DNA of 64,000 nucleotides from assembly GCA_029261235.1 (NCBI GenBank), contig JAJDBS010000079.1:35954-99953 (forward strand), read 5' to 3'. Shown piece after piece: positions 1-64,000 of this stretch. A model generated the notes under the pieces. That model made no database searches and was not told the DNA's origin. It saw nothing but the letters and a program-made list of their open reading frames with translations. This DNA is from Nitrospirales bacterium. Its GTDB lineage: Bacteria; Nitrospirota; Nitrospiria; Nitrospirales; UBA8639. The stretch's first letter is position 1. Each line of letters starts with the position of its first letter. Made by a program: the position numbers and the translations under genes.

Positions 1-75
1 GCACAAGGAGAGAATCCTCGGATGATTGAAGAAAAATTAAGTGGGTTCTTGCCGAGTTCCGAGCAAAGAAAATAG
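1..75 (+). CDS. motA: MotA C-terminal end (truncated by window edge)
   Basis: Frame 1 reads AQGENPRMIEEKLSGFLPSSEQRK*, a MotA-like C-terminus, directly upstream of motB. Confidence 0.75.
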   Translation, partial: AQGENPRMIEEKLSGFLPSSEQRK

Positions 76-112
76 TTCCTGTCTGTGGCGTCGCTTTCTC
101 ACACGTTGATTC

Positions 113-853
113 ATGAAGAAAAAACACGAAGAACATGAGAACCATGAGCGGTGGTTGGTCTCGTATGCCGACTTTATTACCCTCCTGTTTGCTTTTTTTG
201 TTGTGATGTATTCCGTGTCTTCGGTCAATGAGGGGAAGTATCGCATCTTAAGTGATTCCCTTTCAGGATCTTTCTCTAAGACAAAAGCTGCTGGTGACCT
301 TTCCGTTATGGATCTGCCGGTGACGACAAGTAAGCCGTCAGTGGTGCAAGATCCTGCGAACTCCAAAAAAAATGCTGAAGCCTTCCTGAATGTTGGTAAT
401 GCGATCGCTGCAGCCAAGGTTCCAGAGGGAGTGAAAGTGAATTCGACGGAACGAGGCCTCAGCATTCAGATTGCGGATGATACGTTATTTAGAAGTGGTA
501 CATCGTCAATTAATCCAGATATGCAAGAATATCTTGATCTTATTACAGGGTTGGTCCGCAACCTCCCGAATTTGATTGCTGTCGAAGGACATACAGATAA
601 TCAGCCCATTCACACCGCTGAATATTCCTCAAACTGGGATTTGTCCACGGCCCGAGCGAACGTCTTAATACGGTATTTCACGGAGCATCATCATTTACGA
701 TCCGATCGTTTTTCCTCGACCGGATTTGCTGGGACTCGTCCAATTCATTCGAATTCGACTTCAGAAGGGCAAGCTTCCAATCGTCGCGTGGAGTTAATTG
801 TACTGCGTAACACTGATGCTGAAGCTACGGCCTTTAATCCGTTCCTTCCATAA
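113..853 (+). CDS. motB: Flagellar motor protein MotB (TM plug plus OmpA-like peptidoglycan-binding domain)
   Basis: N-term RWLVSYADFITLLFAFFVVMYS; OmpA motif VEGHTDNQPI...SNWDLSTARA. Confidence 0.95.
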   Translation: MKKKHEEHENHERWLVSYADFITLLFAFFVVMYSVSSVNEGKYRILSDSLSGSFSKTKAAGDLSVMDLPVTTSKPSVVQDPANSKKNAEAFLNVGNAIAAAKVPEGVKVNSTERGLSIQIADDTLFRSGTSSINPDMQEYLDLITGLVRNLPNLIAVEGHTDNQPIHTAEYSSNWDLSTARANVLIRYFTEHHHLRSDRFSSTGFAGTRPIHSNSTSEGQASNRRVELIVLRNTDAEATAFNPFLP

Positions 854-1175
854 AAAATATCGAGGAAGTTACGGTAGGTGTGAAGCGTAAGGCGTCAGGT
901 CTATCTGTGTTTCTCGTTGTCGGCTTTACCTCTTACCTGTTTCTCGAACTGATCCTCTTCATTTTTTAGTAGGCAGGTTTCTGCGTAGGTGGAATGTTCT
1001 GCCGGTATTCTGTAATCAGTTTTACAGAAAAGTGAATTCCTTTTCTTTCTTACGATCCTCGTTTTCTAGGATAAATCATGAAAAAGAATGCTTTTTTGCC
1101 CTATTTGTTGGGGAAATGAGGAACCTGATGGTTCATGCGTTCGTGCATTTCGTGAAATTTTATTTAAGAACTCAT

Positions 1176-1191
1176 TGGCATACGCGTTGCA
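1176..1191 (+). promoter_or_regulatory. Sigma-54 (-24/-12) promoter for the flgF-led operon
   Basis: TGGCATACGCGTTGCA matches TGGCAYRNNNNTTGCW at every position; 35 nt upstream of the flgF ATG. Confidence 0.8.
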
Positions 1192-1225
1192 CAAATGGAT
1201 ATGAACGCTTAGCAAGGAGGCAGCA

Positions 1226-1945
1226 ATGAATCGTGGTATTTATCCTCCCCTCGCAGGGGCCCTGGTACTTGAACAGCGGTTGGAAGTTCTTTCCAATAAT
1301 ATAGGGAATTTACAAACAACAGGGTTCAAGAAAGACCGGCCGATTTTTGCCACGGTGCTCGCTCAAACCTCTGGGCCTTCCGTTGCGGGAATCGATCTGT
1401 TTCCTGTGCTTGGCGGATTGCCAGCAGATCGCTCTCAAGGCACTCTGGCTCATACCGGGGCACCGTTAGATGTGGCGTTGCAGGGGGAGGGTTTCTTGGT
1501 CGCCAAGACTCCAGACGGACTTCGCTATTTCCGTGGAGGAATACTGCAGCGTGATGTCGATGGGAATTTGGCCACGCATCAAGGCGATCCTTTACTAGGA
1601 AAAAAAGGACCAATAAAAGTGCCACCAGGAGAAATAGTGATTGATAATCAGGGAAATGTCAGTGTGAACAATGTGAGTGTGGATACGTTGCGACTTGAAA
1701 AAATTCCCGAGGGAGCAGAGACGTCAAAAGTCGGAAATTCGTATTGGACTGTTCCCAACAAATCTACACTAGCGCTCAACACCACCGTGCATCAAGGCAT
1801 GTTGGAAAAGTCAAATGTCAATCCCGCATTAGATATGGTGGAACTGATCAAAGTCACACGGGAGTATGAGCAAATGCAAAAAGCGATCAAAGCCATGGAT
1901 GAGCTGGCTGGACAGGCTATTCAAGCTTCTCGTGTGCAAGGGTAA
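1226..1945 (+). CDS. flgF: Flagellar basal-body rod protein FlgF
   Basis: MNRGIYPPLAGALVLEQRLEVLSNNIGNLQTTGFKKD; C-term VELIKVTREYEQMQKAIKAMDE; upstream AAGGAGG. Confidence 0.88.
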   Translation: MNRGIYPPLAGALVLEQRLEVLSNNIGNLQTTGFKKDRPIFATVLAQTSGPSVAGIDLFPVLGGLPADRSQGTLAHTGAPLDVALQGEGFLVAKTPDGLRYFRGGILQRDVDGNLATHQGDPLLGKKGPIKVPPGEIVIDNQGNVSVNNVSVDTLRLEKIPEGAETSKVGNSYWTVPNKSTLALNTTVHQGMLEKSNVNPALDMVELIKVTREYEQMQKAIKAMDELAGQAIQASRVQG

Positions 1946-1950
1946 GACGC

Positions 1951-1992
1951 AAGGAGTGAGAAGTAAGGAGTGAAAGGTAAGGAGTGAAAAGT
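1951..1992 (+). repeat. Three tandem 14-bp imperfect repeats (AAGGAGTGARAAGT)
   Basis: AAGGAGTGAGAAGT / AAGGAGTGAAAGGT / AAGGAGTGAAAAGT at 1951, 1965 and 1979. Confidence 0.85.
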
Positions 1993-2130
1993 GAGATGAG
2001 AATAGTGAGAAGCACGGACGAGAAGATGAAGAAACAACGAGTCAGGATATTTCCTGTTCTTACCCATGTCTCCTTTTTTCTCCCTTCTCCCTTTGTACTT
2101 GTTTGTGATTAAGAATAGAGAGGACCATTT

Positions 2131-2922
2131 ATGATTCGTGCTATGCATACGGCCTCAACAGGTATGGCTGCTCAACAACTTAGTATCGATACCATTGCGA
2201 ATAACTTGGCGAATGTGAATACCACTGGATTTAAGCGAAGTCGCGCAGAATTTGCGGACTTGTTGTACCAAGCTTCGCGGGTGCCTGGAGCGAGTGCTTC
2301 AAATGTTGGAGTATTTCCAGTTGGGATACAGGTGGGACTGGGTACACGGCCAGTCACGGTGTCAAAAGAATATGTACAAGGAAGTTTGAAGCAAACGTTT
2401 AATGAATTGGATGTCGCCATTGATGGGGCTGGCTTCTTCCAAGTGCAACGTCCTGATGGGACCACGATGTATACCCGAGCCGGTTCCTTTAAAAGTGATA
2501 GTACGGGAATTGTGGTCACGGGTGATGGGGATACGCTCATCCCGAATATTACGATTCCCGATGGGACATTGACGATAAATATTGGACAAGATGGCACGGT
2601 CTCGGCCCTCCAGGCTGGTGCGACTCAAGCCACACAAGTCGCGCAAATACAGTTAGTGCGATTTAATAATCCCTCCGGATTGATTGCCCAAGGAAATAAC
2701 TTGTTTACAGAGAGCGCGGCATCTGGAGCGGCTCAGCAGGGTACACCAGGTTTTTCCTCAGGATTTGGTTTAATTCAGCAAGGGTTCTTAGAAATCTCCA
2801 ATGTGAATATTGCTGATGAAATGGTGAATATGATTGTGGCCCAGCGTGCCTATGAACTGAATTCCAAAGCAATCCAAGCTGCTGATGACATGATGCAAGT
2901 TGTCGGCTCATTGAGGCGGTAA
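2131..2922 (+). CDS. flgG: Flagellar distal rod protein FlgG
   Basis: MIRAMHTASTGMAAQQLSIDTIANNLANVNTTGFKRSRAEF; C-term LNSKAIQAADDMMQVVGSLRR. Confidence 0.97.
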   Translation: MIRAMHTASTGMAAQQLSIDTIANNLANVNTTGFKRSRAEFADLLYQASRVPGASASNVGVFPVGIQVGLGTRPVTVSKEYVQGSLKQTFNELDVAIDGAGFFQVQRPDGTTMYTRAGSFKSDSTGIVVTGDGDTLIPNITIPDGTLTINIGQDGTVSALQAGATQATQVAQIQLVRFNNPSGLIAQGNNLFTESAASGAAQQGTPGFSSGFGLIQQGFLEISNVNIADEMVNMIVAQRAYELNSKAIQAADDMMQVVGSLRR

Positions 2923-2925
2923 CCG

Positions 2926-3669
2926 ATGAAGATGATGCTCTTGATAGGATTTCTCATTGTTGGTGGATCATGGTGGCCGGAGGCGAACGATGCTCTGGCC
3001 GCCCAATCTTCATCTGGGCATGGCGAGGAGAAATTTATTCACGCACGAGACTTTGAGCGGGTCATTGTATCCGAACTGGATCGCCAATATGGAAGGCCAG
3101 GGCATCGCGTCAGTGTACGGATCGTCTTTCCGAAAAAGCCTTTGCTCAGGAAAGCAGGGAAACTTCATCTAGAGCTTACGAAAATGTCTGGTGGTGCCAG
3201 GACAGGACGTCGGTCGTTTCGAGTCGGGCTGTACATCAATCGGCAGTTTATCAAGACGATCAATGTCGTGGGAGAAGTCAAGGCAGAGGCCATGGTGATT
3301 ACGCCTCGACGATGGATGAAACGAAATGAAGTCTTTGCGAAAGACGATGTGACGATCATGAGGGTGGCCATGCCTTCACTCACGCATGATTTTATTCTTC
3401 ATCAGGATGAAGTACTGGGGAAACAAGTGCTTCGATCTCTGCCTCCACGACAACCCATTGCCAAAGCGATGGTCGATGATCCTCCAGTGGTGCGTAAAGG
3501 TGATCGTGTCATGATTGAAGTTCGGCAAGGCGGTCTGTTGGTTCAAGCCATTGGCTTGGCAAAAGCAACAGGTAAGTCAGGTGAGACCATTCTTGTTGAG
3601 AATAAGAGTTCAGGTCGTAAAGTGATGGGTACCGTTGTGAGTGCTGGTCGAGTGGAGGTGGGATTTTGA
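2926..3669 (+). CDS. flgA: Flagellar P-ring assembly chaperone FlgA
   Basis: Signal peptide; SAF-like C-term GKQVLRSLPPRQPI...VRKGDRVMIEVRQGGLLVQAIGLA; between flgG and flgH. Confidence 0.93.
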   Translation: MKMMLLIGFLIVGGSWWPEANDALAAQSSSGHGEEKFIHARDFERVIVSELDRQYGRPGHRVSVRIVFPKKPLLRKAGKLHLELTKMSGGARTGRRSFRVGLYINRQFIKTINVVGEVKAEAMVITPRRWMKRNEVFAKDDVTIMRVAMPSLTHDFILHQDEVLGKQVLRSLPPRQPIAKAMVDDPPVVRKGDRVMIEVRQGGLLVQAIGLAKATGKSGETILVENKSSGRKVMGTVVSAGRVEVGF

Positions 3670-4358
3670 GAAACACATATCGTCAGGGACCATGTTGGAT
3701 GCTTGCCTGTGTGAGTTTTTTTGGATTTGTCGGTTGTGCGGAAATTCACAAACCACCGACAGTTGAAACGGAAACACAAATGATCATAGAGCCCGAATCG
3801 ATGTATATGGGGTCGTTGTGGGAGCCTGATAATGGTCGAGCCTTTATGTTCGAAGATAGGCGGGCGAGTCGGATCGGAGATATTGTCATCGTTCAAATCG
3901 TGGAACAACACAGTGGGTCCAAGTCAGCCAATACGAAATCGGATCGGAGTACCAGTTTCGGTGCCAGTGCGGGCGGAGGATTTTTTGACCTCACTGACTT
4001 ATTAGGGGATTTTCGCAATCTGTTTAATGCTGAGGTTTCTTCGAGCAATGAGTTTGAGGGAGATGGTTCAACAAGCAGGGAGGATAGCTTGACTGGGACG
4101 ATTGCCGCTCAAGTTGTGGAAGTCTTCCCCAATGGAGATTTGCGTATTAAAGGAAAGCGACAAGTGAAAGTGAATAGTGAAACGCAAACCATGATGATTA
4201 AGGGCATCGTTCGTCGAATTGATTTAGATACACAAAATACCGTGTTGTCATCTGCTGTGGCGAATGCCGACATCTCCTACACGGGCTTAGGAGCGGTGGA
4301 TGACGTTCAAACACCAGGGTGGGCGGTTCGTGCATTCAATTGGATCACGCCATTTTGA
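3666..4358 (+). CDS. flgH: Flagellar L-ring lipoprotein FlgH
   Basis: Lipobox-like FVGC; SMYMGSLWEPDNGRAFMFEDRRASRIGDIVIVQIVE; GDLRIKGKRQVKVNSE. Confidence 0.95.
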   Translation: MRNTYRQGPCWMLACVSFFGFVGCAEIHKPPTVETETQMIIEPESMYMGSLWEPDNGRAFMFEDRRASRIGDIVIVQIVEQHSGSKSANTKSDRSTSFGASAGGGFFDLTDLLGDFRNLFNAEVSSSNEFEGDGSTSREDSLTGTIAAQVVEVFPNGDLRIKGKRQVKVNSETQTMMIKGIVRRIDLDTQNTVLSSAVANADISYTGLGAVDDVQTPGWAVRAFNWITPF

Positions 4359-4364
4359 TGAGCC

Positions 4365-5570
4365 GTGAGCGTTAAGAGGGAAAAAGTGAAACGTTACCAA
4401 AAAAGTCTCTATGAGTGTTTCTGTTGGCCCGTTGTTGTGATTCTTCTGGTTTCTTGGGTCTCTCCTTTAGGTCTGGGGTTGGGCAGTCCGGCGCCTTCTG
4501 AGGCTGCTCGGATTAAAGATATTGCGTCTATTGAAGGCGTTCGAGATAACCAACTCATTGGGTATGGGTTGATTGTCGGATTGGACCGAACCGGTGATTC
4601 AGTGGTTGGTGGCCAGTTTACGGCGCAAGCTATTATTTCGATGTTGAATACCATGGGAGTGAATCTCAAAGTTGATCCTAATCAATTACTGACAAAGAAT
4701 ACGGCGTCGGTGATGGTGACGGCAAAACTGCCTCCCTTTGCGAGACCTGGGATGAAATTAGACGTTCAAGTATCCTCCTTGGCCAATGCTAAAAGCTTGA
4801 AAGGAGGAACCCTGTTGTTAACCCCCCTCAAAGCGGCGAATCAACAGGTCTATGCTGTGGCCCAAGGTCCTATTTCCACTTCAGGGTTTTCAGGTGGCGG
4901 AGGTGGGACCACGACGGTGAAAAATCAACAATCAGGAGGCATTGTCCCTGGTGGGGCTATCGTGGAAAAGGCCGTAAAGATTGATATGAATGCCTGGAAT
5001 ACATTTTCATTGACGATGCACCAAGCGGATTTCACGACTGCCTTGCGTGTCTCAGAAGTCATCAATGGGCATATGGGGGATGACCTCGCTTCTGCTGTGA
5101 GTTCTGGTCAAGTGCAAGTCGCGGTCCCAGTCAAATATCAAGGAAAAATTGTCCAAATGATCGCGGCGGTGGAAAAATTGACTGTACATGTGGATGTGAG
5201 TGCCAAAGTTGTGGTGAATGAGCGCACTGGCACCATTGTCATGGGTGAACATGTTCGATTAGCCAGTATGGCTATTGCCCACGGAAACCTGACCATCAGG
5301 ATTCAAACAGACTTTAATGTTTCTCAACCTAACGCCCCACTGGCCCTTGGGAGAGGAGCGACTGCCGGCGGGAGTACCGTCGTGACCCCAGATGTGGATA
5401 CTGAGGTTGAGGAAGAGGAAGGTCGAGTGATTCAAGTTGACGGGTCGGTCACGCTAGGCGATCTGGTGAAGGCGTTGAATTCTGTTGGTGTGACCCCGCG
5501 AGACCTGGTCGCTGTTCTGACCGCGGCCAAAGCTGCTGGTGCACTACAAGCTGAGTTAGAACTCATTTAG
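4365..5570 (+). CDS. flgI: Flagellar P-ring protein FlgI
   Basis: RIKDIASIEGVRDNQLIGYGLIVGLDRTGD; C-term TLGDLVKALNSVGVTPRDLVAVLTAAKAAGALQAELELI; GTG start, exact start uncertain. Confidence 0.97.
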   Translation: MSVKREKVKRYQKSLYECFCWPVVVILLVSWVSPLGLGLGSPAPSEAARIKDIASIEGVRDNQLIGYGLIVGLDRTGDSVVGGQFTAQAIISMLNTMGVNLKVDPNQLLTKNTASVMVTAKLPPFARPGMKLDVQVSSLANAKSLKGGTLLLTPLKAANQQVYAVAQGPISTSGFSGGGGGTTTVKNQQSGGIVPGGAIVEKAVKIDMNAWNTFSLTMHQADFTTALRVSEVINGHMGDDLASAVSSGQVQVAVPVKYQGKIVQMIAAVEKLTVHVDVSAKVVVNERTGTIVMGEHVRLASMAIAHGNLTIRIQTDFNVSQPNAPLALGRGATAGGSTVVTPDVDTEVEEEEGRVIQVDGSVTLGDLVKALNSVGVTPRDLVAVLTAAKAAGALQAELELI

Positions 5571-5584
5571 GAACAGTAAAAAGG

Positions 5585-5668
5585 AAGGAGTCAGTCGTAA
5601 GGAGCAAGATATATAAAGCGGAAGTATCTGAAGTTTTCTCCGCTCTTTTGATGTTATACGCCTGACTC
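5585..5668. repeat. Nested palindromic intergenic element with the 14-nt-period motif
   Basis: AAGGAGTCAGTCGT then AAGGAGCAAG (5585, 5599); GAGTCAG 5588-5594 pairs CTGACTC 5662-5668; AGCGGA 5617-5622 pairs TCCGCT 5639-5644. Confidence 0.6.
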
Positions 5669-5711
5669 TTTACTCCTCACTTTATACTGTTTTAACTGAA
5701 GGAGATACTGA

Positions 5712-6068
5712 ATGATCGATGCAACTGGACTACTGGATACGTCGCAGGTGGCTGGTACGCTCGCCGGAACGAAGATTAAGCAGGTTGAGCAATCGGCTCA
5801 ACGAGGGGATATGCTCAAGGCCAGCCAGGAATTCGAATCATATTTTGTGTCCTATATGTTGAAGGTGATGCGAGAGACTGTTCCGCAAGGAGAATTGACG
5901 GCCAATAAGATGGGGGACATGTTTCAATCATTTTATGATCAAGAAATTGGCAAGCGAGCGGCTCAGTCCGGGAGTTTAGGACTTTCGGACTATGTGCTGG
6001 CCGCTGTGGCTCGCAATGAAGATCTTGCTCGTTCGCCTTCTAATCCTTCAATTTCTGTGAAATCTTAA
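5712..6068 (+). CDS. flgJ: FlgJ-type rod-binding protein (rod-cap domain only)
   Basis: KASQEFESYFVSYMLKVMRETVPQGEL...MGDMFQSFYDQEIGKRAAQSGSLGLSDYV; no C-terminal muramidase domain. Confidence 0.88.
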   Translation: MIDATGLLDTSQVAGTLAGTKIKQVEQSAQRGDMLKASQEFESYFVSYMLKVMRETVPQGELTANKMGDMFQSFYDQEIGKRAAQSGSLGLSDYVLAAVARNEDLARSPSNPSISVKS

Positions 6069-6077
6069 GAGGTTTAG

Positions 6078-6105
6078 TAAAGTTTTATGGTATTGCTTCC
6101 GATAA
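6078..6105 (+). promoter_or_regulatory. Sigma-28 (FliA)-like promoter upstream of flgM
   Basis: TAAAGTTT - 12 nt - TCCGATAA (consensus TAAAGTTT-N11-GCCGATAA). Confidence 0.65.
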
Positions 6106-6129
6106 GAAGAGAGAAGGAGGCATGATGCC

Positions 6130-6444
6130 ATGACAATTCCTGGCCTTGATCCCAGTGGAGAACTGGGAAGACTGTTCTTTCAGATCCAATCAAAATCTAG
6201 TCATGAGAAGGATGTCCGTCAGCCTCACACGGTTCCCCAAGGGGGTCGCGATGCTGTGGATCTCTCGCGTTTGGCACAGGAGATTCGCACGCATACGGCG
6301 CGTGCGACGGAACTGCCGGATCTTAGAACTGACAAGATTCAACGCGTACAGCAGGTGTTGGCTCAGGGAGGTGAATTAGCAACAGCTGATCAATTGGCTG
6401 ATGCGATTGTCCGAGAGACACTGTTGAACGATTTGGGTTCGTAA
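6130..6444 (+). CDS. flgM: Anti-sigma-28 factor FlgM
   Basis: DAVDLSRLAQEIRTHTARATELPDLRTDKIQRVQQVLAQGGELATADQLADAIVRE; between flgJ and flgN. Confidence 0.8.
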   Translation: MTIPGLDPSGELGRLFFQIQSKSSHEKDVRQPHTVPQGGRDAVDLSRLAQEIRTHTARATELPDLRTDKIQRVQQVLAQGGELATADQLADAIVRETLLNDLGS

Positions 6445-6465
6445 CCCTCATGATGTGAAGAGGAG

Positions 6466-6972
6466 ATGAATACTGTGTTGAATCGTGCTCAAGCACCATG
6501 GGATCACTTGTTGGTGCTGTTAGGGGAAATGCACGTTACCTTTGAACAATTCCTGTCGTTTCTCTGTGACGAAGAGCGTTTGCTCGGTGCCATGGATCGG
6601 CAGGGGGTGGCCGATATGGCGGACAAGAAAGAGCAATCGTTAGTCGAGATGTCGCGATATGAAAAGCAAGTCGGCATGGCGATTCATCAGCTTGCGGGCC
6701 CTGAACATCGCGGGAAGGTTGATATGTGGTTGAAGCAATTGCGCCATCCTCAAGCCATGAAGGCCCGTACGATTTTTCACGAATTAATTGGATTGACGCA
6801 GAAGATACAAGCACAAGGTCGCAAGAACGAAATCCTTATCCGTCGTATGCAATGTGTCGTTCGGGAAGCGATTAATCTCATTTACACGGGCCTGGGCACT
6901 GGTCCCGTTTACCAAGGCTCTGGGGTTTTGAAATTTTCTGCGGCTCCCAGTTCAGTGAGTTTCCACGGATAG
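6466..6972 (+). CDS. flgN: FlgN-like export chaperone
   Basis: Helical protein ending in GPVYQGSGV; directly upstream of flgK. Confidence 0.75.
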   Translation: MNTVLNRAQAPWDHLLVLLGEMHVTFEQFLSFLCDEERLLGAMDRQGVADMADKKEQSLVEMSRYEKQVGMAIHQLAGPEHRGKVDMWLKQLRHPQAMKARTIFHELIGLTQKIQAQGRKNEILIRRMQCVVREAINLIYTGLGTGPVYQGSGVLKFSAAPSSVSFHG

Positions 6973-6979
6973 GAGCGCT

Positions 6980-8626
6980 ATGGCAGGCGTTAGTCATATC
7001 TTTAATGTCGCACGATCTGGTGTTCAGGCCCATCAACAAGGTCTGGCCACGACCGCTCATAACATCGCGAATATCAATACCAAAGGATTTTCGCGGCAAC
7101 AGGTGGTGTTGGAAAATGCCCGACCAGCAGAAGGCGTCATCGGAAGTGGTGTCCAAGTTGGGCAGATTCGGCGGACGATTGATACCTTTCTCGAAAACCA
7201 ATTGACTGCAGAGCATGAAGATCTTGGATTCATCACGAGTAAACATTCCTTATTGGTGCAAGCTGACGGGGTTGTGACTGAAACAGATAATTCGGGGTTG
7301 TCACACAGTGTCACCGAATTTTTTAATGCCCTACGCGATGTGACGACGAACCCAGAAAGTCCCATTCAACGAACGGTCCTCTTGGCTAAAGCACAGACAT
7401 TGAGTTCGGAATTTGTCAAACAGGCACAGGGATTCAATCAAATCCGATTGGATGCGAACCAAGAGCTTGTTCGACATGTGGAGACAGTGAATGGGTTGGC
7501 AACCCGTATCGCCTCTCTGAATGATGATATTTTTAGGGCCGAATCGAGTGGTCGAGACGCGCTGGATTTACGTGATCAACGGGCCGTGTTACTCAATGAT
7601 GTCGCCGAGTTAGTTGATATTGAACAAGTCCAACTTCGCGATGGGGTTGGCATCAATGTGGGTGGACAATTGCTCGTCGCAGGGAATCATGCGAATGCGT
7701 TATCGACAATTCCTGATGTTGATAATCCGCCCATGAGTGATGTCGCCTTTGTCCGGAGCAACGGGAGTGCTTTTTCGATATCTTCGAAACTGCAAGGTGG
7801 AAAAATTGGGGGCTTGCTTCAAGTACGTGATGGTGATGTGCCGAGTTTTCAAGATCGTGTGGACCGATTGGCCGCCACGTTCATCAATGAATTTAATCAA
7901 CAACATCAAGCTGGTTATGCGCTAGATGCTACGACGGGTAATTCGTTTTTCTCAAGCATTACGCCTCCCGCTCCTGTCCCAAGCGATACGAATAGTGGAA
8001 CAGCGGTGGGGACGTCTGTGGCGATTACGGACCCTACGCTGTTGACGTTTCAAAATTATGAAGTGCAGTTTTCTAGTGCATCAGCCTATTCCGTTGTCGA
8101 TACGACGAGTGGAACAACGGTCACCACGGGTTCCTATACGTCCGGTGTGGCCATCAACTTTGATGGGCTTGATGTTGTCCTGACTGGGACGGCTGCGACT
8201 GGCGATGTCTATTCTGTGGACGCCCACCAGGGCTCGGCTCAGCGGTTTGGCGTGGCGCTGACAGATGTTGATAAAGTTGCCGCATCGTCGACGGCTCTCG
8301 GTGTTCCTGGGGACAACGTGAATGCACTGGCTTTGGTGAATCTGCATACCAGCCGACAAACGACGCTTAGCAGTTTGACGCTGAATGATTATCAGACGAT
8401 TACGTCTGGCAATGTGGGCAGTGCCACACGTGAGGCCGAATTGCTCTTAAATACGACGACGCTCGAATTCGGGCAAATACAGGGTCTTCGCGAAAGTGTG
8501 TCTGGCGTGTCATTGGACGAAGAACTGACAAATTTATTGAGCTTTCAACGCTCGTTTGAAGCGTCGGCCCGGTTGATTACCGTGGCGGATGAATTAATGC
8601 AAACGATCCTGAATATGGGTCGATAA
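6980..8626 (+). CDS. flgK: Hook-associated protein 1 FlgK
   Basis: GVQAHQQGLATTAHNIANINTKGFSRQQVVLE; C-term SLDEELTNLLSFQRSFEASARLITVADELMQTILNM. Confidence 0.97.
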   Translation: MAGVSHIFNVARSGVQAHQQGLATTAHNIANINTKGFSRQQVVLENARPAEGVIGSGVQVGQIRRTIDTFLENQLTAEHEDLGFITSKHSLLVQADGVVTETDNSGLSHSVTEFFNALRDVTTNPESPIQRTVLLAKAQTLSSEFVKQAQGFNQIRLDANQELVRHVETVNGLATRIASLNDDIFRAESSGRDALDLRDQRAVLLNDVAELVDIEQVQLRDGVGINVGGQLLVAGNHANALSTIPDVDNPPMSDVAFVRSNGSAFSISSKLQGGKIGGLLQVRDGDVPSFQDRVDRLAATFINEFNQQHQAGYALDATTGNSFFSSITPPAPVPSDTNSGTAVGTSVAITDPTLLTFQNYEVQFSSASAYSVVDTTSGTTVTTGSYTSGVAINFDGLDVVLTGTAATGDVYSVDAHQGSAQRFGVALTDVDKVAASSTALGVPGDNVNALALVNLHTSRQTTLSSLTLNDYQTITSGNVGSATREAELLLNTTTLEFGQIQGLRESVSGVSLDEELTNLLSFQRSFEASARLITVADELMQTILNMGR

Positions 8627-8683
8627 GGGAATCGTCGATGAGATATGTCGATTGCGACACGAGGCGAATAGGGGAATCATGAG

Positions 8684-9835
8684 ATGCGGGTGACTGAACG
8701 TCAACAAGTCGATGCACTCCTGACGGCTATCGGAAATCTTCGGAGTGGAATATCGACAGCAAGCGAACAAATTTCATCTCAAAAAAGGGTCAATCGTCCC
8801 TCTGATGATCCGGCTGCAGCAGAACGTATTAGTCAATTTCGAAATGTCTTACGGACCACTGAGCGTCGTCTACAAACCGTGAATGAAGGCGTTGGTCGAT
8901 TAGATTTATCTGACAAGGTGCTGGAGCAAGCTGGGAACACCTTTCAACGGGCAGGTGAATTAGCGGTGGGGATGAGAAGTGATACCAATACGGCTGTGGA
9001 GAGGCGTAATGCTGCATTGGAAGTGCAACAACTTATTTTAGGGTTAACGGGAATTGCCAATACCCAACTCAACGGACGATTTGTCTTTGCTGGCAATGAA
9101 ACCCAAGTGGAACCCTATGTATTGGGGACGGCCACGGGATCAGTTGGGACGGCGAACACTGGGGGCGCCACCATTACGGCTTCAGTGGCAACTCAGACGG
9201 CCTTGCAACCTGATGGGTATCAAATCCAATTCACGTCTCCAACTCAATTCGATGTTGTGAATTTGACGACGAATCAAACTGTGTCGACCGGGAATGCCTA
9301 TACTTCTGGGGGAACATTGTCATTCGATGGGCTTGATGTGGTCATTACCGATGGTGGTGGTGGTCCGGCAACTGGCGACCAATTTAATGTTCGTGTGGGC
9401 TATGCCTATCAAGGGGATGGCGCGGCGCTTGCTGTAGAAATTGGAGATGGGCAGACCGTTCAAGTCAATATTCCTGGTAGCCAAGTGTTTTCTGGTCCAT
9501 CGTCCAATCTCTTTGAGAATTTGCAAGACTTTCACCAGGCGCTTGTCACGAATGATGTTGATGGCATTGAGACGGCCATTGGGCAATTCACTCAATCCTT
9601 GTCGCAAGTGAATAATGCTCGTGCCACGATTGGTGCCAATGGCAATCGTTTAGGCACCATTAGGGATAGCCTGGATTTATTGACGGTCAATACTCAAGGA
9701 CTTCGTTCAGATTTTGAGGATGCTGACTTTGCAAAGGTGGCTTCGGACTTGGCATCACTCCAAGGCACCTTGGAAGCATCTTTAGCCACACTGAATCGCC
9801 AATTTCAAACAAGTTTATTGAATTTTATTCGATAA
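8684..9835 (+). CDS. flgL: Hook-associated protein 3 FlgL
   Basis: Flagellin-like N-term QISSQKRVNRPSDDPAAAERISQFRNVLRT; C-term AKVASDLASLQGTLEASLATLNRQFQTSLLNFI. Confidence 0.95.
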   Translation: MRVTERQQVDALLTAIGNLRSGISTASEQISSQKRVNRPSDDPAAAERISQFRNVLRTTERRLQTVNEGVGRLDLSDKVLEQAGNTFQRAGELAVGMRSDTNTAVERRNAALEVQQLILGLTGIANTQLNGRFVFAGNETQVEPYVLGTATGSVGTANTGGATITASVATQTALQPDGYQIQFTSPTQFDVVNLTTNQTVSTGNAYTSGGTLSFDGLDVVITDGGGGPATGDQFNVRVGYAYQGDGAALAVEIGDGQTVQVNIPGSQVFSGPSSNLFENLQDFHQALVTNDVDGIETAIGQFTQSLSQVNNARATIGANGNRLGTIRDSLDLLTVNTQGLRSDFEDADFAKVASDLASLQGTLEASLATLNRQFQTSLLNFIR

Positions 9836-9931
9836 TTAAGCAAAGACGTATCTGGCGGATTGGGCAAGTAAACAATATATGATCACAGAAACGTTTATGC
9901 AGTACGTAAGGTAAGGGGAAGATACCTACTG

Positions 9932-10903
9932 ATGAAAATTCTCGTTGTTGACGATGATCCGTTAACCCTTCATATGGTGGTCTATCGTTTGCGCCAATGG
10001 GGGCATGAAGTCGTGTCATGTACGGATGGAGAATCTGCATGGAAAATTCTCGAAGGTGGAATGGTGCCCAATGTTGCCATTCTGGATTGGATGATGCCGG
10101 GAATCAATGGTCCCGACCTTTGTCAAAAAATACGTTCAAAAAAAGATTGTCCGTATGTCTACATTGTGTTGTTGACGGGTAGAAATAATCCGGAAGATCT
10201 CATTGCAGGTTTAGATGCAGGAGCGGATGACTATCTCACCAAGCCGTTTCATCTAGGTGAGTTGGAAGCGCGATTGCGGGCAGGAAAACGCATTGTCGAC
10301 TTACAGAACGAGTTGATTTCGGCCCGAGAAACGTTGCGTATTCAAGCGATGCAAGATCCTTTGACACAAATCCTGAATCATGGTGCGATTTTGGACTCAC
10401 TCTTGAGTGAAATAAACCGAGCACAACGTGAGCATCAACCCTTAAGCCTTATCTTGGCTGATCTTGATGCGTTTAAACTTGTGAATGATACATATGGGCA
10501 TGTGGCTGGTGATCATGTGCTTATTGAAGTGGCTCGACGGATGCGGAGCTGTTTGCGGTCATATGATGCTATTGGTCGTTATGGTGGAGAAGAGTTTTTG
10601 ATTGTCTTACCGAATAGCGATGATTCCCAAGCCATTGGGTTAGCTGAACGCATTCGAACTGCCGTGGCCTCTGAGCCTTTTCGTCTTCACAATACTGATT
10701 TGACCGTCACGATCAGTCAAGGGGTGACGACGTGGACTGATCCGGATTCGATTCCTCTTGAACGGTTGATTCAGTCGGCCGATCGTGCTTTGTATGGGGT
10801 CAAACATAGTGGGCGAAATGCCGTTCAACATGTGCAATTTGATCAGGACGCTGAAGAGGCGTTTTCTCCAATGTTCATTTCTCCGATTTCAGCTGAATCC
10901 TAA
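9932..10903 (+). CDS. Response regulator with REC and GGDEF (diguanylate cyclase) domains
   Basis: REC ILVVDDDP...AILDWMMPG...DYLTKPF; GGEEF with RSYD I-site 5 aa upstream (RSYDAIGRYGGEEF). Confidence 0.93.
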   Translation: MKILVVDDDPLTLHMVVYRLRQWGHEVVSCTDGESAWKILEGGMVPNVAILDWMMPGINGPDLCQKIRSKKDCPYVYIVLLTGRNNPEDLIAGLDAGADDYLTKPFHLGELEARLRAGKRIVDLQNELISARETLRIQAMQDPLTQILNHGAILDSLLSEINRAQREHQPLSLILADLDAFKLVNDTYGHVAGDHVLIEVARRMRSCLRSYDAIGRYGGEEFLIVLPNSDDSQAIGLAERIRTAVASEPFRLHNTDLTVTISQGVTTWTDPDSIPLERLIQSADRALYGVKHSGRNAVQHVQFDQDAEEAFSPMFISPISAES

Positions 10904-10905
10904 GG

Positions 10906-13260
10906 ATGTCTACTCTGCTTGTTATTAACGACGATCCCGTGCAGCTTCATCTGTTGGGAAGTTTGCTTGAGCAAGATCATGAACACGTTGTGCGTTTTAC
11001 GTCTTCTGAATCAGCGTGGGAGTGGCTTCAAAACGGACATGTCCCTGATGCGATTATCTTGGATCTTCATATGCCAGGGATCAATGGATGGCGATTTTGT
11101 GAATTGCTCCATATGCAGGCTGTGCAGGGGAAACCCGTGCCGCCCATTCTCGTTGTCTCCGCGACGTACTCAGGAATGGACGCTGAGGATGTGCTGTCAG
11201 ACTTGGGTGCTTCGGCTTTTTTACCGTTACCCGCAGAACCTGCACGCATTCGACAACACGTCCGGCAACTTCTTGAAGAACCGGTGCCGCCTAAAGCCTT
11301 TCATGCGTGGATGGTGTCATCGGATAGTTCTAAAATAACACGAACGCGTTCGGTCTTTAAGAAACGGGGCTGGGAACTCTATGGGTGGCAACGCGGCATC
11401 GATATGCAGTCCGAATCTTCCCTGTCAGCCCCCGATATGATCATCATTGATGATCCTCTATTGGATGTCACCGCGCACGATCTTTTGCTATGGCGCAAGC
11501 GCGAATATCCGCAAGCCAGAACTCTCGTGATGAGCCTTCAGTGCGATGGTCGAGGATCCTCTTCTTTTGTGAATGAGTCTGATGTCTATTTGCCAAAGGA
11601 GTGCGAGCCCGATACGTTGATGACGCTGTGTGAAAAATGGTGCCGAGAGCGAGCGTTCACGCATGTTGAACATCTTCTCGAAGTGCGAACGAGCGACTTA
11701 AAAGAATCGGAAGCGCAATTTCAAGGGTTATTTGAAATACTTCCAGATATTTTGGTGATTTACGACGACCAGCGACTCATTCGCCATATCAATACGAGCG
11801 GAGCTCAGCAATTAGGGTACGTGTCCGCAGATTTGGTTAGGACTTTGCTCGTGAGGATTCAATCTTCTATCCTGAATGAATCTGTGCGTGCGGGTGACGT
11901 TGACGTGGAACAAGTGTCGCCAAGATGGATTGAAGCGACCTTAAGGCGAAAAAATGGCACTGAGCTTCCCGTTGAATTAATGGAACGAACTGTTCGATTT
12001 CAAGGCGAATGTCAAACGTTGCTTGTCGCGAGAGATATCACAGCAAGGCAGCACATGGCACAAGAAAATGCCAAGCTGGAGCAACAGTTGCGCCAAGTTC
12101 AAAAAATGGAAGCCGTTGGCCGTTTAGCTTCTGGTGTCGCGCATGACATGAATAACATTTTGACGGCCATCTTGGCACATGCGAGCTTGCTCAAAGTTCG
12201 AAATGATGAAGCAAATCCAACTTGGAAGGCTGGGAATGTGATTGAAAAAGCCGTTCATCGCGGCAAGGAGATGACGTCACAACTCTTAGGTTTTGCTCGT
12301 CAGGGAAAGCATCATCATGTGCCCGTGGATCTGCACGGGGTGATCGAAGAGGTGACGGGATTATTGGGTCGGACTGTTGATAAAACCATAACCCTACAGA
12401 CGGATCTTCAGGCTGATGAGCCATGGGTGGTGGGAGATCCTAATCAACTCTATCAGGTCTTGATGAACTTGGCGGTCAATGCGTCAGATGCCATGTCTGA
12501 CAAAGGAGAACTGATTTTTCAGACAAGTAATGAGACAGTCTCCTCCACGCAAGCCTCCCATGTTCCTGGTTTGACCGCTGGTGACTATGTCGTTGTGCGT
12601 GTCACCGATACGGGTGATGGTATGCCCCAAGACGTTCAGGCGCAAATCTTTGAACCGTTCTTCACGACAAAGGAACTCGGGCAGGGGACGGGTATGGGAC
12701 TGGCTATGGTGTATGGCATTGTGAAAAATCATCATGGGTATATTGGCGTCACAAGCACACCTGGTGTGGGTACAACGATGCGTGTGTATTTGCCTTCCGT
12801 TCTGTGCGAGGAACCTCAGGCCAAGTCAGTGCCTGCCGTGAAGCGTACTGAGGGAACAGGCCATGTGTTAATTATTGATGATGAGCATGCCGTCGCTGAA
12901 GCCGCAGAAGCTATTCTTGAGTTTTTGGGGTACGACACGACGATTCGGTTAAGCGGTCGAGAGGCGGTGGAGTTTTGCCAAGATTCTCTCAACCGTGTGG
13001 ATTTGGTGTTATTGGATATGGTGATGCCTGATATGAGCGGATCCGAGTGCTTCGCTGAACTGCGCCGAATTCGCCCAGAAAGTAAAATCCTTTTGTGTAC
13101 AGGGTATGATCGGAATCATGCTGTGCAAGAACTGTTAAATCAGGGAGTGGTTGGGTTTATTCAAAAACCCTATGACCTTGATGCATTAGGCCAAGTGTGT
13201 GCTGATGTGTTGAAAAGCCATGTCCCGACAGAATCGTGTCTAACTGGAAGCCAAGCGTAA
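10906..13260 (+). CDS. Hybrid sensor histidine kinase (REC-like, second REC-like, PAS, HisKA, HATPase, C-terminal REC)
   Basis: HisKA VAHDMNNILTAIL; HATPase VRVTDTGDGM...GTGMGLAMVYGIVKNHHG; C-terminal REC LIIDDEHAV...LLDMVMPDMSG...FIQKPYD. Confidence 0.92.
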   Translation: MSTLLVINDDPVQLHLLGSLLEQDHEHVVRFTSSESAWEWLQNGHVPDAIILDLHMPGINGWRFCELLHMQAVQGKPVPPILVVSATYSGMDAEDVLSDLGASAFLPLPAEPARIRQHVRQLLEEPVPPKAFHAWMVSSDSSKITRTRSVFKKRGWELYGWQRGIDMQSESSLSAPDMIIIDDPLLDVTAHDLLLWRKREYPQARTLVMSLQCDGRGSSSFVNESDVYLPKECEPDTLMTLCEKWCRERAFTHVEHLLEVRTSDLKESEAQFQGLFEILPDILVIYDDQRLIRHINTSGAQQLGYVSADLVRTLLVRIQSSILNESVRAGDVDVEQVSPRWIEATLRRKNGTELPVELMERTVRFQGECQTLLVARDITARQHMAQENAKLEQQLRQVQKMEAVGRLASGVAHDMNNILTAILAHASLLKVRNDEANPTWKAGNVIEKAVHRGKEMTSQLLGFARQGKHHHVPVDLHGVIEEVTGLLGRTVDKTITLQTDLQADEPWVVGDPNQLYQVLMNLAVNASDAMSDKGELIFQTSNETVSSTQASHVPGLTAGDYVVVRVTDTGDGMPQDVQAQIFEPFFTTKELGQGTGMGLAMVYGIVKNHHGYIGVTSTPGVGTTMRVYLPSVLCEEPQAKSVPAVKRTEGTGHVLIIDDEHAVAEAAEAILEFLGYDTTIRLSGREAVEFCQDSLNRVDLVLLDMVMPDMSGSECFAELRRIRPESKILLCTGYDRNHAVQELLNQGVVGFIQKPYDLDALGQVCADVLKSHVPTESCLTGSQA

Positions 13261-13305
13261 CGCGATGGTACGTGTGAATCTTCAAAGTTGTGAGGGGTAC
13301 AACAC

Positions 13306-13785
13306 ATGATGTCTATTCAAACCAGTCGATTTGGTGAGATCAATGTGTCGGAAGACACGTTTCTGATATTTCCCACCGGGCTTGTCGGGTTTCCTGCAGT
13401 TCAGGAATTTGTCGTGCTAGATGTGGCTGAGGATTGTCATTATCAATGGTTTCAAGCCATCAAAGAACCGAATTTGGCCCTGATCATTATTGATGTGCAT
13501 CTCCTCGATCCTGAATTTCCAGTGGAAGTTTCTGATGAAGCTATCGAAGAATTGGAGATTACGGCAGAGGACCCTGTGCTGATTATGGCGGTGGTGACCA
13601 TTCCCTCGGGACAACCTGACCGCGCGACAGCGAATCTTCGTGCGCCGCTTGTCGTGAATTTACGTACTCGAAAAGGCAAACAATTGATCTTACATGAATC
13701 CATTCCTTTACACTTTCCTTTACTGCCAGAAGTCGAATCTGCTCAGTCAGAGGCGACTGCGGTGAAGGAAACTGCATCGGTCTAA
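13306..13785 (+). CDS. fliW: Flagellar assembly factor FliW
   Basis: TSRFGEINVSEDTFLIFPTGLVGFPAVQEFVVLD...YQWFQAIKEPNLALIIIDV; adjacent to csrA. Confidence 0.95.
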   Translation: MMSIQTSRFGEINVSEDTFLIFPTGLVGFPAVQEFVVLDVAEDCHYQWFQAIKEPNLALIIIDVHLLDPEFPVEVSDEAIEELEITAEDPVLIMAVVTIPSGQPDRATANLRAPLVVNLRTRKGKQLILHESIPLHFPLLPEVESAQSEATAVKETASV

Positions 13786-13845
13786 TCAGGAACGGTTCAT
13801 TGATAACGCTCTAACCATACGCAGTTACTAGCCAAGGAAGGCATT

Positions 13846-14106
13846 ATGCTCATACTCACTAGAAAAAAAGATGAAGCGATACGTCTCGGCGAAGATATTC
13901 GAATCGTCCTTGTCCAAATAAAAGGTGGGCAAGTGCGACTCGGCATTGAATGCCCATCCACGATGCGTGTCCTCCGTGAAGAACTTTACGAAGCCGTTCG
14001 TAAAGAAAATTTAAATGCTCTGTCCATCGATCCATCACAAATCCAAGACCTTCCCAAGAGCCTGAAGCTTCCACCAAAAGACGTTAATCCTCCCTCGTCT
14101 TCATAG
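13846..14106 (+). CDS. csrA: Carbon storage regulator / translational repressor CsrA
   Basis: MLILTRKKDEAIRLGEDIRIVLVQIKGGQVRLGIECPSTMRVLREELYEAV. Confidence 0.98.
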   Translation: MLILTRKKDEAIRLGEDIRIVLVQIKGGQVRLGIECPSTMRVLREELYEAVRKENLNALSIDPSQIQDLPKSLKLPPKDVNPPSSS

Positions 14107-14290
14107 TATCCCTTATGCTTTTAATCTAGAAGCCATTTTCCTTAAATACATGCAACATCAAGAATTTACTTCATGAGCTTATAGGAGTTACTGCTTACTA
14201 GGTAGAAATTTCACGGGGTTTCAACGAAGGACAAGCTAAGAATGTTTGGTGTTTTGTATGGGGTGAGCTAAAGCATAGATCAGACTTGTC

Positions 14291-14306
14291 TGGCACAATA
14301 TTTGTA
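14291..14306 (+). promoter_or_regulatory. Near-consensus sigma-54 promoter candidate at the head of the sugar island
   Basis: TGGCACAATATTTGTA vs TGGCAYRNNNNTTGCW; one mismatch, but in the -12 GC. Confidence 0.35.
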
Positions 14307-14341
14307 CAAAAATTCAGAAAGTATAATCTGGAGATGAAAGT

Positions 14342-15274
14342 ATGAAAATCCTTGTAACTGGTGGGGCTGGATATCTTGGTTCTATTCTTGTGCCAACATT
14401 ACTAGATCAGGGACATCAGGTGACTGTGTTGGATAACTTGATGTATCAGCAGAGTAGTCTGTTAGGGAGCTGTGCTCATCCTAATCTAGAATTCGTTAGA
14501 GGGGATTGTCGCGATGAACGGATTGTCCATGAACTGGTAGAAGATAAAGATTGCATCATTCCTCTTGCCGCATTGGTTGGTGCTCCACTCTGTGACCATG
14601 ACACGATAGGGGCATGGTCTATTAACTTTGAAGCAGTGCAACGAATAGGGAAATTGGTGAGCTCATCCCAACAAATTATCTTTCCTGTCACCAATAGTGG
14701 GTATGGAGTGGGGGAAGCTGGGAAATACTGCACGGAGGAAACCCCTTTGCGTCCTATTAGTCTATATGGCGAAACGAAGGTCAAAGCGGAGAGTGCACTC
14801 CTCGAAAGGGAAAACACGATTACGCTTCGATTGGCCACCGTGTTCGGTTCATCACCTCGAATGCGAACTGATCTCTTGGTGAATAATTTTGTCTATCGCG
14901 CTGTTCATGATAAAGCTGTTGTCATTTTTGAAGGACACTTTAAACGAAACTATATTCATATACGTGATGTGACAAAGGCTTTTTTACATGCAATCGAACA
15001 TTTCGAGGACATGAAAGGTAAGCCATACAACGTTGGTTTAGATAACGCGAATCTTTCAAAAATAGAACTTTGTAAGGAAATTCAGTCTGTGATACCAAGT
15101 TTTGCATTTTTTGAAGCGCCAATCGGAGAAGATCCTGATAAGCGAGACTACATTGTCTCTAATGCCAGAATTTTGGAGACAGGTTTTCAGACCGATTGGA
15201 CCATTAAAATGGGTGTCAGAGAACTTGTGAAGTGCTATCGAATGCTTGGGCAGCGGACTCATAGTAATGTTTGA
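14342..15274 (+). CDS. NAD-dependent epimerase/dehydratase (extended SDR)
   Basis: MKILVTGGAGYLGSILV; catalytic SLYGETKVKAE; KRNYIHIRDVTKAFLHAIE. Confidence 0.9.
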   Translation: MKILVTGGAGYLGSILVPTLLDQGHQVTVLDNLMYQQSSLLGSCAHPNLEFVRGDCRDERIVHELVEDKDCIIPLAALVGAPLCDHDTIGAWSINFEAVQRIGKLVSSSQQIIFPVTNSGYGVGEAGKYCTEETPLRPISLYGETKVKAESALLERENTITLRLATVFGSSPRMRTDLLVNNFVYRAVHDKAVVIFEGHFKRNYIHIRDVTKAFLHAIEHFEDMKGKPYNVGLDNANLSKIELCKEIQSVIPSFAFFEAPIGEDPDKRDYIVSNARILETGFQTDWTIKMGVRELVKCYRMLGQRTHSNV

Positions 15275-16022
15275 GAAGAATGAGCAAGCAGGTCTTGCCC
15301 AGGAGGGACGGACATATAGCGTGACCGCGATTATTCTAGCAGGTGGGTTAGGAACACGGTTGCGATCCGTTGTGAATGATCGACCGAAGGTGATGGCCAT
15401 GGTGTCTGGACGTCCGTTTGGTGAATGGCTGGTGATGGAACTTCACGCCGCGGGCGTTCGACATGTGGTTTTCTGTACGGGCTATCTTGGTGAAATGGTG
15501 CAGGACTATTTTCAAGACGGAACTCCTTGGGGTATAACCATCGATTATTCTCATGAAAAAGAGCTTCTTGGAACTGGTGGTGCGATTCGACACAGTCTTT
15601 CTCTTGTACGCTCAGATCCGGTGTTGGTGCTCAATGGTGATTCGTATTGTCAGGTGAATGTAGCTGAATATCTTCAATGGTATTCTTCCAGACCACGAGC
15701 TGGGTCTCTGGCTGTTGTGAAGACCGAGAATCCAGAACGATTCGGTAGCGTACAAATGACAGACGATGGTTCTGTCTTTGCTTTTGAAGAAAAAGCTTTA
15801 GGGATAAACAATTCCTGGATCAATGCAGGCATGTATCTTTTGTCTCGGGAACTATTGGAGTCAATCCCATGCAATCAGGCGATTTCGTTAGAACGAGAAG
15901 TCTTGCCATTATGGGCGAATCGGGGGCTTTGGGGATTTCGAAATCTTGGAGCCTTTGTGGATATGGGGACACCTCAGGGTCTTCGAGAGGCTGAAGATAT
16001 CTTTTCAGTTTCCGTTGCGTAA
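15267..16022 (+). CDS. Sugar-1-phosphate nucleotidyltransferase, HddC-like
   Basis: TAIILAGGLGTRLRSVVNDRPKVMAMVSGRPF; LLGTGGAIRHSL; VLVLNGDSYCQV. ATG at 15267 preferred over the upstream TTG at 15246. Confidence 0.85.
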   Translation: MFEKNEQAGLAQEGRTYSVTAIILAGGLGTRLRSVVNDRPKVMAMVSGRPFGEWLVMELHAAGVRHVVFCTGYLGEMVQDYFQDGTPWGITIDYSHEKELLGTGGAIRHSLSLVRSDPVLVLNGDSYCQVNVAEYLQWYSSRPRAGSLAVVKTENPERFGSVQMTDDGSVFAFEEKALGINNSWINAGMYLLSRELLESIPCNQAISLEREVLPLWANRGLWGFRNLGAFVDMGTPQGLREAEDIFSVSVA

Positions 16023-16316
16023 TAAACGGTTCAGCAATACACGAGAATCTTCCTACTTTCCCGCCTTTTTCAGATCAACAGAAAGTTTCAGGTTCATTTA
16101 GTCCTAGAGGAAAACTTCCCTGAGGAAGAATTTGCCTACTTGTAGAGAAATGAATGAATCCTTCAGAGGCTCGATTCAATAAATACACTGCATTTTTCTT
16201 CTTGCAAAGAGGAAAGTTAATGGTCTTGAAATTGCTTGTGTAATTGTCTTGTAGATTGCTTGAACTTTCTTTCCGTTGGTCTTTCAATTCGAACCGATGA
16301 GAAATGAGTATACATT

Positions 16317-17375
16317 ATGATTATTAGTCGCACGCCATTTCGTATTTCCCTTTTCGGTGGAGGAACTGACTATCCGGCTTGGTATCGAAAGCATGGAGGA
16401 ATTGTTCTAGCAGCCACTATCGATAAATATTGCTATCTTTCTTGCCGTTATCTTCCTCCGTTTTTCGAACATCGTATCCGCCTGGTGTACTCAAAAATTG
16501 AGAGCTGTCAACACGTAGATGATATTCAACATCCTGCCGTTCGCGAAATTCTTAAATCACTCAATATTTCTCGAGGTATAGAGATTCATCACGATGGAGA
16601 TCTACCTGCTCGTAGTGGAATGGGGACAAGTTCAGCATTTACGGTGGGACTGTTGAAAGGGTTGCACGCGTTACAAGGTTATATGCCAACGAAGCAAGAA
16701 TTGGCCTTGGAAAGTATTCGCATTGAGCAAGAAGTCTTACAGGAAACGGTTGGGTCTCAAGACCAAGTTTTGGCTGCCTATGGAGGTGTGAATACTATTA
16801 CGTTTATGACGAATGGCGAAATATCGGTAACCCCCATTGTTCTTTCGAACGTAAGACTCAAGGAGCTAAATTCCCATTTAATGTTGTTTTATACAGGTCT
16901 TAAAAGAACCGCAGCGAATGTTGCGGGAACGTATGTTAACGATTTGGAGTCTCATAAACGGCAGCTTCGCATTATGAAAGATCTTGTTCAAGAGAGTTTA
17001 GGCATACTCAATAGTAGTAATGATTTGAAGGAACTAGGCGGCCTTTTACATGAGGCCTGGTTGTCTAAGAGGACATTAAGTCCTTGGGTCTCGAATGCAG
17101 AAGTAGATTCCATGTACGAACAGGCACTGAAAGCAGGGGCGCTCGGTGGAAAGTTGACAGGAGCGGGTGGGGGAGGCTTCCTCTTGCTCTTTGTTGCACC
17201 TGAAAGACAAGCAACGGTTCGAGAAGCGTTGAAGAAACTCATTCTCGTACCATTTCAATTTGAATATTCCGGTAGCCAAATAATTTTTTGTGATCGAGAA
17301 GAAGAATACTCAAGAGAAGAAGCGTTTCGTGAAACGGAACCGCCACGTGTGTTCAAGGAAGTACAAGTAGGATGA
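16317..17375 (+). CDS. GHMP-family sugar kinase, D-glycero-D-manno-heptose 7-phosphate kinase-like (HddA-like)
   Basis: MIISRTPFRISLFGGGTDYPAWYRKHGG; DLPARSGMGTSSAFTVGLLKGL; GGKLTGAGGGGFLLLF. Confidence 0.88.
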   Translation: MIISRTPFRISLFGGGTDYPAWYRKHGGIVLAATIDKYCYLSCRYLPPFFEHRIRLVYSKIESCQHVDDIQHPAVREILKSLNISRGIEIHHDGDLPARSGMGTSSAFTVGLLKGLHALQGYMPTKQELALESIRIEQEVLQETVGSQDQVLAAYGGVNTITFMTNGEISVTPIVLSNVRLKELNSHLMLFYTGLKRTAANVAGTYVNDLESHKRQLRIMKDLVQESLGILNSSNDLKELGGLLHEAWLSKRTLSPWVSNAEVDSMYEQALKAGALGGKLTGAGGGGFLLLFVAPERQATVREALKKLILVPFQFEYSGSQIIFCDREEEYSREEAFRETEPPRVFKEVQVG

Positions 17376-17381
17376 TTCATT

Positions 17382-18353
17382 GTGAATAAACATTCGTCAA
17401 TTTTTATTGCGGGCTGTGAAGGCTTTCTTGGAAAGGCTTTACGTCGGAGATTGTTAAGTGAGGGATTTACTAATTGTTTTGATGAAATACGTGCCAAGGT
17501 GAATCTTCGTGAGCAATCGTCTGTTGAGGAATATTTCAGAAAACACGAACCGGAGTATGTTTTTTTGGTCGGAGGGAAGTCAGGTGGAATTCAGGCAAAT
17601 ATAGATTTCCCTGCTGATTTAATGAGAGATAACCTTTTGGTGCAAACTCATGTTCTTCATAGTGCCTTCTCTTATCGCGCCACAAAACTTCTCTATCTTG
17701 TGAGCTCCTGTAGCTATCCTTGTGGTTGTAAGCAGCCTTTGGAAATTGAGGACCTGATGTCAGGCCCTTTAGAGACAACAAATGAGGCCTATGCTATGGC
17801 GAAATTGGCTGGCTTAGTCATGGTTCGAGCGTACAAACAGCAGTATGGCAGGAATTTTATTGCGGGAATTCCTGGAAATGTATTTGGACCAGAAGACGAC
17901 TTCCATCCTACAAGCGCGCATGTGATTCCTGCTCTTATATTGAGAATGCATGAAGCACGCCTCCGTCAGGATTCATTTGTTGAAATATGGGGAACCGGGA
18001 ACCCACTTAGGCAGTATATTTATGTCAATGATGTGGCCTCGGCCTGTGTCTTTCTAATGAATCATTATAATGGCGACCAACCAATCAATCTTGGCGGAAC
18101 AGCCTGCGTGTCTATTCGGGACCTGGCCCTAAAAATACAACACATTGTTGGGTTTGAAGGAGAGCTTCGATTTAATGACCGCAAACCCGATGGTATGCTT
18201 CTGAAGGCGCTTGACAGTTTGCCTTTGTTGGAAATGGGTTGGTCCCCATCGATGAGTTTTGATGATGGATTGAGTGAGTTGTATGAATGGTTCAAGCCGA
18301 TGAGTCAAACGCGACAATTAGATCAAGAAACAATAGAGTCGTTAGTACAGTGA
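17382..18353 (+). CDS. NAD-dependent epimerase/reductase, GDP-L-fucose/colitose synthase-like
   Basis: IFIAGCEGFLGKALRRRL; YLVSSCSYPCGCKQPLEIEDLMSGPLETTNEAYAMAKLAGLVMVRAYKQQYG. Confidence 0.82.
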   Translation: MNKHSSIFIAGCEGFLGKALRRRLLSEGFTNCFDEIRAKVNLREQSSVEEYFRKHEPEYVFLVGGKSGGIQANIDFPADLMRDNLLVQTHVLHSAFSYRATKLLYLVSSCSYPCGCKQPLEIEDLMSGPLETTNEAYAMAKLAGLVMVRAYKQQYGRNFIAGIPGNVFGPEDDFHPTSAHVIPALILRMHEARLRQDSFVEIWGTGNPLRQYIYVNDVASACVFLMNHYNGDQPINLGGTACVSIRDLALKIQHIVGFEGELRFNDRKPDGMLLKALDSLPLLEMGWSPSMSFDDGLSELYEWFKPMSQTRQLDQETIESLVQ

Positions 18354-18378
18354 ACGCTATAAAGTTAAGAGTACTTTT

Positions 18379-19527
18379 ATGAAATATCGTATTGAGTTTG
18401 GGGATATCAAGATTGGAAATATTGCACGTGGTTATCTCGACCAGGCTTTAGAAAGAAATTGGATTTCAGAAGGTCCCAATGTGCATGAGTTTGAGAAACA
18501 GTTTGCCGATCTTTTTGGTTATACACACGCGATTGCCACGAGCTCGGGCACCGACGCGGGCATTGTCGCGATGAGTGCGCTGAGTGAATTTGGGGTGAAG
18601 AGGGGCGATGAGGTGGTGACTCCTGCTCTCAGTTTTACAGCGACAGCCAACTGCATACTCGCTGCGGGGCTCATCCCGAAATTCGTGGATGTTGAGCTCG
18701 ATACCCTCAATATGAATCCCGCATTAATTGAAGCAGCCATTACTCCTCGAACGTGCGCGATTCAAGTCGTACATACCATGGGAAAGCCATGTGCGATGAG
18801 AGAGATTCTAGATATTGCCAAGCGGCATGGTCTGCCGATCATTGAAGATGCTTGTGAGGCACATGGCGCACAGTTGCATGGGAAGGTCGTAGGTAGCTTT
18901 GGATTGATGGGGATTTTTAGTTGTTATGCCGCACATCTTATCTGTAGCGGGGAAGGGGGCATGATCGTCACGAATGATTCAAAGGTGAACGACATCTGTC
19001 GTTCCGTTAGAACGCACGGTCGTCGTGGCGGAGAATTGTATTTTCATTTCGATCGGGTAGGTTTCAATTCAAAAATGAATGATATGGAAGCTGCTATTGG
19101 ACTTGAAGGCGTAGCAACGTTTGAGGACAGTTTTAAAAAACGCCGAATGCTTCTGTTGACCTTGCAAGAGATGCTTCAACCATTGGAAGAAGAACTAATT
19201 ATCTATCGTGATGGTCCTGAAGAAATTACCTGTCCTCATGCGTTTCCTCTTGTTTTAAGAAAAGACACGGAAACGATTCATGAGCTCTACCAATTCCTAG
19301 AAAGTCGGGGAGTGCAATGTAAAACACTATTTGGATCATTGCCGACTCAGCATAAGGCGTTCGAATTCTTAGGTTACCGATTAGGTGATTTTCCCGTTGC
19401 AGAACGAATAGGAAAAACTGGCTTGCATTTTGGAATACATCAATATTTGGAACAAGGGGATCTTGATTTTATTCAGTCGTCTCTCGAAACCTATTTTTCA
19501 CGTGTGACTTCTAGAAAAGCGGGTTGA
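18379..19527 (+). CDS. DegT/DnrJ/EryC1-fold PLP protein with active-site His (ColD/E1 3-dehydratase-like)
   Basis: IATSSGTDAGIVA; IEDACEAHGA; FSCYAAHLICSGEGGMIVTND with His where aminotransferases have Lys. Confidence 0.85.
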   Translation: MKYRIEFGDIKIGNIARGYLDQALERNWISEGPNVHEFEKQFADLFGYTHAIATSSGTDAGIVAMSALSEFGVKRGDEVVTPALSFTATANCILAAGLIPKFVDVELDTLNMNPALIEAAITPRTCAIQVVHTMGKPCAMREILDIAKRHGLPIIEDACEAHGAQLHGKVVGSFGLMGIFSCYAAHLICSGEGGMIVTNDSKVNDICRSVRTHGRRGGELYFHFDRVGFNSKMNDMEAAIGLEGVATFEDSFKKRRMLLLTLQEMLQPLEEELIIYRDGPEEITCPHAFPLVLRKDTETIHELYQFLESRGVQCKTLFGSLPTQHKAFEFLGYRLGDFPVAERIGKTGLHFGIHQYLEQGDLDFIQSSLETYFSRVTSRKAG

Positions 19528-19557
19528 AAGAGAAAGAATAACCTTGAAGATATTTGG

Positions 19558-20811
19558 TTGCACAAGGATAAATTTGCGATGAAGCCCGAAGCCTTGGAGT
19601 TTTCAAAACGAGGACAACGTTTAATTGGACAGGAAATGTTCAAGGTCTTAGAACGCGCCAAAAAGATAGAGCGGCTCGGTCAGCATGTCTACCATCTGGA
19701 ATTAGGGAACTCTTGTTTCCCCCCTCCAGTTGAAGTGATTCAAACAACGATAGATGCTTTAGCCAATGGACATGTCGGGTATGTTCCTTCGGCAGGTCAC
19801 CCGAACTTGCGTGCGGCATTGGCGGAGCATTATACCGAACATGGGCGGCCCTGGGTCACTGAGAATTGCTTTGTCATCAGTCCAGCAAATTTGCTCATTA
19901 ATCAATTCTTAGACATGACGTGTAATGACGGAGATACTGTAGTTCTGTTCACCCCAGGATTTCCAACCTATTTTGCGGCGGCAAAATATATTGGCCTGAA
20001 CGTGAAGACCATTGCTCTGGAAAGTGAAAACGGTTATCACCTCACAAAACTAGCCATTGATCAAGCGGTGACCCAGAAGCCGAAGGCTATATTGATCAAT
20101 TCTGCCAATAATCCCACTGGTGCTGTTTATACGCAATCTAGTCTTGAGTATTTGATTCAACAATGTGAGCAACATGGTATTTGGGTATTGAGTGATGAAA
20201 CGTATGCTGAGCTCTGTTACCGATGGCCGTATTGGAGTTTGAGTGCCGTTGATTATTCCCGGCTCATTGTCATGTCCTCATTTTCAAAATCCTATGCGAT
20301 TCCAGGTTATCGGGTTGGATATGCGTTGGCACATCCTTTCGTAGCCTCGAAGCTCAATCTTTCTTGCTCCACGTTGTTTTCGTGTCTGCCATCATTTACT
20401 CAGGAGGGGTGTGTGGCAGCTCTCCAAGTTGGCGAGACCTATCTGGAAGAGGTGGGTGACTACTTCTCGAACATGACGGAACAATGTGCGGAGATGATTA
20501 ACCAATCGCAGATTCTAACTTGTTCGGTTCCTGAATCAGCGTTTTATCTCTTTATTGATATCCAAAAGACCAAACTCTCTGATCATGAGTTTTGCCAAAG
20601 ATTATTGCAAGAACAGCAAACAGCCTTAACTCCAGGAAGTAGTTTTGGGCCAGGGTTAGAATCCTATGTCCGCGCGTCTGTGAGTGGGGAAAAAGAAGAA
20701 GTCTTGGAAGGTATTAAGCGACTGGTTTCTTTTGCCTTGCAGTCGAAAGATTCAGGACCGTGGTTGCCTTCCGCTTCATCACAATTAAGTAAGGTGGGCC
20801 ATGCCGTCTAG
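19558..20811 (+). CDS. Class I/II PLP-dependent aminotransferase
   Basis: INSANNPTGAVY; WVLSDETYAELCY; SSFSKSYAIPGYRVGYA (catalytic Lys present). ATG at 19579 is an alternative start. Confidence 0.9.
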   Translation: MHKDKFAMKPEALEFSKRGQRLIGQEMFKVLERAKKIERLGQHVYHLELGNSCFPPPVEVIQTTIDALANGHVGYVPSAGHPNLRAALAEHYTEHGRPWVTENCFVISPANLLINQFLDMTCNDGDTVVLFTPGFPTYFAAAKYIGLNVKTIALESENGYHLTKLAIDQAVTQKPKAILINSANNPTGAVYTQSSLEYLIQQCEQHGIWVLSDETYAELCYRWPYWSLSAVDYSRLIVMSSFSKSYAIPGYRVGYALAHPFVASKLNLSCSTLFSCLPSFTQEGCVAALQVGETYLEEVGDYFSNMTEQCAEMINQSQILTCSVPESAFYLFIDIQKTKLSDHEFCQRLLQEQQTALTPGSSFGPGLESYVRASVSGEKEEVLEGIKRLVSFALQSKDSGPWLPSASSQLSKVGHAV

Positions 20812-22303
20812 ATTAGATCTTCTATTAGTGACTCCGCCAAGTCGTTTGCAAGTTTATCAGGAATTGAGTCATTCACTTGCGGCCATTGAACCACCGGTCT
20901 GGTCTGGCTTGCTTGCCACATTTGTTCGATCGAAGGGGTTTTCCGTTGAAATTCTTGATGCGGAAGTGCTTGGCCTTGGCCCAGAGGAAACAGCCCAACA
21001 GATTGTGGATCGTCATGCGGTGCTCACGGTATTCATGATCTATGGGCAACAGCCCTCAGCGTCAACACAATGCATGCCTGCTGGTAGACGAGTCTGCAAA
21101 TTAGTTGATGAAGCAGCAACAGAACTGCCGACCTTAGTGATAGGAACCCATCCATCAGCGCTACCGCAGCAAACATTGCGCGAGGAACCGTATCGGTATG
21201 TTTGTGAAGGGGAAGGGCCGTACACCGTCGTAGGGTTATTGAATGCGCTGCGATCTGGAGGGCAAGACCTTCAAGGAGTGCCAGGCTTATGGTATTGGGA
21301 AAATGGGCACATTCACCATAATAGCCCAGCGGGAAAAATTTTGGATTTAGACAGAGAGCTCTCAAAACAAACATGGGATTTATTACCCATGCCAGGGTAT
21401 CGGGCTCATAATTGGCATTGCTTTGATGATTTAGAGAGTCGTATCGGGTATGCCTCGATTCAGACCAGTCTTGGCTGTCCGTATAAATGTTCCTTTTGTT
21501 GCATCAACGCTCCTTTTGGGGGTGCAGGGATTCGTTACTGGAGTAGCGAATGCGTGATTAGACAAATTGATGAACTGGTGTATACGTATGGAATCACGAA
21601 TATCAAAATTCCAGACGAGATGTTTGTCCTCAATCGTCGCCATGTTTTGAGCTTGTGTGACGCAATTATAGAACGAGGTTATAAATTAAATATTTGGGCC
21701 TATGCCCGAGTAGATACCGTCCAAGATGAAGTCTTGGAAAAGCTTCGAACTGCTGGATTTCGTTGGTTAGGGTTGGGAATAGAATCGGGCAGTCAACATG
21801 TCCGAGATGGTGTGGAGAAAGGACGATTTGGCAGTACGGATATTTTACGTACGGTCGAACGGATCAAAAACCATGGTATTTATGTTGCCGCCAATTACAT
21901 TTTCGGTCTTCCGGACGATACGTACTCTAGTATGGAGGAAACTTTAGGTCTTGCGTTGGCACTGAATGCGGAATGGGCTAATTTTTATTGCGCGATGGCC
22001 TATCCAGGGTCTCCTCTTCATGCTTTGGCTAAAGAAAAAGGATGGACCTTGCCTGAGGATCAGGGCGGTCCGGGTTGGATCGGATATTCACAACATGGGT
22101 ATGACACCTTGCCTTTACCCACAGAGTCATTAACGGCGACACAAGTTTTGGCCTTCCGAGATTCCGCTTTTAGTAAATACTTTTCTTCTTCTTCTTACTT
22201 GAAAAATTTGAAAGAAAAATTTGGAGATAGCGTTGTGCGTCATGTTGAAGAAATGAATGGGCATACAATTCGCCGTCGGCATCATGAAAAAGTTGCCGTG
22301 TGA
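20801..22303 (+). CDS. B12-binding-domain radical SAM protein
   Basis: N-terminal cobalamin-binding-like region; TSLGCPYKCSFCCINAPF cluster motif; GIESGSQHVRDGVEKG. Confidence 0.92.
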   Translation: MPSRLDLLLVTPPSRLQVYQELSHSLAAIEPPVWSGLLATFVRSKGFSVEILDAEVLGLGPEETAQQIVDRHAVLTVFMIYGQQPSASTQCMPAGRRVCKLVDEAATELPTLVIGTHPSALPQQTLREEPYRYVCEGEGPYTVVGLLNALRSGGQDLQGVPGLWYWENGHIHHNSPAGKILDLDRELSKQTWDLLPMPGYRAHNWHCFDDLESRIGYASIQTSLGCPYKCSFCCINAPFGGAGIRYWSSECVIRQIDELVYTYGITNIKIPDEMFVLNRRHVLSLCDAIIERGYKLNIWAYARVDTVQDEVLEKLRTAGFRWLGLGIESGSQHVRDGVEKGRFGSTDILRTVERIKNHGIYVAANYIFGLPDDTYSSMEETLGLALALNAEWANFYCAMAYPGSPLHALAKEKGWTLPEDQGGPGWIGYSQHGYDTLPLPTESLTATQVLAFRDSAFSKYFSSSSYLKNLKEKFGDSVVRHVEEMNGHTIRRRHHEKVAV

Positions 22304-22373
22304 ATTCGGTCTGAAAAATGGGAACTCTTTGCCGATGCAATCATAGAGAGAATGTTAAGGAAAAGGTGGTCAC

Positions 22374-24212
22374 ATGATGAAAGTTGCAGATTATGTCATT
22401 CAATATTTAGCTGATCAGGGTATCGACAAAATGTTTGTGGTCTATGGAGCAGCCAATGGAGATCTCATCGATGCTTTCACGAGGACTTCCCATACTCAAT
22501 ACGTGGCTGTGATGCATGAACAGGCCGGAGGTTTTGCCGCTGAGGGCTATGCCAAAATTTCAGGAAAACCTGGTGTGGCCATCGCAACTAGTGGCCCTGG
22601 TGGCATGAATTTACTGACCTCGATGGGAAATTGCTTTTACGACTCAATCCCATGTGTATTTTTAACAGGACAGATTAATACCAAATTTCTTAGGCCAGAT
22701 CCCTCTATTCGACAGGTTGGTTTTCAAGAAACAGATATCGTGGGTATGGCCACACCGGTGACCAAGTATGCGAAATTAGTCCTCAACCCTCAAGATATTC
22801 GGTATGAATTGGAAAAGGCACTTTGGCTTTGCCAAAACGGCCGTCCTGGACCTGTCCTGCTGGATTTGCCAATGGACGTACAAAAAACTGAAATAGACGA
22901 AGCAACGTTGACTGGCTACGATCCCACTCCAGCCGTGCAGACTTACAATACTGAAACCCTAGATTTTCAAATTCAGGGTTTGGTTGATGATCTTGCTCAA
23001 GCGAAGCGACCCTGTATGCTTGTGGGCGGTGGAGTGAGGCTGGCTGATGCACAGGATCTCGTTCGAGAATTGGCTGCGACTCTCAAAATTCCCTGTTTTC
23101 CGACATGGAATGCTCTCGACATCATTACGTCAGATTTTGACTGGTATGGAGGGCGAGTGGGTACCTATGGTGGTGCTGGAAGAAATTTCGGCATACAAAA
23201 CTGTGATCTGTTATTAGCAGTCGGGAGTCGCATATCAGGTCGAATAACCGGAGGTAATGTTAGTTCGTTTGCAAGGGGAGCAAAAAAATATGTTGTGGAT
23301 GTTGATGAAGCACTCTTGCAACGAAAATTACAGCAATTGCCCTTTGATGTGAACGTCCTGTGTGATGCCAAAATGTTTATTCAACGATTGCTCCTGACGT
23401 TGAATAGAAACGGAACGAAACAGCATTTCCCTTCTTGGGAAGGGTGGATGGCTCAGGTGAGAACTTGGAAAGAACAATACGATCCTGTCCGACCTGAGTT
23501 CTTCGAGAACCAGGAGCACGTTCATCCCTATGCCTTTATGCGAGTCCTTTCTCAAAAAATGGGACAAACCGATATCTTGGTTGGCGATTGTGGCGGAAAC
23601 ATCGTGGTGAGTAATCATAGTTTTGAAACCAAATATGGGCAAAGAAATTTGACGAACAATGGCAATTCACCAATGGGGTTTTCATTCGCTGGAGCTATGG
23701 GTGCCTGGTTCGCAGATCCAAGTCGTCGGGTGGTGTGTACGATAGGGGATGGGGGTTTTAATATGAACCTTCAGGAACTGCAGACGTTTTTGAATTATGG
23801 GGTAAACGTCAAAACCTTCATCTTGAATAATCATATCTATGGAATCACGAAAGCCTTTCAGGAAACAAATTTCCAAGGAAGGGCGGAGGCCTGTGGGCCG
23901 GTTGGCTACAATCCTCCGGATTTTCTCAAAATTGTGGAGGCCTATGGGGTTAAGACGGTACGGATAGAAGATCAGATCAATATGGCAGATCAAATCGATC
24001 AAGTACTCAATTCCGATGAAGCGGTTGTTTGTGATGTGAATATGCATGAGTTTCATACATACGAGCCAAGAATATTTGGATGGAAAACCCCAATCGAAGA
24101 TATGTATCCCTATTTGCCGCGTGAAGAATTTCGAGCAAATATGGTTATTGAACCTTTGGAAGATTGGAAAAATCCGGTGTATCCGGATGTGGTTCATTCG
24201 AAGGCCAGCTAG
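22374..24212 (+). CDS. Thiamine pyrophosphate-dependent enzyme, acetolactate-synthase-like
   Basis: VMHEQAGGFAAEGYAKISGKPGVAIATSGPGGMNLLTSMGNCFYDSIPCVFLTGQ; TPP site TIGDGGFNMNLQELQTFLNYGVNVKTFILNN. Confidence 0.92.
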   Translation: MMKVADYVIQYLADQGIDKMFVVYGAANGDLIDAFTRTSHTQYVAVMHEQAGGFAAEGYAKISGKPGVAIATSGPGGMNLLTSMGNCFYDSIPCVFLTGQINTKFLRPDPSIRQVGFQETDIVGMATPVTKYAKLVLNPQDIRYELEKALWLCQNGRPGPVLLDLPMDVQKTEIDEATLTGYDPTPAVQTYNTETLDFQIQGLVDDLAQAKRPCMLVGGGVRLADAQDLVRELAATLKIPCFPTWNALDIITSDFDWYGGRVGTYGGAGRNFGIQNCDLLLAVGSRISGRITGGNVSSFARGAKKYVVDVDEALLQRKLQQLPFDVNVLCDAKMFIQRLLLTLNRNGTKQHFPSWEGWMAQVRTWKEQYDPVRPEFFENQEHVHPYAFMRVLSQKMGQTDILVGDCGGNIVVSNHSFETKYGQRNLTNNGNSPMGFSFAGAMGAWFADPSRRVVCTIGDGGFNMNLQELQTFLNYGVNVKTFILNNHIYGITKAFQETNFQGRAEACGPVGYNPPDFLKIVEAYGVKTVRIEDQINMADQIDQVLNSDEAVVCDVNMHEFHTYEPRIFGWKTPIEDMYPYLPREEFRANMVIEPLEDWKNPVYPDVVHSKAS

Positions 24213-24324
24213 TTAGGGTCTGGAAATGAGATGGAGAGCCAGATCGAAGTTTGAAAGCTTAACTCATGATAGAGAAATCTGATAGCGAGAATATTTTCAG
24301 GGAATTTCCTAGGAGGACCAGCCA

Positions 24325-25968
24325 ATGAAAGTTGTCATGTTGTTTCCTTCATGGACTGGAGTGTATGGAGGCCTCATAAGATATTTTGCAAAGCGTTCTT
24401 CAACTTGGCCCCCTTTAAATTTAGCTTTGTTAGCAGCGATAGCTGAGCAGCATGGGCATGAGGTAGAAATCATTGATGGAGAGGTCGAAGGCTACTCCAA
24501 CGAAGAAATTGTGAAAAGAGCGTTGTTACGAAATCCTGATCTGATTGCGATGACGGCGACGAGTCCTTTTTTTCACATCAATAAGGCTGTTGCAGAGTTG
24601 CTGAAACAAAGAGCTCCTAAGGTTCCTGTGGTCATTGGGGGACCACATATCACGATAATGAAAGAAAAAGCATTTGCTCGGGCATTTGACTTTGCATTTG
24701 TGAGCGAAGCAGAAAATAGCTGGCCACAATTCTTGGATCATTATGAAAATGGAAAGGATATCTCCGAAATTAAGGGATTAATTTATTGGGAAAATGGAGA
24801 AATCAAATCGACTGGACAGCCGGATGATATTGAAGAAATTGATTCACTGCCGTTTCCTGCCAGACATTTACTTCCCATGGAGCAGTATAAGCTGGGTACC
24901 TTACATGGTAGGAAGAATTTTACTTCGATTCAAACGATGCGGGGATGTCCATGGAAATGTATTTTTTGTGCATCGGCAGCTCTCAAGACAACTTCCATGC
25001 GCGTGCGTTCTCCAAAATCTGTGGTTGCCGAAATGAAATCTGTCGTCAAACAATTGGGCATTCGTCATTTTTATATCGTTGACGATGTCATGACTCTTTG
25101 GAGAGAGCATATTATTGAAATCTGTGACTTGATCGATCGTGAAGGACTTGTTGTGACACTGGAAGGAAGCACCAGAGCAAATCTCGTCGATGATTCATTG
25201 ATTGAACGATTGACGAAGAGTGGCCTGATACGGTTGTCGTTTGGATTAGAGACGGTTGACTCAGAAATGCGGAAGACCATGAAAAAGCAAGTACCCTTAG
25301 AACACTACGTGAAGGCCAATGCGACCTGCAATCGTCATGGGGTTGAAGCGTTGAACTCAGTCATGATTGGACTTCCAGGAGAAACACGGGAGACGGTACA
25401 GCAGACGCTTGATTTTCTTGGAAATTCTCGTGATGTTAAACAAGCAAATTTCGCAATTGCCGTTCCGTATCCTGGCACCGAGTTTCATGATATGGCGGTT
25501 GATGGAAACCATGGCATTGAACTCATGACAAAAGATTTTTCTGAATACCGACGGTATGGGAGTGCAGTGACTTCAGTGAATGGTCTGACTCCCCAAGACT
25601 TGATCGAGCTACAGAATGAAGGATTCGTGCGTATTTATTCAGCCCCGTGGCGGTGGAGACCGATGATTAAAAAACAGGGAATTTTGGGTGGAGTGCTTAC
25701 CCTGTTCCGTGTGGGGCAGCTGGTCATGAGAAAACTGATTCCACGTTCTGTCCTCACAAGGGAGTCACGAAAACTTGGCCAATTACCAGAGCCGCTCTTC
25801 TCTGAATCTTCCATTCCAAAAGGAGAGCATTTGAATGATGAAAATGGTAAGCCGATACAAGAGCCTGCCCTTGAGCATAGTCCTACGCTCATTCAAGTGT
25901 CTAGCCATAAAAATCATGAACCTGTTACTGCTGGCCATTTCGGGACTCCGAATAGTCCTAATTTTTAA
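24325..25968 (+). CDS. B12-binding-domain radical SAM protein (second)
   Basis: PPLNLALLAAIAEQHGHEVEIIDGE; QTMRGCPWKCIFCASA; RLSFGLETVDSEMRKTMKKQ. Confidence 0.92.
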   Translation: MKVVMLFPSWTGVYGGLIRYFAKRSSTWPPLNLALLAAIAEQHGHEVEIIDGEVEGYSNEEIVKRALLRNPDLIAMTATSPFFHINKAVAELLKQRAPKVPVVIGGPHITIMKEKAFARAFDFAFVSEAENSWPQFLDHYENGKDISEIKGLIYWENGEIKSTGQPDDIEEIDSLPFPARHLLPMEQYKLGTLHGRKNFTSIQTMRGCPWKCIFCASAALKTTSMRVRSPKSVVAEMKSVVKQLGIRHFYIVDDVMTLWREHIIEICDLIDREGLVVTLEGSTRANLVDDSLIERLTKSGLIRLSFGLETVDSEMRKTMKKQVPLEHYVKANATCNRHGVEALNSVMIGLPGETRETVQQTLDFLGNSRDVKQANFAIAVPYPGTEFHDMAVDGNHGIELMTKDFSEYRRYGSAVTSVNGLTPQDLIELQNEGFVRIYSAPWRWRPMIKKQGILGGVLTLFRVGQLVMRKLIPRSVLTRESRKLGQLPEPLFSESSIPKGEHLNDENGKPIQEPALEHSPTLIQVSSHKNHEPVTAGHFGTPNSPNF

Positions 25969-26042
25969 CCAAAGGGTTTTCTCTTTTCCCTTAAGTAAGG
26001 GGAATGACATAAAAGTGGTTTCTAAAAAACGAGGCATTTCCA

Positions 26043-29000
26043 ATGAACGACAAGACTCTGAATCAACAGTTTTTCATCAACAAAGGAAAAAAACCAAAGA
26101 TCTTGCTTGTTCCATTGGAAGCGAATTCCTGGACCAATGCTCGGGGTCTACCTCATTCTTTAAATTTTGGGTATGTCGATGGATTAGAGGCTAATGGCGT
26201 GGAATGTCTTATGATTCCTGCCCAGCTTATGGGAGAAAAACCTATCTCTGAACTGTCGTCGACATCCTGGCTTAGGCATATTAAAACCATTTGTGCAGGA
26301 CACGAGTTTGATCAGGTTTGGTTCGAGATGGTGCATAGTTATCTCGATGATGTTTTTTTAGATTGGATCGTCACTCGAGTGCCTGTCCGTCTGGGTTGTA
26401 TGTATGAAAATTTTGAGATTTCTGAGGACGAGTATGCCCAAAATCCGGAAGGCGCAGAAAGAAGAAAGGCCAATGTCTCCAAGCATTTGCCCTATGCCAC
26501 GCATGTGATGGTTATCGATGAACATGAGGTCGAGAAAGTTCGGGCTGGTACGGGCAAACCCACCATTTGGTTTCCAAATGGAATAGCTTCACGTTTTATC
26601 TGTGATACACCATTGCCTAGTTCCAATGCTCATGCGGTCTTTTTTGGTGCGTTGTATAGTAAGCGACAAGGGTGGCTGGATCATCCTGAATTGGAAAATT
26701 TGTTTGTTCGTCCCAATACGTCTCCAGAAGTTGCTACCAAATTCCCAGAACTATTTGACGAACTTCAGATCGTGACTCAACAAAATCTTGGCATAAGAAA
26801 CGACATTGATCATCATGATCTTACTCAATATTTGAATGCCCTAAAACCCATACGAGAACAGTGTACTTCACTCTTTTTGTCTGGTCTTCAGGCTGGCTGT
26901 GCCGTGGTGAACCTTCCTCAATTTGCTAGGGTCTATGCCAGTAGAGTCGTCGAGGGAATGGCTGCCGGACGCCCAGTCATTGCGGCCGAGATTCCTGACA
27001 GTCCACGAGCAAAAGTATTATTCGAGGATGGAAAGGAAATTCTTTTGTTCCGGTCAGATGATCCTACTCAGTTGTCCCATCATATTCGTCGGATTCAACA
27101 TGATCCGGAATTTGCTCGTCGAATTGCCGCCAATGCTCAGCACAGACTTCGGTCGTGTTACACCAGTGAAATCCTGGTTGGCCAGGTTCTTCATTGGCTA
27201 GAAACGGGGCAAGTACCAATCTTCGAGGATAGAGACCGTTTACCATCACTTAGGAAAACGGTTGGAGTAAAGACGTTGAAACAACATTCTTCAAATCATC
27301 AAGATCCACCTGGAACTCACCAACATGACAAGCTCCATTGGCTATCTTTTCAGCAAGTAAAAAATAGCACTCAAGCTTTGAGTGAACCGTTTCTGCAATG
27401 GGTTCGGGATGTTGGCCATGTCGATGTGTTTATTGAGACCGGAACATTTCTTGGCGATACCGCGGAAATTGCAAGTAGGGTTTTCAGCGAAGTTCACACT
27501 ATTGAATTGAGCGATGAGATCTACCAGAAGGCCCAAAAACGTCTTGAACGATATGTGAACTGCCACGCTCATAGGGGAGACTCGCCGATCGTTTTGGAAC
27601 GCATCCTTCCCCATATTAAAGGGAATATTCTTTTTTGGCTTGATGGTCATTACAGCGGAGGAATTACCGCTAAGACCAATAAGAATACCCCGATTCTTGA
27701 TGAATTATTGGCCACCGAGAAAAGTGGTCTCACTGATCCGTTCATCCTCATTGATGATATTCGACTTTTTCAGAAGACCTCTGATCAATTTATTTCGGAA
27801 TCGTCTCTTGATGGGTACCCGACAGTCCATGAAGTTTGGATGGCCATCAAACGTTTGGGCTCCAACTACCAACTTGCCATTATTGGGGATAGTGCATTGT
27901 TCTATCCCAAACATACTGGCATTGTCGTGTCTTCTGTTGTCGAAGGCTGCACGATGAGCAGACTCTTTGACGGAGACAGTCTTGCCCTTGAAAGTGTTCT
28001 TGCAGGTGAAAATGCGATTGTTCAAGCAAGCGGGGTGGAGTTGGAGGTCATTCAACAATTACCACAAGCGTTTGCTGCAGATGAGGTCTTTGGGCTGGGA
28101 AGTCATTATCGTCTTTGGTATGGACTGACGCTCATGGGTCAGGGGGAATATTCCCAAGCAGTTGAACAATTTCAAAAAGCGATGAATCTTGGTCTTTCTC
28201 ATTGGCGAGTAGATTGGTATCTGGCCAAAGCTGCTCATGAAGCAGGCCATTCAGAGAATGCTCTATCGGCTCTTCGTCGGGTACTGGTGGTTGTGCCAGA
28301 ATTTCGTGAGGCGCAGGAATTGTCTGCTGAACTAATGCATGGAGAAAGTCGTACTCACTCTTCTATATTTGATGATGCCAAGAAGACCTTGAATGGTCAA
28401 AAAGTTTTGACGGGCCATCTAGAAGAGATTTGCCAAGCTGGAAAAGTTGCCAGTGGAGGAACCCTTCGTCTTCACCTTGGTTGCGGTCAAAATCACCTTG
28501 CAGGGTATGTCAATGTAGATTTTCCAGTCTCCGAGCATGATGTCATGACACCAAAGGCTGATCTTTTCATTGATATCTTACAGATAAAACTTCCAGAAGC
28601 GACGGTTGACGAAGTCCGTTCCCATCATATGTTTGAACATTTTTCCCGAGTTACGGCTTTGGCGCTTTTGATTCGATGGCATCAATGGTTGAAAGTCGGG
28701 GGAAGACTCAGGATAGAAACACCTGATTTTCTTGGCAGCGCCAAGACTTTTTGTAGTCAAGATTCGTGGAGAGTCAAAATGGGCCTCATACGGCATCTTG
28801 CTGGAGATCAATCCTCACATTGGGGGTATCATCTTGATGATTGGTTTCCAGAGCGGTTTGAGCATACATTCAGAAAGCTTGGGTTTGAATCGGTCGAAGT
28901 GCGGTCATGGAAGTGGGAACATGAACCTTTTCTGGCAAATGTCGACGTTGTTGGGGTTAAGACCCAGCAGATTGCATTATCAGAACTACTCCGTCGCGCT

Positions 29001-30098
29001 GACGAGCTATTATGGGAAAGTACTGTTTCAGACGATGAACGTCCAACCTATGAAGTTTGGAGGAAACAACTTCGAGATATCGTATCGGGGAGATTGGAGC
29101 CAACATCGAGTCAACTATCTTCAATGGGTAAGGAAGTAGAACATTCAAACTCATCACTCACTCTTCTCCTGCCGAACGCACTATTAGAAAAAACTGCCGG
29201 AATTCCTTTGGCTGATATTCACGGATTCAATCAAGCGGAACGCGATGCATGGATTCAATCAAAAGCTAAAACCATACAAGCTGGTGCAAGCGTGTTGGAT
29301 GTCGGAGCAGGAACTTGCCCTTACCGTGATTTCTTTTCCCATTGTGACTACAAAACACATGATTTTAAACAATATGAAGGGGTGAAGCTGGGAAACACCA
29401 CACAATACGGACAGATTGATTATATGTCTGACATTGTTGCCCTCCCGGTTCCAGACCATTCGTTCGATGTGGTGATGTGTAGTGAAGTCTTGGAACATGT
29501 CCCAGAACCGATTAAGGCTCTGCAAGAGATGGCTCGGATTCTCAAACCCGAAGGCCGTCTCTTTCTTACGGCGCCATTGGGATCAGGGTTACATCAGTTA
29601 CCTTTTCATTATTACGGAGGCTATACCCCTGAGTGGTATAAACACTTTGGTAAGCAATTTCATCTTCATGTAGCTGAAATTGTGCCCAATGGAAGATTTT
29701 TTAAGCTATTGGCACAGGAATGTGCTCGCGTAGCCTGGACATTTGATCAACATCAACATCTTCATGGAGAGCATGCTTCAACTATTCATCAATTGTTCAA
29801 TGAGTGGCTTCCTCGTTATCTTTCCTGGATGGATAATGAATGTCCTAATGACCAATTTACCGTCGGCTACCATGTCGAAATGATAAAGAAGCATGATTCT
29901 GTACAGCCTGCCACAGAACAAGTCGATCTCTTAGAGTACACCCGCCGAAATCATCGAAACCCTTCTACATTTGTGTCTTTAGCTCACAATGAATTCAAGG
30001 GAGGCAACCCTCGACGAGCGAAACGGTATGTAAAAGCCGCTCTGGCCTTAGAGCCGGATCATTTGGAAGCGAAAAACCTCATGGAGATTCTTTCTTGA
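26043..30098 (+). CDS. Multidomain glycosyltransferase with three SAM-methyltransferase-like domains and TPR
   Basis: GT region ARVYASRVVEGMAAGRPVIAAEIPDSPRAKVLFEDGKEI; VDVFIETGTFLGDTAEIAS; LHLGCGQNHLAGYVNVDFP; VLDVGAGTCPYRDFF...VVMCSEVLEHVPEPIKALQEMARILKPEGRLF; TPR-like helices. Confidence 0.82.
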   Translation: MNDKTLNQQFFINKGKKPKILLVPLEANSWTNARGLPHSLNFGYVDGLEANGVECLMIPAQLMGEKPISELSSTSWLRHIKTICAGHEFDQVWFEMVHSYLDDVFLDWIVTRVPVRLGCMYENFEISEDEYAQNPEGAERRKANVSKHLPYATHVMVIDEHEVEKVRAGTGKPTIWFPNGIASRFICDTPLPSSNAHAVFFGALYSKRQGWLDHPELENLFVRPNTSPEVATKFPELFDELQIVTQQNLGIRNDIDHHDLTQYLNALKPIREQCTSLFLSGLQAGCAVVNLPQFARVYASRVVEGMAAGRPVIAAEIPDSPRAKVLFEDGKEILLFRSDDPTQLSHHIRRIQHDPEFARRIAANAQHRLRSCYTSEILVGQVLHWLETGQVPIFEDRDRLPSLRKTVGVKTLKQHSSNHQDPPGTHQHDKLHWLSFQQVKNSTQALSEPFLQWVRDVGHVDVFIETGTFLGDTAEIASRVFSEVHTIELSDEIYQKAQKRLERYVNCHAHRGDSPIVLERILPHIKGNILFWLDGHYSGGITAKTNKNTPILDELLATEKSGLTDPFILIDDIRLFQKTSDQFISESSLDGYPTVHEVWMAIKRLGSNYQLAIIGDSALFYPKHTGIVVSSVVEGCTMSRLFDGDSLALESVLAGENAIVQASGVELEVIQQLPQAFAADEVFGLGSHYRLWYGLTLMGQGEYSQAVEQFQKAMNLGLSHWRVDWYLAKAAHEAGHSENALSALRRVLVVVPEFREAQELSAELMHGESRTHSSIFDDAKKTLNGQKVLTGHLEEICQAGKVASGGTLRLHLGCGQNHLAGYVNVDFPVSEHDVMTPKADLFIDILQIKLPEATVDEVRSHHMFEHFSRVTALALLIRWHQWLKVGGRLRIETPDFLGSAKTFCSQDSWRVKMGLIRHLAGDQSSHWGYHLDDWFPERFEHTFRKLGFESVEVRSWKWEHEPFLANVDVVGVKTQQIALSELLRRADELLWESTVSDDERPTYEVWRKQLRDIVSGRLEPTSSQLSSMGKEVEHSNSSLTLLLPNALLEKTAGIPLADIHGFNQAERDAWIQSKAKTIQAGASVLDVGAGTCPYRDFFSHCDYKTHDFKQYEGVKLGNTTQYGQIDYMSDIVALPVPDHSFDVVMCSEVLEHVPEPIKALQEMARILKPEGRLFLTAPLGSGLHQLPFHYYGGYTPEWYKHFGKQFHLHVAEIVPNGRFFKLLAQECARVAWTFDQHQHLHGEHASTIHQLFNEWLPRYLSWMDNECPNDQFTVGYHVEMIKKHDSVQPATEQVDLLEYTRRNHRNPSTFVSLAHNEFKGGNPRRAKRYVKAALALEPDHLEAKNLMEILS

Positions 30099-30137
30099 TG
30101 AGATAGGTATCTGTTTTAAATTTATGTTCTCAGCTTC

Positions 30138-32246
30138 ATGCCCACCCAATTCTCATTCAATCGTCCCGGTGATATGAATTTTCCGACGGAGTCGCCAGAG
30201 TTTTTTTGGACTACCGTTTTTGTTATCACCATTGGTGATGCCACCTTTCCAGACTGTCAAGAAGCGGTGCGTTCTCAGGACACACAGAAATTTATTTTGA
30301 ATATTGTCAGAAATATTCATCCTATGAGTGCCGCGTTCCAAGAAATGATTCGGAGATGTGCAACTGAATATTTCATTCAAGTTGATGAAGACATGCTTTT
30401 GAAGCCGACAGCAGTCCGAGAGATGGAGTTAATGATGAGGCAGGCTCCGGAAAACGTTGGAATGATCTGTTTTCATCTTTTTGATGTTGATCGTAATATA
30501 AAGATTCAAGGAGTGAAAATTTATCGAACTGCAGCAATGAAAACCTTGAGATTTAAAGATGTGAAGGCCTGTGAAATGGATTTATTGGAGCAAATGGCCA
30601 ATAAGGGAATACGATGGATTTTACATCCTACAATTCAAGGACGTCACGGAACCGAATATTCTCCAGAGACGATCTATCGGCGTTATAAGAGTATGTATGA
30701 AAAAGATATTCGGGAATGGAATGACGTGACCGAAGATATTCGTCAAAAAGCGACGCAATTCCGTGAAACAGGAGACTCTCTGGCACTTTTTGCCTTGATG
30801 GGTGCAGTCGATGGAATTGTGAGTGCCCCTTACGCAGAAGATCATGAGAAGGATTTCACGCGATATGATTTGAAATCCTTGGAAGTGTTACGCCGGATAT
30901 TTTTAGAAACACATTCTTTTCCACTGTCTTATGAACAGGGACGTGATGTCAAACGCCTGTCTTTAAATCTGCCCATTCCAGTAGAACAAGTCAGATGGAC
31001 CGGTGTTGAACATTCTTTTTCTCCAAAATCAAAAAATGAAGAAAAAAACGAATTGAAGATCACAACGGAGACTCTTCACGCGCCATCAATGAAGAAGAAA
31101 CGGATTCTCTTAGCTTGCAACTATTTTTGGCCCTCGGTCGGAGGGGTGGAGACGGTCGTGGCCAACTTAGGTTGTGAGTTAGGGAAGCAGGGATATCAAG
31201 TCGATGTCGCTACGGCTGCTTTGGCGAACCGGACTCGTCCGGAATATCACGGTATGCACATTATTTCTATGGATGTGCAGACGACTCGAAAATGAGGTTC
31301 GAACAGCTATCCCTCTCTGTGTTGGGAGTTTTATCAATTATTGGCTTCTGGGGAGTATGGTGCCTGTGTCTTATTCGGAAATCCAGAGAATTGGTTGATG
31401 GTGGGCTTGTTACTAGGAGATATTTCTCCTCGAACAAAATTATTTATTCAATTACTTGTGAATAATGAAAGCTTTGAAAGATGGGGGCATGATCTTTCGA
31501 TCTGTGATCGGGTGACTAAAATTTTACAAAAAGCCGATGGGGCTTTGGCGTTAACCCAACAAGGAATTGATGCTGGATTTATGAACAAAGCCGGGCTATC
31601 GCCGCTCTATTTTTCCAATGCGACAACTCCGGCAGTCCAGAATATGAATTTTCGGGAGACGTATGGTATTCACCGAGAGGCTTTTTTGATTGTTCATGTT
31701 GCGAATATCTGGAAAGTGAAAAACCATCTTGGCCTCATTCGCACGTTTTCAGCCATACCTCCTAATTGGAAATTGGTGTTGATCGGAATGCCATATGATA
31801 AAGGTGAGCCAGAGGAAACGGAACATGGAAAGCAAGTTGCTGAAGCTTTGCAAGGCCGTCCAGAAATTCTCTATATTCCAGGATTACCCAGCAAGGACAT
31901 TGCTGCGGCAATACAAACGGCAAATATGATCGTACTGGCCTCTCATTCTGAAATTTCTCCGATGGTCATTGTTGAGGCGATGAGCTATGGAACGCCATGG
32001 GTCGCAACACCAGAATGTGGTGATGTGGCTGAAAAAGCTGGAGGCATTGTGGCGCCCTTGAATGTATTTCCCACTATTTTGCAGATTCTTTGTCAGCATA
32101 CCGACCTCTGTGAGTCATTGGGGATGTTGGGTTATGCGCATTGGGAGGCGTGTTTTAGTTGGGATGTGGTGGGAAAGTGGTGGGTCGAGCTGGTGGAACA
32201 GGGACGTCCTTCTTCTACCTTTGACATGCCCGCAAGAAATCATTGA
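30138..32246 (+). pseudogene. GT-A (GT2-like) plus GT4-like fusion interrupted by an in-frame TGA at 31293-31295
   Basis: ORFs 30138-31295 and 31341-32246 share one frame, open on both sides of a single TGA; N-term RRCATEYFIQVDEDMLL; GT4 start RILLACNYFWPSVGGVETVVANLGCELGKQGYQVDVAT; GT4 end IVLASHSEISPMVIVEAMSYGTPWVATPECGDVAE. Confidence 0.75.
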
Positions 32247-32702
32247 ACAAATGAATACACTCCAGACTCGGCTCAATGAAATCTTAGAATGCACTGACTC
32301 CTTATCTTCTGATGGGCAATCGATTCATTTTCAAGGACCGACCCACCAGGACTCCTCTCTTTCTCCCCGGACTTCTCTTCCTCCTTCTCGTGTCATTGGG
32401 TGTTAGCCTGATTCCGGCTGGGCTTGCCTGTCTTTTCTCAGAATCTTGATCATTCTCTGGCCATTCCCACTTTTTGGGATTCTTCTTTGCATACAGTTGA
32501 TGAAGGAGGGAGACAAAACCTGTGGTTCAAGATTCCTGCTTTCTTCTGCAGCTGTTTTTTGACAGAAAAATCTATCGATCCTCAAAAGGATGGGAAGGCC
32601 GATGCTGTGATTGATCTTGGAACAATTTTCCATGAGGCACTATTTGCCTAGAAGTCTTGCTTCTTGGCCCTATTATATGAGGCTTCCAGAGGAGGTTTGA
32701 CC

Positions 32703-35700
32703 GTGGAAGGAATCAACTCAATTAATGGAGAGGCACATTCAATGAACTGTCTAGTGTTGGTATTTAGTCGAAATCGCGCTATGCAATTGGACGCGACCCT
32801 ACGATCCTTCCTCCTCCATTGCCAAGATATTTCAACCTGTCAAATTCGTGTACTCTATACGACAACGGATACGAGGCATACTGAACAATATCAATGTCTC
32901 AAACAAGACTATGCCGAGTATCCCACCATTCAGTTTGTTCGAGAGCAAGATTTCCGCAGTGATGTGCTGGCTCTTCTGGCTTTATTTGACCATGTGTTAT
33001 TTCTTGTGGATGACAATATTTTCATCAGAAATTTCATTCTTCATGAAGGAATTTCCGTCTTATCCATGAAATCAAAGGTTCTGGGTGTATCATTGCGATT
33101 AGGTCGAAACACTACCTATTGTTATCCATTGGATAGCCCACAAACTTTACCATCCTTTTCAAACATATCTCCAGGCAACTCAGAGTTGTTGGGGTTTCGT
33201 TGGGTAGATGCCCAGCATGATTTTAGCTATCCATTAGAAGTTTCTAGTTCCTTGTATCGAACTGACGATCTCTATGATCTAATGTCTACGCTATCCTTTT
33301 CCAATCCTAATGCTCTTGAAGGCCAATTAGCTGAGCAAAAAGAACAGTTCATTCTCTCCACTCCAGACCTCGCTTGTTACGGACATTCGGTGACTTTCTG
33401 TAATCCGCTGAATATGGTCCAGACGGTGTGTCTCAATCGGGCAGCAACTGACCCGCAAGTGACTTCAGAGGGTTTAGCCGAAAAATTTCAGTTGGGCCAT
33501 CGTGTTGACGTGGAATCTTATGTAAATTTTACGCCTCAGTCCGCTCACCAGGAAGTCGATTTACACCTCACGTCTGTTCTTCATGGAAGCTCAGATGTTC
33601 AGCGATCAACCTCACCAGTCGTGGTGTCGGTTGTGATCCCTTGTTTCAACCAAGGTGAGTTTCTTTCAGAGGCTGTTGGTAGTGTTGTGGAGCAATCCTA
33701 TCAAGATTGGGAAATCATTATTGTGGATGATGGGAGTTCCGATTCCACGGCCCATGTTGCGGAGCAACTGAAAAAAGAATTTTCGGACAAAAATATCCAC
33801 CTACTTCAGCAAGTGAATCAAGGGTTAGCTTCTGCCAGGAATTCAGGTATTCGCATGGCGAAAGGTCGATATATTCTTCCTTTAGATGCTGATGATTGCT
33901 TGCACTCTGAGATGCTGGGAAAAACAGTACGTCTTCTTGAGGAGGATCCTTCTACGGCTATTGCCTATACAGATACAGTGACCTTTGGTTTACGAGAAGA
34001 AGTTTGGCTGACTGGGGGTCTTGTCCTCGAAGAAGAATGCGAAAGAAACTGTATTTGTTATTGCTCGCTCTTTCGTCGAGACATGTGGGCGGTGGTGGGT
34101 GGCTATAACCCCAATATGATTTGGGGATATGAAGACTGGGATTTTTGGATTTCGTGTTTAGAGAAAGGGTATTCCGGCAAACGTGTTCCCGAAGCTCTCT
34201 TTCGGTATCGCCTTCGTGAGGGCACCATGTATTCCCGAGCCTTACAACATGATGTGAAATTAAAAGCGCAGATTGTTGCCAATCATTTGCAACTTTATAA
34301 TGAGGCTACACAGGAATGGGCCGTTGATTTGTTAAATCAACATGGTCGATCACAAGCTTCCATGTCACAGGAACTCACTGAAAAGGCAGGAACTCTTTCT
34401 CTGACACCACAGACTCAAGTTTCCACTTACCCTATGCACAGCAACTCAAAAGAGTCTTTTGGAAGTGACGAAGCTCTTCCATTAGTCTCCGTTATTGTTC
34501 CTACCTATAACCGCGCAGAACGACTTCGGGAAACATTGACCAGTATTCTTGGGCAGACCTATGTTCAGTACGAAGTCATTGTGGTCAACGATGGAGGGGA
34601 AGATGTCGGAGATTTGGTTGCATCTTTCAATGACAAAAATAACGTTCATTATGTGAGGCATGCAAGCAATCGCGGTTTAGCAGCTGCGCGAAATAGTGGG
34701 TTAGGAGTGGCTCGCGGGAAATACATTGCTTACTTAGATGATGATGACCGTTTTTTACCGAAACATTTAGAGGTATTGGTCTCATTCTTGGAACAGAGCC
34801 AGTCTCAGATTGCATATACAGACGCATGGAGAATAGTTCAGAGTAAAGAAGAGGGAGAGTATACTGAAACGGGGCGAAGTGTGCCTTATTCTCACGATTT
34901 CGATCCTGATAAGTTGCTAATTACAAATTACTTTCCAGTTCTTTGTCTGATGCACGAAAAGGTATGTTTGGAGAAAACGGGAGGTTTTGATGAGATTTTA
35001 ACGACCCATGAAGATTGGGATTTATGGATTCGTCTGTCGCGGCATTTTGCTTTCGTTCATTTAAAAGAAGTTACCGCCGAATTTACTTGGAGGATAGATG
35101 GCAGTTCCATGACCAGTCGCATTTCTGAAGATTTCTTACGCACCCAAAAAATGATTTATAAGAAATATGATGAATATTTCTGTATTCAACCACATCTTAT
35201 TCCCGCAAGAGATCAAGCGGTACGTGATTTAGAAGCCAGAGAGAAGTCCCATCATATTGTCTGTTCCATCATTATTCCTGTCTTTAATAAAAAAGAGTTG
35301 ACGGAACAGTGCCTGCTGAATCTTGTTCAAGTCACGACTGAAATTTGTTACGAAGTCGTGATTGTAGATAATCACTCAACCGATGGCACGAGTGAATTTT
35401 TAGCTATGCTTGGTGGGGATGTTCACATCATTCGAAATGCAGAAAATCGCGGGTTTGCTAAGGCCTGTAATCAGGGAGGGCGTGTCGCAAGAGGTAAATA
35501 TTTAGTGTTTCTCAATAATGACACGATTCCTCAAGTGGGGTGGTTGGAGGCCTTGTTAGAAGAAGTAAATACTCATGCGGATGTTGCGGTGGTTGGGAGC
35601 AAATTACTATTCCCTGATAATACGATTCAACATGCTGGGATTGTATTTAATCGAACCAAAGGGCTCCCTTATCAATGGGGACGAGGTCATACCTCTTCTC

Positions 35701-38700
35701 CGATGTTCAATCATCGAAGGGAATTCCAAGCGGTAACCGCAGCATGTATGTTGGTGAGGCGCGAGAGCTTTGAGTCCGTAGATGGATTTGATGAACGATA
35801 TGTCAATGGATATGAAGATGTAGACTTATGTTTGAAAATTAAGGAACGTGGTGAAAAAGTCATCTATCAACCCAAAAGTTGTTTGTATCACTTAGAAGGA
35901 AAGTCTGAAGGCAGACAAGACCGTATGTCAGAAAATACAGAGTACTTTCTGAGCCGATGGGGCAAGGTGTGGTTAGAAGATGAAGATATTGTGTTTGATG
36001 AAGAACGAAATTTCATGACATTACATGCTCAACAGAACGATGGAGCGTTCCTTTTGGGAGACATGGGGAAAAACACAGAACATTCTCAAAGACAGGTCGT
36101 TGTAGAGGTTCAGAAACAGTTACTTGGGCATGTGAAGGGGCCTTTTCCTCAGAACGCTTCCATGGTGGCTCTTGCACAGAAGTTAGCTGAATATGAGCGT
36201 TGGCCCAGTGACTCTGGAGTCTTAACCTGGGGTGGCGCGGTGTGTCATTCCTTAGGTTTGTATGACCATGGTTTAGGATTTATTCAAAGAGCATTGAAAT
36301 TAGCAGATGAACCATTAATTCGACTTCTCTATGCGCAAGTCGCTATCAAAGCGGGGCGTTTAGTGGAAGCTCAGGAACAGCTCACGTCGCTCAAGCGCTC
36401 CAATTCATTTGGGAAGGATGCGTGTTTGGCTCAGGGAGTATTGTTTCTACAATTGAACGATTACGTGGAAGCCAAAGCTATCTTTCAATTGGTTTTGGCT
36501 GAGGATAGCACGCATATCAAAGCCCGTCTTGGCTTAGGTATGGCAGAAATGGGTGAAGGGAATGGAGCATCTGCTTTCAACAGTTTTCAAGCAGTTTTAA
36601 GCCAATGCCCTGATCATCGCGAAGCTATTGATTTACTTCTTCAGGCCGGAACTCAATTGAACGATTGGGTGAAATTATGTTCCGAACTCGAAAAATTCCA
36701 TAATCGAAATCCTAGTGATTGTGACATTCGATTTGCGTTGGCAAGTGTATATCTGAGGATGGGGTTAGTTGAAAAGGCAAAGTCCCACTACGAAACCCTA
36801 CAATTATGCGCTAAGGATTATGTTGGTCTCGATGACCTTGCCGCCAGCTTGTCCCGGTGTTCAATCATAGATTGCAGGAGCGAAGAACAACAATCTGCGG
36901 ATGATCAGAAATTACAAGACACTCAGCGACAAGACAAAATGAAGGGTCCGGGAAAGGAGAAATTAGAACGTGAGCAATTGGGCCAGAAAGCAGCGTCTTG
37001 CTCGTTTGAAAGTTCTGAAACTTCTCGGTTGTTGGTGAATTCTAGTCCTGTAGGGGTTTCCAATGCCATATATCCAGTGAAAGACCGAGTCTCGGTTATT
37101 GCGAATGATGTTTATGGTGCAGGGGTCCGCCTCTATAGTCCTTTGCGATCGTTAATGGAAAAGGAACAATTGATAGGCCGGATGTTTCTTGAAGTGGACA
37201 TGAATGAAAATACGGGTGAGTTGCCCATTGGTGCGAATGAAACCCTTGTTGTACAGCGAATCGCTAAACATATTGAGCCAAGATTGAAAGCGATGAAATC
37301 GCAAGGAATAAGAATCGTTCATGATTTCGATGATTTATTATGGAAGCTTCCGCAGGAAAACATCAATTATCAAATCATTACCTCTTCCATGTTGGATAGT
37401 TTCTTTCGAATCATGGGAGAAGCGGATTGTGTCACGGTTTCCACGGAACCTCTTCAAGAGGCTTTGGACGCACTGAACATAAAATCCATGGTCCTTCCGA
37501 ATTGTTTGTTTGGTGAGCATTGGAGCGATTTGAAACCCCATAGACGTACAGGACGGCGTCCTCGTGTTGGGTGGGCGGGGCAGGTGGGAGTTCATCAGGA
37601 GGATGTTGCCATTCTGCTTCCTTTGATCGAAATGTTAGGGCAGGAAGTGGAGTGGGTATTTTTAGGCGAAATACCTAAAGTCCAATCTGGTGTTCGTTTT
37701 GAGGCTGAGACCTATGGGATGGTGTCTGCACAAGACTTTCCGGCCAAGTTGGCCAGCTTGAACTTAGATTTGGCGCTGGCCCCTTTGGCTTTGAATGAAT
37801 TTAATGAAGCCAAAAGTGATTTGAGAGTTCTGCAGTATGGCATTTTAGGCTATCCAGTGGTGGGAACGGATATTTTTCCTTATCAATCAGCTCCACTAAC
37901 CAGAGTTCCCAATGATCCTACGTCGTGGGCTCGAGCGATTCGTGATCACATTAATAATCCAGATGCTTCAGCAGCACAGGGAGAAAAACTAAGGCAGTGG
38001 GTGCTGTCCCATAGAATGTTTGATCAATGGGCTTCTCGCTATCAAGAAGCGTGGCTTGGAGAGCCGAGCAAGCAAGTAGGGATGTTTGAATCTGAGTGTA
38101 TTCCACGTGTTTCTCTACCAGAATTTGAACTGGATAATGCAGGAGGGAAGGTGGCCTATATTTGTTCTATCATCATCCCCGTCTTTAACAAGGTAGACCT
38201 TACCTGTCAGTGCTTGACCCACTTAGCCAAGGTGACAGATGGGTGTTCCTATGAAGTGATTATTGTTGACAATGCATCAACAGATGGTACCGGGCCATTC
38301 CTCTCATCCTTAGAGGGCGATATTCAAATTATCACGAACGAATCTAATTTGGGTTTTGCCAAGGCCTGTAATCAGGGGGCAAAAGCTGCTAATGGGAAAT
38401 ATTTGGTGTTTTTAAATAATGACACCATTCCGCAAGAAGGATGGTTGAGCCCGTTGGTTGAGGAGGTCGAGCGAAATGCTGATGTTGCCGTTGTCGGGAG
38501 CAAATTGATTTTTCCAGATCATACGATTCAACATGCAGGTGTGGTTTTTCCTCGGAAAGTTTTCATGCCGTATCATATATTTAATGGGGCAGCAGAAAAT
38601 TTTCCTGCTGTCAACGTTCGTAGAGAATTCCAAGCGGTGACTGCGGCATGCATGTTAGTGAAACGAGAGTCTTTTGAGGCTGTTGGGGGATTTGATGAAG

Positions 38701-41700
38701 GATTTATTAATGGGTTTGAAGATGTAGATTTCTGTTTGAAAATTCGCGAAGGTGGTGAAAGAGTTGTCTACCAGCCCAAAAGCATACTGTTTCATCTTGC
38801 GCAACAAACTCCGGGTCGAAAAAATAAGGATAATGAGGAAAAGAATTGTCGAAGATTGAGGGAACGGTGGGAAGGGAAGGTCACTCCAGATGAAGATATG
38901 TATTACGTTTCAGAAGGATATAAACGTAGGATTTATGTGGAAAATGGAATATTGCGGGTGACCGTGACTCCTTTTGTTGATGAAAGAGAGAAGACACAAT
39001 GGCACAATTTAGAACACGTTCAAAGATTATTACTGCAAAATCAGTACACGAAAGAGAATGGATCTTCTTCGGAATATGAAGCAAAATTGCGCCCTCTCCT
39101 TTCCCATGCCTCTGAGTGGCCTAAAGATGTGGAAGCTCTCAGATGGGCTGCATTCATTTGCCATAAACATGAATTCCATGAAAATGAAAAAGATTTTTGG
39201 AATCAGATACTTGAGTTGGAGGATGATGCTGAAGCGCGTGGATATTTCGTTTCCTCTGCTCTGAAGCAGAATAACTTTTCCGACGCAAGGCAACACCTTC
39301 AAACTCTTCTCGTATCTCATCCTAAGCATGGAAATGGTCATTTTTTACAAGGAGTCTTATTTCTACGACTCACACAATATGTGCCCGCATCTGAATCGTT
39401 CCGTCTGGCTGTTGAATTAGGCTTTGATCATCTGAAGGCGGAAAAAGGGCTAGGCATGGCTTATTTGGGCATGGGGAATGCTGATGAATCATGGAGAGTC
39501 TACGACAAGGTCTTAGCGTATTGTCCTGATGATGTTGAAGTGATTAATGGATTACTCCAGGCTGGAACAGCTCTAGAACGCTGGGAGGAATTGGCGAATA
39601 TTCTATCTCACTATCTTGAACGTAATCCTCAAAACCTTGATATATGTTTTGCCTTGGCAAGCGTGGCCTATCGGGCGGGACAGTTAGGTCAGGCCAAGCA
39701 GCAGTTGGCTTTCTTGAAACTCATGAAACCAGCTTATGATGGACTATTCGACCTGGAGCGTCTTTTGTCCCAAACACCTTCGGTGAACTCTGTTGAAGCC
39801 ATCTTAACAAACTATCGTTGTGACGAGACCACCAAGGTGTGGAGGCGCTCGGGGTATCCTGGAATTGCGTATTCTGACGGCGACGAAATTGAGGGACGAT
39901 TAAAGCGCATTGTCGAAACCTCTAGCGATGTCAGCGTGATGTCGACTGAATTGGCAAGTCATTGCTGTGATTGGGCGACGCACTATCATCTATCCCGCCA
40001 ACGTGCGAATCTTTTACGTCCATTTGAATCTCAGTTGCAGGGAAAACTGATTCTTGAAATTGGTGCAGGGTGTGGTGCCATCACACGGTATCTGGGTGAG
40101 ATCGGAGCCGAAGTGCTGGCTCTGGAGGGTAGCCCCCGTCGTGCTTCCATTGCTGCCCTGCGTTGCCGAGAGCAAGCGAATGTGACGGTCGTTGCTGAGG
40201 CCATTCATGAATTTCAAAGAGTTCCCCAATTTGATGTCGTTACGCTCATTGGAGTCTTGGAATATGCCAGAAAGTTTTTCCCTGGTGAGGGAAGAGATCC
40301 TGTTGATGCCATGTTGAAATATGTCACGGGATTTTTGAAGCCTGGTGGAAGGTTGATCATTGCAATAGAAAATCAATTGGGTTTGAAATACTTTGCAGGT
40401 TTTCCGGAAGACCACATGGGCCAGCCCATGTTTGGAATTGAAGAACATTACGATGTCAGTAATGTTGTGACATTTGGACGGAAAGATCTCGGTGACCGCG
40501 TACGGGAGGCTGGACTCACCGAGAGTCAGTGGTGGTACCCATTTCCGGATTATAAGCTCCCAAGCCTTATGGTCTCCGAACAGGGTGCTGTACCTACTGA
40601 TGATATGGATCTGTTTTCACTTGTGCGACATGCCTGTTCTGAAGACCGACAATATCCTTCGAGCGTGAGCTTTAACCAAGGGAGAGCCTGGCGTCCAATT
40701 ATGCGCAATGGGCTTCTTCGCGAAATGTCGAATTCCTTTGTATTCGTCGCGTCTGATACTGAAATTCCTGTGCTGCCAGATAAGCCTTTGGCGTTGCACT
40801 ACGCCACGAATCGACGCTCGGAATTCGCCAAGAAAGTGCTTTTTTCACGGACGCAAGATGGTGAGGCGATGACCCATCAGATTGCACTATACCCTCAAGC
40901 CGTGCCAGATAAAAATTCGATGGTGAAACTGCGTCTTGAGCAAGCAGCTTTCATTCAAGGCCAGCTTTGGCAGGATCGTCTTGTCGATATTATGACCACA
41001 CCTGGGTGGACTGTTGATCACATCCAACAATGGTTCCAGGTTTGGCTTAAGGCCTTTTACTCTGCTGCCGGTTTGCAGAGTCATACTCATGTAATGTATG
41101 AAAAAATTCCTGGTACGTATGTTGACATGACTCCAAGAAATTTAATTATTGATCACGACGGAATAGGAAAGTTTTTTGATCAAGAATGGGAATATCTTGA
41201 GGCGATCCAGGTGGGGCTTGTGGTCTTTCGGGCACTCTTGACATCTATCGGGTACATGAAAAATGTTTGCTCTCCGTTAGAGCAATCAATCAGTCCGTCG
41301 TTGCAACTTGTGATGAAAATTGCCGAAAACGCTGGTTTCTCTTTTTCGACCCAAGACCTCAAAGAGTATATGGCATTCGAACGTGCTTTCCAGAAATGTA
41401 TTGAAGGGAGAGAACGCTTACACGATACGGGTTTGCATTCATCACAGGAGAATGAACGAGGGGTCGTTCAGCCGAAGGAGAGTCCGGCAACCCATCCCTC
41501 CGCCCCATCTGAGTTTGACTGTTCTATTATTATTCCAGTTTGTAACAGAATTGACCTCACAAGTCAGTGTTTGACGCACCTAGCCCAAGTGACACATGGG
41601 TGTTCGTACGAGGTTGTTGTTGTGGACAATGGATCTACAGATGAGACCAAAGAATTCTTGGCATCTTTGGGTGGAGATATTCGAATAATCACGAATGAAA

Positions 41701-43154
41701 GCAACCTTGGGTTTGCTAAGGCCTGTAATCAAGGTGCGTATGTCGCTCAAGGCCAATTTTTGGTGTTCTTAAATAATGATACGATCCCAAAGTCAGGCTG
41801 GCTAGCTCCCTTGGTTGGCGAGGTTCGCTCTCATGATGATGTGTCGATCGTTGGGAGTAAATTGTTATATCCCGACAATACAATTCAGCATGCTGGTGTC
41901 GTGTTTGATCGAAATTTTCAGAATCCCTATCATCTGTTTGGCGGTGTTTCAGAGAATTGTCCAGGGGTGAATATCCGTCGAGCGTTTCAAGCTGTGACGG
42001 CTGCATGTATGTTAGTCCGAAGAGAGGTATTTGAAGAGGTCGGTGGGTTTGATGAAGGGTTTGTAAATGGGTTTGAAGATGTCGATCTGTGTTTAAAAAT
42101 TCGTCAATTGGGGAAGAAAATTATCTACCAACCTCAAAGTTGTTTATATCATCTGGAAAGTCAAACGCCAGGAAGAAAAAAATATAATGAGACTAATTTG
42201 AAGCGGTTTTTAGATCGTTGGGGGAACCAGTGGCTGAATGATGAAGATTTGGTTACCTATCAAAACGGGTATATTCACCAATACTGCTTTGAGAATGAGA
42301 ACATAGAAGCTAAGTTGATCCCTACACATAAGGTTATAGATTTGGTGAGATGGAAGCGAACTGGGGATTTGCAACAACTTTTGTTAGGGCAAAAATTTCA
42401 GCCCTTGGAGAAGATGGTTGACAATCACAAGATTTGTGAACTGCTGGCTGATGTTGAATCATGGCCGAGTGACATTTCAATTTTGGACTGGGTCGGACGA
42501 GTCTGTGACACTCTGCAGTGCGAATCACTTGCCATACAATATTGGGAAAAATCACTCACACTTGGCGATCATCAGAAGGCAAGATTGGGGTTGGCCCGCG
42601 TTCATCTTAAGAACGGAAATACTCAAGCTGCACAAAATCATTTGGGTGTTTTAATACGTAAGTTTACGCCTGATGCCGAAGGGTGGTTATTGCAAGGAAT
42701 TCTTTCCATTCAGCAGAACAAATATTCCGAGGCTAAATGGGCTTGTGCGCAATCCTTCGCTCTAGATTCGGGGAATATTAATGCTCGATTGGGTTTAGGC
42801 ATGGCATGTATGGGGCTTGCTCAAACGACCGAAGCTTGGAATACTTTTCAGCAAGTGGTGGCCATTGATCCTGATCATGCAGAAGCTATTCGTAGTTTGA
42901 TTCAAGCGGGTACGGCCTTAAAGCGATGGCATGCTTTAGCAGAGCACTTAAGCCGATTTGTTGAACGGAATCCTACTGATTGCGATATCCGGTTTGCGTT
43001 GGCCGGAGTATTATTCCGAGCAGGAAGTCCTGACAAGGCTAAGGAGCATCTCACGTGCTTGCGTCTTGTTAAGCCAGATTATGAGGGTATAGAAGATTTA
43101 GAAAGGGTCTTGGTCACCCCGCAGTCCGAAAGCAATTTAGTTTCCGTTCGTTAG
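32703..43154 (+). CDS. Giant modular glycosyltransferase (five GT2 domains, GT-B-like domain, methyltransferase, kinase-like segment, TPR blocks)
   Basis: ORF 32664-43154; GTG at 32703 preceded by AGAGGAGG at 7 nt. GT2 signatures [28 protein letters not shown] (x2), [29 protein letters not shown]. Confidence 0.9.
   Translation: [3483 protein letters not shown]
35262..36870 (+). repeat. Internal GT2-TPR module A of the giant GT
   Basis: [18 protein letters not shown]...[30 protein letters not shown]...[17 protein letters not shown] plus [22 protein letters not shown]. Confidence 0.85.
38163..39774 (+). repeat. Internal GT2-TPR module B
   Basis: [43 protein letters not shown]...[30 protein letters not shown] plus TPR [16 protein letters not shown]. 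Confidence 0.85.
41520..43120 (+). repeat. Internal GT2-TPR module C
   Basis: [43 protein letters not shown]...[30 protein letters not shown] plus TPR [16 protein letters not shown]. Confidence 0.85.
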
Positions 43155-43184
43155 GGGGAAATTATTGCCGAGTCAAATCAGACG

Positions 43185-44435
43185 ATGTCTCGATCTCTCC
43201 TCTTACAGTTAGCGCGTTTGGGTGATCTCATCCAATCCCTCCCAGTTATTCATTCTCTACGTACAGATTTCCCAGAACGTCAGTTGGATCTCTTGTGTGC
43301 GGCTCCGTTGGTCTCACTCGGGAGGTTTTTCTCAGGTATTGATAGGGTTTATCCTTGGGATGGGGAACGATGGCGTTCCTTTTCAACTCTGGCAGGGAAA
43401 GATGAAAAGGATCTCGTTGAGGCGGCAGAACACTACCTGACAGATTTTGCTTTCGATTCGTATCCCTTGGCCTATAACTTGAATAATCATCCTCGAAGTA
43501 TTCTGGCGGCGCATTTGTTCGGTGAGCGGGTGATCGGTTCAGGCGATCTCGGACCGTTGAATTCGAGTCGTCCCCCATGGGTGGACTACCTGCACCAAGT
43601 GGCTTGTGAGCGAGGGGACAACCGTATTCATTTGGCCGATGCTTTTTGTGGAATCTGTGGCGTAATGCCTCCGGCGCTGACGCCAATTCTTGAACCTCCT
43701 GATTTAGAATTACCAGGGGATATCACTCAAATAATCAACGATTCATCCTTGATCAAGATTGGCATTGTGCTTGGGGCTGGAGACGCCGATCGTCGTGTGC
43801 CAGTGGCGACCTGGAAACGGTTAATTGAAGGATGCGCTGAACATCTTCCTAATAGTGTGTGTGTGCTTATTGGGGGGGCAGGTGAACGAGAAATCGGGAT
43901 GGCCGTAGAAAATCAGCTTTCGACAATCTATTTGTCACGAATACTCAATTGCGTGGGGAGGACTACTTTGCCACAACTGGCGAATGTGCTTCATCGATGT
44001 CAGTGGGTCGTTGGTTCAGATACTGGTCCCTTGCACTTAGGGGTAGCCTGTGGTGCACGGGCGATTGGCTGGTATTTTTCTCGAGCTCGCGTGCATGAAA
44101 CGGGTCCTTATGGGGTAGGGCATTATGTGTGGCAGTACCGGGGGACTCCATCGACCGCCAGTATAAATGGTGCTTACGACAAAGAGTACCTTCACGTTCC
44201 ATCAACTTGGCCGGTGTTGGAAACGCTTGAACTCATGCAAGATCAAGATGGTGGCACAGGCTTATTGGAATGGGAATTATGGAATAGTAAACGGGATAAA
44301 TGGGGAATGTTTTATACGAGTGGGGAGGCTTCAGAAGTTGGTATCACGCAGAGAGAGGAGGCTTGGAGTCAATTGTCTCATTGTTTGTCCAATCATCAAG
44401 TGGTTTCTAATAGCCATGCCAAGATAGCAGGTTAG
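43185..44435 (+). CDS. Glycosyltransferase family 9 (heptosyltransferase-like)
   Basis: LLLQLARLGDLIQSLPVIHSLRTDFPERQLDLLC; WVVGSDTGPLHLGVACGARAIGWYFSRARVHETGPYG. Confidence 0.9.
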   Translation: MSRSLLLQLARLGDLIQSLPVIHSLRTDFPERQLDLLCAAPLVSLGRFFSGIDRVYPWDGERWRSFSTLAGKDEKDLVEAAEHYLTDFAFDSYPLAYNLNNHPRSILAAHLFGERVIGSGDLGPLNSSRPPWVDYLHQVACERGDNRIHLADAFCGICGVMPPALTPILEPPDLELPGDITQIINDSSLIKIGIVLGAGDADRRVPVATWKRLIEGCAEHLPNSVCVLIGGAGEREIGMAVENQLSTIYLSRILNCVGRTTLPQLANVLHRCQWVVGSDTGPLHLGVACGARAIGWYFSRARVHETGPYGVGHYVWQYRGTPSTASINGAYDKEYLHVPSTWPVLETLELMQDQDGGTGLLEWELWNSKRDKWGMFYTSGEASEVGITQREEAWSQLSHCLSNHQVVSNSHAKIAG

Positions 44436-44440
44436 CAACT

Positions 44441-46258
44441 ATGAATATATTTCAACGCAATCTAGAAATCCTGCGACAGCACGATCCGGCATTAGCCGCG
44501 AAAATAGCTGAAACCTCTGGGGGAGTGTTAAGGATTCAAAGCGCTAAATCCGGTGTTCCTACGGCGATGCACAAGAACCGAGACATTCATAGTGCCTATG
44601 ATCCTCTGCGTGAAGCGGAGCGATGGGCTGATCATCAAATAGGAAATTGTCAATCTGGGGAAACGTTGATCGTGTTGGGTCTGGGCTTGTTCTATCATGT
44701 AGAAGCCTTGCTCGCGAAGTTGCCACAGGACTCGATCATTATCGTTGTTGTGCCTAATCTATCAGAACTGGTTGATGGGTTGGCCGTGCGGTCTTTGGAT
44801 GGGTGGGGGGAACGAGTGTGTTGGGTGTGGGGTCAACCGGAGTCTCTCGCCTCACAGGTAGCTCGCCAGGCGAAACGCATTCGGCTCTTAACGTATGAAC
44901 CGGCTTTAATGATTCATCAGGCAGAGTATGAGACTTTTCGTTCCCGTCTACGTGATCAATTGGCCAAAGGAGTCAGTGGGCGGTTGCATATTATGGTGGT
45001 CGGTCCGATTTATGGAGGTTCCCTCCCCATCGCCGGTTATATGGTGCGAGCGTTAGAAGCATTAGGGCACCGCGTGAGCTGGGTCGATCATAGTTTGCAT
45101 GCCCCGGGGTTTCAGAATTTGAATGCCATACAAGATAGCCGACTTCGAATGACGGTGCAGCAGCGTTTTAGCGATACGTTAGGGGTCATTACCCTGGCCC
45201 ATGTCGCCGAAGATCCGCCGGATTTGGTGTTAGCGATGTCACAGGCTCCCTTGTCCATGGCGGTGTTGGAACAAATGCGTCGTAAAAAAGTGATAACGGC
45301 CATGTGGTTTGTGGAAAATTTTCGTCATTTAACCTATTGGCAACAAATGATTGAAGGCTATGATTTTTGGTTTGTGATGCAACAAGCCTCTTGTATGGAA
45401 GCCTTTAAAAACGCGGGGGCTTCTCACGTGTCCTATTTGCCACTGGCTGCAGATCCGACTCTTCATCAACCCATTACATTAACATGTGATGATCAATTGG
45501 AGCTCGGAGCAGATGTTTCGTTTCTGGGTGCTGGCTATCGTAATCGACGGGAGATTCTCCCAGTGTTGTTGGGGAAGGAGTGGACTTTTAAGTTGTGGGG
45601 TAATGAATGGGATAGGGCAGGGGCGTTGGCATTGGTCCTTCAACGAAATGGTGCTCGCATCGATACGCAAACCAGCGTGAAAATCTTCAATGCCACATCA
45701 GTCAATGTGAATCTTCATTCCTACACAGGAAGCGGTTTTGATCCTGATGGTGATGGTGTCAACCCTCGAACCTTTGAATTAGCCAGCTGTGGGGCTTTTC
45801 AAGTTATTGATCATCGTTCCTTATTACCTGAAATCTTTGATGACTCCATGATGGCCGTTGTACGGAATCCTGATGAATTGCTTCCAGTTGTCAGAACGTA
45901 CCTCCATGAACCAGAGCTGCGGAAAATTATGGCAGAGAAGTCCAGGCAACGTGTGGTTCACTCGCATACCTATGTTCATCGGATGCAGACCATGTTAAGT
46001 ACAATGGGTCTCGCTTGTCCCGACCGTATTGGAGCGATCCTTCAAGGTGATCGCCAAGCCGAAGCCTTATTGACACGTAGCCAGGATTGCCCTGAATTGC
46101 AGACCCTCTTAAAAACTTTTCCTAAAACTGATCGAGTAGAGCTCGTGGATTTGGCAAATGCTATTCGCCAGAAAAACCCTGAGACCAAGTTGAGGCGTGA
46201 AGAGTTGTTGATTCTCATGATGGATGAATATCGTCAGGAAACACGCGATTTTATATGA
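44441..46258 (+). CDS. Fusion of Maf/DUF115-like N-terminal region with a CgeB-like glycosyltransferase
   Basis: N-term FQRNLEILRQHDPALAAKI...HSAYDPLREAERWADHQ...LIVLGLGLFYHVEALL; C-term DVSFLGAGYRNRREILPVLL...DPDGDGVNPRTFELASCGAFQVIDHR. Confidence 0.72.
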   Translation: MNIFQRNLEILRQHDPALAAKIAETSGGVLRIQSAKSGVPTAMHKNRDIHSAYDPLREAERWADHQIGNCQSGETLIVLGLGLFYHVEALLAKLPQDSIIIVVVPNLSELVDGLAVRSLDGWGERVCWVWGQPESLASQVARQAKRIRLLTYEPALMIHQAEYETFRSRLRDQLAKGVSGRLHIMVVGPIYGGSLPIAGYMVRALEALGHRVSWVDHSLHAPGFQNLNAIQDSRLRMTVQQRFSDTLGVITLAHVAEDPPDLVLAMSQAPLSMAVLEQMRRKKVITAMWFVENFRHLTYWQQMIEGYDFWFVMQQASCMEAFKNAGASHVSYLPLAADPTLHQPITLTCDDQLELGADVSFLGAGYRNRREILPVLLGKEWTFKLWGNEWDRAGALALVLQRNGARIDTQTSVKIFNATSVNVNLHSYTGSGFDPDGDGVNPRTFELASCGAFQVIDHRSLLPEIFDDSMMAVVRNPDELLPVVRTYLHEPELRKIMAEKSRQRVVHSHTYVHRMQTMLSTMGLACPDRIGAILQGDRQAEALLTRSQDCPELQTLLKTFPKTDRVELVDLANAIRQKNPETKLRREELLILMMDEYRQETRDFI

Positions 46259-47907
46259 AGCAGGTCTTAATCATAAACATCACGCGAATGGGGGATCTGA
46301 TTCAGATGATCCCTTTGCTGAGTCGCTTAGAAGAAGAATGGCCTGGGGTGAAGATTGATTTGATTATCGATAAAGAATTTGCCTGTGTGGCCTCACTCCT
46401 TCCAAGTATTCGACACGTGTTGGCTTACGATTTTCAAGAATTAATGGATGATAGTCGAGTGTGTGCACGGGATGTGGTGACGCTATATCACGATCTTGCG
46501 AATTGGGCTAAACCGTTGCTTCACGTGGGATATGACCGAGTTGTGAATTTAACTTTTAATCGACGTAGCGCATTTCTCGTGAAATATTTTGGTTGTGCTG
46601 ATGAACGGGGGATGACCACAACAGATGATGGTAGTTTTCTCGTTAAAAATTCCTGGATGAAATATTTCATAGATTTACACGCATACCGACAGATGAATCG
46701 TTTCAATATTGCCGATCTGTATTCACTCGGAGGAAGTGGCCCTGGACGTTATCATCCGATCCGTCTCATGGTGGCGAAAGCCGAACAGGACTGGGCCAGA
46801 GGATTTCTTCTGGATTCTGGTGCTCCCAAAGTATGGGTGGCGGTACAAGTTGGGGCAAGTGATCCCATGAAAGCCTGGCGTCCTGAATATTTTGGCCAGG
46901 TGATGGCTCATCTTAGTAAGGGGCGAACTATCGGCTTTGTGTTGATTGGCACGAAAAAAGAAGAACCGGCGGTGAAAGAGGCGGTGCAAGCGTACCAACA
47001 AGCCGGAGGGCAGGGGATTTTGTGCGAAGCGGTCGGAAGAACCTCAATCCCCGAACTCATTGCATTGTTGCAACAATGTCAATTGATGGTGACGAATGAT
47101 ACAGGTCCTATGCATATGGCTGTGGGGGTGGACACTCCGGTTCTGAATGTGTCGGTCGGACATGTGGATTTTTGGGAGACAGGCCCCTTTGGGCCGGGGC
47201 ATTGGGTGGTGCAACCTGACATTGTGTGTGGGCCTTGTGGTTTCGATAAAATTTGTCCGCATCATGCTTGTAAAGATCAGATTATTCCTCAAGAGATGAG
47301 CGAATTATGCCTTCATATCTTGGAGAGAGGGTCATGGCCAAATTTCGCCTCAAAAATTAGAATCTATGAAGGCGCAATAGATGGAGATCAATTAGGTTCG
47401 TTTGTACTGCGAGCTGGCTATGGGCCAAATCGCACAACCTGGTATGGCGCATATTGGCGCCGCTATTGGTATGAACTTTTTACGGGGCTGAATAGTCAAA
47501 TTCCTCCAATATCGTCTTCGCCTCCTCATGCCCTTGAGGATCTGCATTTGTGGGAAGAGGTGGCTCCACGCATTGATGTTTTGTGCCAACAGACAAAACA
47601 AATGGTTCACCTCTGTCATCAACAGCCGATACCTGTTGCGCAATTAAAAGCCATTCAAAATTTCGTAAAATATGAAAGCTTGGCCCTAAAAGAAATCACG
47701 AGATTTTCTTTGGCTTTTGGCCCTCTGGTGGGGGCTTGTATTCGTGAGACGTTCAACCTTGAAGGTCAGACCTTAGGTAGTATGGCTGAGGAATACACGA
47801 TGGCGTTTCATACTGTGCGATCAAGAGCTCAGAATACCTTTGAGCATCTCACTCAATACTCACCTGAACCTTCAAGGAGGGATCTCTATGTTGGTGCAAT
47901 TGGATGA
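46255..47907 (+). CDS. Glycosyltransferase family 9 (heptosyltransferase-like) with C-terminal helical extension
   Basis: VLIINITRMGDLIQMIPLLSRLEEEWPGVKIDLI; MVTNDTGPMHMAVGVDTPVLNVSVGHVDFWETGPFGPGH; ATGA overlap with the upstream stop. Confidence 0.9.
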   Translation: MKQVLIINITRMGDLIQMIPLLSRLEEEWPGVKIDLIIDKEFACVASLLPSIRHVLAYDFQELMDDSRVCARDVVTLYHDLANWAKPLLHVGYDRVVNLTFNRRSAFLVKYFGCADERGMTTTDDGSFLVKNSWMKYFIDLHAYRQMNRFNIADLYSLGGSGPGRYHPIRLMVAKAEQDWARGFLLDSGAPKVWVAVQVGASDPMKAWRPEYFGQVMAHLSKGRTIGFVLIGTKKEEPAVKEAVQAYQQAGGQGILCEAVGRTSIPELIALLQQCQLMVTNDTGPMHMAVGVDTPVLNVSVGHVDFWETGPFGPGHWVVQPDIVCGPCGFDKICPHHACKDQIIPQEMSELCLHILERGSWPNFASKIRIYEGAIDGDQLGSFVLRAGYGPNRTTWYGAYWRRYWYELFTGLNSQIPPISSSPPHALEDLHLWEEVAPRIDVLCQQTKQMVHLCHQQPIPVAQLKAIQNFVKYESLALKEITRFSLAFGPLVGACIRETFNLEGQTLGSMAEEYTMAFHTVRSRAQNTFEHLTQYSPEPSRRDLYVGAIG

Positions 47908-48418
47908 AAAAACCTGGGAAGTGAGCGATACGGATTGCTTAGAGGACGTCTTGGCGGATTTAAGTGATCGGGCGCAAGTCGAAGGACGAATGGTCACCCA
48001 GCTTGTTGTAGGCGATCAGCGCATGACTGATCGGGAGTTGGTTCCCCTTACATTGACTAAGGTTGCGAGCACGTTTGGAAGTATTTCAGCTAAAAGTGAA
48101 CGAATGGATAGTATTCTCCAAAATTCAGGACAAACGGCCAAGAAGTTTGGATGCCAACTTCGTATGACTGCTCAACAGTTAGTTGAAGCTTTTCGCCAGG
48201 GGAAAAAGGGGATGCGGCAACTGGATCAATGGTTTGGTCAAATAGCCGATTATTTGGAATGGATCCAGAATCAGCAAGCGGTCCGTGGAGCGCTACCAAA
48301 GGAATCCCAAGATCTTTCCCATTGGGTCAATGAATTAATGAATGCGCGAAAAAACTTAGACGAAGTCCGGGTGACCGATATGTTGGAGTATGAGGTCATC
48401 CCTCGCTTGCCCAACTGA
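47888..48418 (+). CDS. Hypothetical protein between GT9 and fliC
   Basis: ATG at 47888 with AAGGAGG just upstream, in frame with ORF 47840-48418; no family recognised. Confidence 0.7.
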   Translation: MLVQLDEKTWEVSDTDCLEDVLADLSDRAQVEGRMVTQLVVGDQRMTDRELVPLTLTKVASTFGSISAKSERMDSILQNSGQTAKKFGCQLRMTAQQLVEAFRQGKKGMRQLDQWFGQIADYLEWIQNQQAVRGALPKESQDLSHWVNELMNARKNLDEVRVTDMLEYEVIPRLPN

Positions 48419-48519
48419 ATATTTTCTCTTTTGACGTCTTGAGAACGTGTCTGTTCTATTGAGTTGTGTGAAGTTACACCGTTGTGAAAAGAAAAATCAT
48501 CATGTGTCTCACGAACTTC

Positions 48520-48546
48520 TCAAGTTTTCATTTTGGTGGTCGATAA
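48520..48546 (+). promoter_or_regulatory. Sigma-28 (FliA)-like promoter of fliC
   Basis: TCAAGTTT - 11 nt - GTCGATAA (consensus TAAAGTTT-N11-GCCGATAA). Confidence 0.78.
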
Positions 48547-48618
48547 GTAGGCGAGACAACGAAATTGGTCAATTGACCAATCTCTAAGGAGGCCCTTCGG
48601 CTTATCTTACTTATTCTC

Positions 48619-48660
48619 CCTCAAGGAACGGATCCTTTGAGGCCCAGCCATCACGGAGGA
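48619..48660 (+). promoter_or_regulatory. CsrA-type regulatory sites in the fliC leader
   Basis: Hairpin CCTCAAGGA-ACGGA-TCCTTTGAGG with ACGGA in the loop (48628-48632); second ACGGA (48653-48657) overlaps the SD ACGGAGGA before ATG 48665. Confidence 0.7.
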
Positions 48661-48664
48661 ATTT

Positions 48665-49504
48665 ATGGCACTTGTCGTTAACAGCAACATCGCGTCTATC
48701 ACTGCCCAACGAAACTTGGGTATTTCCACCAGAGAATTGCAAGGGTCAGTGGCCCGACTCTCCTCAGGTTTACGAATCACCCAAGCATCAGATGATGCTG
48801 CCGGTTTGGGTATTTCAGAAACGTTGCGAGCCCAAATTCGAAGCATTAATCAGGCCGTCAGGAATTCCAACGACGGTATCAGTTTGCTGCAAATTGCAGA
48901 TGGTGGCGCTGGTAACATTGGTGGAATTTTGGCTCGGCTTCGTGAGTTGGCCGAACAATCAGCCAGTGGCATTTTGGGTTCAAACGAACGATCATTCTTG
49001 GATCAAGAATTCGTAGCTCTTCGTTCAGAAATTGATCGTATCTCTGCAGTAACAGAATTCAATGGGGTCAAGTTGTTGAGTGGGGATGGTGGTTCAAATG
49101 CAAACGAATCCCTGTCTATCCAAGTTGGTTTCCGTAGTTCAGGCAATGACACACTTTCAATTAGCTTAAATGATTTGGACAAAGATTCTTTGGGCCTGAC
49201 GACTACAAATGTGTCAACGTCCGAATCGGCATTAACAGCTCTGGGCGCAATTGACAGTGCTATTAGTGCTGTGGCGTCTGCTCGAGCCAATGTTGGTTCG
49301 TTGCAGAACAGAATTGATGCGGCAGTCCAAAATCTTGAAGTCGCAAATGAAAACGTGTCGGCAGCTGAATCACGGATTCGGGATGCCGATATTGCTTTTG
49401 AAACGGCGTTATTCACACGAAACCAAATTTTGGTCTCGGCTGGTACGTCAATTTTGGCGCAAGCCAATACGTTGCCGCAGCAGGCTCTTTCCTTGCTGCA
49501 GTAA
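48665..49504 (+). CDS. fliC: Flagellin (short, D0/D1-dominated)
   Basis: MALVVNSNIASITAQRNLGISTRELQGSVARLSSGLRITQASDDAAGLGISE; C-term TRNQILVSAGTSILAQANTLPQQALSLLQ. Confidence 0.98.
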   Translation: MALVVNSNIASITAQRNLGISTRELQGSVARLSSGLRITQASDDAAGLGISETLRAQIRSINQAVRNSNDGISLLQIADGGAGNIGGILARLRELAEQSASGILGSNERSFLDQEFVALRSEIDRISAVTEFNGVKLLSGDGGSNANESLSIQVGFRSSGNDTLSISLNDLDKDSLGLTTTNVSTSESALTALGAIDSAISAVASARANVGSLQNRIDAAVQNLEVANENVSAAESRIRDADIAFETALFTRNQILVSAGTSILAQANTLPQQALSLLQ

Positions 49505-49570
49505 AAGTTTTTTAGGAGGAGGCCAGGTTTTCTGACCTGGTCTCCATCCTGAAAAATGGGGGTATCTGTT

Positions 49571-49972
49571 ATGATTTCAACCATTTCACAAAATGCCTCA
49601 TCTATTATTACGGTGTCTGTCGGACAAGAAATTCGTGTGCGTGAGAGTCAAAAGGTGGCAGAGGCAGAAAAGCTTCCCAGAATTGATAAAAAGATAGCTG
49701 ACCGAAAAGAGTCTGCGGAACTTCAGGAATCCCAGGTTCCCAAACAAGCTCCGGAACAGATAAAAGAAGTCATCACTCGCCTGGAAAATACCTTAAAAAA
49801 TATTGAGCCAAAGATCGAATTATCTGTTGACGAAGAATTGAATCAAGTTGTTGTTCGTATTCTTGATAAAGAATCTGGGGAATTAATCAAACAGTTTCCT
49901 CCTGAGGAAGTGCTTGAACTGGATCGGTTCTTTGCTGATCAGTCGGGATTACTTGTGGAAGAAAATGTTTAG
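49571..49972 (+). CDS. flaG: FlaG family protein
   Basis: LSVDEELNQVVVRILDKESGELIKQFPPEEVLELDRFF; ORF opens at 49556, ATG at 49571 more likely. Confidence 0.88.
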   Translation: MISTISQNASSIITVSVGQEIRVRESQKVAEAEKLPRIDKKIADRKESAELQESQVPKQAPEQIKEVITRLENTLKNIEPKIELSVDEELNQVVVRILDKESGELIKQFPPEEVLELDRFFADQSGLLVEENV

Positions 49973-50094
49973 CGTGCTTTTCTAGCTTGTTGTGTGTTTC
50001 ACAAGAAAAATATTTTTTCCAAACAGATGTGGCACGGCTTACTAAGACTTTCTCATTTCATGTGGTATCCGCGATTTCTTTCAAGGAGTAATGC

Positions 50095-51507
50095 ATGATC
50101 AGTTTTGGTGGACTTGGAAACGGTGTCGATTTTGGGCCGATCGTCGACCTGCTCGTGCAGTCCGAACGAGTTCCGATTGATCGCATCAATGAACGAAAGC
50201 TTGCTGCCCAGGCAAAACAAACGGATTTTGGTCTGCTAGGCGGTAAATTACTTAGCCTGCAAACTGCTGCTAATTCAATTCGGACTCGTCTCAGTTTCGA
50301 TAAAAATACACTTACGACCACGTCTGCTAGTTCTCAAACCTTATTGACCGCCAGTGTTTCGTCAACAGCGACTACCGGTACTCATTCGGTGAAGGTCAAT
50401 CAATTGGCTTCGGCCCATCAAATTGTGTCCAAGGCGGCCACCGCCGTCTTGGCCAGTGATACGGATATTGTCAGTGGCTCAACTGGCACCTTCTCATTTG
50501 CTGTGGGGAGTGGCTCGACTCAAACGGTGAGTCTGGATGCGAGTGGAACCCTAGAAGACTTACGGAATGGGATTAACGATCTTGGGGCTGGGGTGAGTGC
50601 GTCCATTCTGAATACAGGTACCGAGTCCACACCAGCTTTCCGCTTAGTGTTATCTGCAAATGATTCTGGCGCAAGCAATGCGATCACCATTTCTGCTGAC
50701 GATACGACACTAAATGCCACAGGTACCGACCCGACCGGTGGCGTTGATACCTTTCAAGCCGCACAAGATTCTGAGATTGTCCTTGGTGATGAGACGCTTG
50801 ATGCCGTGACGATTAATCGATCCACTAATACCCTGACGGATGTGATTTCTGGTGTGACCTTGAATCTCCAAGCTGCAGACCTCACCAATACGGTCACGAT
50901 TTCGGTGGCGCAAGATAATACGGCTGTGAAAGAGGGAATTTCCTCCTTTGTGGCTGCATACAATGAAGTTGTGGGATTTGTGAACGCACGAACGAATTTT
51001 GATGTGGAATCGGGAGAGCGAGGTCTTTTTGTGGGGGACTCTCTTGCTCGAACGGTTCTTGACCGAATACGACAATCGACATTTTCTCAAATTAGTGGAT
51101 TAAGCACGTATACGGGTGCTTCCCAGATTGGGTTTGAAACCCAGACGGCAGATGGCACGATTAAACTCAACGAAGACACACTTGATACCGTCCTCAGTGC
51201 AAATTATTCCGCTGTTCGAGATTTGTTTATTCAGAATCCAACAGCAGGCACCGAAGGAATAGCAGAGTTAGTCGTTGATGCAGTTGATGCATTGGATGAT
51301 GTGGAATTTGGAGCTCTCACCATTCGACAAAAATCCCTGACTAATCAAATCGACGATTTTGCAGAACAAATTTCGGTAAGGGAAGCCGCGTTGCTTCGCT
51401 TTGAGGAACAACAGCGTATTAAATTTGGTAATTTGGATGGGTTACTGGCGAGTTTGCAGAATCAACTTTCTGCCCTCTCAAATTTAACAACAAACTCCTC
51501 GTCATAG
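50095..51507 (+). CDS. fliD: Flagellar filament cap protein FliD
   Basis: ISFGGLGNGVDFGPIVDLLVQSERVPIDRINERKLAAQAKQTDFGLLGGKLLSLQ; C-term EEQQRIKFGNLDGLLASLQNQLSAL. Confidence 0.95.
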   Translation: MISFGGLGNGVDFGPIVDLLVQSERVPIDRINERKLAAQAKQTDFGLLGGKLLSLQTAANSIRTRLSFDKNTLTTTSASSQTLLTASVSSTATTGTHSVKVNQLASAHQIVSKAATAVLASDTDIVSGSTGTFSFAVGSGSTQTVSLDASGTLEDLRNGINDLGAGVSASILNTGTESTPAFRLVLSANDSGASNAITISADDTTLNATGTDPTGGVDTFQAAQDSEIVLGDETLDAVTINRSTNTLTDVISGVTLNLQAADLTNTVTISVAQDNTAVKEGISSFVAAYNEVVGFVNARTNFDVESGERGLFVGDSLARTVLDRIRQSTFSQISGLSTYTGASQIGFETQTADGTIKLNEDTLDTVLSANYSAVRDLFIQNPTAGTEGIAELVVDAVDALDDVEFGALTIRQKSLTNQIDDFAEQISVREAALLRFEEQQRIKFGNLDGLLASLQNQLSALSNLTTNSSS

Positions 51508-51537
51508 ATTCAATTCTATCCTAAGGAAGGGATACCC

Positions 51538-51930
51538 ATGATGGTTGGTGCTCAGGCCTATGCAACAACACAGATTTCAACCGCATCCTCAGTTCAAGTC
51601 GTCGTCCTCCTCTATGATGGAGCGATTTCTTCTATGAAACTCGCTCAAGAAGGCATTGTGGCTCTCAATTTCCAAGATAAGGCGCGCTTTATTGATCGAG
51701 CACTTAGAGTGGTCGGGGAGCTATCGGCTTCCTTAAATATGGAAGAAGGAGGAATTGTTGCCAGGGATTTACAGCGGCTGTACGAATACATTCAATTTGA
51801 ACTGACTCAAGCCAATCTCAAAAATGAACCTGGCCGTTTAGAAAGTCCCATTCGATGTATGAGTGCGATCAGGGGAGCCTGGCAAGAATTGGCTATTCAA
51901 GGTGCAACGCCGCAGGCGGTAGGAATGTAA
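51538..51930 (+). CDS. fliS: Flagellar secretion chaperone FliS
   Basis: AYATTQISTASSVQVVVLLYDGAISSMKLAQEGI; SLNMEEGGIVARDLQRLYEYIQFELTQAN. Confidence 0.95.
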   Translation: MMVGAQAYATTQISTASSVQVVVLLYDGAISSMKLAQEGIVALNFQDKARFIDRALRVVGELSASLNMEEGGIVARDLQRLYEYIQFELTQANLKNEPGRLESPIRCMSAIRGAWQELAIQGATPQAVGM

Positions 51931-51931
51931 A

Positions 51932-52258
51932 TTGATGAGCAAGGCCAAGGCGGAAATAACGATATTCGAGCAATTGACACATAAAGCTATGGAAGCGGCC
52001 ACACTAGGGAAGTGGGACTCTGTTGCTCATTTCTATGATCGTCGGACGAATGCTGGGTCTCTCGAAGGGCTACCTCGGGATGTTGCCAAGAAACTCATGC
52101 ATATCGATCAATGGATCATCACTCGCATTCGTGATGTACAGACCCTCATACAAGATCAGCTTGGGGAAGCACAACAGCATCGTCGTCGGCTTGAGGGTTT
52201 AAGACGCCAGTGGGGAAACCAAAGCGCGGTTCATGTCTCACATCACTTCAGTGTCTAA
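51932..52258 (+). CDS. Small FliT-like protein
   Basis: Helical 108-aa protein directly downstream of fliS; called mainly on position and size. Confidence 0.5.
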   Translation: MMSKAKAEITIFEQLTHKAMEAATLGKWDSVAHFYDRRTNAGSLEGLPRDVAKKLMHIDQWIITRIRDVQTLIQDQLGEAQQHRRRLEGLRRQWGNQSAVHVSHHFSV

Positions 52259-52580
52259 TCATTTCTGCTTTTTCAGATTCTCAATACATACCCTCTTTGA
52301 CCTTCCTTAAGTATATCTTCTCTTTTACCTCATTTTTTCCGCTGCACAATCGAATGAGTCTTATGCTGTCAAACGATTGACGAATGGGGTGATCGTTGTC
52401 TGTCACACAGGATAGTTTCTGAGTAGTTTTTAAAAAATTACAGCTGTTTTTTTATTTTTAAATGAGATAAGCACAAAGAGTTTTAGGTATAACAATTGCG
52501 AAATGAAATAAGCATGGCATGGAGTTCAAATCGTTTGACAAGACGAAATCACACGGAAACCCTTTGTTTGTAGGATACAT

Positions 52581-52832
52581 ATGCCATCTCAACAGACTAT
52601 TGATTCGCAAGTACCCATTCCTAGCAACATAGGCATTTCTTCCCCCATAGGTACATTATTGCATTCGCTCTCAAATAAATTATTGCCTATTGTTGTGTTT
52701 TCAGAATTAGCCCTCCGTCGCTGTGAAGATGCGCAACTCAAGCCACAATTAGAGAAAATTCACGTCGCTGCGGAACAAGCTCGTGATCTTCTCGTTGAGC
52801 TTCGAACTCTCCAAGGCAAAGTGGAACCTTAG
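52581..52832 (+). CDS. 83-aa protein resembling a histidine-kinase DHp helix pair without an ATPase domain
   Basis: LLHSLSNKLLPIVVFSELALRRCEDAQLKPQLEKIHVAAEQARDLLVELRTLQ resembles H-box HELNNLLTPI...AAERARDL. Confidence 0.5.
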   Translation: MPSQQTIDSQVPIPSNIGISSPIGTLLHSLSNKLLPIVVFSELALRRCEDAQLKPQLEKIHVAAEQARDLLVELRTLQGKVEP

Positions 52833-52905
52833 CGACTCTAATCCTTGCGCAGACGTTCTCTTTGACCATTTTGAAATGACGATCCAGTGTTGAGGGAGTG
52901 AAGAT

Positions 52906-53541
52906 ATGGGAAGGCTTACAGGTGAAAAAATGGATCAAGGCATGATAGCTACTGAAGATCGTCGGCAGGATTGTCGTGCCGATGTTCCCATTTGTCTTTG
53001 GATAGAATTGCCCGTTGCGTTTTCTTATGAGCCTGTCGAACTTGATGCAGCGGCATTTAGTCAGTGGCAATGGGAAGAATTGGCGGTGTCTCCGGATCTT
53101 GTGAAGGCCATGGTCGATGAAAATGATCTGACTATCCGTGATCCGTTGTTGCTACAAATGGTGACACGTATTGATTGGATGCTGACTTCGATACTTCGGA
53201 CCTTAGGGAAAGATAAAAACCTGAAAGGAGTTATTCCCGAATTAGCAAAAGTAAATCTCAGTGGGTCCGGAATTCGATTTTTTTCAGAACAAGAATTCCC
53301 CGTAGATTCCTATCTGGTGTTACGGTTGATCTTGCGACCGTTTGTTCCGATGCAGGCTGTCGGAAAAATCATCCGTATTGAACCGGCAACACAAGGCGAG
53401 CAACCAGGATTTGAGATCGCCGTTGAATTTTCTCAGATAGCCCCAGATGATCGTGAAGCCATTATCCGACATGTCCTACGATCTGAAGCTACTCTCCAGC
53501 GTTTTCGACTCCAACAAACACCCATGCCCTCTTTTGAATAA
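52906..53541 (+). CDS. PilZ-domain (c-di-GMP-binding) protein
   Basis: RQDCR (RxxxR) and NLSGSG (NxSxxG) motifs, followed by the PilZ barrel-like GKIIRIEPATQGEQPGFEIAVEF. Confidence 0.82.
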   Translation: MGRLTGEKMDQGMIATEDRRQDCRADVPICLWIELPVAFSYEPVELDAAAFSQWQWEELAVSPDLVKAMVDENDLTIRDPLLLQMVTRIDWMLTSILRTLGKDKNLKGVIPELAKVNLSGSGIRFFSEQEFPVDSYLVLRLILRPFVPMQAVGKIIRIEPATQGEQPGFEIAVEFSQIAPDDREAIIRHVLRSEATLQRFRLQQTPMPSFE

Positions 53542-53667
53542 GACGATGAGTCGAAGATAGGTCGTTTTCTATTTTTAGCTCTACACGTTCGGCATAAAAT
53601 GTTGAGCAGTTGATTTTTAACTGCAAGGGCATTCTTCTCTGCTCTACACATCAGATAGATTGATCCT

Positions 53668-54717
53668 TTGAAAATCTTACTATTAGAAAATCTTTGTCTA
53701 GCATTAGCGTTTAAGGAGCTAGGCCACGACGTTCTCACCTTTTCTACGAATGGTGGAGGTGATATCAAAAATTCAACTATTCCTATTCGAATAAAGGAGG
53801 TATTACGTGGTTTGCCAAAAAACTGGAATCCAGACCTTGTCTTACTCACTGACGATAGCTCTTTTCCGGTAATATTAGAACTCGAGAATGTGGGGATTCC
53901 TCTTGCTTGGTATGCCATTGATTCTCATATCCATTTGTCATGGCATAGGGCCTATTCGGCTGTTTTTGATTTTGTATTTGTAGCACAAAAAGATTTTGTC
54001 CCTCAGTATCTCCGTGACTCTTCACGTCAAATTGTTTCTTGGCTCCCTGTGTTTGCCCCATTTGTTCCTCCTTCGGCTCCCCAAACTCTCAAAATACATC
54101 CTTTGTGTTTTGTGGGAAGATTAAGTCATTTAAATCCAGGACGCATTCATTTACTACGTTCCATACAAAAGAAGTTCCCAATACATCTCGCTACAGGAGA
54201 ATGGGTGAAAGTTTTTCAGCAGTCAAAAATGATATTAAATCAATGTATGGCTAATGATCTTAATTTTCGTACGTTTGAAGGGATTGGATCAGGAAGCTGT
54301 CTTCTCACAGAGCGTATTACGAATGGACTAGAAGACTTGTTTCAGGATAGGAGCCACTGCGTCATGTATGAAAAAGATAATGTGGAAGAAATCCTGAATT
54401 TAGTGGACTATTATGACGCTCATGAGGATGAACGAGAAGCCATTGCCGAAAGTGGGCGTTCAGAAATTCTAAGAGCCCATATGGGAATACATCGCGCGAG
54501 AACTATTCTTCAAACCGTTCGATCTGGACCAACGCAGGAAATGATTCTTCGCCGAAAAACATGTCTTCATGAAGTACGAATCTTCTTGAAATCTTTGTAT
54601 GCCTATATTGGAGTAAAGTATGAGGATTCTGTCTTGGGATCATCGAGTGATATTAGTAAAGGACAACTTCATACTATTTCTCGAGATATTTATGCGTTGT
54701 TGAGTTCGCAGATGTAA
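53668..54717 (+). CDS. CgeB-like glycosyltransferase
   Basis: VLLTDDSSFPVILELENVGIPLAWYAIDSHIHLSWHRAYSAVFDFVFVAQKD; MILNQCMANDLNFRTFEGIGSGSCLLTERITNGLEDLF; TTG start. Confidence 0.78.
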   Translation: MKILLLENLCLALAFKELGHDVLTFSTNGGGDIKNSTIPIRIKEVLRGLPKNWNPDLVLLTDDSSFPVILELENVGIPLAWYAIDSHIHLSWHRAYSAVFDFVFVAQKDFVPQYLRDSSRQIVSWLPVFAPFVPPSAPQTLKIHPLCFVGRLSHLNPGRIHLLRSIQKKFPIHLATGEWVKVFQQSKMILNQCMANDLNFRTFEGIGSGSCLLTERITNGLEDLFQDRSHCVMYEKDNVEEILNLVDYYDAHEDEREAIAESGRSEILRAHMGIHRARTILQTVRSGPTQEMILRRKTCLHEVRIFLKSLYAYIGVKYEDSVLGSSSDISKGQLHTISRDIYALLSSQM

Positions 54718-54819
54718 TAGGTTTTCAGGATGCTCTAGATGCCTTTCTCCTCTTCAAGTTGACTGGCTTTCTTCGAAAGCTCCCTAGCAATTTCCCCCTG
54801 GTTATCTTCTCAGAGCTAT

Positions 54820-56229
54820 TCATGGATTTAATAGCTCTGGCCAATAGGCATGCAAGGTTTTTTCTGCCGCATTTCCCAAAACTTCATCGTGTGCATGATC
54901 TTGACTGAAAATCCGTAAGGTAATCATTCGAGCAGGCAGATGTTGCAGATACGTCTGTAAGGTTTCTTTGTCCACATTACCTGTTGAGGGATTCCACACA
55001 AAAATTTGAAATCCTCCCATCTGTAATAAGTTGATGGGGCGCGGGTCTTTATATGCGACGTCCACTCGGATGTCTGCCTTCCGCAATTTTTGTGGCAGAG
55101 ATTTTCGCAGTCGAGTTAAGAATGTTTGTGGTTGAAATGATACGGATTCTTGAGGGATGGGCACCATGAGACTAAAGGCGGTTTTCCATTTCACATGGCG
55201 TCCTAGAATTTTGGTCCATTCGATACCGAGTCGTCTCTTCTCGGGATGACGTGATTTTGGCCACGATCGAACTGATTCCATGACGTGCCAGTCTGTCAAA
55301 TATAAGTACCGAGATAAGGCCTTAAGAGGATTATGTGGAAACAGGAGTTCCATCGTGGGTTGGAAGATTTCCTGAAGATGAAGATCGATGGCTCGAGTGG
55401 TCCGGTGGTAATAGACATTGGCATAGAGGTAAAGCCTAGCATGGAGGAACATTTGGAGTGCTGATAGTCCAGACTGATGGATTGTCAGTCCGTGAGATGA
55501 AAAAAACGTGTAATGGAGGAGACGTTCAATATCAACAGGGCCTATGGCAACTCCGCACATATACGAATCTCTCAAGACATAGTCGCAATTGTCAGGGGTG
55601 AAAATTCCACCTAAAAGGGGACGTAAGGCAACTACCCAAGGTGGCAGGTCTTTCGTCGATTGGTTCGGATCTTTGAGTATCAAAAAGGCGATGTACTCAG
55701 GATTGAGCTGTTCCCCTTGTGCAAATGAACCAGATGGACTGCGCTGAATGTTTTTGATGATTAATCCCAGGTGATCACGAATAATGTGTTGTCCCACCAA
55801 TTCGTGAGTCAAATGATATTGATGAAGAAAGTGATGGTCGAAGAAATGGCAGAAGGGACCATGTCCGATGTCATGGAGCAACGCGGTGATTCGTACAAAT
55901 TCTTCCAGAAAAGGGTAGGAGGGAAGATCCGGAATTATTTGACGTAGGGAAGGGTAGAGTTGTTTGATAAATCGTCCGGCTAAATGCATGGTCCCTAACG
56001 AATGTTGAAAGCGTGTGTGCTCCGCCCCTGGATAGACCCAATGAGCGCTTTGAAGTTGGAAGATATAGCGAAGGCGTTGAACCCATGGAGAGTCGATCAG
56101 GTCTTTTTCTGTTTGTTCAGTCGTTGAGGCTTGTGCCGTGGGGACGGTGAGTGAGATATAGCCATGAATAGGATCTGCTAAAAGAGCGATCCCATCAAAT
56201 GGAGGGGAAGATGTTTCCTGGGGTTGCAT
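54820..56229 (-). CDS. HD-domain phosphohydrolase
   Basis: HTRFQHSLGTMHLAGRFI; ITALLHDIGHGPFCHFFDH. Confidence 0.9.
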   Translation of the reverse strand: MQPQETSSPPFDGIALLADPIHGYISLTVPTAQASTTEQTEKDLIDSPWVQRLRYIFQLQSAHWVYPGAEHTRFQHSLGTMHLAGRFIKQLYPSLRQIIPDLPSYPFLEEFVRITALLHDIGHGPFCHFFDHHFLHQYHLTHELVGQHIIRDHLGLIIKNIQRSPSGSFAQGEQLNPEYIAFLILKDPNQSTKDLPPWVVALRPLLGGIFTPDNCDYVLRDSYMCGVAIGPVDIERLLHYTFFSSHGLTIHQSGLSALQMFLHARLYLYANVYYHRTTRAIDLHLQEIFQPTMELLFPHNPLKALSRYLYLTDWHVMESVRSWPKSRHPEKRRLGIEWTKILGRHVKWKTAFSLMVPIPQESVSFQPQTFLTRLRKSLPQKLRKADIRVDVAYKDPRPINLLQMGGFQIFVWNPSTGNVDKETLQTYLQHLPARMITLRIFSQDHAHDEVLGNAAEKTLHAYWPELLNP

Positions 56230-56275
56230 GCGAATTAGCTTTCAGATCTTGAGTAAAGAAGAATGATCAATGGGG

Positions 56276-56734
56276 TCATGCGGAGGTGTGGTGCGTCACG
56301 CTTCGGTAACGGGTAATGCTCCATCGCATGAGTGGATAGGCCAAGAGTGAGCTAATGACGGAGAGGGTGCACGCGCCAAGGATAAAAGGGATGAGATAGG
56401 GAGACAGCATCTCAAAAAGATTATCCATAGTGAGTTCATGCCATTTAATATTAGTGTGAGAGGATTCTCCCATGAGAAACAAGCCGGTATACAGACTGGC
56501 GGCTAGTATCGGGATCGTCGTCCATGGATTGTTGATGAATGTTCCTAAAAAGATGGCCACGTAATTTAACCGAAACATCCACCCGCAGAATGCTGCGCTG
56601 GCTGTATGCAGAAAGTAATGAGGGGCAAAAGCAATGAAGGTTCCGACGGCGAAGGCCAGTGCTGTTCGATGTGGAGATTCTTGGAGGTGGAGAACCTGAT
56701 TGATTTTTTGGCGAAGAGACTCCATGCCTAGCAT
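56276..56734 (-). CDS. DUF2062-family membrane protein
   Basis: SPHRTALAFAVGTFIAFAPHYFLHTASAAFCGWMFRLNYVAIFLGTFINNPWT. Confidence 0.82.
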   Translation of the reverse strand: MLGMESLRQKINQVLHLQESPHRTALAFAVGTFIAFAPHYFLHTASAAFCGWMFRLNYVAIFLGTFINNPWTTIPILAASLYTGLFLMGESSHTNIKWHELTMDNLFEMLSPYLIPFILGACTLSVISSLLAYPLMRWSITRYRSVTHHTSA

Positions 56735-56755
56735 GAAGGCCTCATGGGACAGATG

Positions 56756-57799
56756 TTATTCAATAAAATGGTCATAGCCAGAAGACACTAATTTTTCTTG
56801 TTTTCCGTTACTCTGTTCTATTCGGATGCCGAACCGTTTAGGTTGAATGACCCCGATTTGGGTCATGCGCATACGTCTTTTTTTTGCGATTTGTTCTAGT
56901 TCATCTTGCCATTTGTGAGGAACCGTAAACAGTAACTCGTAATCTTCCCCTCCGTGAAGTCCCCAATGCAATGGATCGGCACCAACCTGGATCGCATACT
57001 TGTTCATGTGTTGAGATATCGGAATCTGTTCTTGGTAAATGAGAGCGCCAACTTGGCTGTGTCGACAGAGATGATTGAGATCGCCAGATAATCCATCGGA
57101 TAGATCCATGGCAGCAGAAGCATAGGGTTGCGATGCAATCAATTGTCCAAGAGCTATTCGAGCTGTGGGATGCAAGTGCCGTTCTACAATATATTTCATT
57201 CGCTTTGAGATCTTAGCAAGTTGGGGTGGCCGCTTGTATTTTTTGAGGTATGCGAGTCCGGCTGCTGAGTCGCCCAATGTGCCACTGACGTAAATTAGAT
57301 GCCCACTCTTCGCTCCCTGCCGAGTCAGGATATGTCGGGGATGTACTTCGCCAGTTATCGTGATGGCAATAAATAATGAGGCGGGTGAAGAGGAGGTATC
57401 GCCTCCAAGAAGTTGGACCTTATGGTCTTTGCAAGGTCTTGCAAGCCCTCGATAGAACTCTTGCCAATTTTCGTAGGTAAGAGAGGGTGGCAAGGCAATG
57501 GCGACAAAAATTGCCGTTGGCGTGGCGCCCATTGCCGCGATATCACTGAGATTTGATGCGGCTGCCTTATATCCAATGTCGTAAAAAGTTGACGTTTTGT
57601 GCGAGAAGTGAATGTCTTCCACAAGAAGGTCTGTTGAAAGGACGACCTGCTTCGATGGCGAAGGTGGGAACACCGCGGCATCATCCCCTGTTCCAACAGT
57701 TGGATGAAAGCCTTGTGTGGAAAATTGACGTGGGAGAGATTGAATGAGTTGAAACTCTCCGAAATTCGAAAGGCGCGCCGATTTGCGGATTGGCGACAT
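56756..57799 (-). CDS. thiL: Thiamine-monophosphate kinase ThiL
   Basis: VGTGDDAAVFPPS...STDLLVEDIHF; GYKAAASNLSDIAAMGATPTAIFVAIALP; AMDLSDGLSGDL; GGEDYELLFT. Confidence 0.95.
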   Translation of the reverse strand: MSPIRKSARLSNFGEFQLIQSLPRQFSTQGFHPTVGTGDDAAVFPPSPSKQVVLSTDLLVEDIHFSHKTSTFYDIGYKAAASNLSDIAAMGATPTAIFVAIALPPSLTYENWQEFYRGLARPCKDHKVQLLGGDTSSSPASLFIAITITGEVHPRHILTRQGAKSGHLIYVSGTLGDSAAGLAYLKKYKRPPQLAKISKRMKYIVERHLHPTARIALGQLIASQPYASAAMDLSDGLSGDLNHLCRHSQVGALIYQEQIPISQHMNKYAIQVGADPLHWGLHGGEDYELLFTVPHKWQDELEQIAKKRRMRMTQIGVIQPKRFGIRIEQSNGKQEKLVSSGYDHFIE

Positions 57800-57809
57800 A
57801 GCTTGAGGC

Positions 57810-60293
57810 TCAGGGAGCCTTGGTCACCTTGCGTCGTAGACGTGTTCGCGCGGTAGCTGATGACGCCACTTTTTTACGTAGTCCTGAAGTCGCCTGCGAC
57901 GGGCTTGTGGCCTTCTTGACTGTTTTTGTTTTCCGACCTTTTGCACGTAGGGCCGATTTGAGGACTTCTGACATGTTCTCCACGAAAATGCATTCTAGCC
58001 CTTGCACGAGGTGTTTCGGAATGTCATCCCAATCCTTTTGATTGCGTTTGGGGATAATAAGCGTGTGAATGTGCGCTCGTTTCGCGGCAAGAACTTTTTC
58101 CTTTAAGCCTCCTATGGGGAGAACGCGACCACGCAAGGTGATTTCACCTGTCATGGCGATATCGCGTTTGACTGGGACTAGACTAAGAGACGAGGCCATT
58201 GCCGTGGCAATCGTAATCCCAGCGGACGGTCCGTCTTTAGGGATCGCGCCTGCAGGCACATGAAGGTGAATGTCGTGTTTGGCAAAATGATTTGGGTCTA
58301 TTCCCAATTGTTTGGCTTGGGAGCGAATAAAACTCAGCGCCGTATGAGCCGATTCCTTCATGACGTCCCCAAGATGACCTGTTAACGTCAACAGACCTTT
58401 GCCTTTGCATGTCGAGGCTTCGACATACAAGACATCACCTCCGGTTTCTGTCCAGGCAAGTCCCGTGGACACGCCCACTTCATCTTTTTCCTGCTCTTGT
58501 TCTGGAACAAATTTTGGAATGCCCAAGTACTGCTGAAGGTTTTTCGGATTCACGCGATATTGCTTGATGTTGCCTTCAGCGATACATTTGGCAACTTTTC
58601 GCATCACGGTGGCCAATTCCCGTTCGAGGTTTCGAACTCCGGCTTCTCTTGTATAGTGAGAAATAATGTGTGTGACGCACATGTCTGTGAGATGAAGATG
58701 GTCATTGGTAATGCCATGCTCTTCTAATTGTCGAGGAATGAGGTATCGTTGCGCGATGCCAAATTTTTCTTCTTCCGAATACCCTGGAATGTTAATGATT
58801 TCCATTCGGTCACGTAGTGCGGAAAGCATGGGGTCAGATACATTCGCCGTCGTAATAAACATCACTTCGCTTAAGTCGACGGGGACACCAAGATAGTGAT
58901 CGACAAAGGCATTGTTCTGTTCCGGATCTAAGACCTCCAATAAGGCGGCAGATGGGTCTCCACGGAAATCCATGCCGACCTTATCGACTTCATCAAGCAT
59001 AATGACGGGATTGATGGTGCCGGCTTGTTTCAGCCCTTGAATGATTCTCCCGGGTAGTGCTCCGACGTATGTACGACGATGGCCTCGAATTTCTGCTTCA
59101 TCTCGTGTTCCACCAAGACTGATACGGACGAATTCTCTCCCAAGTGCGCGTGCAATGGATTTGCCTAAGGACGTTTTCCCCACTCCAGGTGGCCCCTCAA
59201 AGCACAGAATTGGCCCTTTCATCTTGTCTTTGAGTTTGCGTACAGCCAAATACTCTAAAATCCGTTCTTTGACTTTTTCCAGATCATAATGATCCTCATG
59301 GAGCACTTTGGAGGCTTCGCCTATATCTAAATTATCTGTCGAACGACGGCTCCACGGCACATCAACTAGCCATTCAAGATAGGCGCGAATGGTGCCAGCC
59401 TCCGCTGCATCTTGATGCATTTTCTCAAGCCGTCGAAGCTGCTTTTCAGCCTCTTTCAGGACCTTTTCTGGCATCTTGGCTTCTTGAATACGGTGGCGAA
59501 AGTCCGCCACATCTTCCGTACGATCATCGATGTCGCCCAGTTCCTTTTGAATGGCTTTGAGCTGCTCGCGGAGAAAGTATTCTCGTTGCGTTTTATCCAT
59601 CTCGCCTTTGGCATCAGATTGGATTTTTTGTTGCATCGACAAGACATCTAGCTCGTTACTGAGAATGTCATTGACTCGCGAAAGACGGGCTAGGGGGGCA
59701 GCGATTTCTAGGATTTCTTGAGTCAGGTCGATTTTGAGACCGAGGTTGGAGGCGATAATATCAGCTAGCCGTCCTGGGTCATCCAAGTTCTCAATGACCG
59801 TGAGTACATCTGGCATGATCACTTTCCCGAAACTCAGCAACTTTTCTAAGCCTTCGCGAGCGGTCCGAATAATCGCTTCATGTTCTATTAAAGGAGCCGT
59901 GGTCGATTCTTCTGTGAGCGTTTCGAGCTGGACGGTGAAAAATGGGCTTGATTGGGTGAAGGCTTGAATGCGGGCTTTGGTGAGGCCCTGGACCAAAATT
60001 TTGATGCGCTGATCGGGTAGCTTGATCATGCGCATGATGACTCCGACCGTTCCCGTCATATGAAGATCGTCCGACGTTGGCTCGTCGGTTTCTTGGTTTT
60101 TCTGAGTTGTGAGAAACAGCAATCGATCAGAGGCCAGGGCCGCTTCGATGGCCTTGATCGAGAGATCGCGTCCTACAAAAAGGGGAAGGACCATGTAGGG
60201 AAATATGACGATGTCTCGAACAGGTAGAAGCGGCAATTCATCTGGGATGTGTTCAATCGAGGGTGTTGAGAGATCCGATGTATCTTCGGTCAT
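57810..60293 (-). CDS. lon: ATP-dependent protease Lon
   Basis: [37 protein letters not shown]; catalytic [17 protein letters not shown]. Confidence 0.98.
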
Positions 60294-60907
60294 AGAAGTG
60301 TATCCGTTGGATTGATGATGACGGACTCGTGCACAGTATGTGCGTCGAGTGCTTGTGAATGTCTATGAGGACGGAGAACCAGGGGTTGTGAGGAAAGAAT
60401 CCTCATTGCTGATCATGTCGGGAGCTGCTGGAATGAATGGTATTTGATGATCGCATGTTCAATACTGGATTTATGAATTTTTCAATTCTCGAGATCTTCC
60501 ACGACGACATCTGCTCTTTGAATAACTTTCGATACTAGGAGAAGGAGAAAAAAGTTGTCAAGGTCCTTCGTGTGCTGGTTCCAATGCGCTGTCATGCTAC
60601 GTCATAACTTAGGTTGAGATGAGCTTTACAAGGAAGCAGATTCATGAATATAATTCCCCATCTGTTTTTTATGAAATTTCCGACCTCAACTAATTGGGGC
60701 CTCTCCCCACATTCATGACAATCCTGACAACTTCATTGCTAGGGATCCATCAGATTGTACCCGGCTAGTCGCGTGTTGATCCCGTATCCCTTCTGGACAA
60801 TTTCATTGCGCTTCTCCCAACTTCAGCAAATACATTCTCTGTGTCGATCCTTCACTCCTTGCTTAGATGTTTCTGCGCCGCAGCAAAGGGAGCAGGTTTT
60901 CGTCGCT

Positions 60908-63178
60908 GTGCGTCCAGCGGAGATTCTCCGCGTTGTGTTTTCTGCACTGATTCTGTTTAGCCTCTCTGCAGGCGCTTTATGGGCGCAGGATTCAGGAAAT
61001 TCTATTCAACGTATTGAGATAGACGGAAATCGGCATATAGAACGCCAAGCCATTATTGGCAAGTTGTCTATACACGTCGGCGACCCATTTTCTCGTGAAG
61101 AGGTTCGTGAGCAGATTCAAAAAATTTATAGTATGGGATTTTTTGAGGAAGTGGACGTCTTGACGCAACCGGTATCCGATGGGGTGATCGTGGTATTCCG
61201 AGTCACGGAAAAACCCTTTACGGTGGAAGTGGTCTATGACGGAAATGACGAATTGTCTGAGGAGAGCCTCAGTGAAAAAAATACCATTCGTAATCAGACA
61301 TTTCTTGATCAAGAGCAAGTGAAGGTCTCCGTTGAGCAATTCCGGAAACTCTATCAGGAAAAAGGGTACTACCATGCTCACATTATTCCGATTGTCGATT
61401 TAGTGGAAGAAGGGCAGGCTCGCTTGACCTATTATATCGATGAAGGTGAAGAGGCCCATATTCGCTCGATCAAATTTGAAGGGCGAAATGTCATTAGTGA
61501 GACATCGCTGTTTAAATTCCTGGCTAATCAAGAATATTCTTGGCCATGGTCTCTGTTTTCCGATACGGGTGTGCTGCGACGGGATGAAGTGCCGAATGAT
61601 GTGGAGCGAATCAAGGAAGTCTATATGAATAAAGGCTATCTAGACGTCCAAGTTGGGATGCCTCGGATAGACCTCGATGACACACAGGAATGGTTTTCGC
61701 TGGTATTCCCGATCATAGAAGGAGAACCCTATATTCTCAGCCAAGTGCAGTATACGGGCAATACCATTTTTTCTCACGAAGAATTGCAAGAAGAACTTGA
61801 TATGAAAGCTGGTGATGTCTTTCAACGCGCCAAGCTTCGAAATGAAATTACCCGTGTGACAGATCTCTATGGGGCTCGGGGCTATGCGTTTACTGAAGTC
61901 AGTCCATCTGTCGAACCAGATCCTGCTACGAGAAGTGCCAGAGTTAATTTTGTGGTGACTGAGGGGGAAATGGTGCGAATCAGAGATATTCGCATTACGG
62001 GGAATAGCAAAACTCGTGATAATGTGATTCGGAGAGAGTTGCGGGTGGATGAACGAGACATGATTAATTCTCCCGCGATTAAGAGAAGTTTTGAACGGCT
62101 GAATAACACGAACTATTTTGAAACCGTCGAAATTTTACCCAAACAAACTGCGCCAGGAGAGGTGGATCTTGATGTCAAAGTCAAAGAAAAGCCAACGGGG
62201 GCGTTTAGTATTGGCGGCGGTTTTAGCACCTTAGATCAATTCACCTTGATCGCGGACATTACCGAAGGTAACTTCTTGGGCCGTGGGTATTTAGCGAAGA
62301 TTCGAGGGCAGTTGGGGGGACGTCGATCATTAGGAGTTATCACCTTTCGAAATCCGGCCGTTTTTGATACCTTAACGTCTGTCCAAATCGATGGGTTTAG
62401 GACACGCACCAATTTTTTAACTTACGATGAAACGAGGACGGGTGCCAATCTGACCTTTGGTCGAGCCTTTTCTGAGTTTTTGACGGGAACATTTACACTT
62501 GTCGCGGAGCGTATCAATATTCGAGATGTTGATTCTGATGCTCCTGATCTCATTATAGACCAAGAAGGCAAGCAGTCCACGACGGGATTTCGTGCCAGTC
62601 TGTTTCGAGATTCTCGTGATTTTTTCTTAGATCCCAGAAGGGGAATCCGAATTGGTGTTAACACGAGTGTTGGGACTCAACTGTTGGGAGGGTCCAACAA
62701 TTTTTATAGCGTATCCTTCGATGCGTTGAAGTATACGCCACTTCCATTTTGGGATTTTCGTCATTCCATTCGGGGGCGAATTGGATTTGCTGAAGGATAT
62801 GGTGGAGAAAGACTCCCAGTCCCTGAATTTTTCTTCGTCGGAGGCATCAATACGTTACGAGGGTTTAAATTTGGCCGTGCGGGACCGGTGACTTCGAGAA
62901 ATGATCCTGCAGGGGCCAATAAACAATTGATTTTTAATAACGATTTGATTTTTCCTCTCTTGCCCGATGCGAAGTTAAATGGTGTCCTCTTTTTCGATTA
63001 TGGAAAAGGTTTCGCCGAAGGAGATGATTATACATTGAATCTTCGGCAAACAGCAGGGGTGGAAGTCCGTTGGATTTCACCCTTTGGGCCTCTTCGTGCG
63101 GCCTATGGATTTAACCTCGATCGTCGGAGAAAAGAGAAAAAAGGTGTATTTGAATTTTCGATTGGATCAGTCTTTTAG
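60908..63178 (+). CDS. bamA: Outer membrane protein assembly factor BamA
   Basis: POTRA repeats (IQRIEIDGNRHIERQAIIGKL) and C-terminal barrel (PEFFFVGGINTLRGFKFGRAGP; LRAAYGFNLD). ORF opens at TTG 60755; GTG 60908 gives a signal peptide, start uncertain. Confidence 0.95.
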   Translation: MRPAEILRVVFSALILFSLSAGALWAQDSGNSIQRIEIDGNRHIERQAIIGKLSIHVGDPFSREEVREQIQKIYSMGFFEEVDVLTQPVSDGVIVVFRVTEKPFTVEVVYDGNDELSEESLSEKNTIRNQTFLDQEQVKVSVEQFRKLYQEKGYYHAHIIPIVDLVEEGQARLTYYIDEGEEAHIRSIKFEGRNVISETSLFKFLANQEYSWPWSLFSDTGVLRRDEVPNDVERIKEVYMNKGYLDVQVGMPRIDLDDTQEWFSLVFPIIEGEPYILSQVQYTGNTIFSHEELQEELDMKAGDVFQRAKLRNEITRVTDLYGARGYAFTEVSPSVEPDPATRSARVNFVVTEGEMVRIRDIRITGNSKTRDNVIRRELRVDERDMINSPAIKRSFERLNNTNYFETVEILPKQTAPGEVDLDVKVKEKPTGAFSIGGGFSTLDQFTLIADITEGNFLGRGYLAKIRGQLGGRRSLGVITFRNPAVFDTLTSVQIDGFRTRTNFLTYDETRTGANLTFGRAFSEFLTGTFTLVAERINIRDVDSDAPDLIIDQEGKQSTTGFRASLFRDSRDFFLDPRRGIRIGVNTSVGTQLLGGSNNFYSVSFDALKYTPLPFWDFRHSIRGRIGFAEGYGGERLPVPEFFFVGGINTLRGFKFGRAGPVTSRNDPAGANKQLIFNNDLIFPLLPDAKLNGVLFFDYGKGFAEGDDYTLNLRQTAGVEVRWISPFGPLRAAYGFNLDRRRKEKKGVFEFSIGSVF

Positions 63179-63208
63179 GTCAAGGCCGGAATACAGAAAC
63201 GAGGAGCT

Positions 63209-63796
63209 ATGCAGCAGGTGAGTACAGGGATTTTGCGTTTTTGGAAGCGAGGTGGATCGGCTAGCATCATCGTCCTGTGCAGTCTTCTGGGTTGGGGCTG
63301 CGCATCGGTGAATGATGGAGTCTCAAAAGACCTTGTCGTTGGCGTTGTGGATCCCCAAAGAATTTTACAAGAAACAGCTAAAGGGCAGCAGCTCACTGAT
63401 GCGCTTAAGGCCTTTATGAAGGATCGTCAGACGTTAGTAGAATTAGAGCAGAAAGAACTACGCAATCTTGAGGAGTCATTGCGGGCTCAACGGACTGTGC
63501 TCAGTCCATCTGCGCGTGGACAAAAAGAAGAACAGTTTCGTCAAAAAATGGCAGTGTATCAACAAAAAGTAGCCGAGTTGAATCGCGAAGTCCAAGAAAA
63601 ACAACGAGAATTGCAGGACACATTTCGTCGGGAAGTCAGCGAGATCGTGGCTCAGATTGCGAGTGATCATAATCTCGGATTAGTGTTAGAGCATGGGCCA
63701 AGCTCTGGTACGTTGTTTTATCAAGAGAGTTGGGATATTTCGAATATTGTCATTGAGGCGTTGAATCAAGAGAGTGAAGCATCACAAAGTCCGTAG
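63209..63796 (+). CDS. OmpH/Skp-family periplasmic chaperone
   Basis: VGVVDPQRILQETAKGQQLTDALKAF, coiled coil, after bamA; lipobox-like LLGWGC. Confidence 0.88.
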   Translation: MQQVSTGILRFWKRGGSASIIVLCSLLGWGCASVNDGVSKDLVVGVVDPQRILQETAKGQQLTDALKAFMKDRQTLVELEQKELRNLEESLRAQRTVLSPSARGQKEEQFRQKMAVYQQKVAELNREVQEKQRELQDTFRREVSEIVAQIASDHNLGLVLEHGPSSGTLFYQESWDISNIVIEALNQESEASQSP

Positions 63797-63873
63797 TTGT
63801 TTGAGTTTGTTTTCTGTTTCATGGTACCTCGGTGTTGAAAGACGAATAGGATAAGGAACAAGGAGAAATCCCT

Positions 63874-64000
63874 ATGGCTCAAGAGGAGCTTAATATACTC
63901 GATATCCAAACATTATTGCCCCATCGTTATCCATTCCTCTTGGTTGATCGGATTCTTGAGATCGAGGCCGCAAAGCGGATTGTCGGTATCAAAAATGTCA
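63874..64000 (+). CDS. fabZ: 3-hydroxyacyl-ACP dehydratase FabZ (truncated by window end)
   Basis: [49 protein letters not shown] upstream. Confidence 0.92.

Follow-up and report, generated by a model that had tools for sequence, protein, structure and literature searches.

Nitrospirales include globally important nitrite oxidisers, and a literature search found no paper describing flagellar glycosylation in this order. The window examined here (the whole stretch of 64,000 nucleotides from a Nitrospirales bacterium) raises the question of why a flagellin gene should lie downstream of a single reading frame packed with glycosyltransferase and TPR domains, and what the giant product might do. 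The reading favoured here, to which we assign a probability of about 70%, is that of a predicted cytoplasmic multi-enzyme flagellin O-glycosyltransferase, which would build a decorated glycan on a short flagellin held by the TPRs.

The original prediction of one unbroken frame of ~10.5 kb holds throughout its length, with zero N and zero internal stops (Table 1). Translation likely starts at one of two codons. GTG 32703 would give 3483 aa and has a good Shine-Dalgarno sequence (AGGAGG) 7 nt upstream; ATG 32742 is the point at which the relatives' homologues of the first domain begin. An assembly chimera had been named as one way in which the prediction could fail. The joining of three paralogues by an error of assembly or binning would be in keeping with a source MAG of 264 contigs (82.8% complete, 3.8% contaminated) and with the exact three-unit order being found in no other genome. 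All domain junctions nevertheless recur in at least one other assembly: D0-GTa-GTb-GT2 in L017, TPR to GT-B in L031 and L032 (with a unit 1 of the same 100/100 clade as the window's), TPR to methyltransferase in L016 and L017, and kinase-like to GT2 in L016, L017 and L031. DNA identity among the three repeats is also only about 66-72%. The frame is not an obvious chimera, and such an origin is considered extremely improbable.

Table 1. Features of the giant reading frame and its surroundings (positions in the window).
Feature	Position	Strand	Remarks
Sugar-nucleotide and modification genes	14342-25968	+	epimerases, HddC/HddA-like, aminotransferases, B12 radical SAM, TPP enzyme
Upstream GT-methyltransferase-TPR protein	26043-30098	+	1351 aa
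GT-A + GT4 gene	30138-32246	+	one in-frame stop at 31293-31295; counterpart fused onto GT2-TPR in L034, L036, L046, L053, L054
Giant modular glycosyltransferase ORF	32664-43154	+	3496 codons from first TTG; probable start GTG 32703 or ATG 32742
D0, N-terminal domain	32742-33599 (residues 27-312)	+	GT-A-like by eye; VDDN motif; conserved in L017, L037
GTa, GT2 domain	33615-34283	+	DADD + GYEDWD; chondroitin-synthase-like
GTb, GT2 domain	34476-35153	+	DDDD + EDWD
GTc, GT2 of unit 1	35262-35993	+	LNND + GYEDVD
TPR domain, unit 1	36108-36893	+	
GT-B-like domain	37041-38078	+	motif (19 protein letters) conserved in 10 aligned sequences
GTd, GT2 of unit 2	38160-38873	+	
TPR domain, unit 2	39006-39788	+	
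SAM methyltransferase domain	39951-40583	+	LEIGAGCG
Kinase-like domain	40584-41393	+	D-x4-N-x12-D loop (DMTPRN...FFDQEW); loop spacing
GTe, GT2 of unit 3	41517-42233	+	
TPR domain, unit 3	42366-43133	+	about 7 hairpins; prediction, pLDDT about 90
GT9a	43185-44435	+	GT9-family, heptosyltransferase-like
CgeB/DUF3880-type glycosyltransferase	44441-46258	+	
GT9b	46255-47907	+	GT9-family
Short flagellin	48665-49504	+	279 aa; proposed acceptor

From the N-terminus, the domain order is D0 - GTa - GTb - GT2 - TPR, then GT-B-like - GT2 - TPR, then methyltransferase - kinase-like - GT2 - TPR. Applied to the whole protein, Pfam finds five Glycos_transf_2 stretches (2.7e-156), TPRs (TPR_19, 2.5e-32) and a methyltransferase (1.5e-10), all of them as first proposed; the three GT2-TPR units begin exactly where predicted, at 35262, 38163 and 41520 (residues 867, 1834 and 2953). 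The GT2 domains of these units share 61-69% mutual identity and their TPRs 33-42%; GTa and GTb are distinct GT2s (22-31% identity). Metal-site and acidic E-D-x-D motifs are retained in all five GT2s, with LNND and G[YF]EDVD in each of GTc, GTd and GTe, and a motif table with its listed exceptions gives metal-site and ED motifs in 42 of 42 related units.

Two domains named in the original prediction are less secure. The GT-B-like segment scores only 0.032 in the Pfam segment scan, below the cut-off, but its motif is conserved, and the assignment leans more on that motif than on Pfam. The putative kinase is proposed solely from the spacing of its catalytic loop, which is kept in 8/8 aligned sequences and is close to the D-x4-N-x11-D of same-order APH-family sequences; the segment has no match in Pfam or the PDB (PDB kinases included), nor to APH kinases by hhalign profile comparison with a shallow alignment. 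D0 likewise has no Pfam or PDB match, and its assignment as a GT2 was rejected, the hhalign alignment to GTb being collinear but not significant.

With shallow alignments, AlphaFold confidently predicts a solenoid of about seven TPR hairpins, which resembles designed TPRs and the TPR of OGT. When unit 3 is modelled with the methyltransferase-kinase region, the TPR alone is confident. For GT2-TPR alone the mean pLDDT is 69 and the GT2 half is too uncertain to place, so that the model does not show how the TPR lies relative to the active site. Conservation is stronger in helix A than in helix B in 6/6 TPR hairpins.

The neighbouring genes provide the genetic context. In relatives, the downstream order GT2-TPR, GT9a, CgeB-like, GT9b, fliC is kept: 32/35 loci have GT9a as their first matched gene downstream, and fliC lies inside the fetched downstream DNA at 26/35, most of the others stopping at a contig or fetch end. 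One locus, L050, is a second, non-flagellar-type locus. Between GT9b and flagellin, positions 47840-48418 encode a protein without a Pfam match. Upstream, the HddA/HddC-like genes score below curated NCBIfam cut-offs, so that GDP-heptose is only a lead as the donor and its pathway was not accepted as certain. The in-frame stop in the GT-A/GT4 gene reflects either a pseudogene or a MAG error; the relative L038:4211-7699 reads through.

Other Nitrospirales loci encode permuted and differently split versions of the giant protein. L017 is without the GT-B module; L016 has both GT-B and methyltransferase-kinase modules; in L031 methyltransferase-kinase precedes GT-B, and in L020-L023 it does so immediately. 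Five loci (Table 1) have a single GT2-TPR with an added fusion partner, the counterpart of the GT-A/GT4 gene that stands apart in the window. Relatives seen entire end with GT2-TPR, or about 450 residues later (L016); L018 (16840-18270) has an extra C-terminal region past its last TPR, by eye apparently a second methyltransferase. In a sample of the phylum, matches spanning GT2 and TPR are limited to the order Nitrospirales, the remaining matches being GT2 only. L042:6227-10396 encodes a methyltransferase-kinase-GT2 protein in which no TPR was matched; it is not at the flagellin locus of its genome but some 7 kb from HddA/HddC-like genes, which suggests that the same parts serve another glycan.

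The units of the window have not been copied recently from one another, because the tree places them in three separate clades common to other genomes: units 1 and 2 each group with units from elsewhere in a three-row clade (100/100), and unit 3 belongs to a further supported clade, also with other genomes. Recent tandem duplication was accordingly rejected, and the three units belong to three old lineages. It is proposed that the GT2-TPR stays conserved while the modules around it are swapped, fused and split, and that lineages alter their glycan in this way.

The distribution of the unit follows flagellin length. Among 198 Nitrospirales genomes, 116 have a GT2-TPR unit, 13 have a long flagellin without the unit, and 63 have neither. 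A short (~280-aa) flagellin occurs in 113 of the 116, the other three being without a strong flagellin match, whereas the unit occurs in 0/13 long-flagellin genomes (open frames of 612-787 aa; Fisher p = 3e-14 for short/long flagellin against GT2-TPR presence, which overstates independence, given the relatedness of the genomes). Both states occur within genus g19 and also within genus g12. A Maf homologue is found in 12/13 long-flagellin genomes, and the sole overlap of Maf with GT2-TPR (G316) is on a fragment at a contig end; all four Maf proteins scanned by Pfam carry C-terminal TPRs. The Maf system appears to replace the GT2-TPR system in long-flagellin Nitrospirales. Nine fetched long-flagellin loci (L061-L069) have a longer FliD (777-828 aa vs about 465) and no GT9a/CgeB/GT9b match; most have a TPR-bearing Maf-type protein near fliC. 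Three g5 genomes (G025, G032, G035) have a short flagellin without the GT2 core. Two of them, G025 and G032, have the same TPR family in the same neighbourhood, fused to other GT domains that replace this core (L057:2866-7209, L059:1764-5999).

The analysis establishes which domains are present, that their motifs are intact, that modules are shuffled, and how the genes are ordered and co-occur; the TPR-flagellin contact, the sugars, the order of reactions and the capping are inferred. The core unit would be GT2-TPR, in which the TPR solenoid probably grips flagellin before export. Using donors that the upstream genes supply, the GT2s of the units would attach sugars, as would the remaining GT2s and the GT-B domain. 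The glycan is probably modified or capped by the methyltransferase and the kinase-like domain. GT9a, the CgeB-like enzyme and GT9b would extend it, and the short flagellin would then be exported. Flagellin, originally named as a possible acceptor, is now the likely one, given the conserved gene order, the co-occurrence with short flagellin and the near-exclusion with Maf. Docking on the TPRs is proposed because of the FlmG and Maf-1 precedents, by analogy with which the solenoid may bind flagellin, and because of the stronger conservation of the groove-side helices, which is in its support.

The TPRs could instead be scaffolds that gather the transferases and the neighbouring GT9/CgeB enzymes, with flagellin still the acceptor but recognised elsewhere. 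A TPR does follow every GT2 core unit, several per protein, the neighbouring 1351-aa protein also has TPRs, and the TPR of GmaR makes an internal contact with its antirepressor domain (PMC9638930). However, FlmG and Maf-1 are precedents for TPR-flagellin binding, and a TPR persists with short flagellin even when other domains have taken the place of the GT2 core; the scaffold role is judged unlikely. We give still less credence to synthesis of a cell-surface polysaccharide (O-antigen or capsule) with an accidental location in the flagellar region. The GT9 neighbours are LPS-heptosyltransferase-like, and methyltransferase and kinase-like domains followed by GT2 resemble the Klebsiella pneumoniae O7 chain terminator with its two GT2 modules (PMC11231755); yet the position before fliC is fixed across two families, and the short-flagellin association and near-exclusion with Maf also argue against this role.

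For the flagellin O-glycosyltransferase, the original prediction had several transferases acting in sequence on one TPR-held acceptor. Several complete transferases in one chain are supported; a strict sequential hand-off is not, as relatives permute or split the modules and no carrier is identified. No carrier family occurs among the segment matches (from a scan that did not take two TPR regions separately) or among the best 25 of 37 families in the whole-protein table. A PKS-like assembly line is therefore unproven: neither a covalent carrier among these matches nor the colinear module order of a PKS/NRPS-like system was found, and domains that one species has fused are encoded separately in another. 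A bolder, tentative extension, which we hold to be rather unlikely, has every GT2-TPR unit take hold of the same flagellin independently of the others. One polypeptide would then modify several sites or add successive sugars, and module exchange would rewrite the glycan code of a lineage on a fixed short flagellin, the glycan replacing the outer domains of long flagellins.

Shuffled modules wherever flagellin is short suggest a mix-and-match machine for sugar-coating the flagellum. Nitrospirales offer a natural experiment, in which each of two flagellin lengths goes with its own flagellin-glycosylation system. The set of shuffled modules could reveal the relation between domain order and glycan structure, and also whether the outer domains of flagellin are replaced by glycans.

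Among known systems, FlmG of Caulobacter crescentus (PMC7591256) is a cytoplasmic-pathway flagellin glycosyltransferase whose TPR binds flagellin, but it has 596 aa, one GT-B domain and an N-terminal TPR, and uses pseudaminic acid. GmaR of Listeria (PMC9638930) has a GT2 followed by a TPR and adds GlcNAc to flagellin; it differs in its 637 aa, one GT domain, and linker and antirepressor domains. Its comparison with the giant protein gives only a generic weak GT2 match (GTa, 3.3e-6 or better), and here there are five GT2s, with each assigned TPR preceding another module or the end. Maf-1/Maf-TPR, as reported in PMC13317340, is a flagellin transferase encoded near fliC, with C-terminal TPRs that confer flagellin specificity, but it is a single transferase with a Maf/MptE-like catalytic domain. 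That domain (PF01973) is absent from the scanned segments of the giant protein, a Maf search was empty in G000, and relatedness between the TPRs of GT2-TPR and Maf-TPR was not detectable in a pairwise test. That source also places Clostridium GT2-TPR proteins, predicted flagellin transferases, near flagellin genes, and its available part describes no multi-module fusion.

K. pneumoniae O7 ORF6 and WbdD/WbdA combine several GT2 modules with a methyltransferase-kinase in one chain or complex, but they serve O-antigen synthesis with a coiled-coil ruler and are not flagellar; the available part of PMC11231755 describes no TPR for O7 ORF6. There, an unannotated domain after the O7 methyltransferase proved to be a kinase, which makes this terminator the nearest precedent, as an analogy and not as demonstrated homology, for the methyltransferase and kinase-like segment. 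To OGT only the TPR fold is similar, with no GT41 match by segment. Successive sugars on flagellin have a parallel in Pseudomonas syringae, in which the transferases fgt1/fgt2 act on a flagellin carrying a trisaccharide (PMC3927599). The giant protein has the features of the broad class of TPR-coupled flagellin glycosyltransferases, namely GT domains with intact motifs, a same-chain TPR and a genetic link to flagellin, and it is on these features that sugar transfer to flagellin is predicted. Such enzymes are already known from FlmG, GmaR and Maf-1; what is notable here is the module shuffling and the alternation with Maf according to flagellin length.
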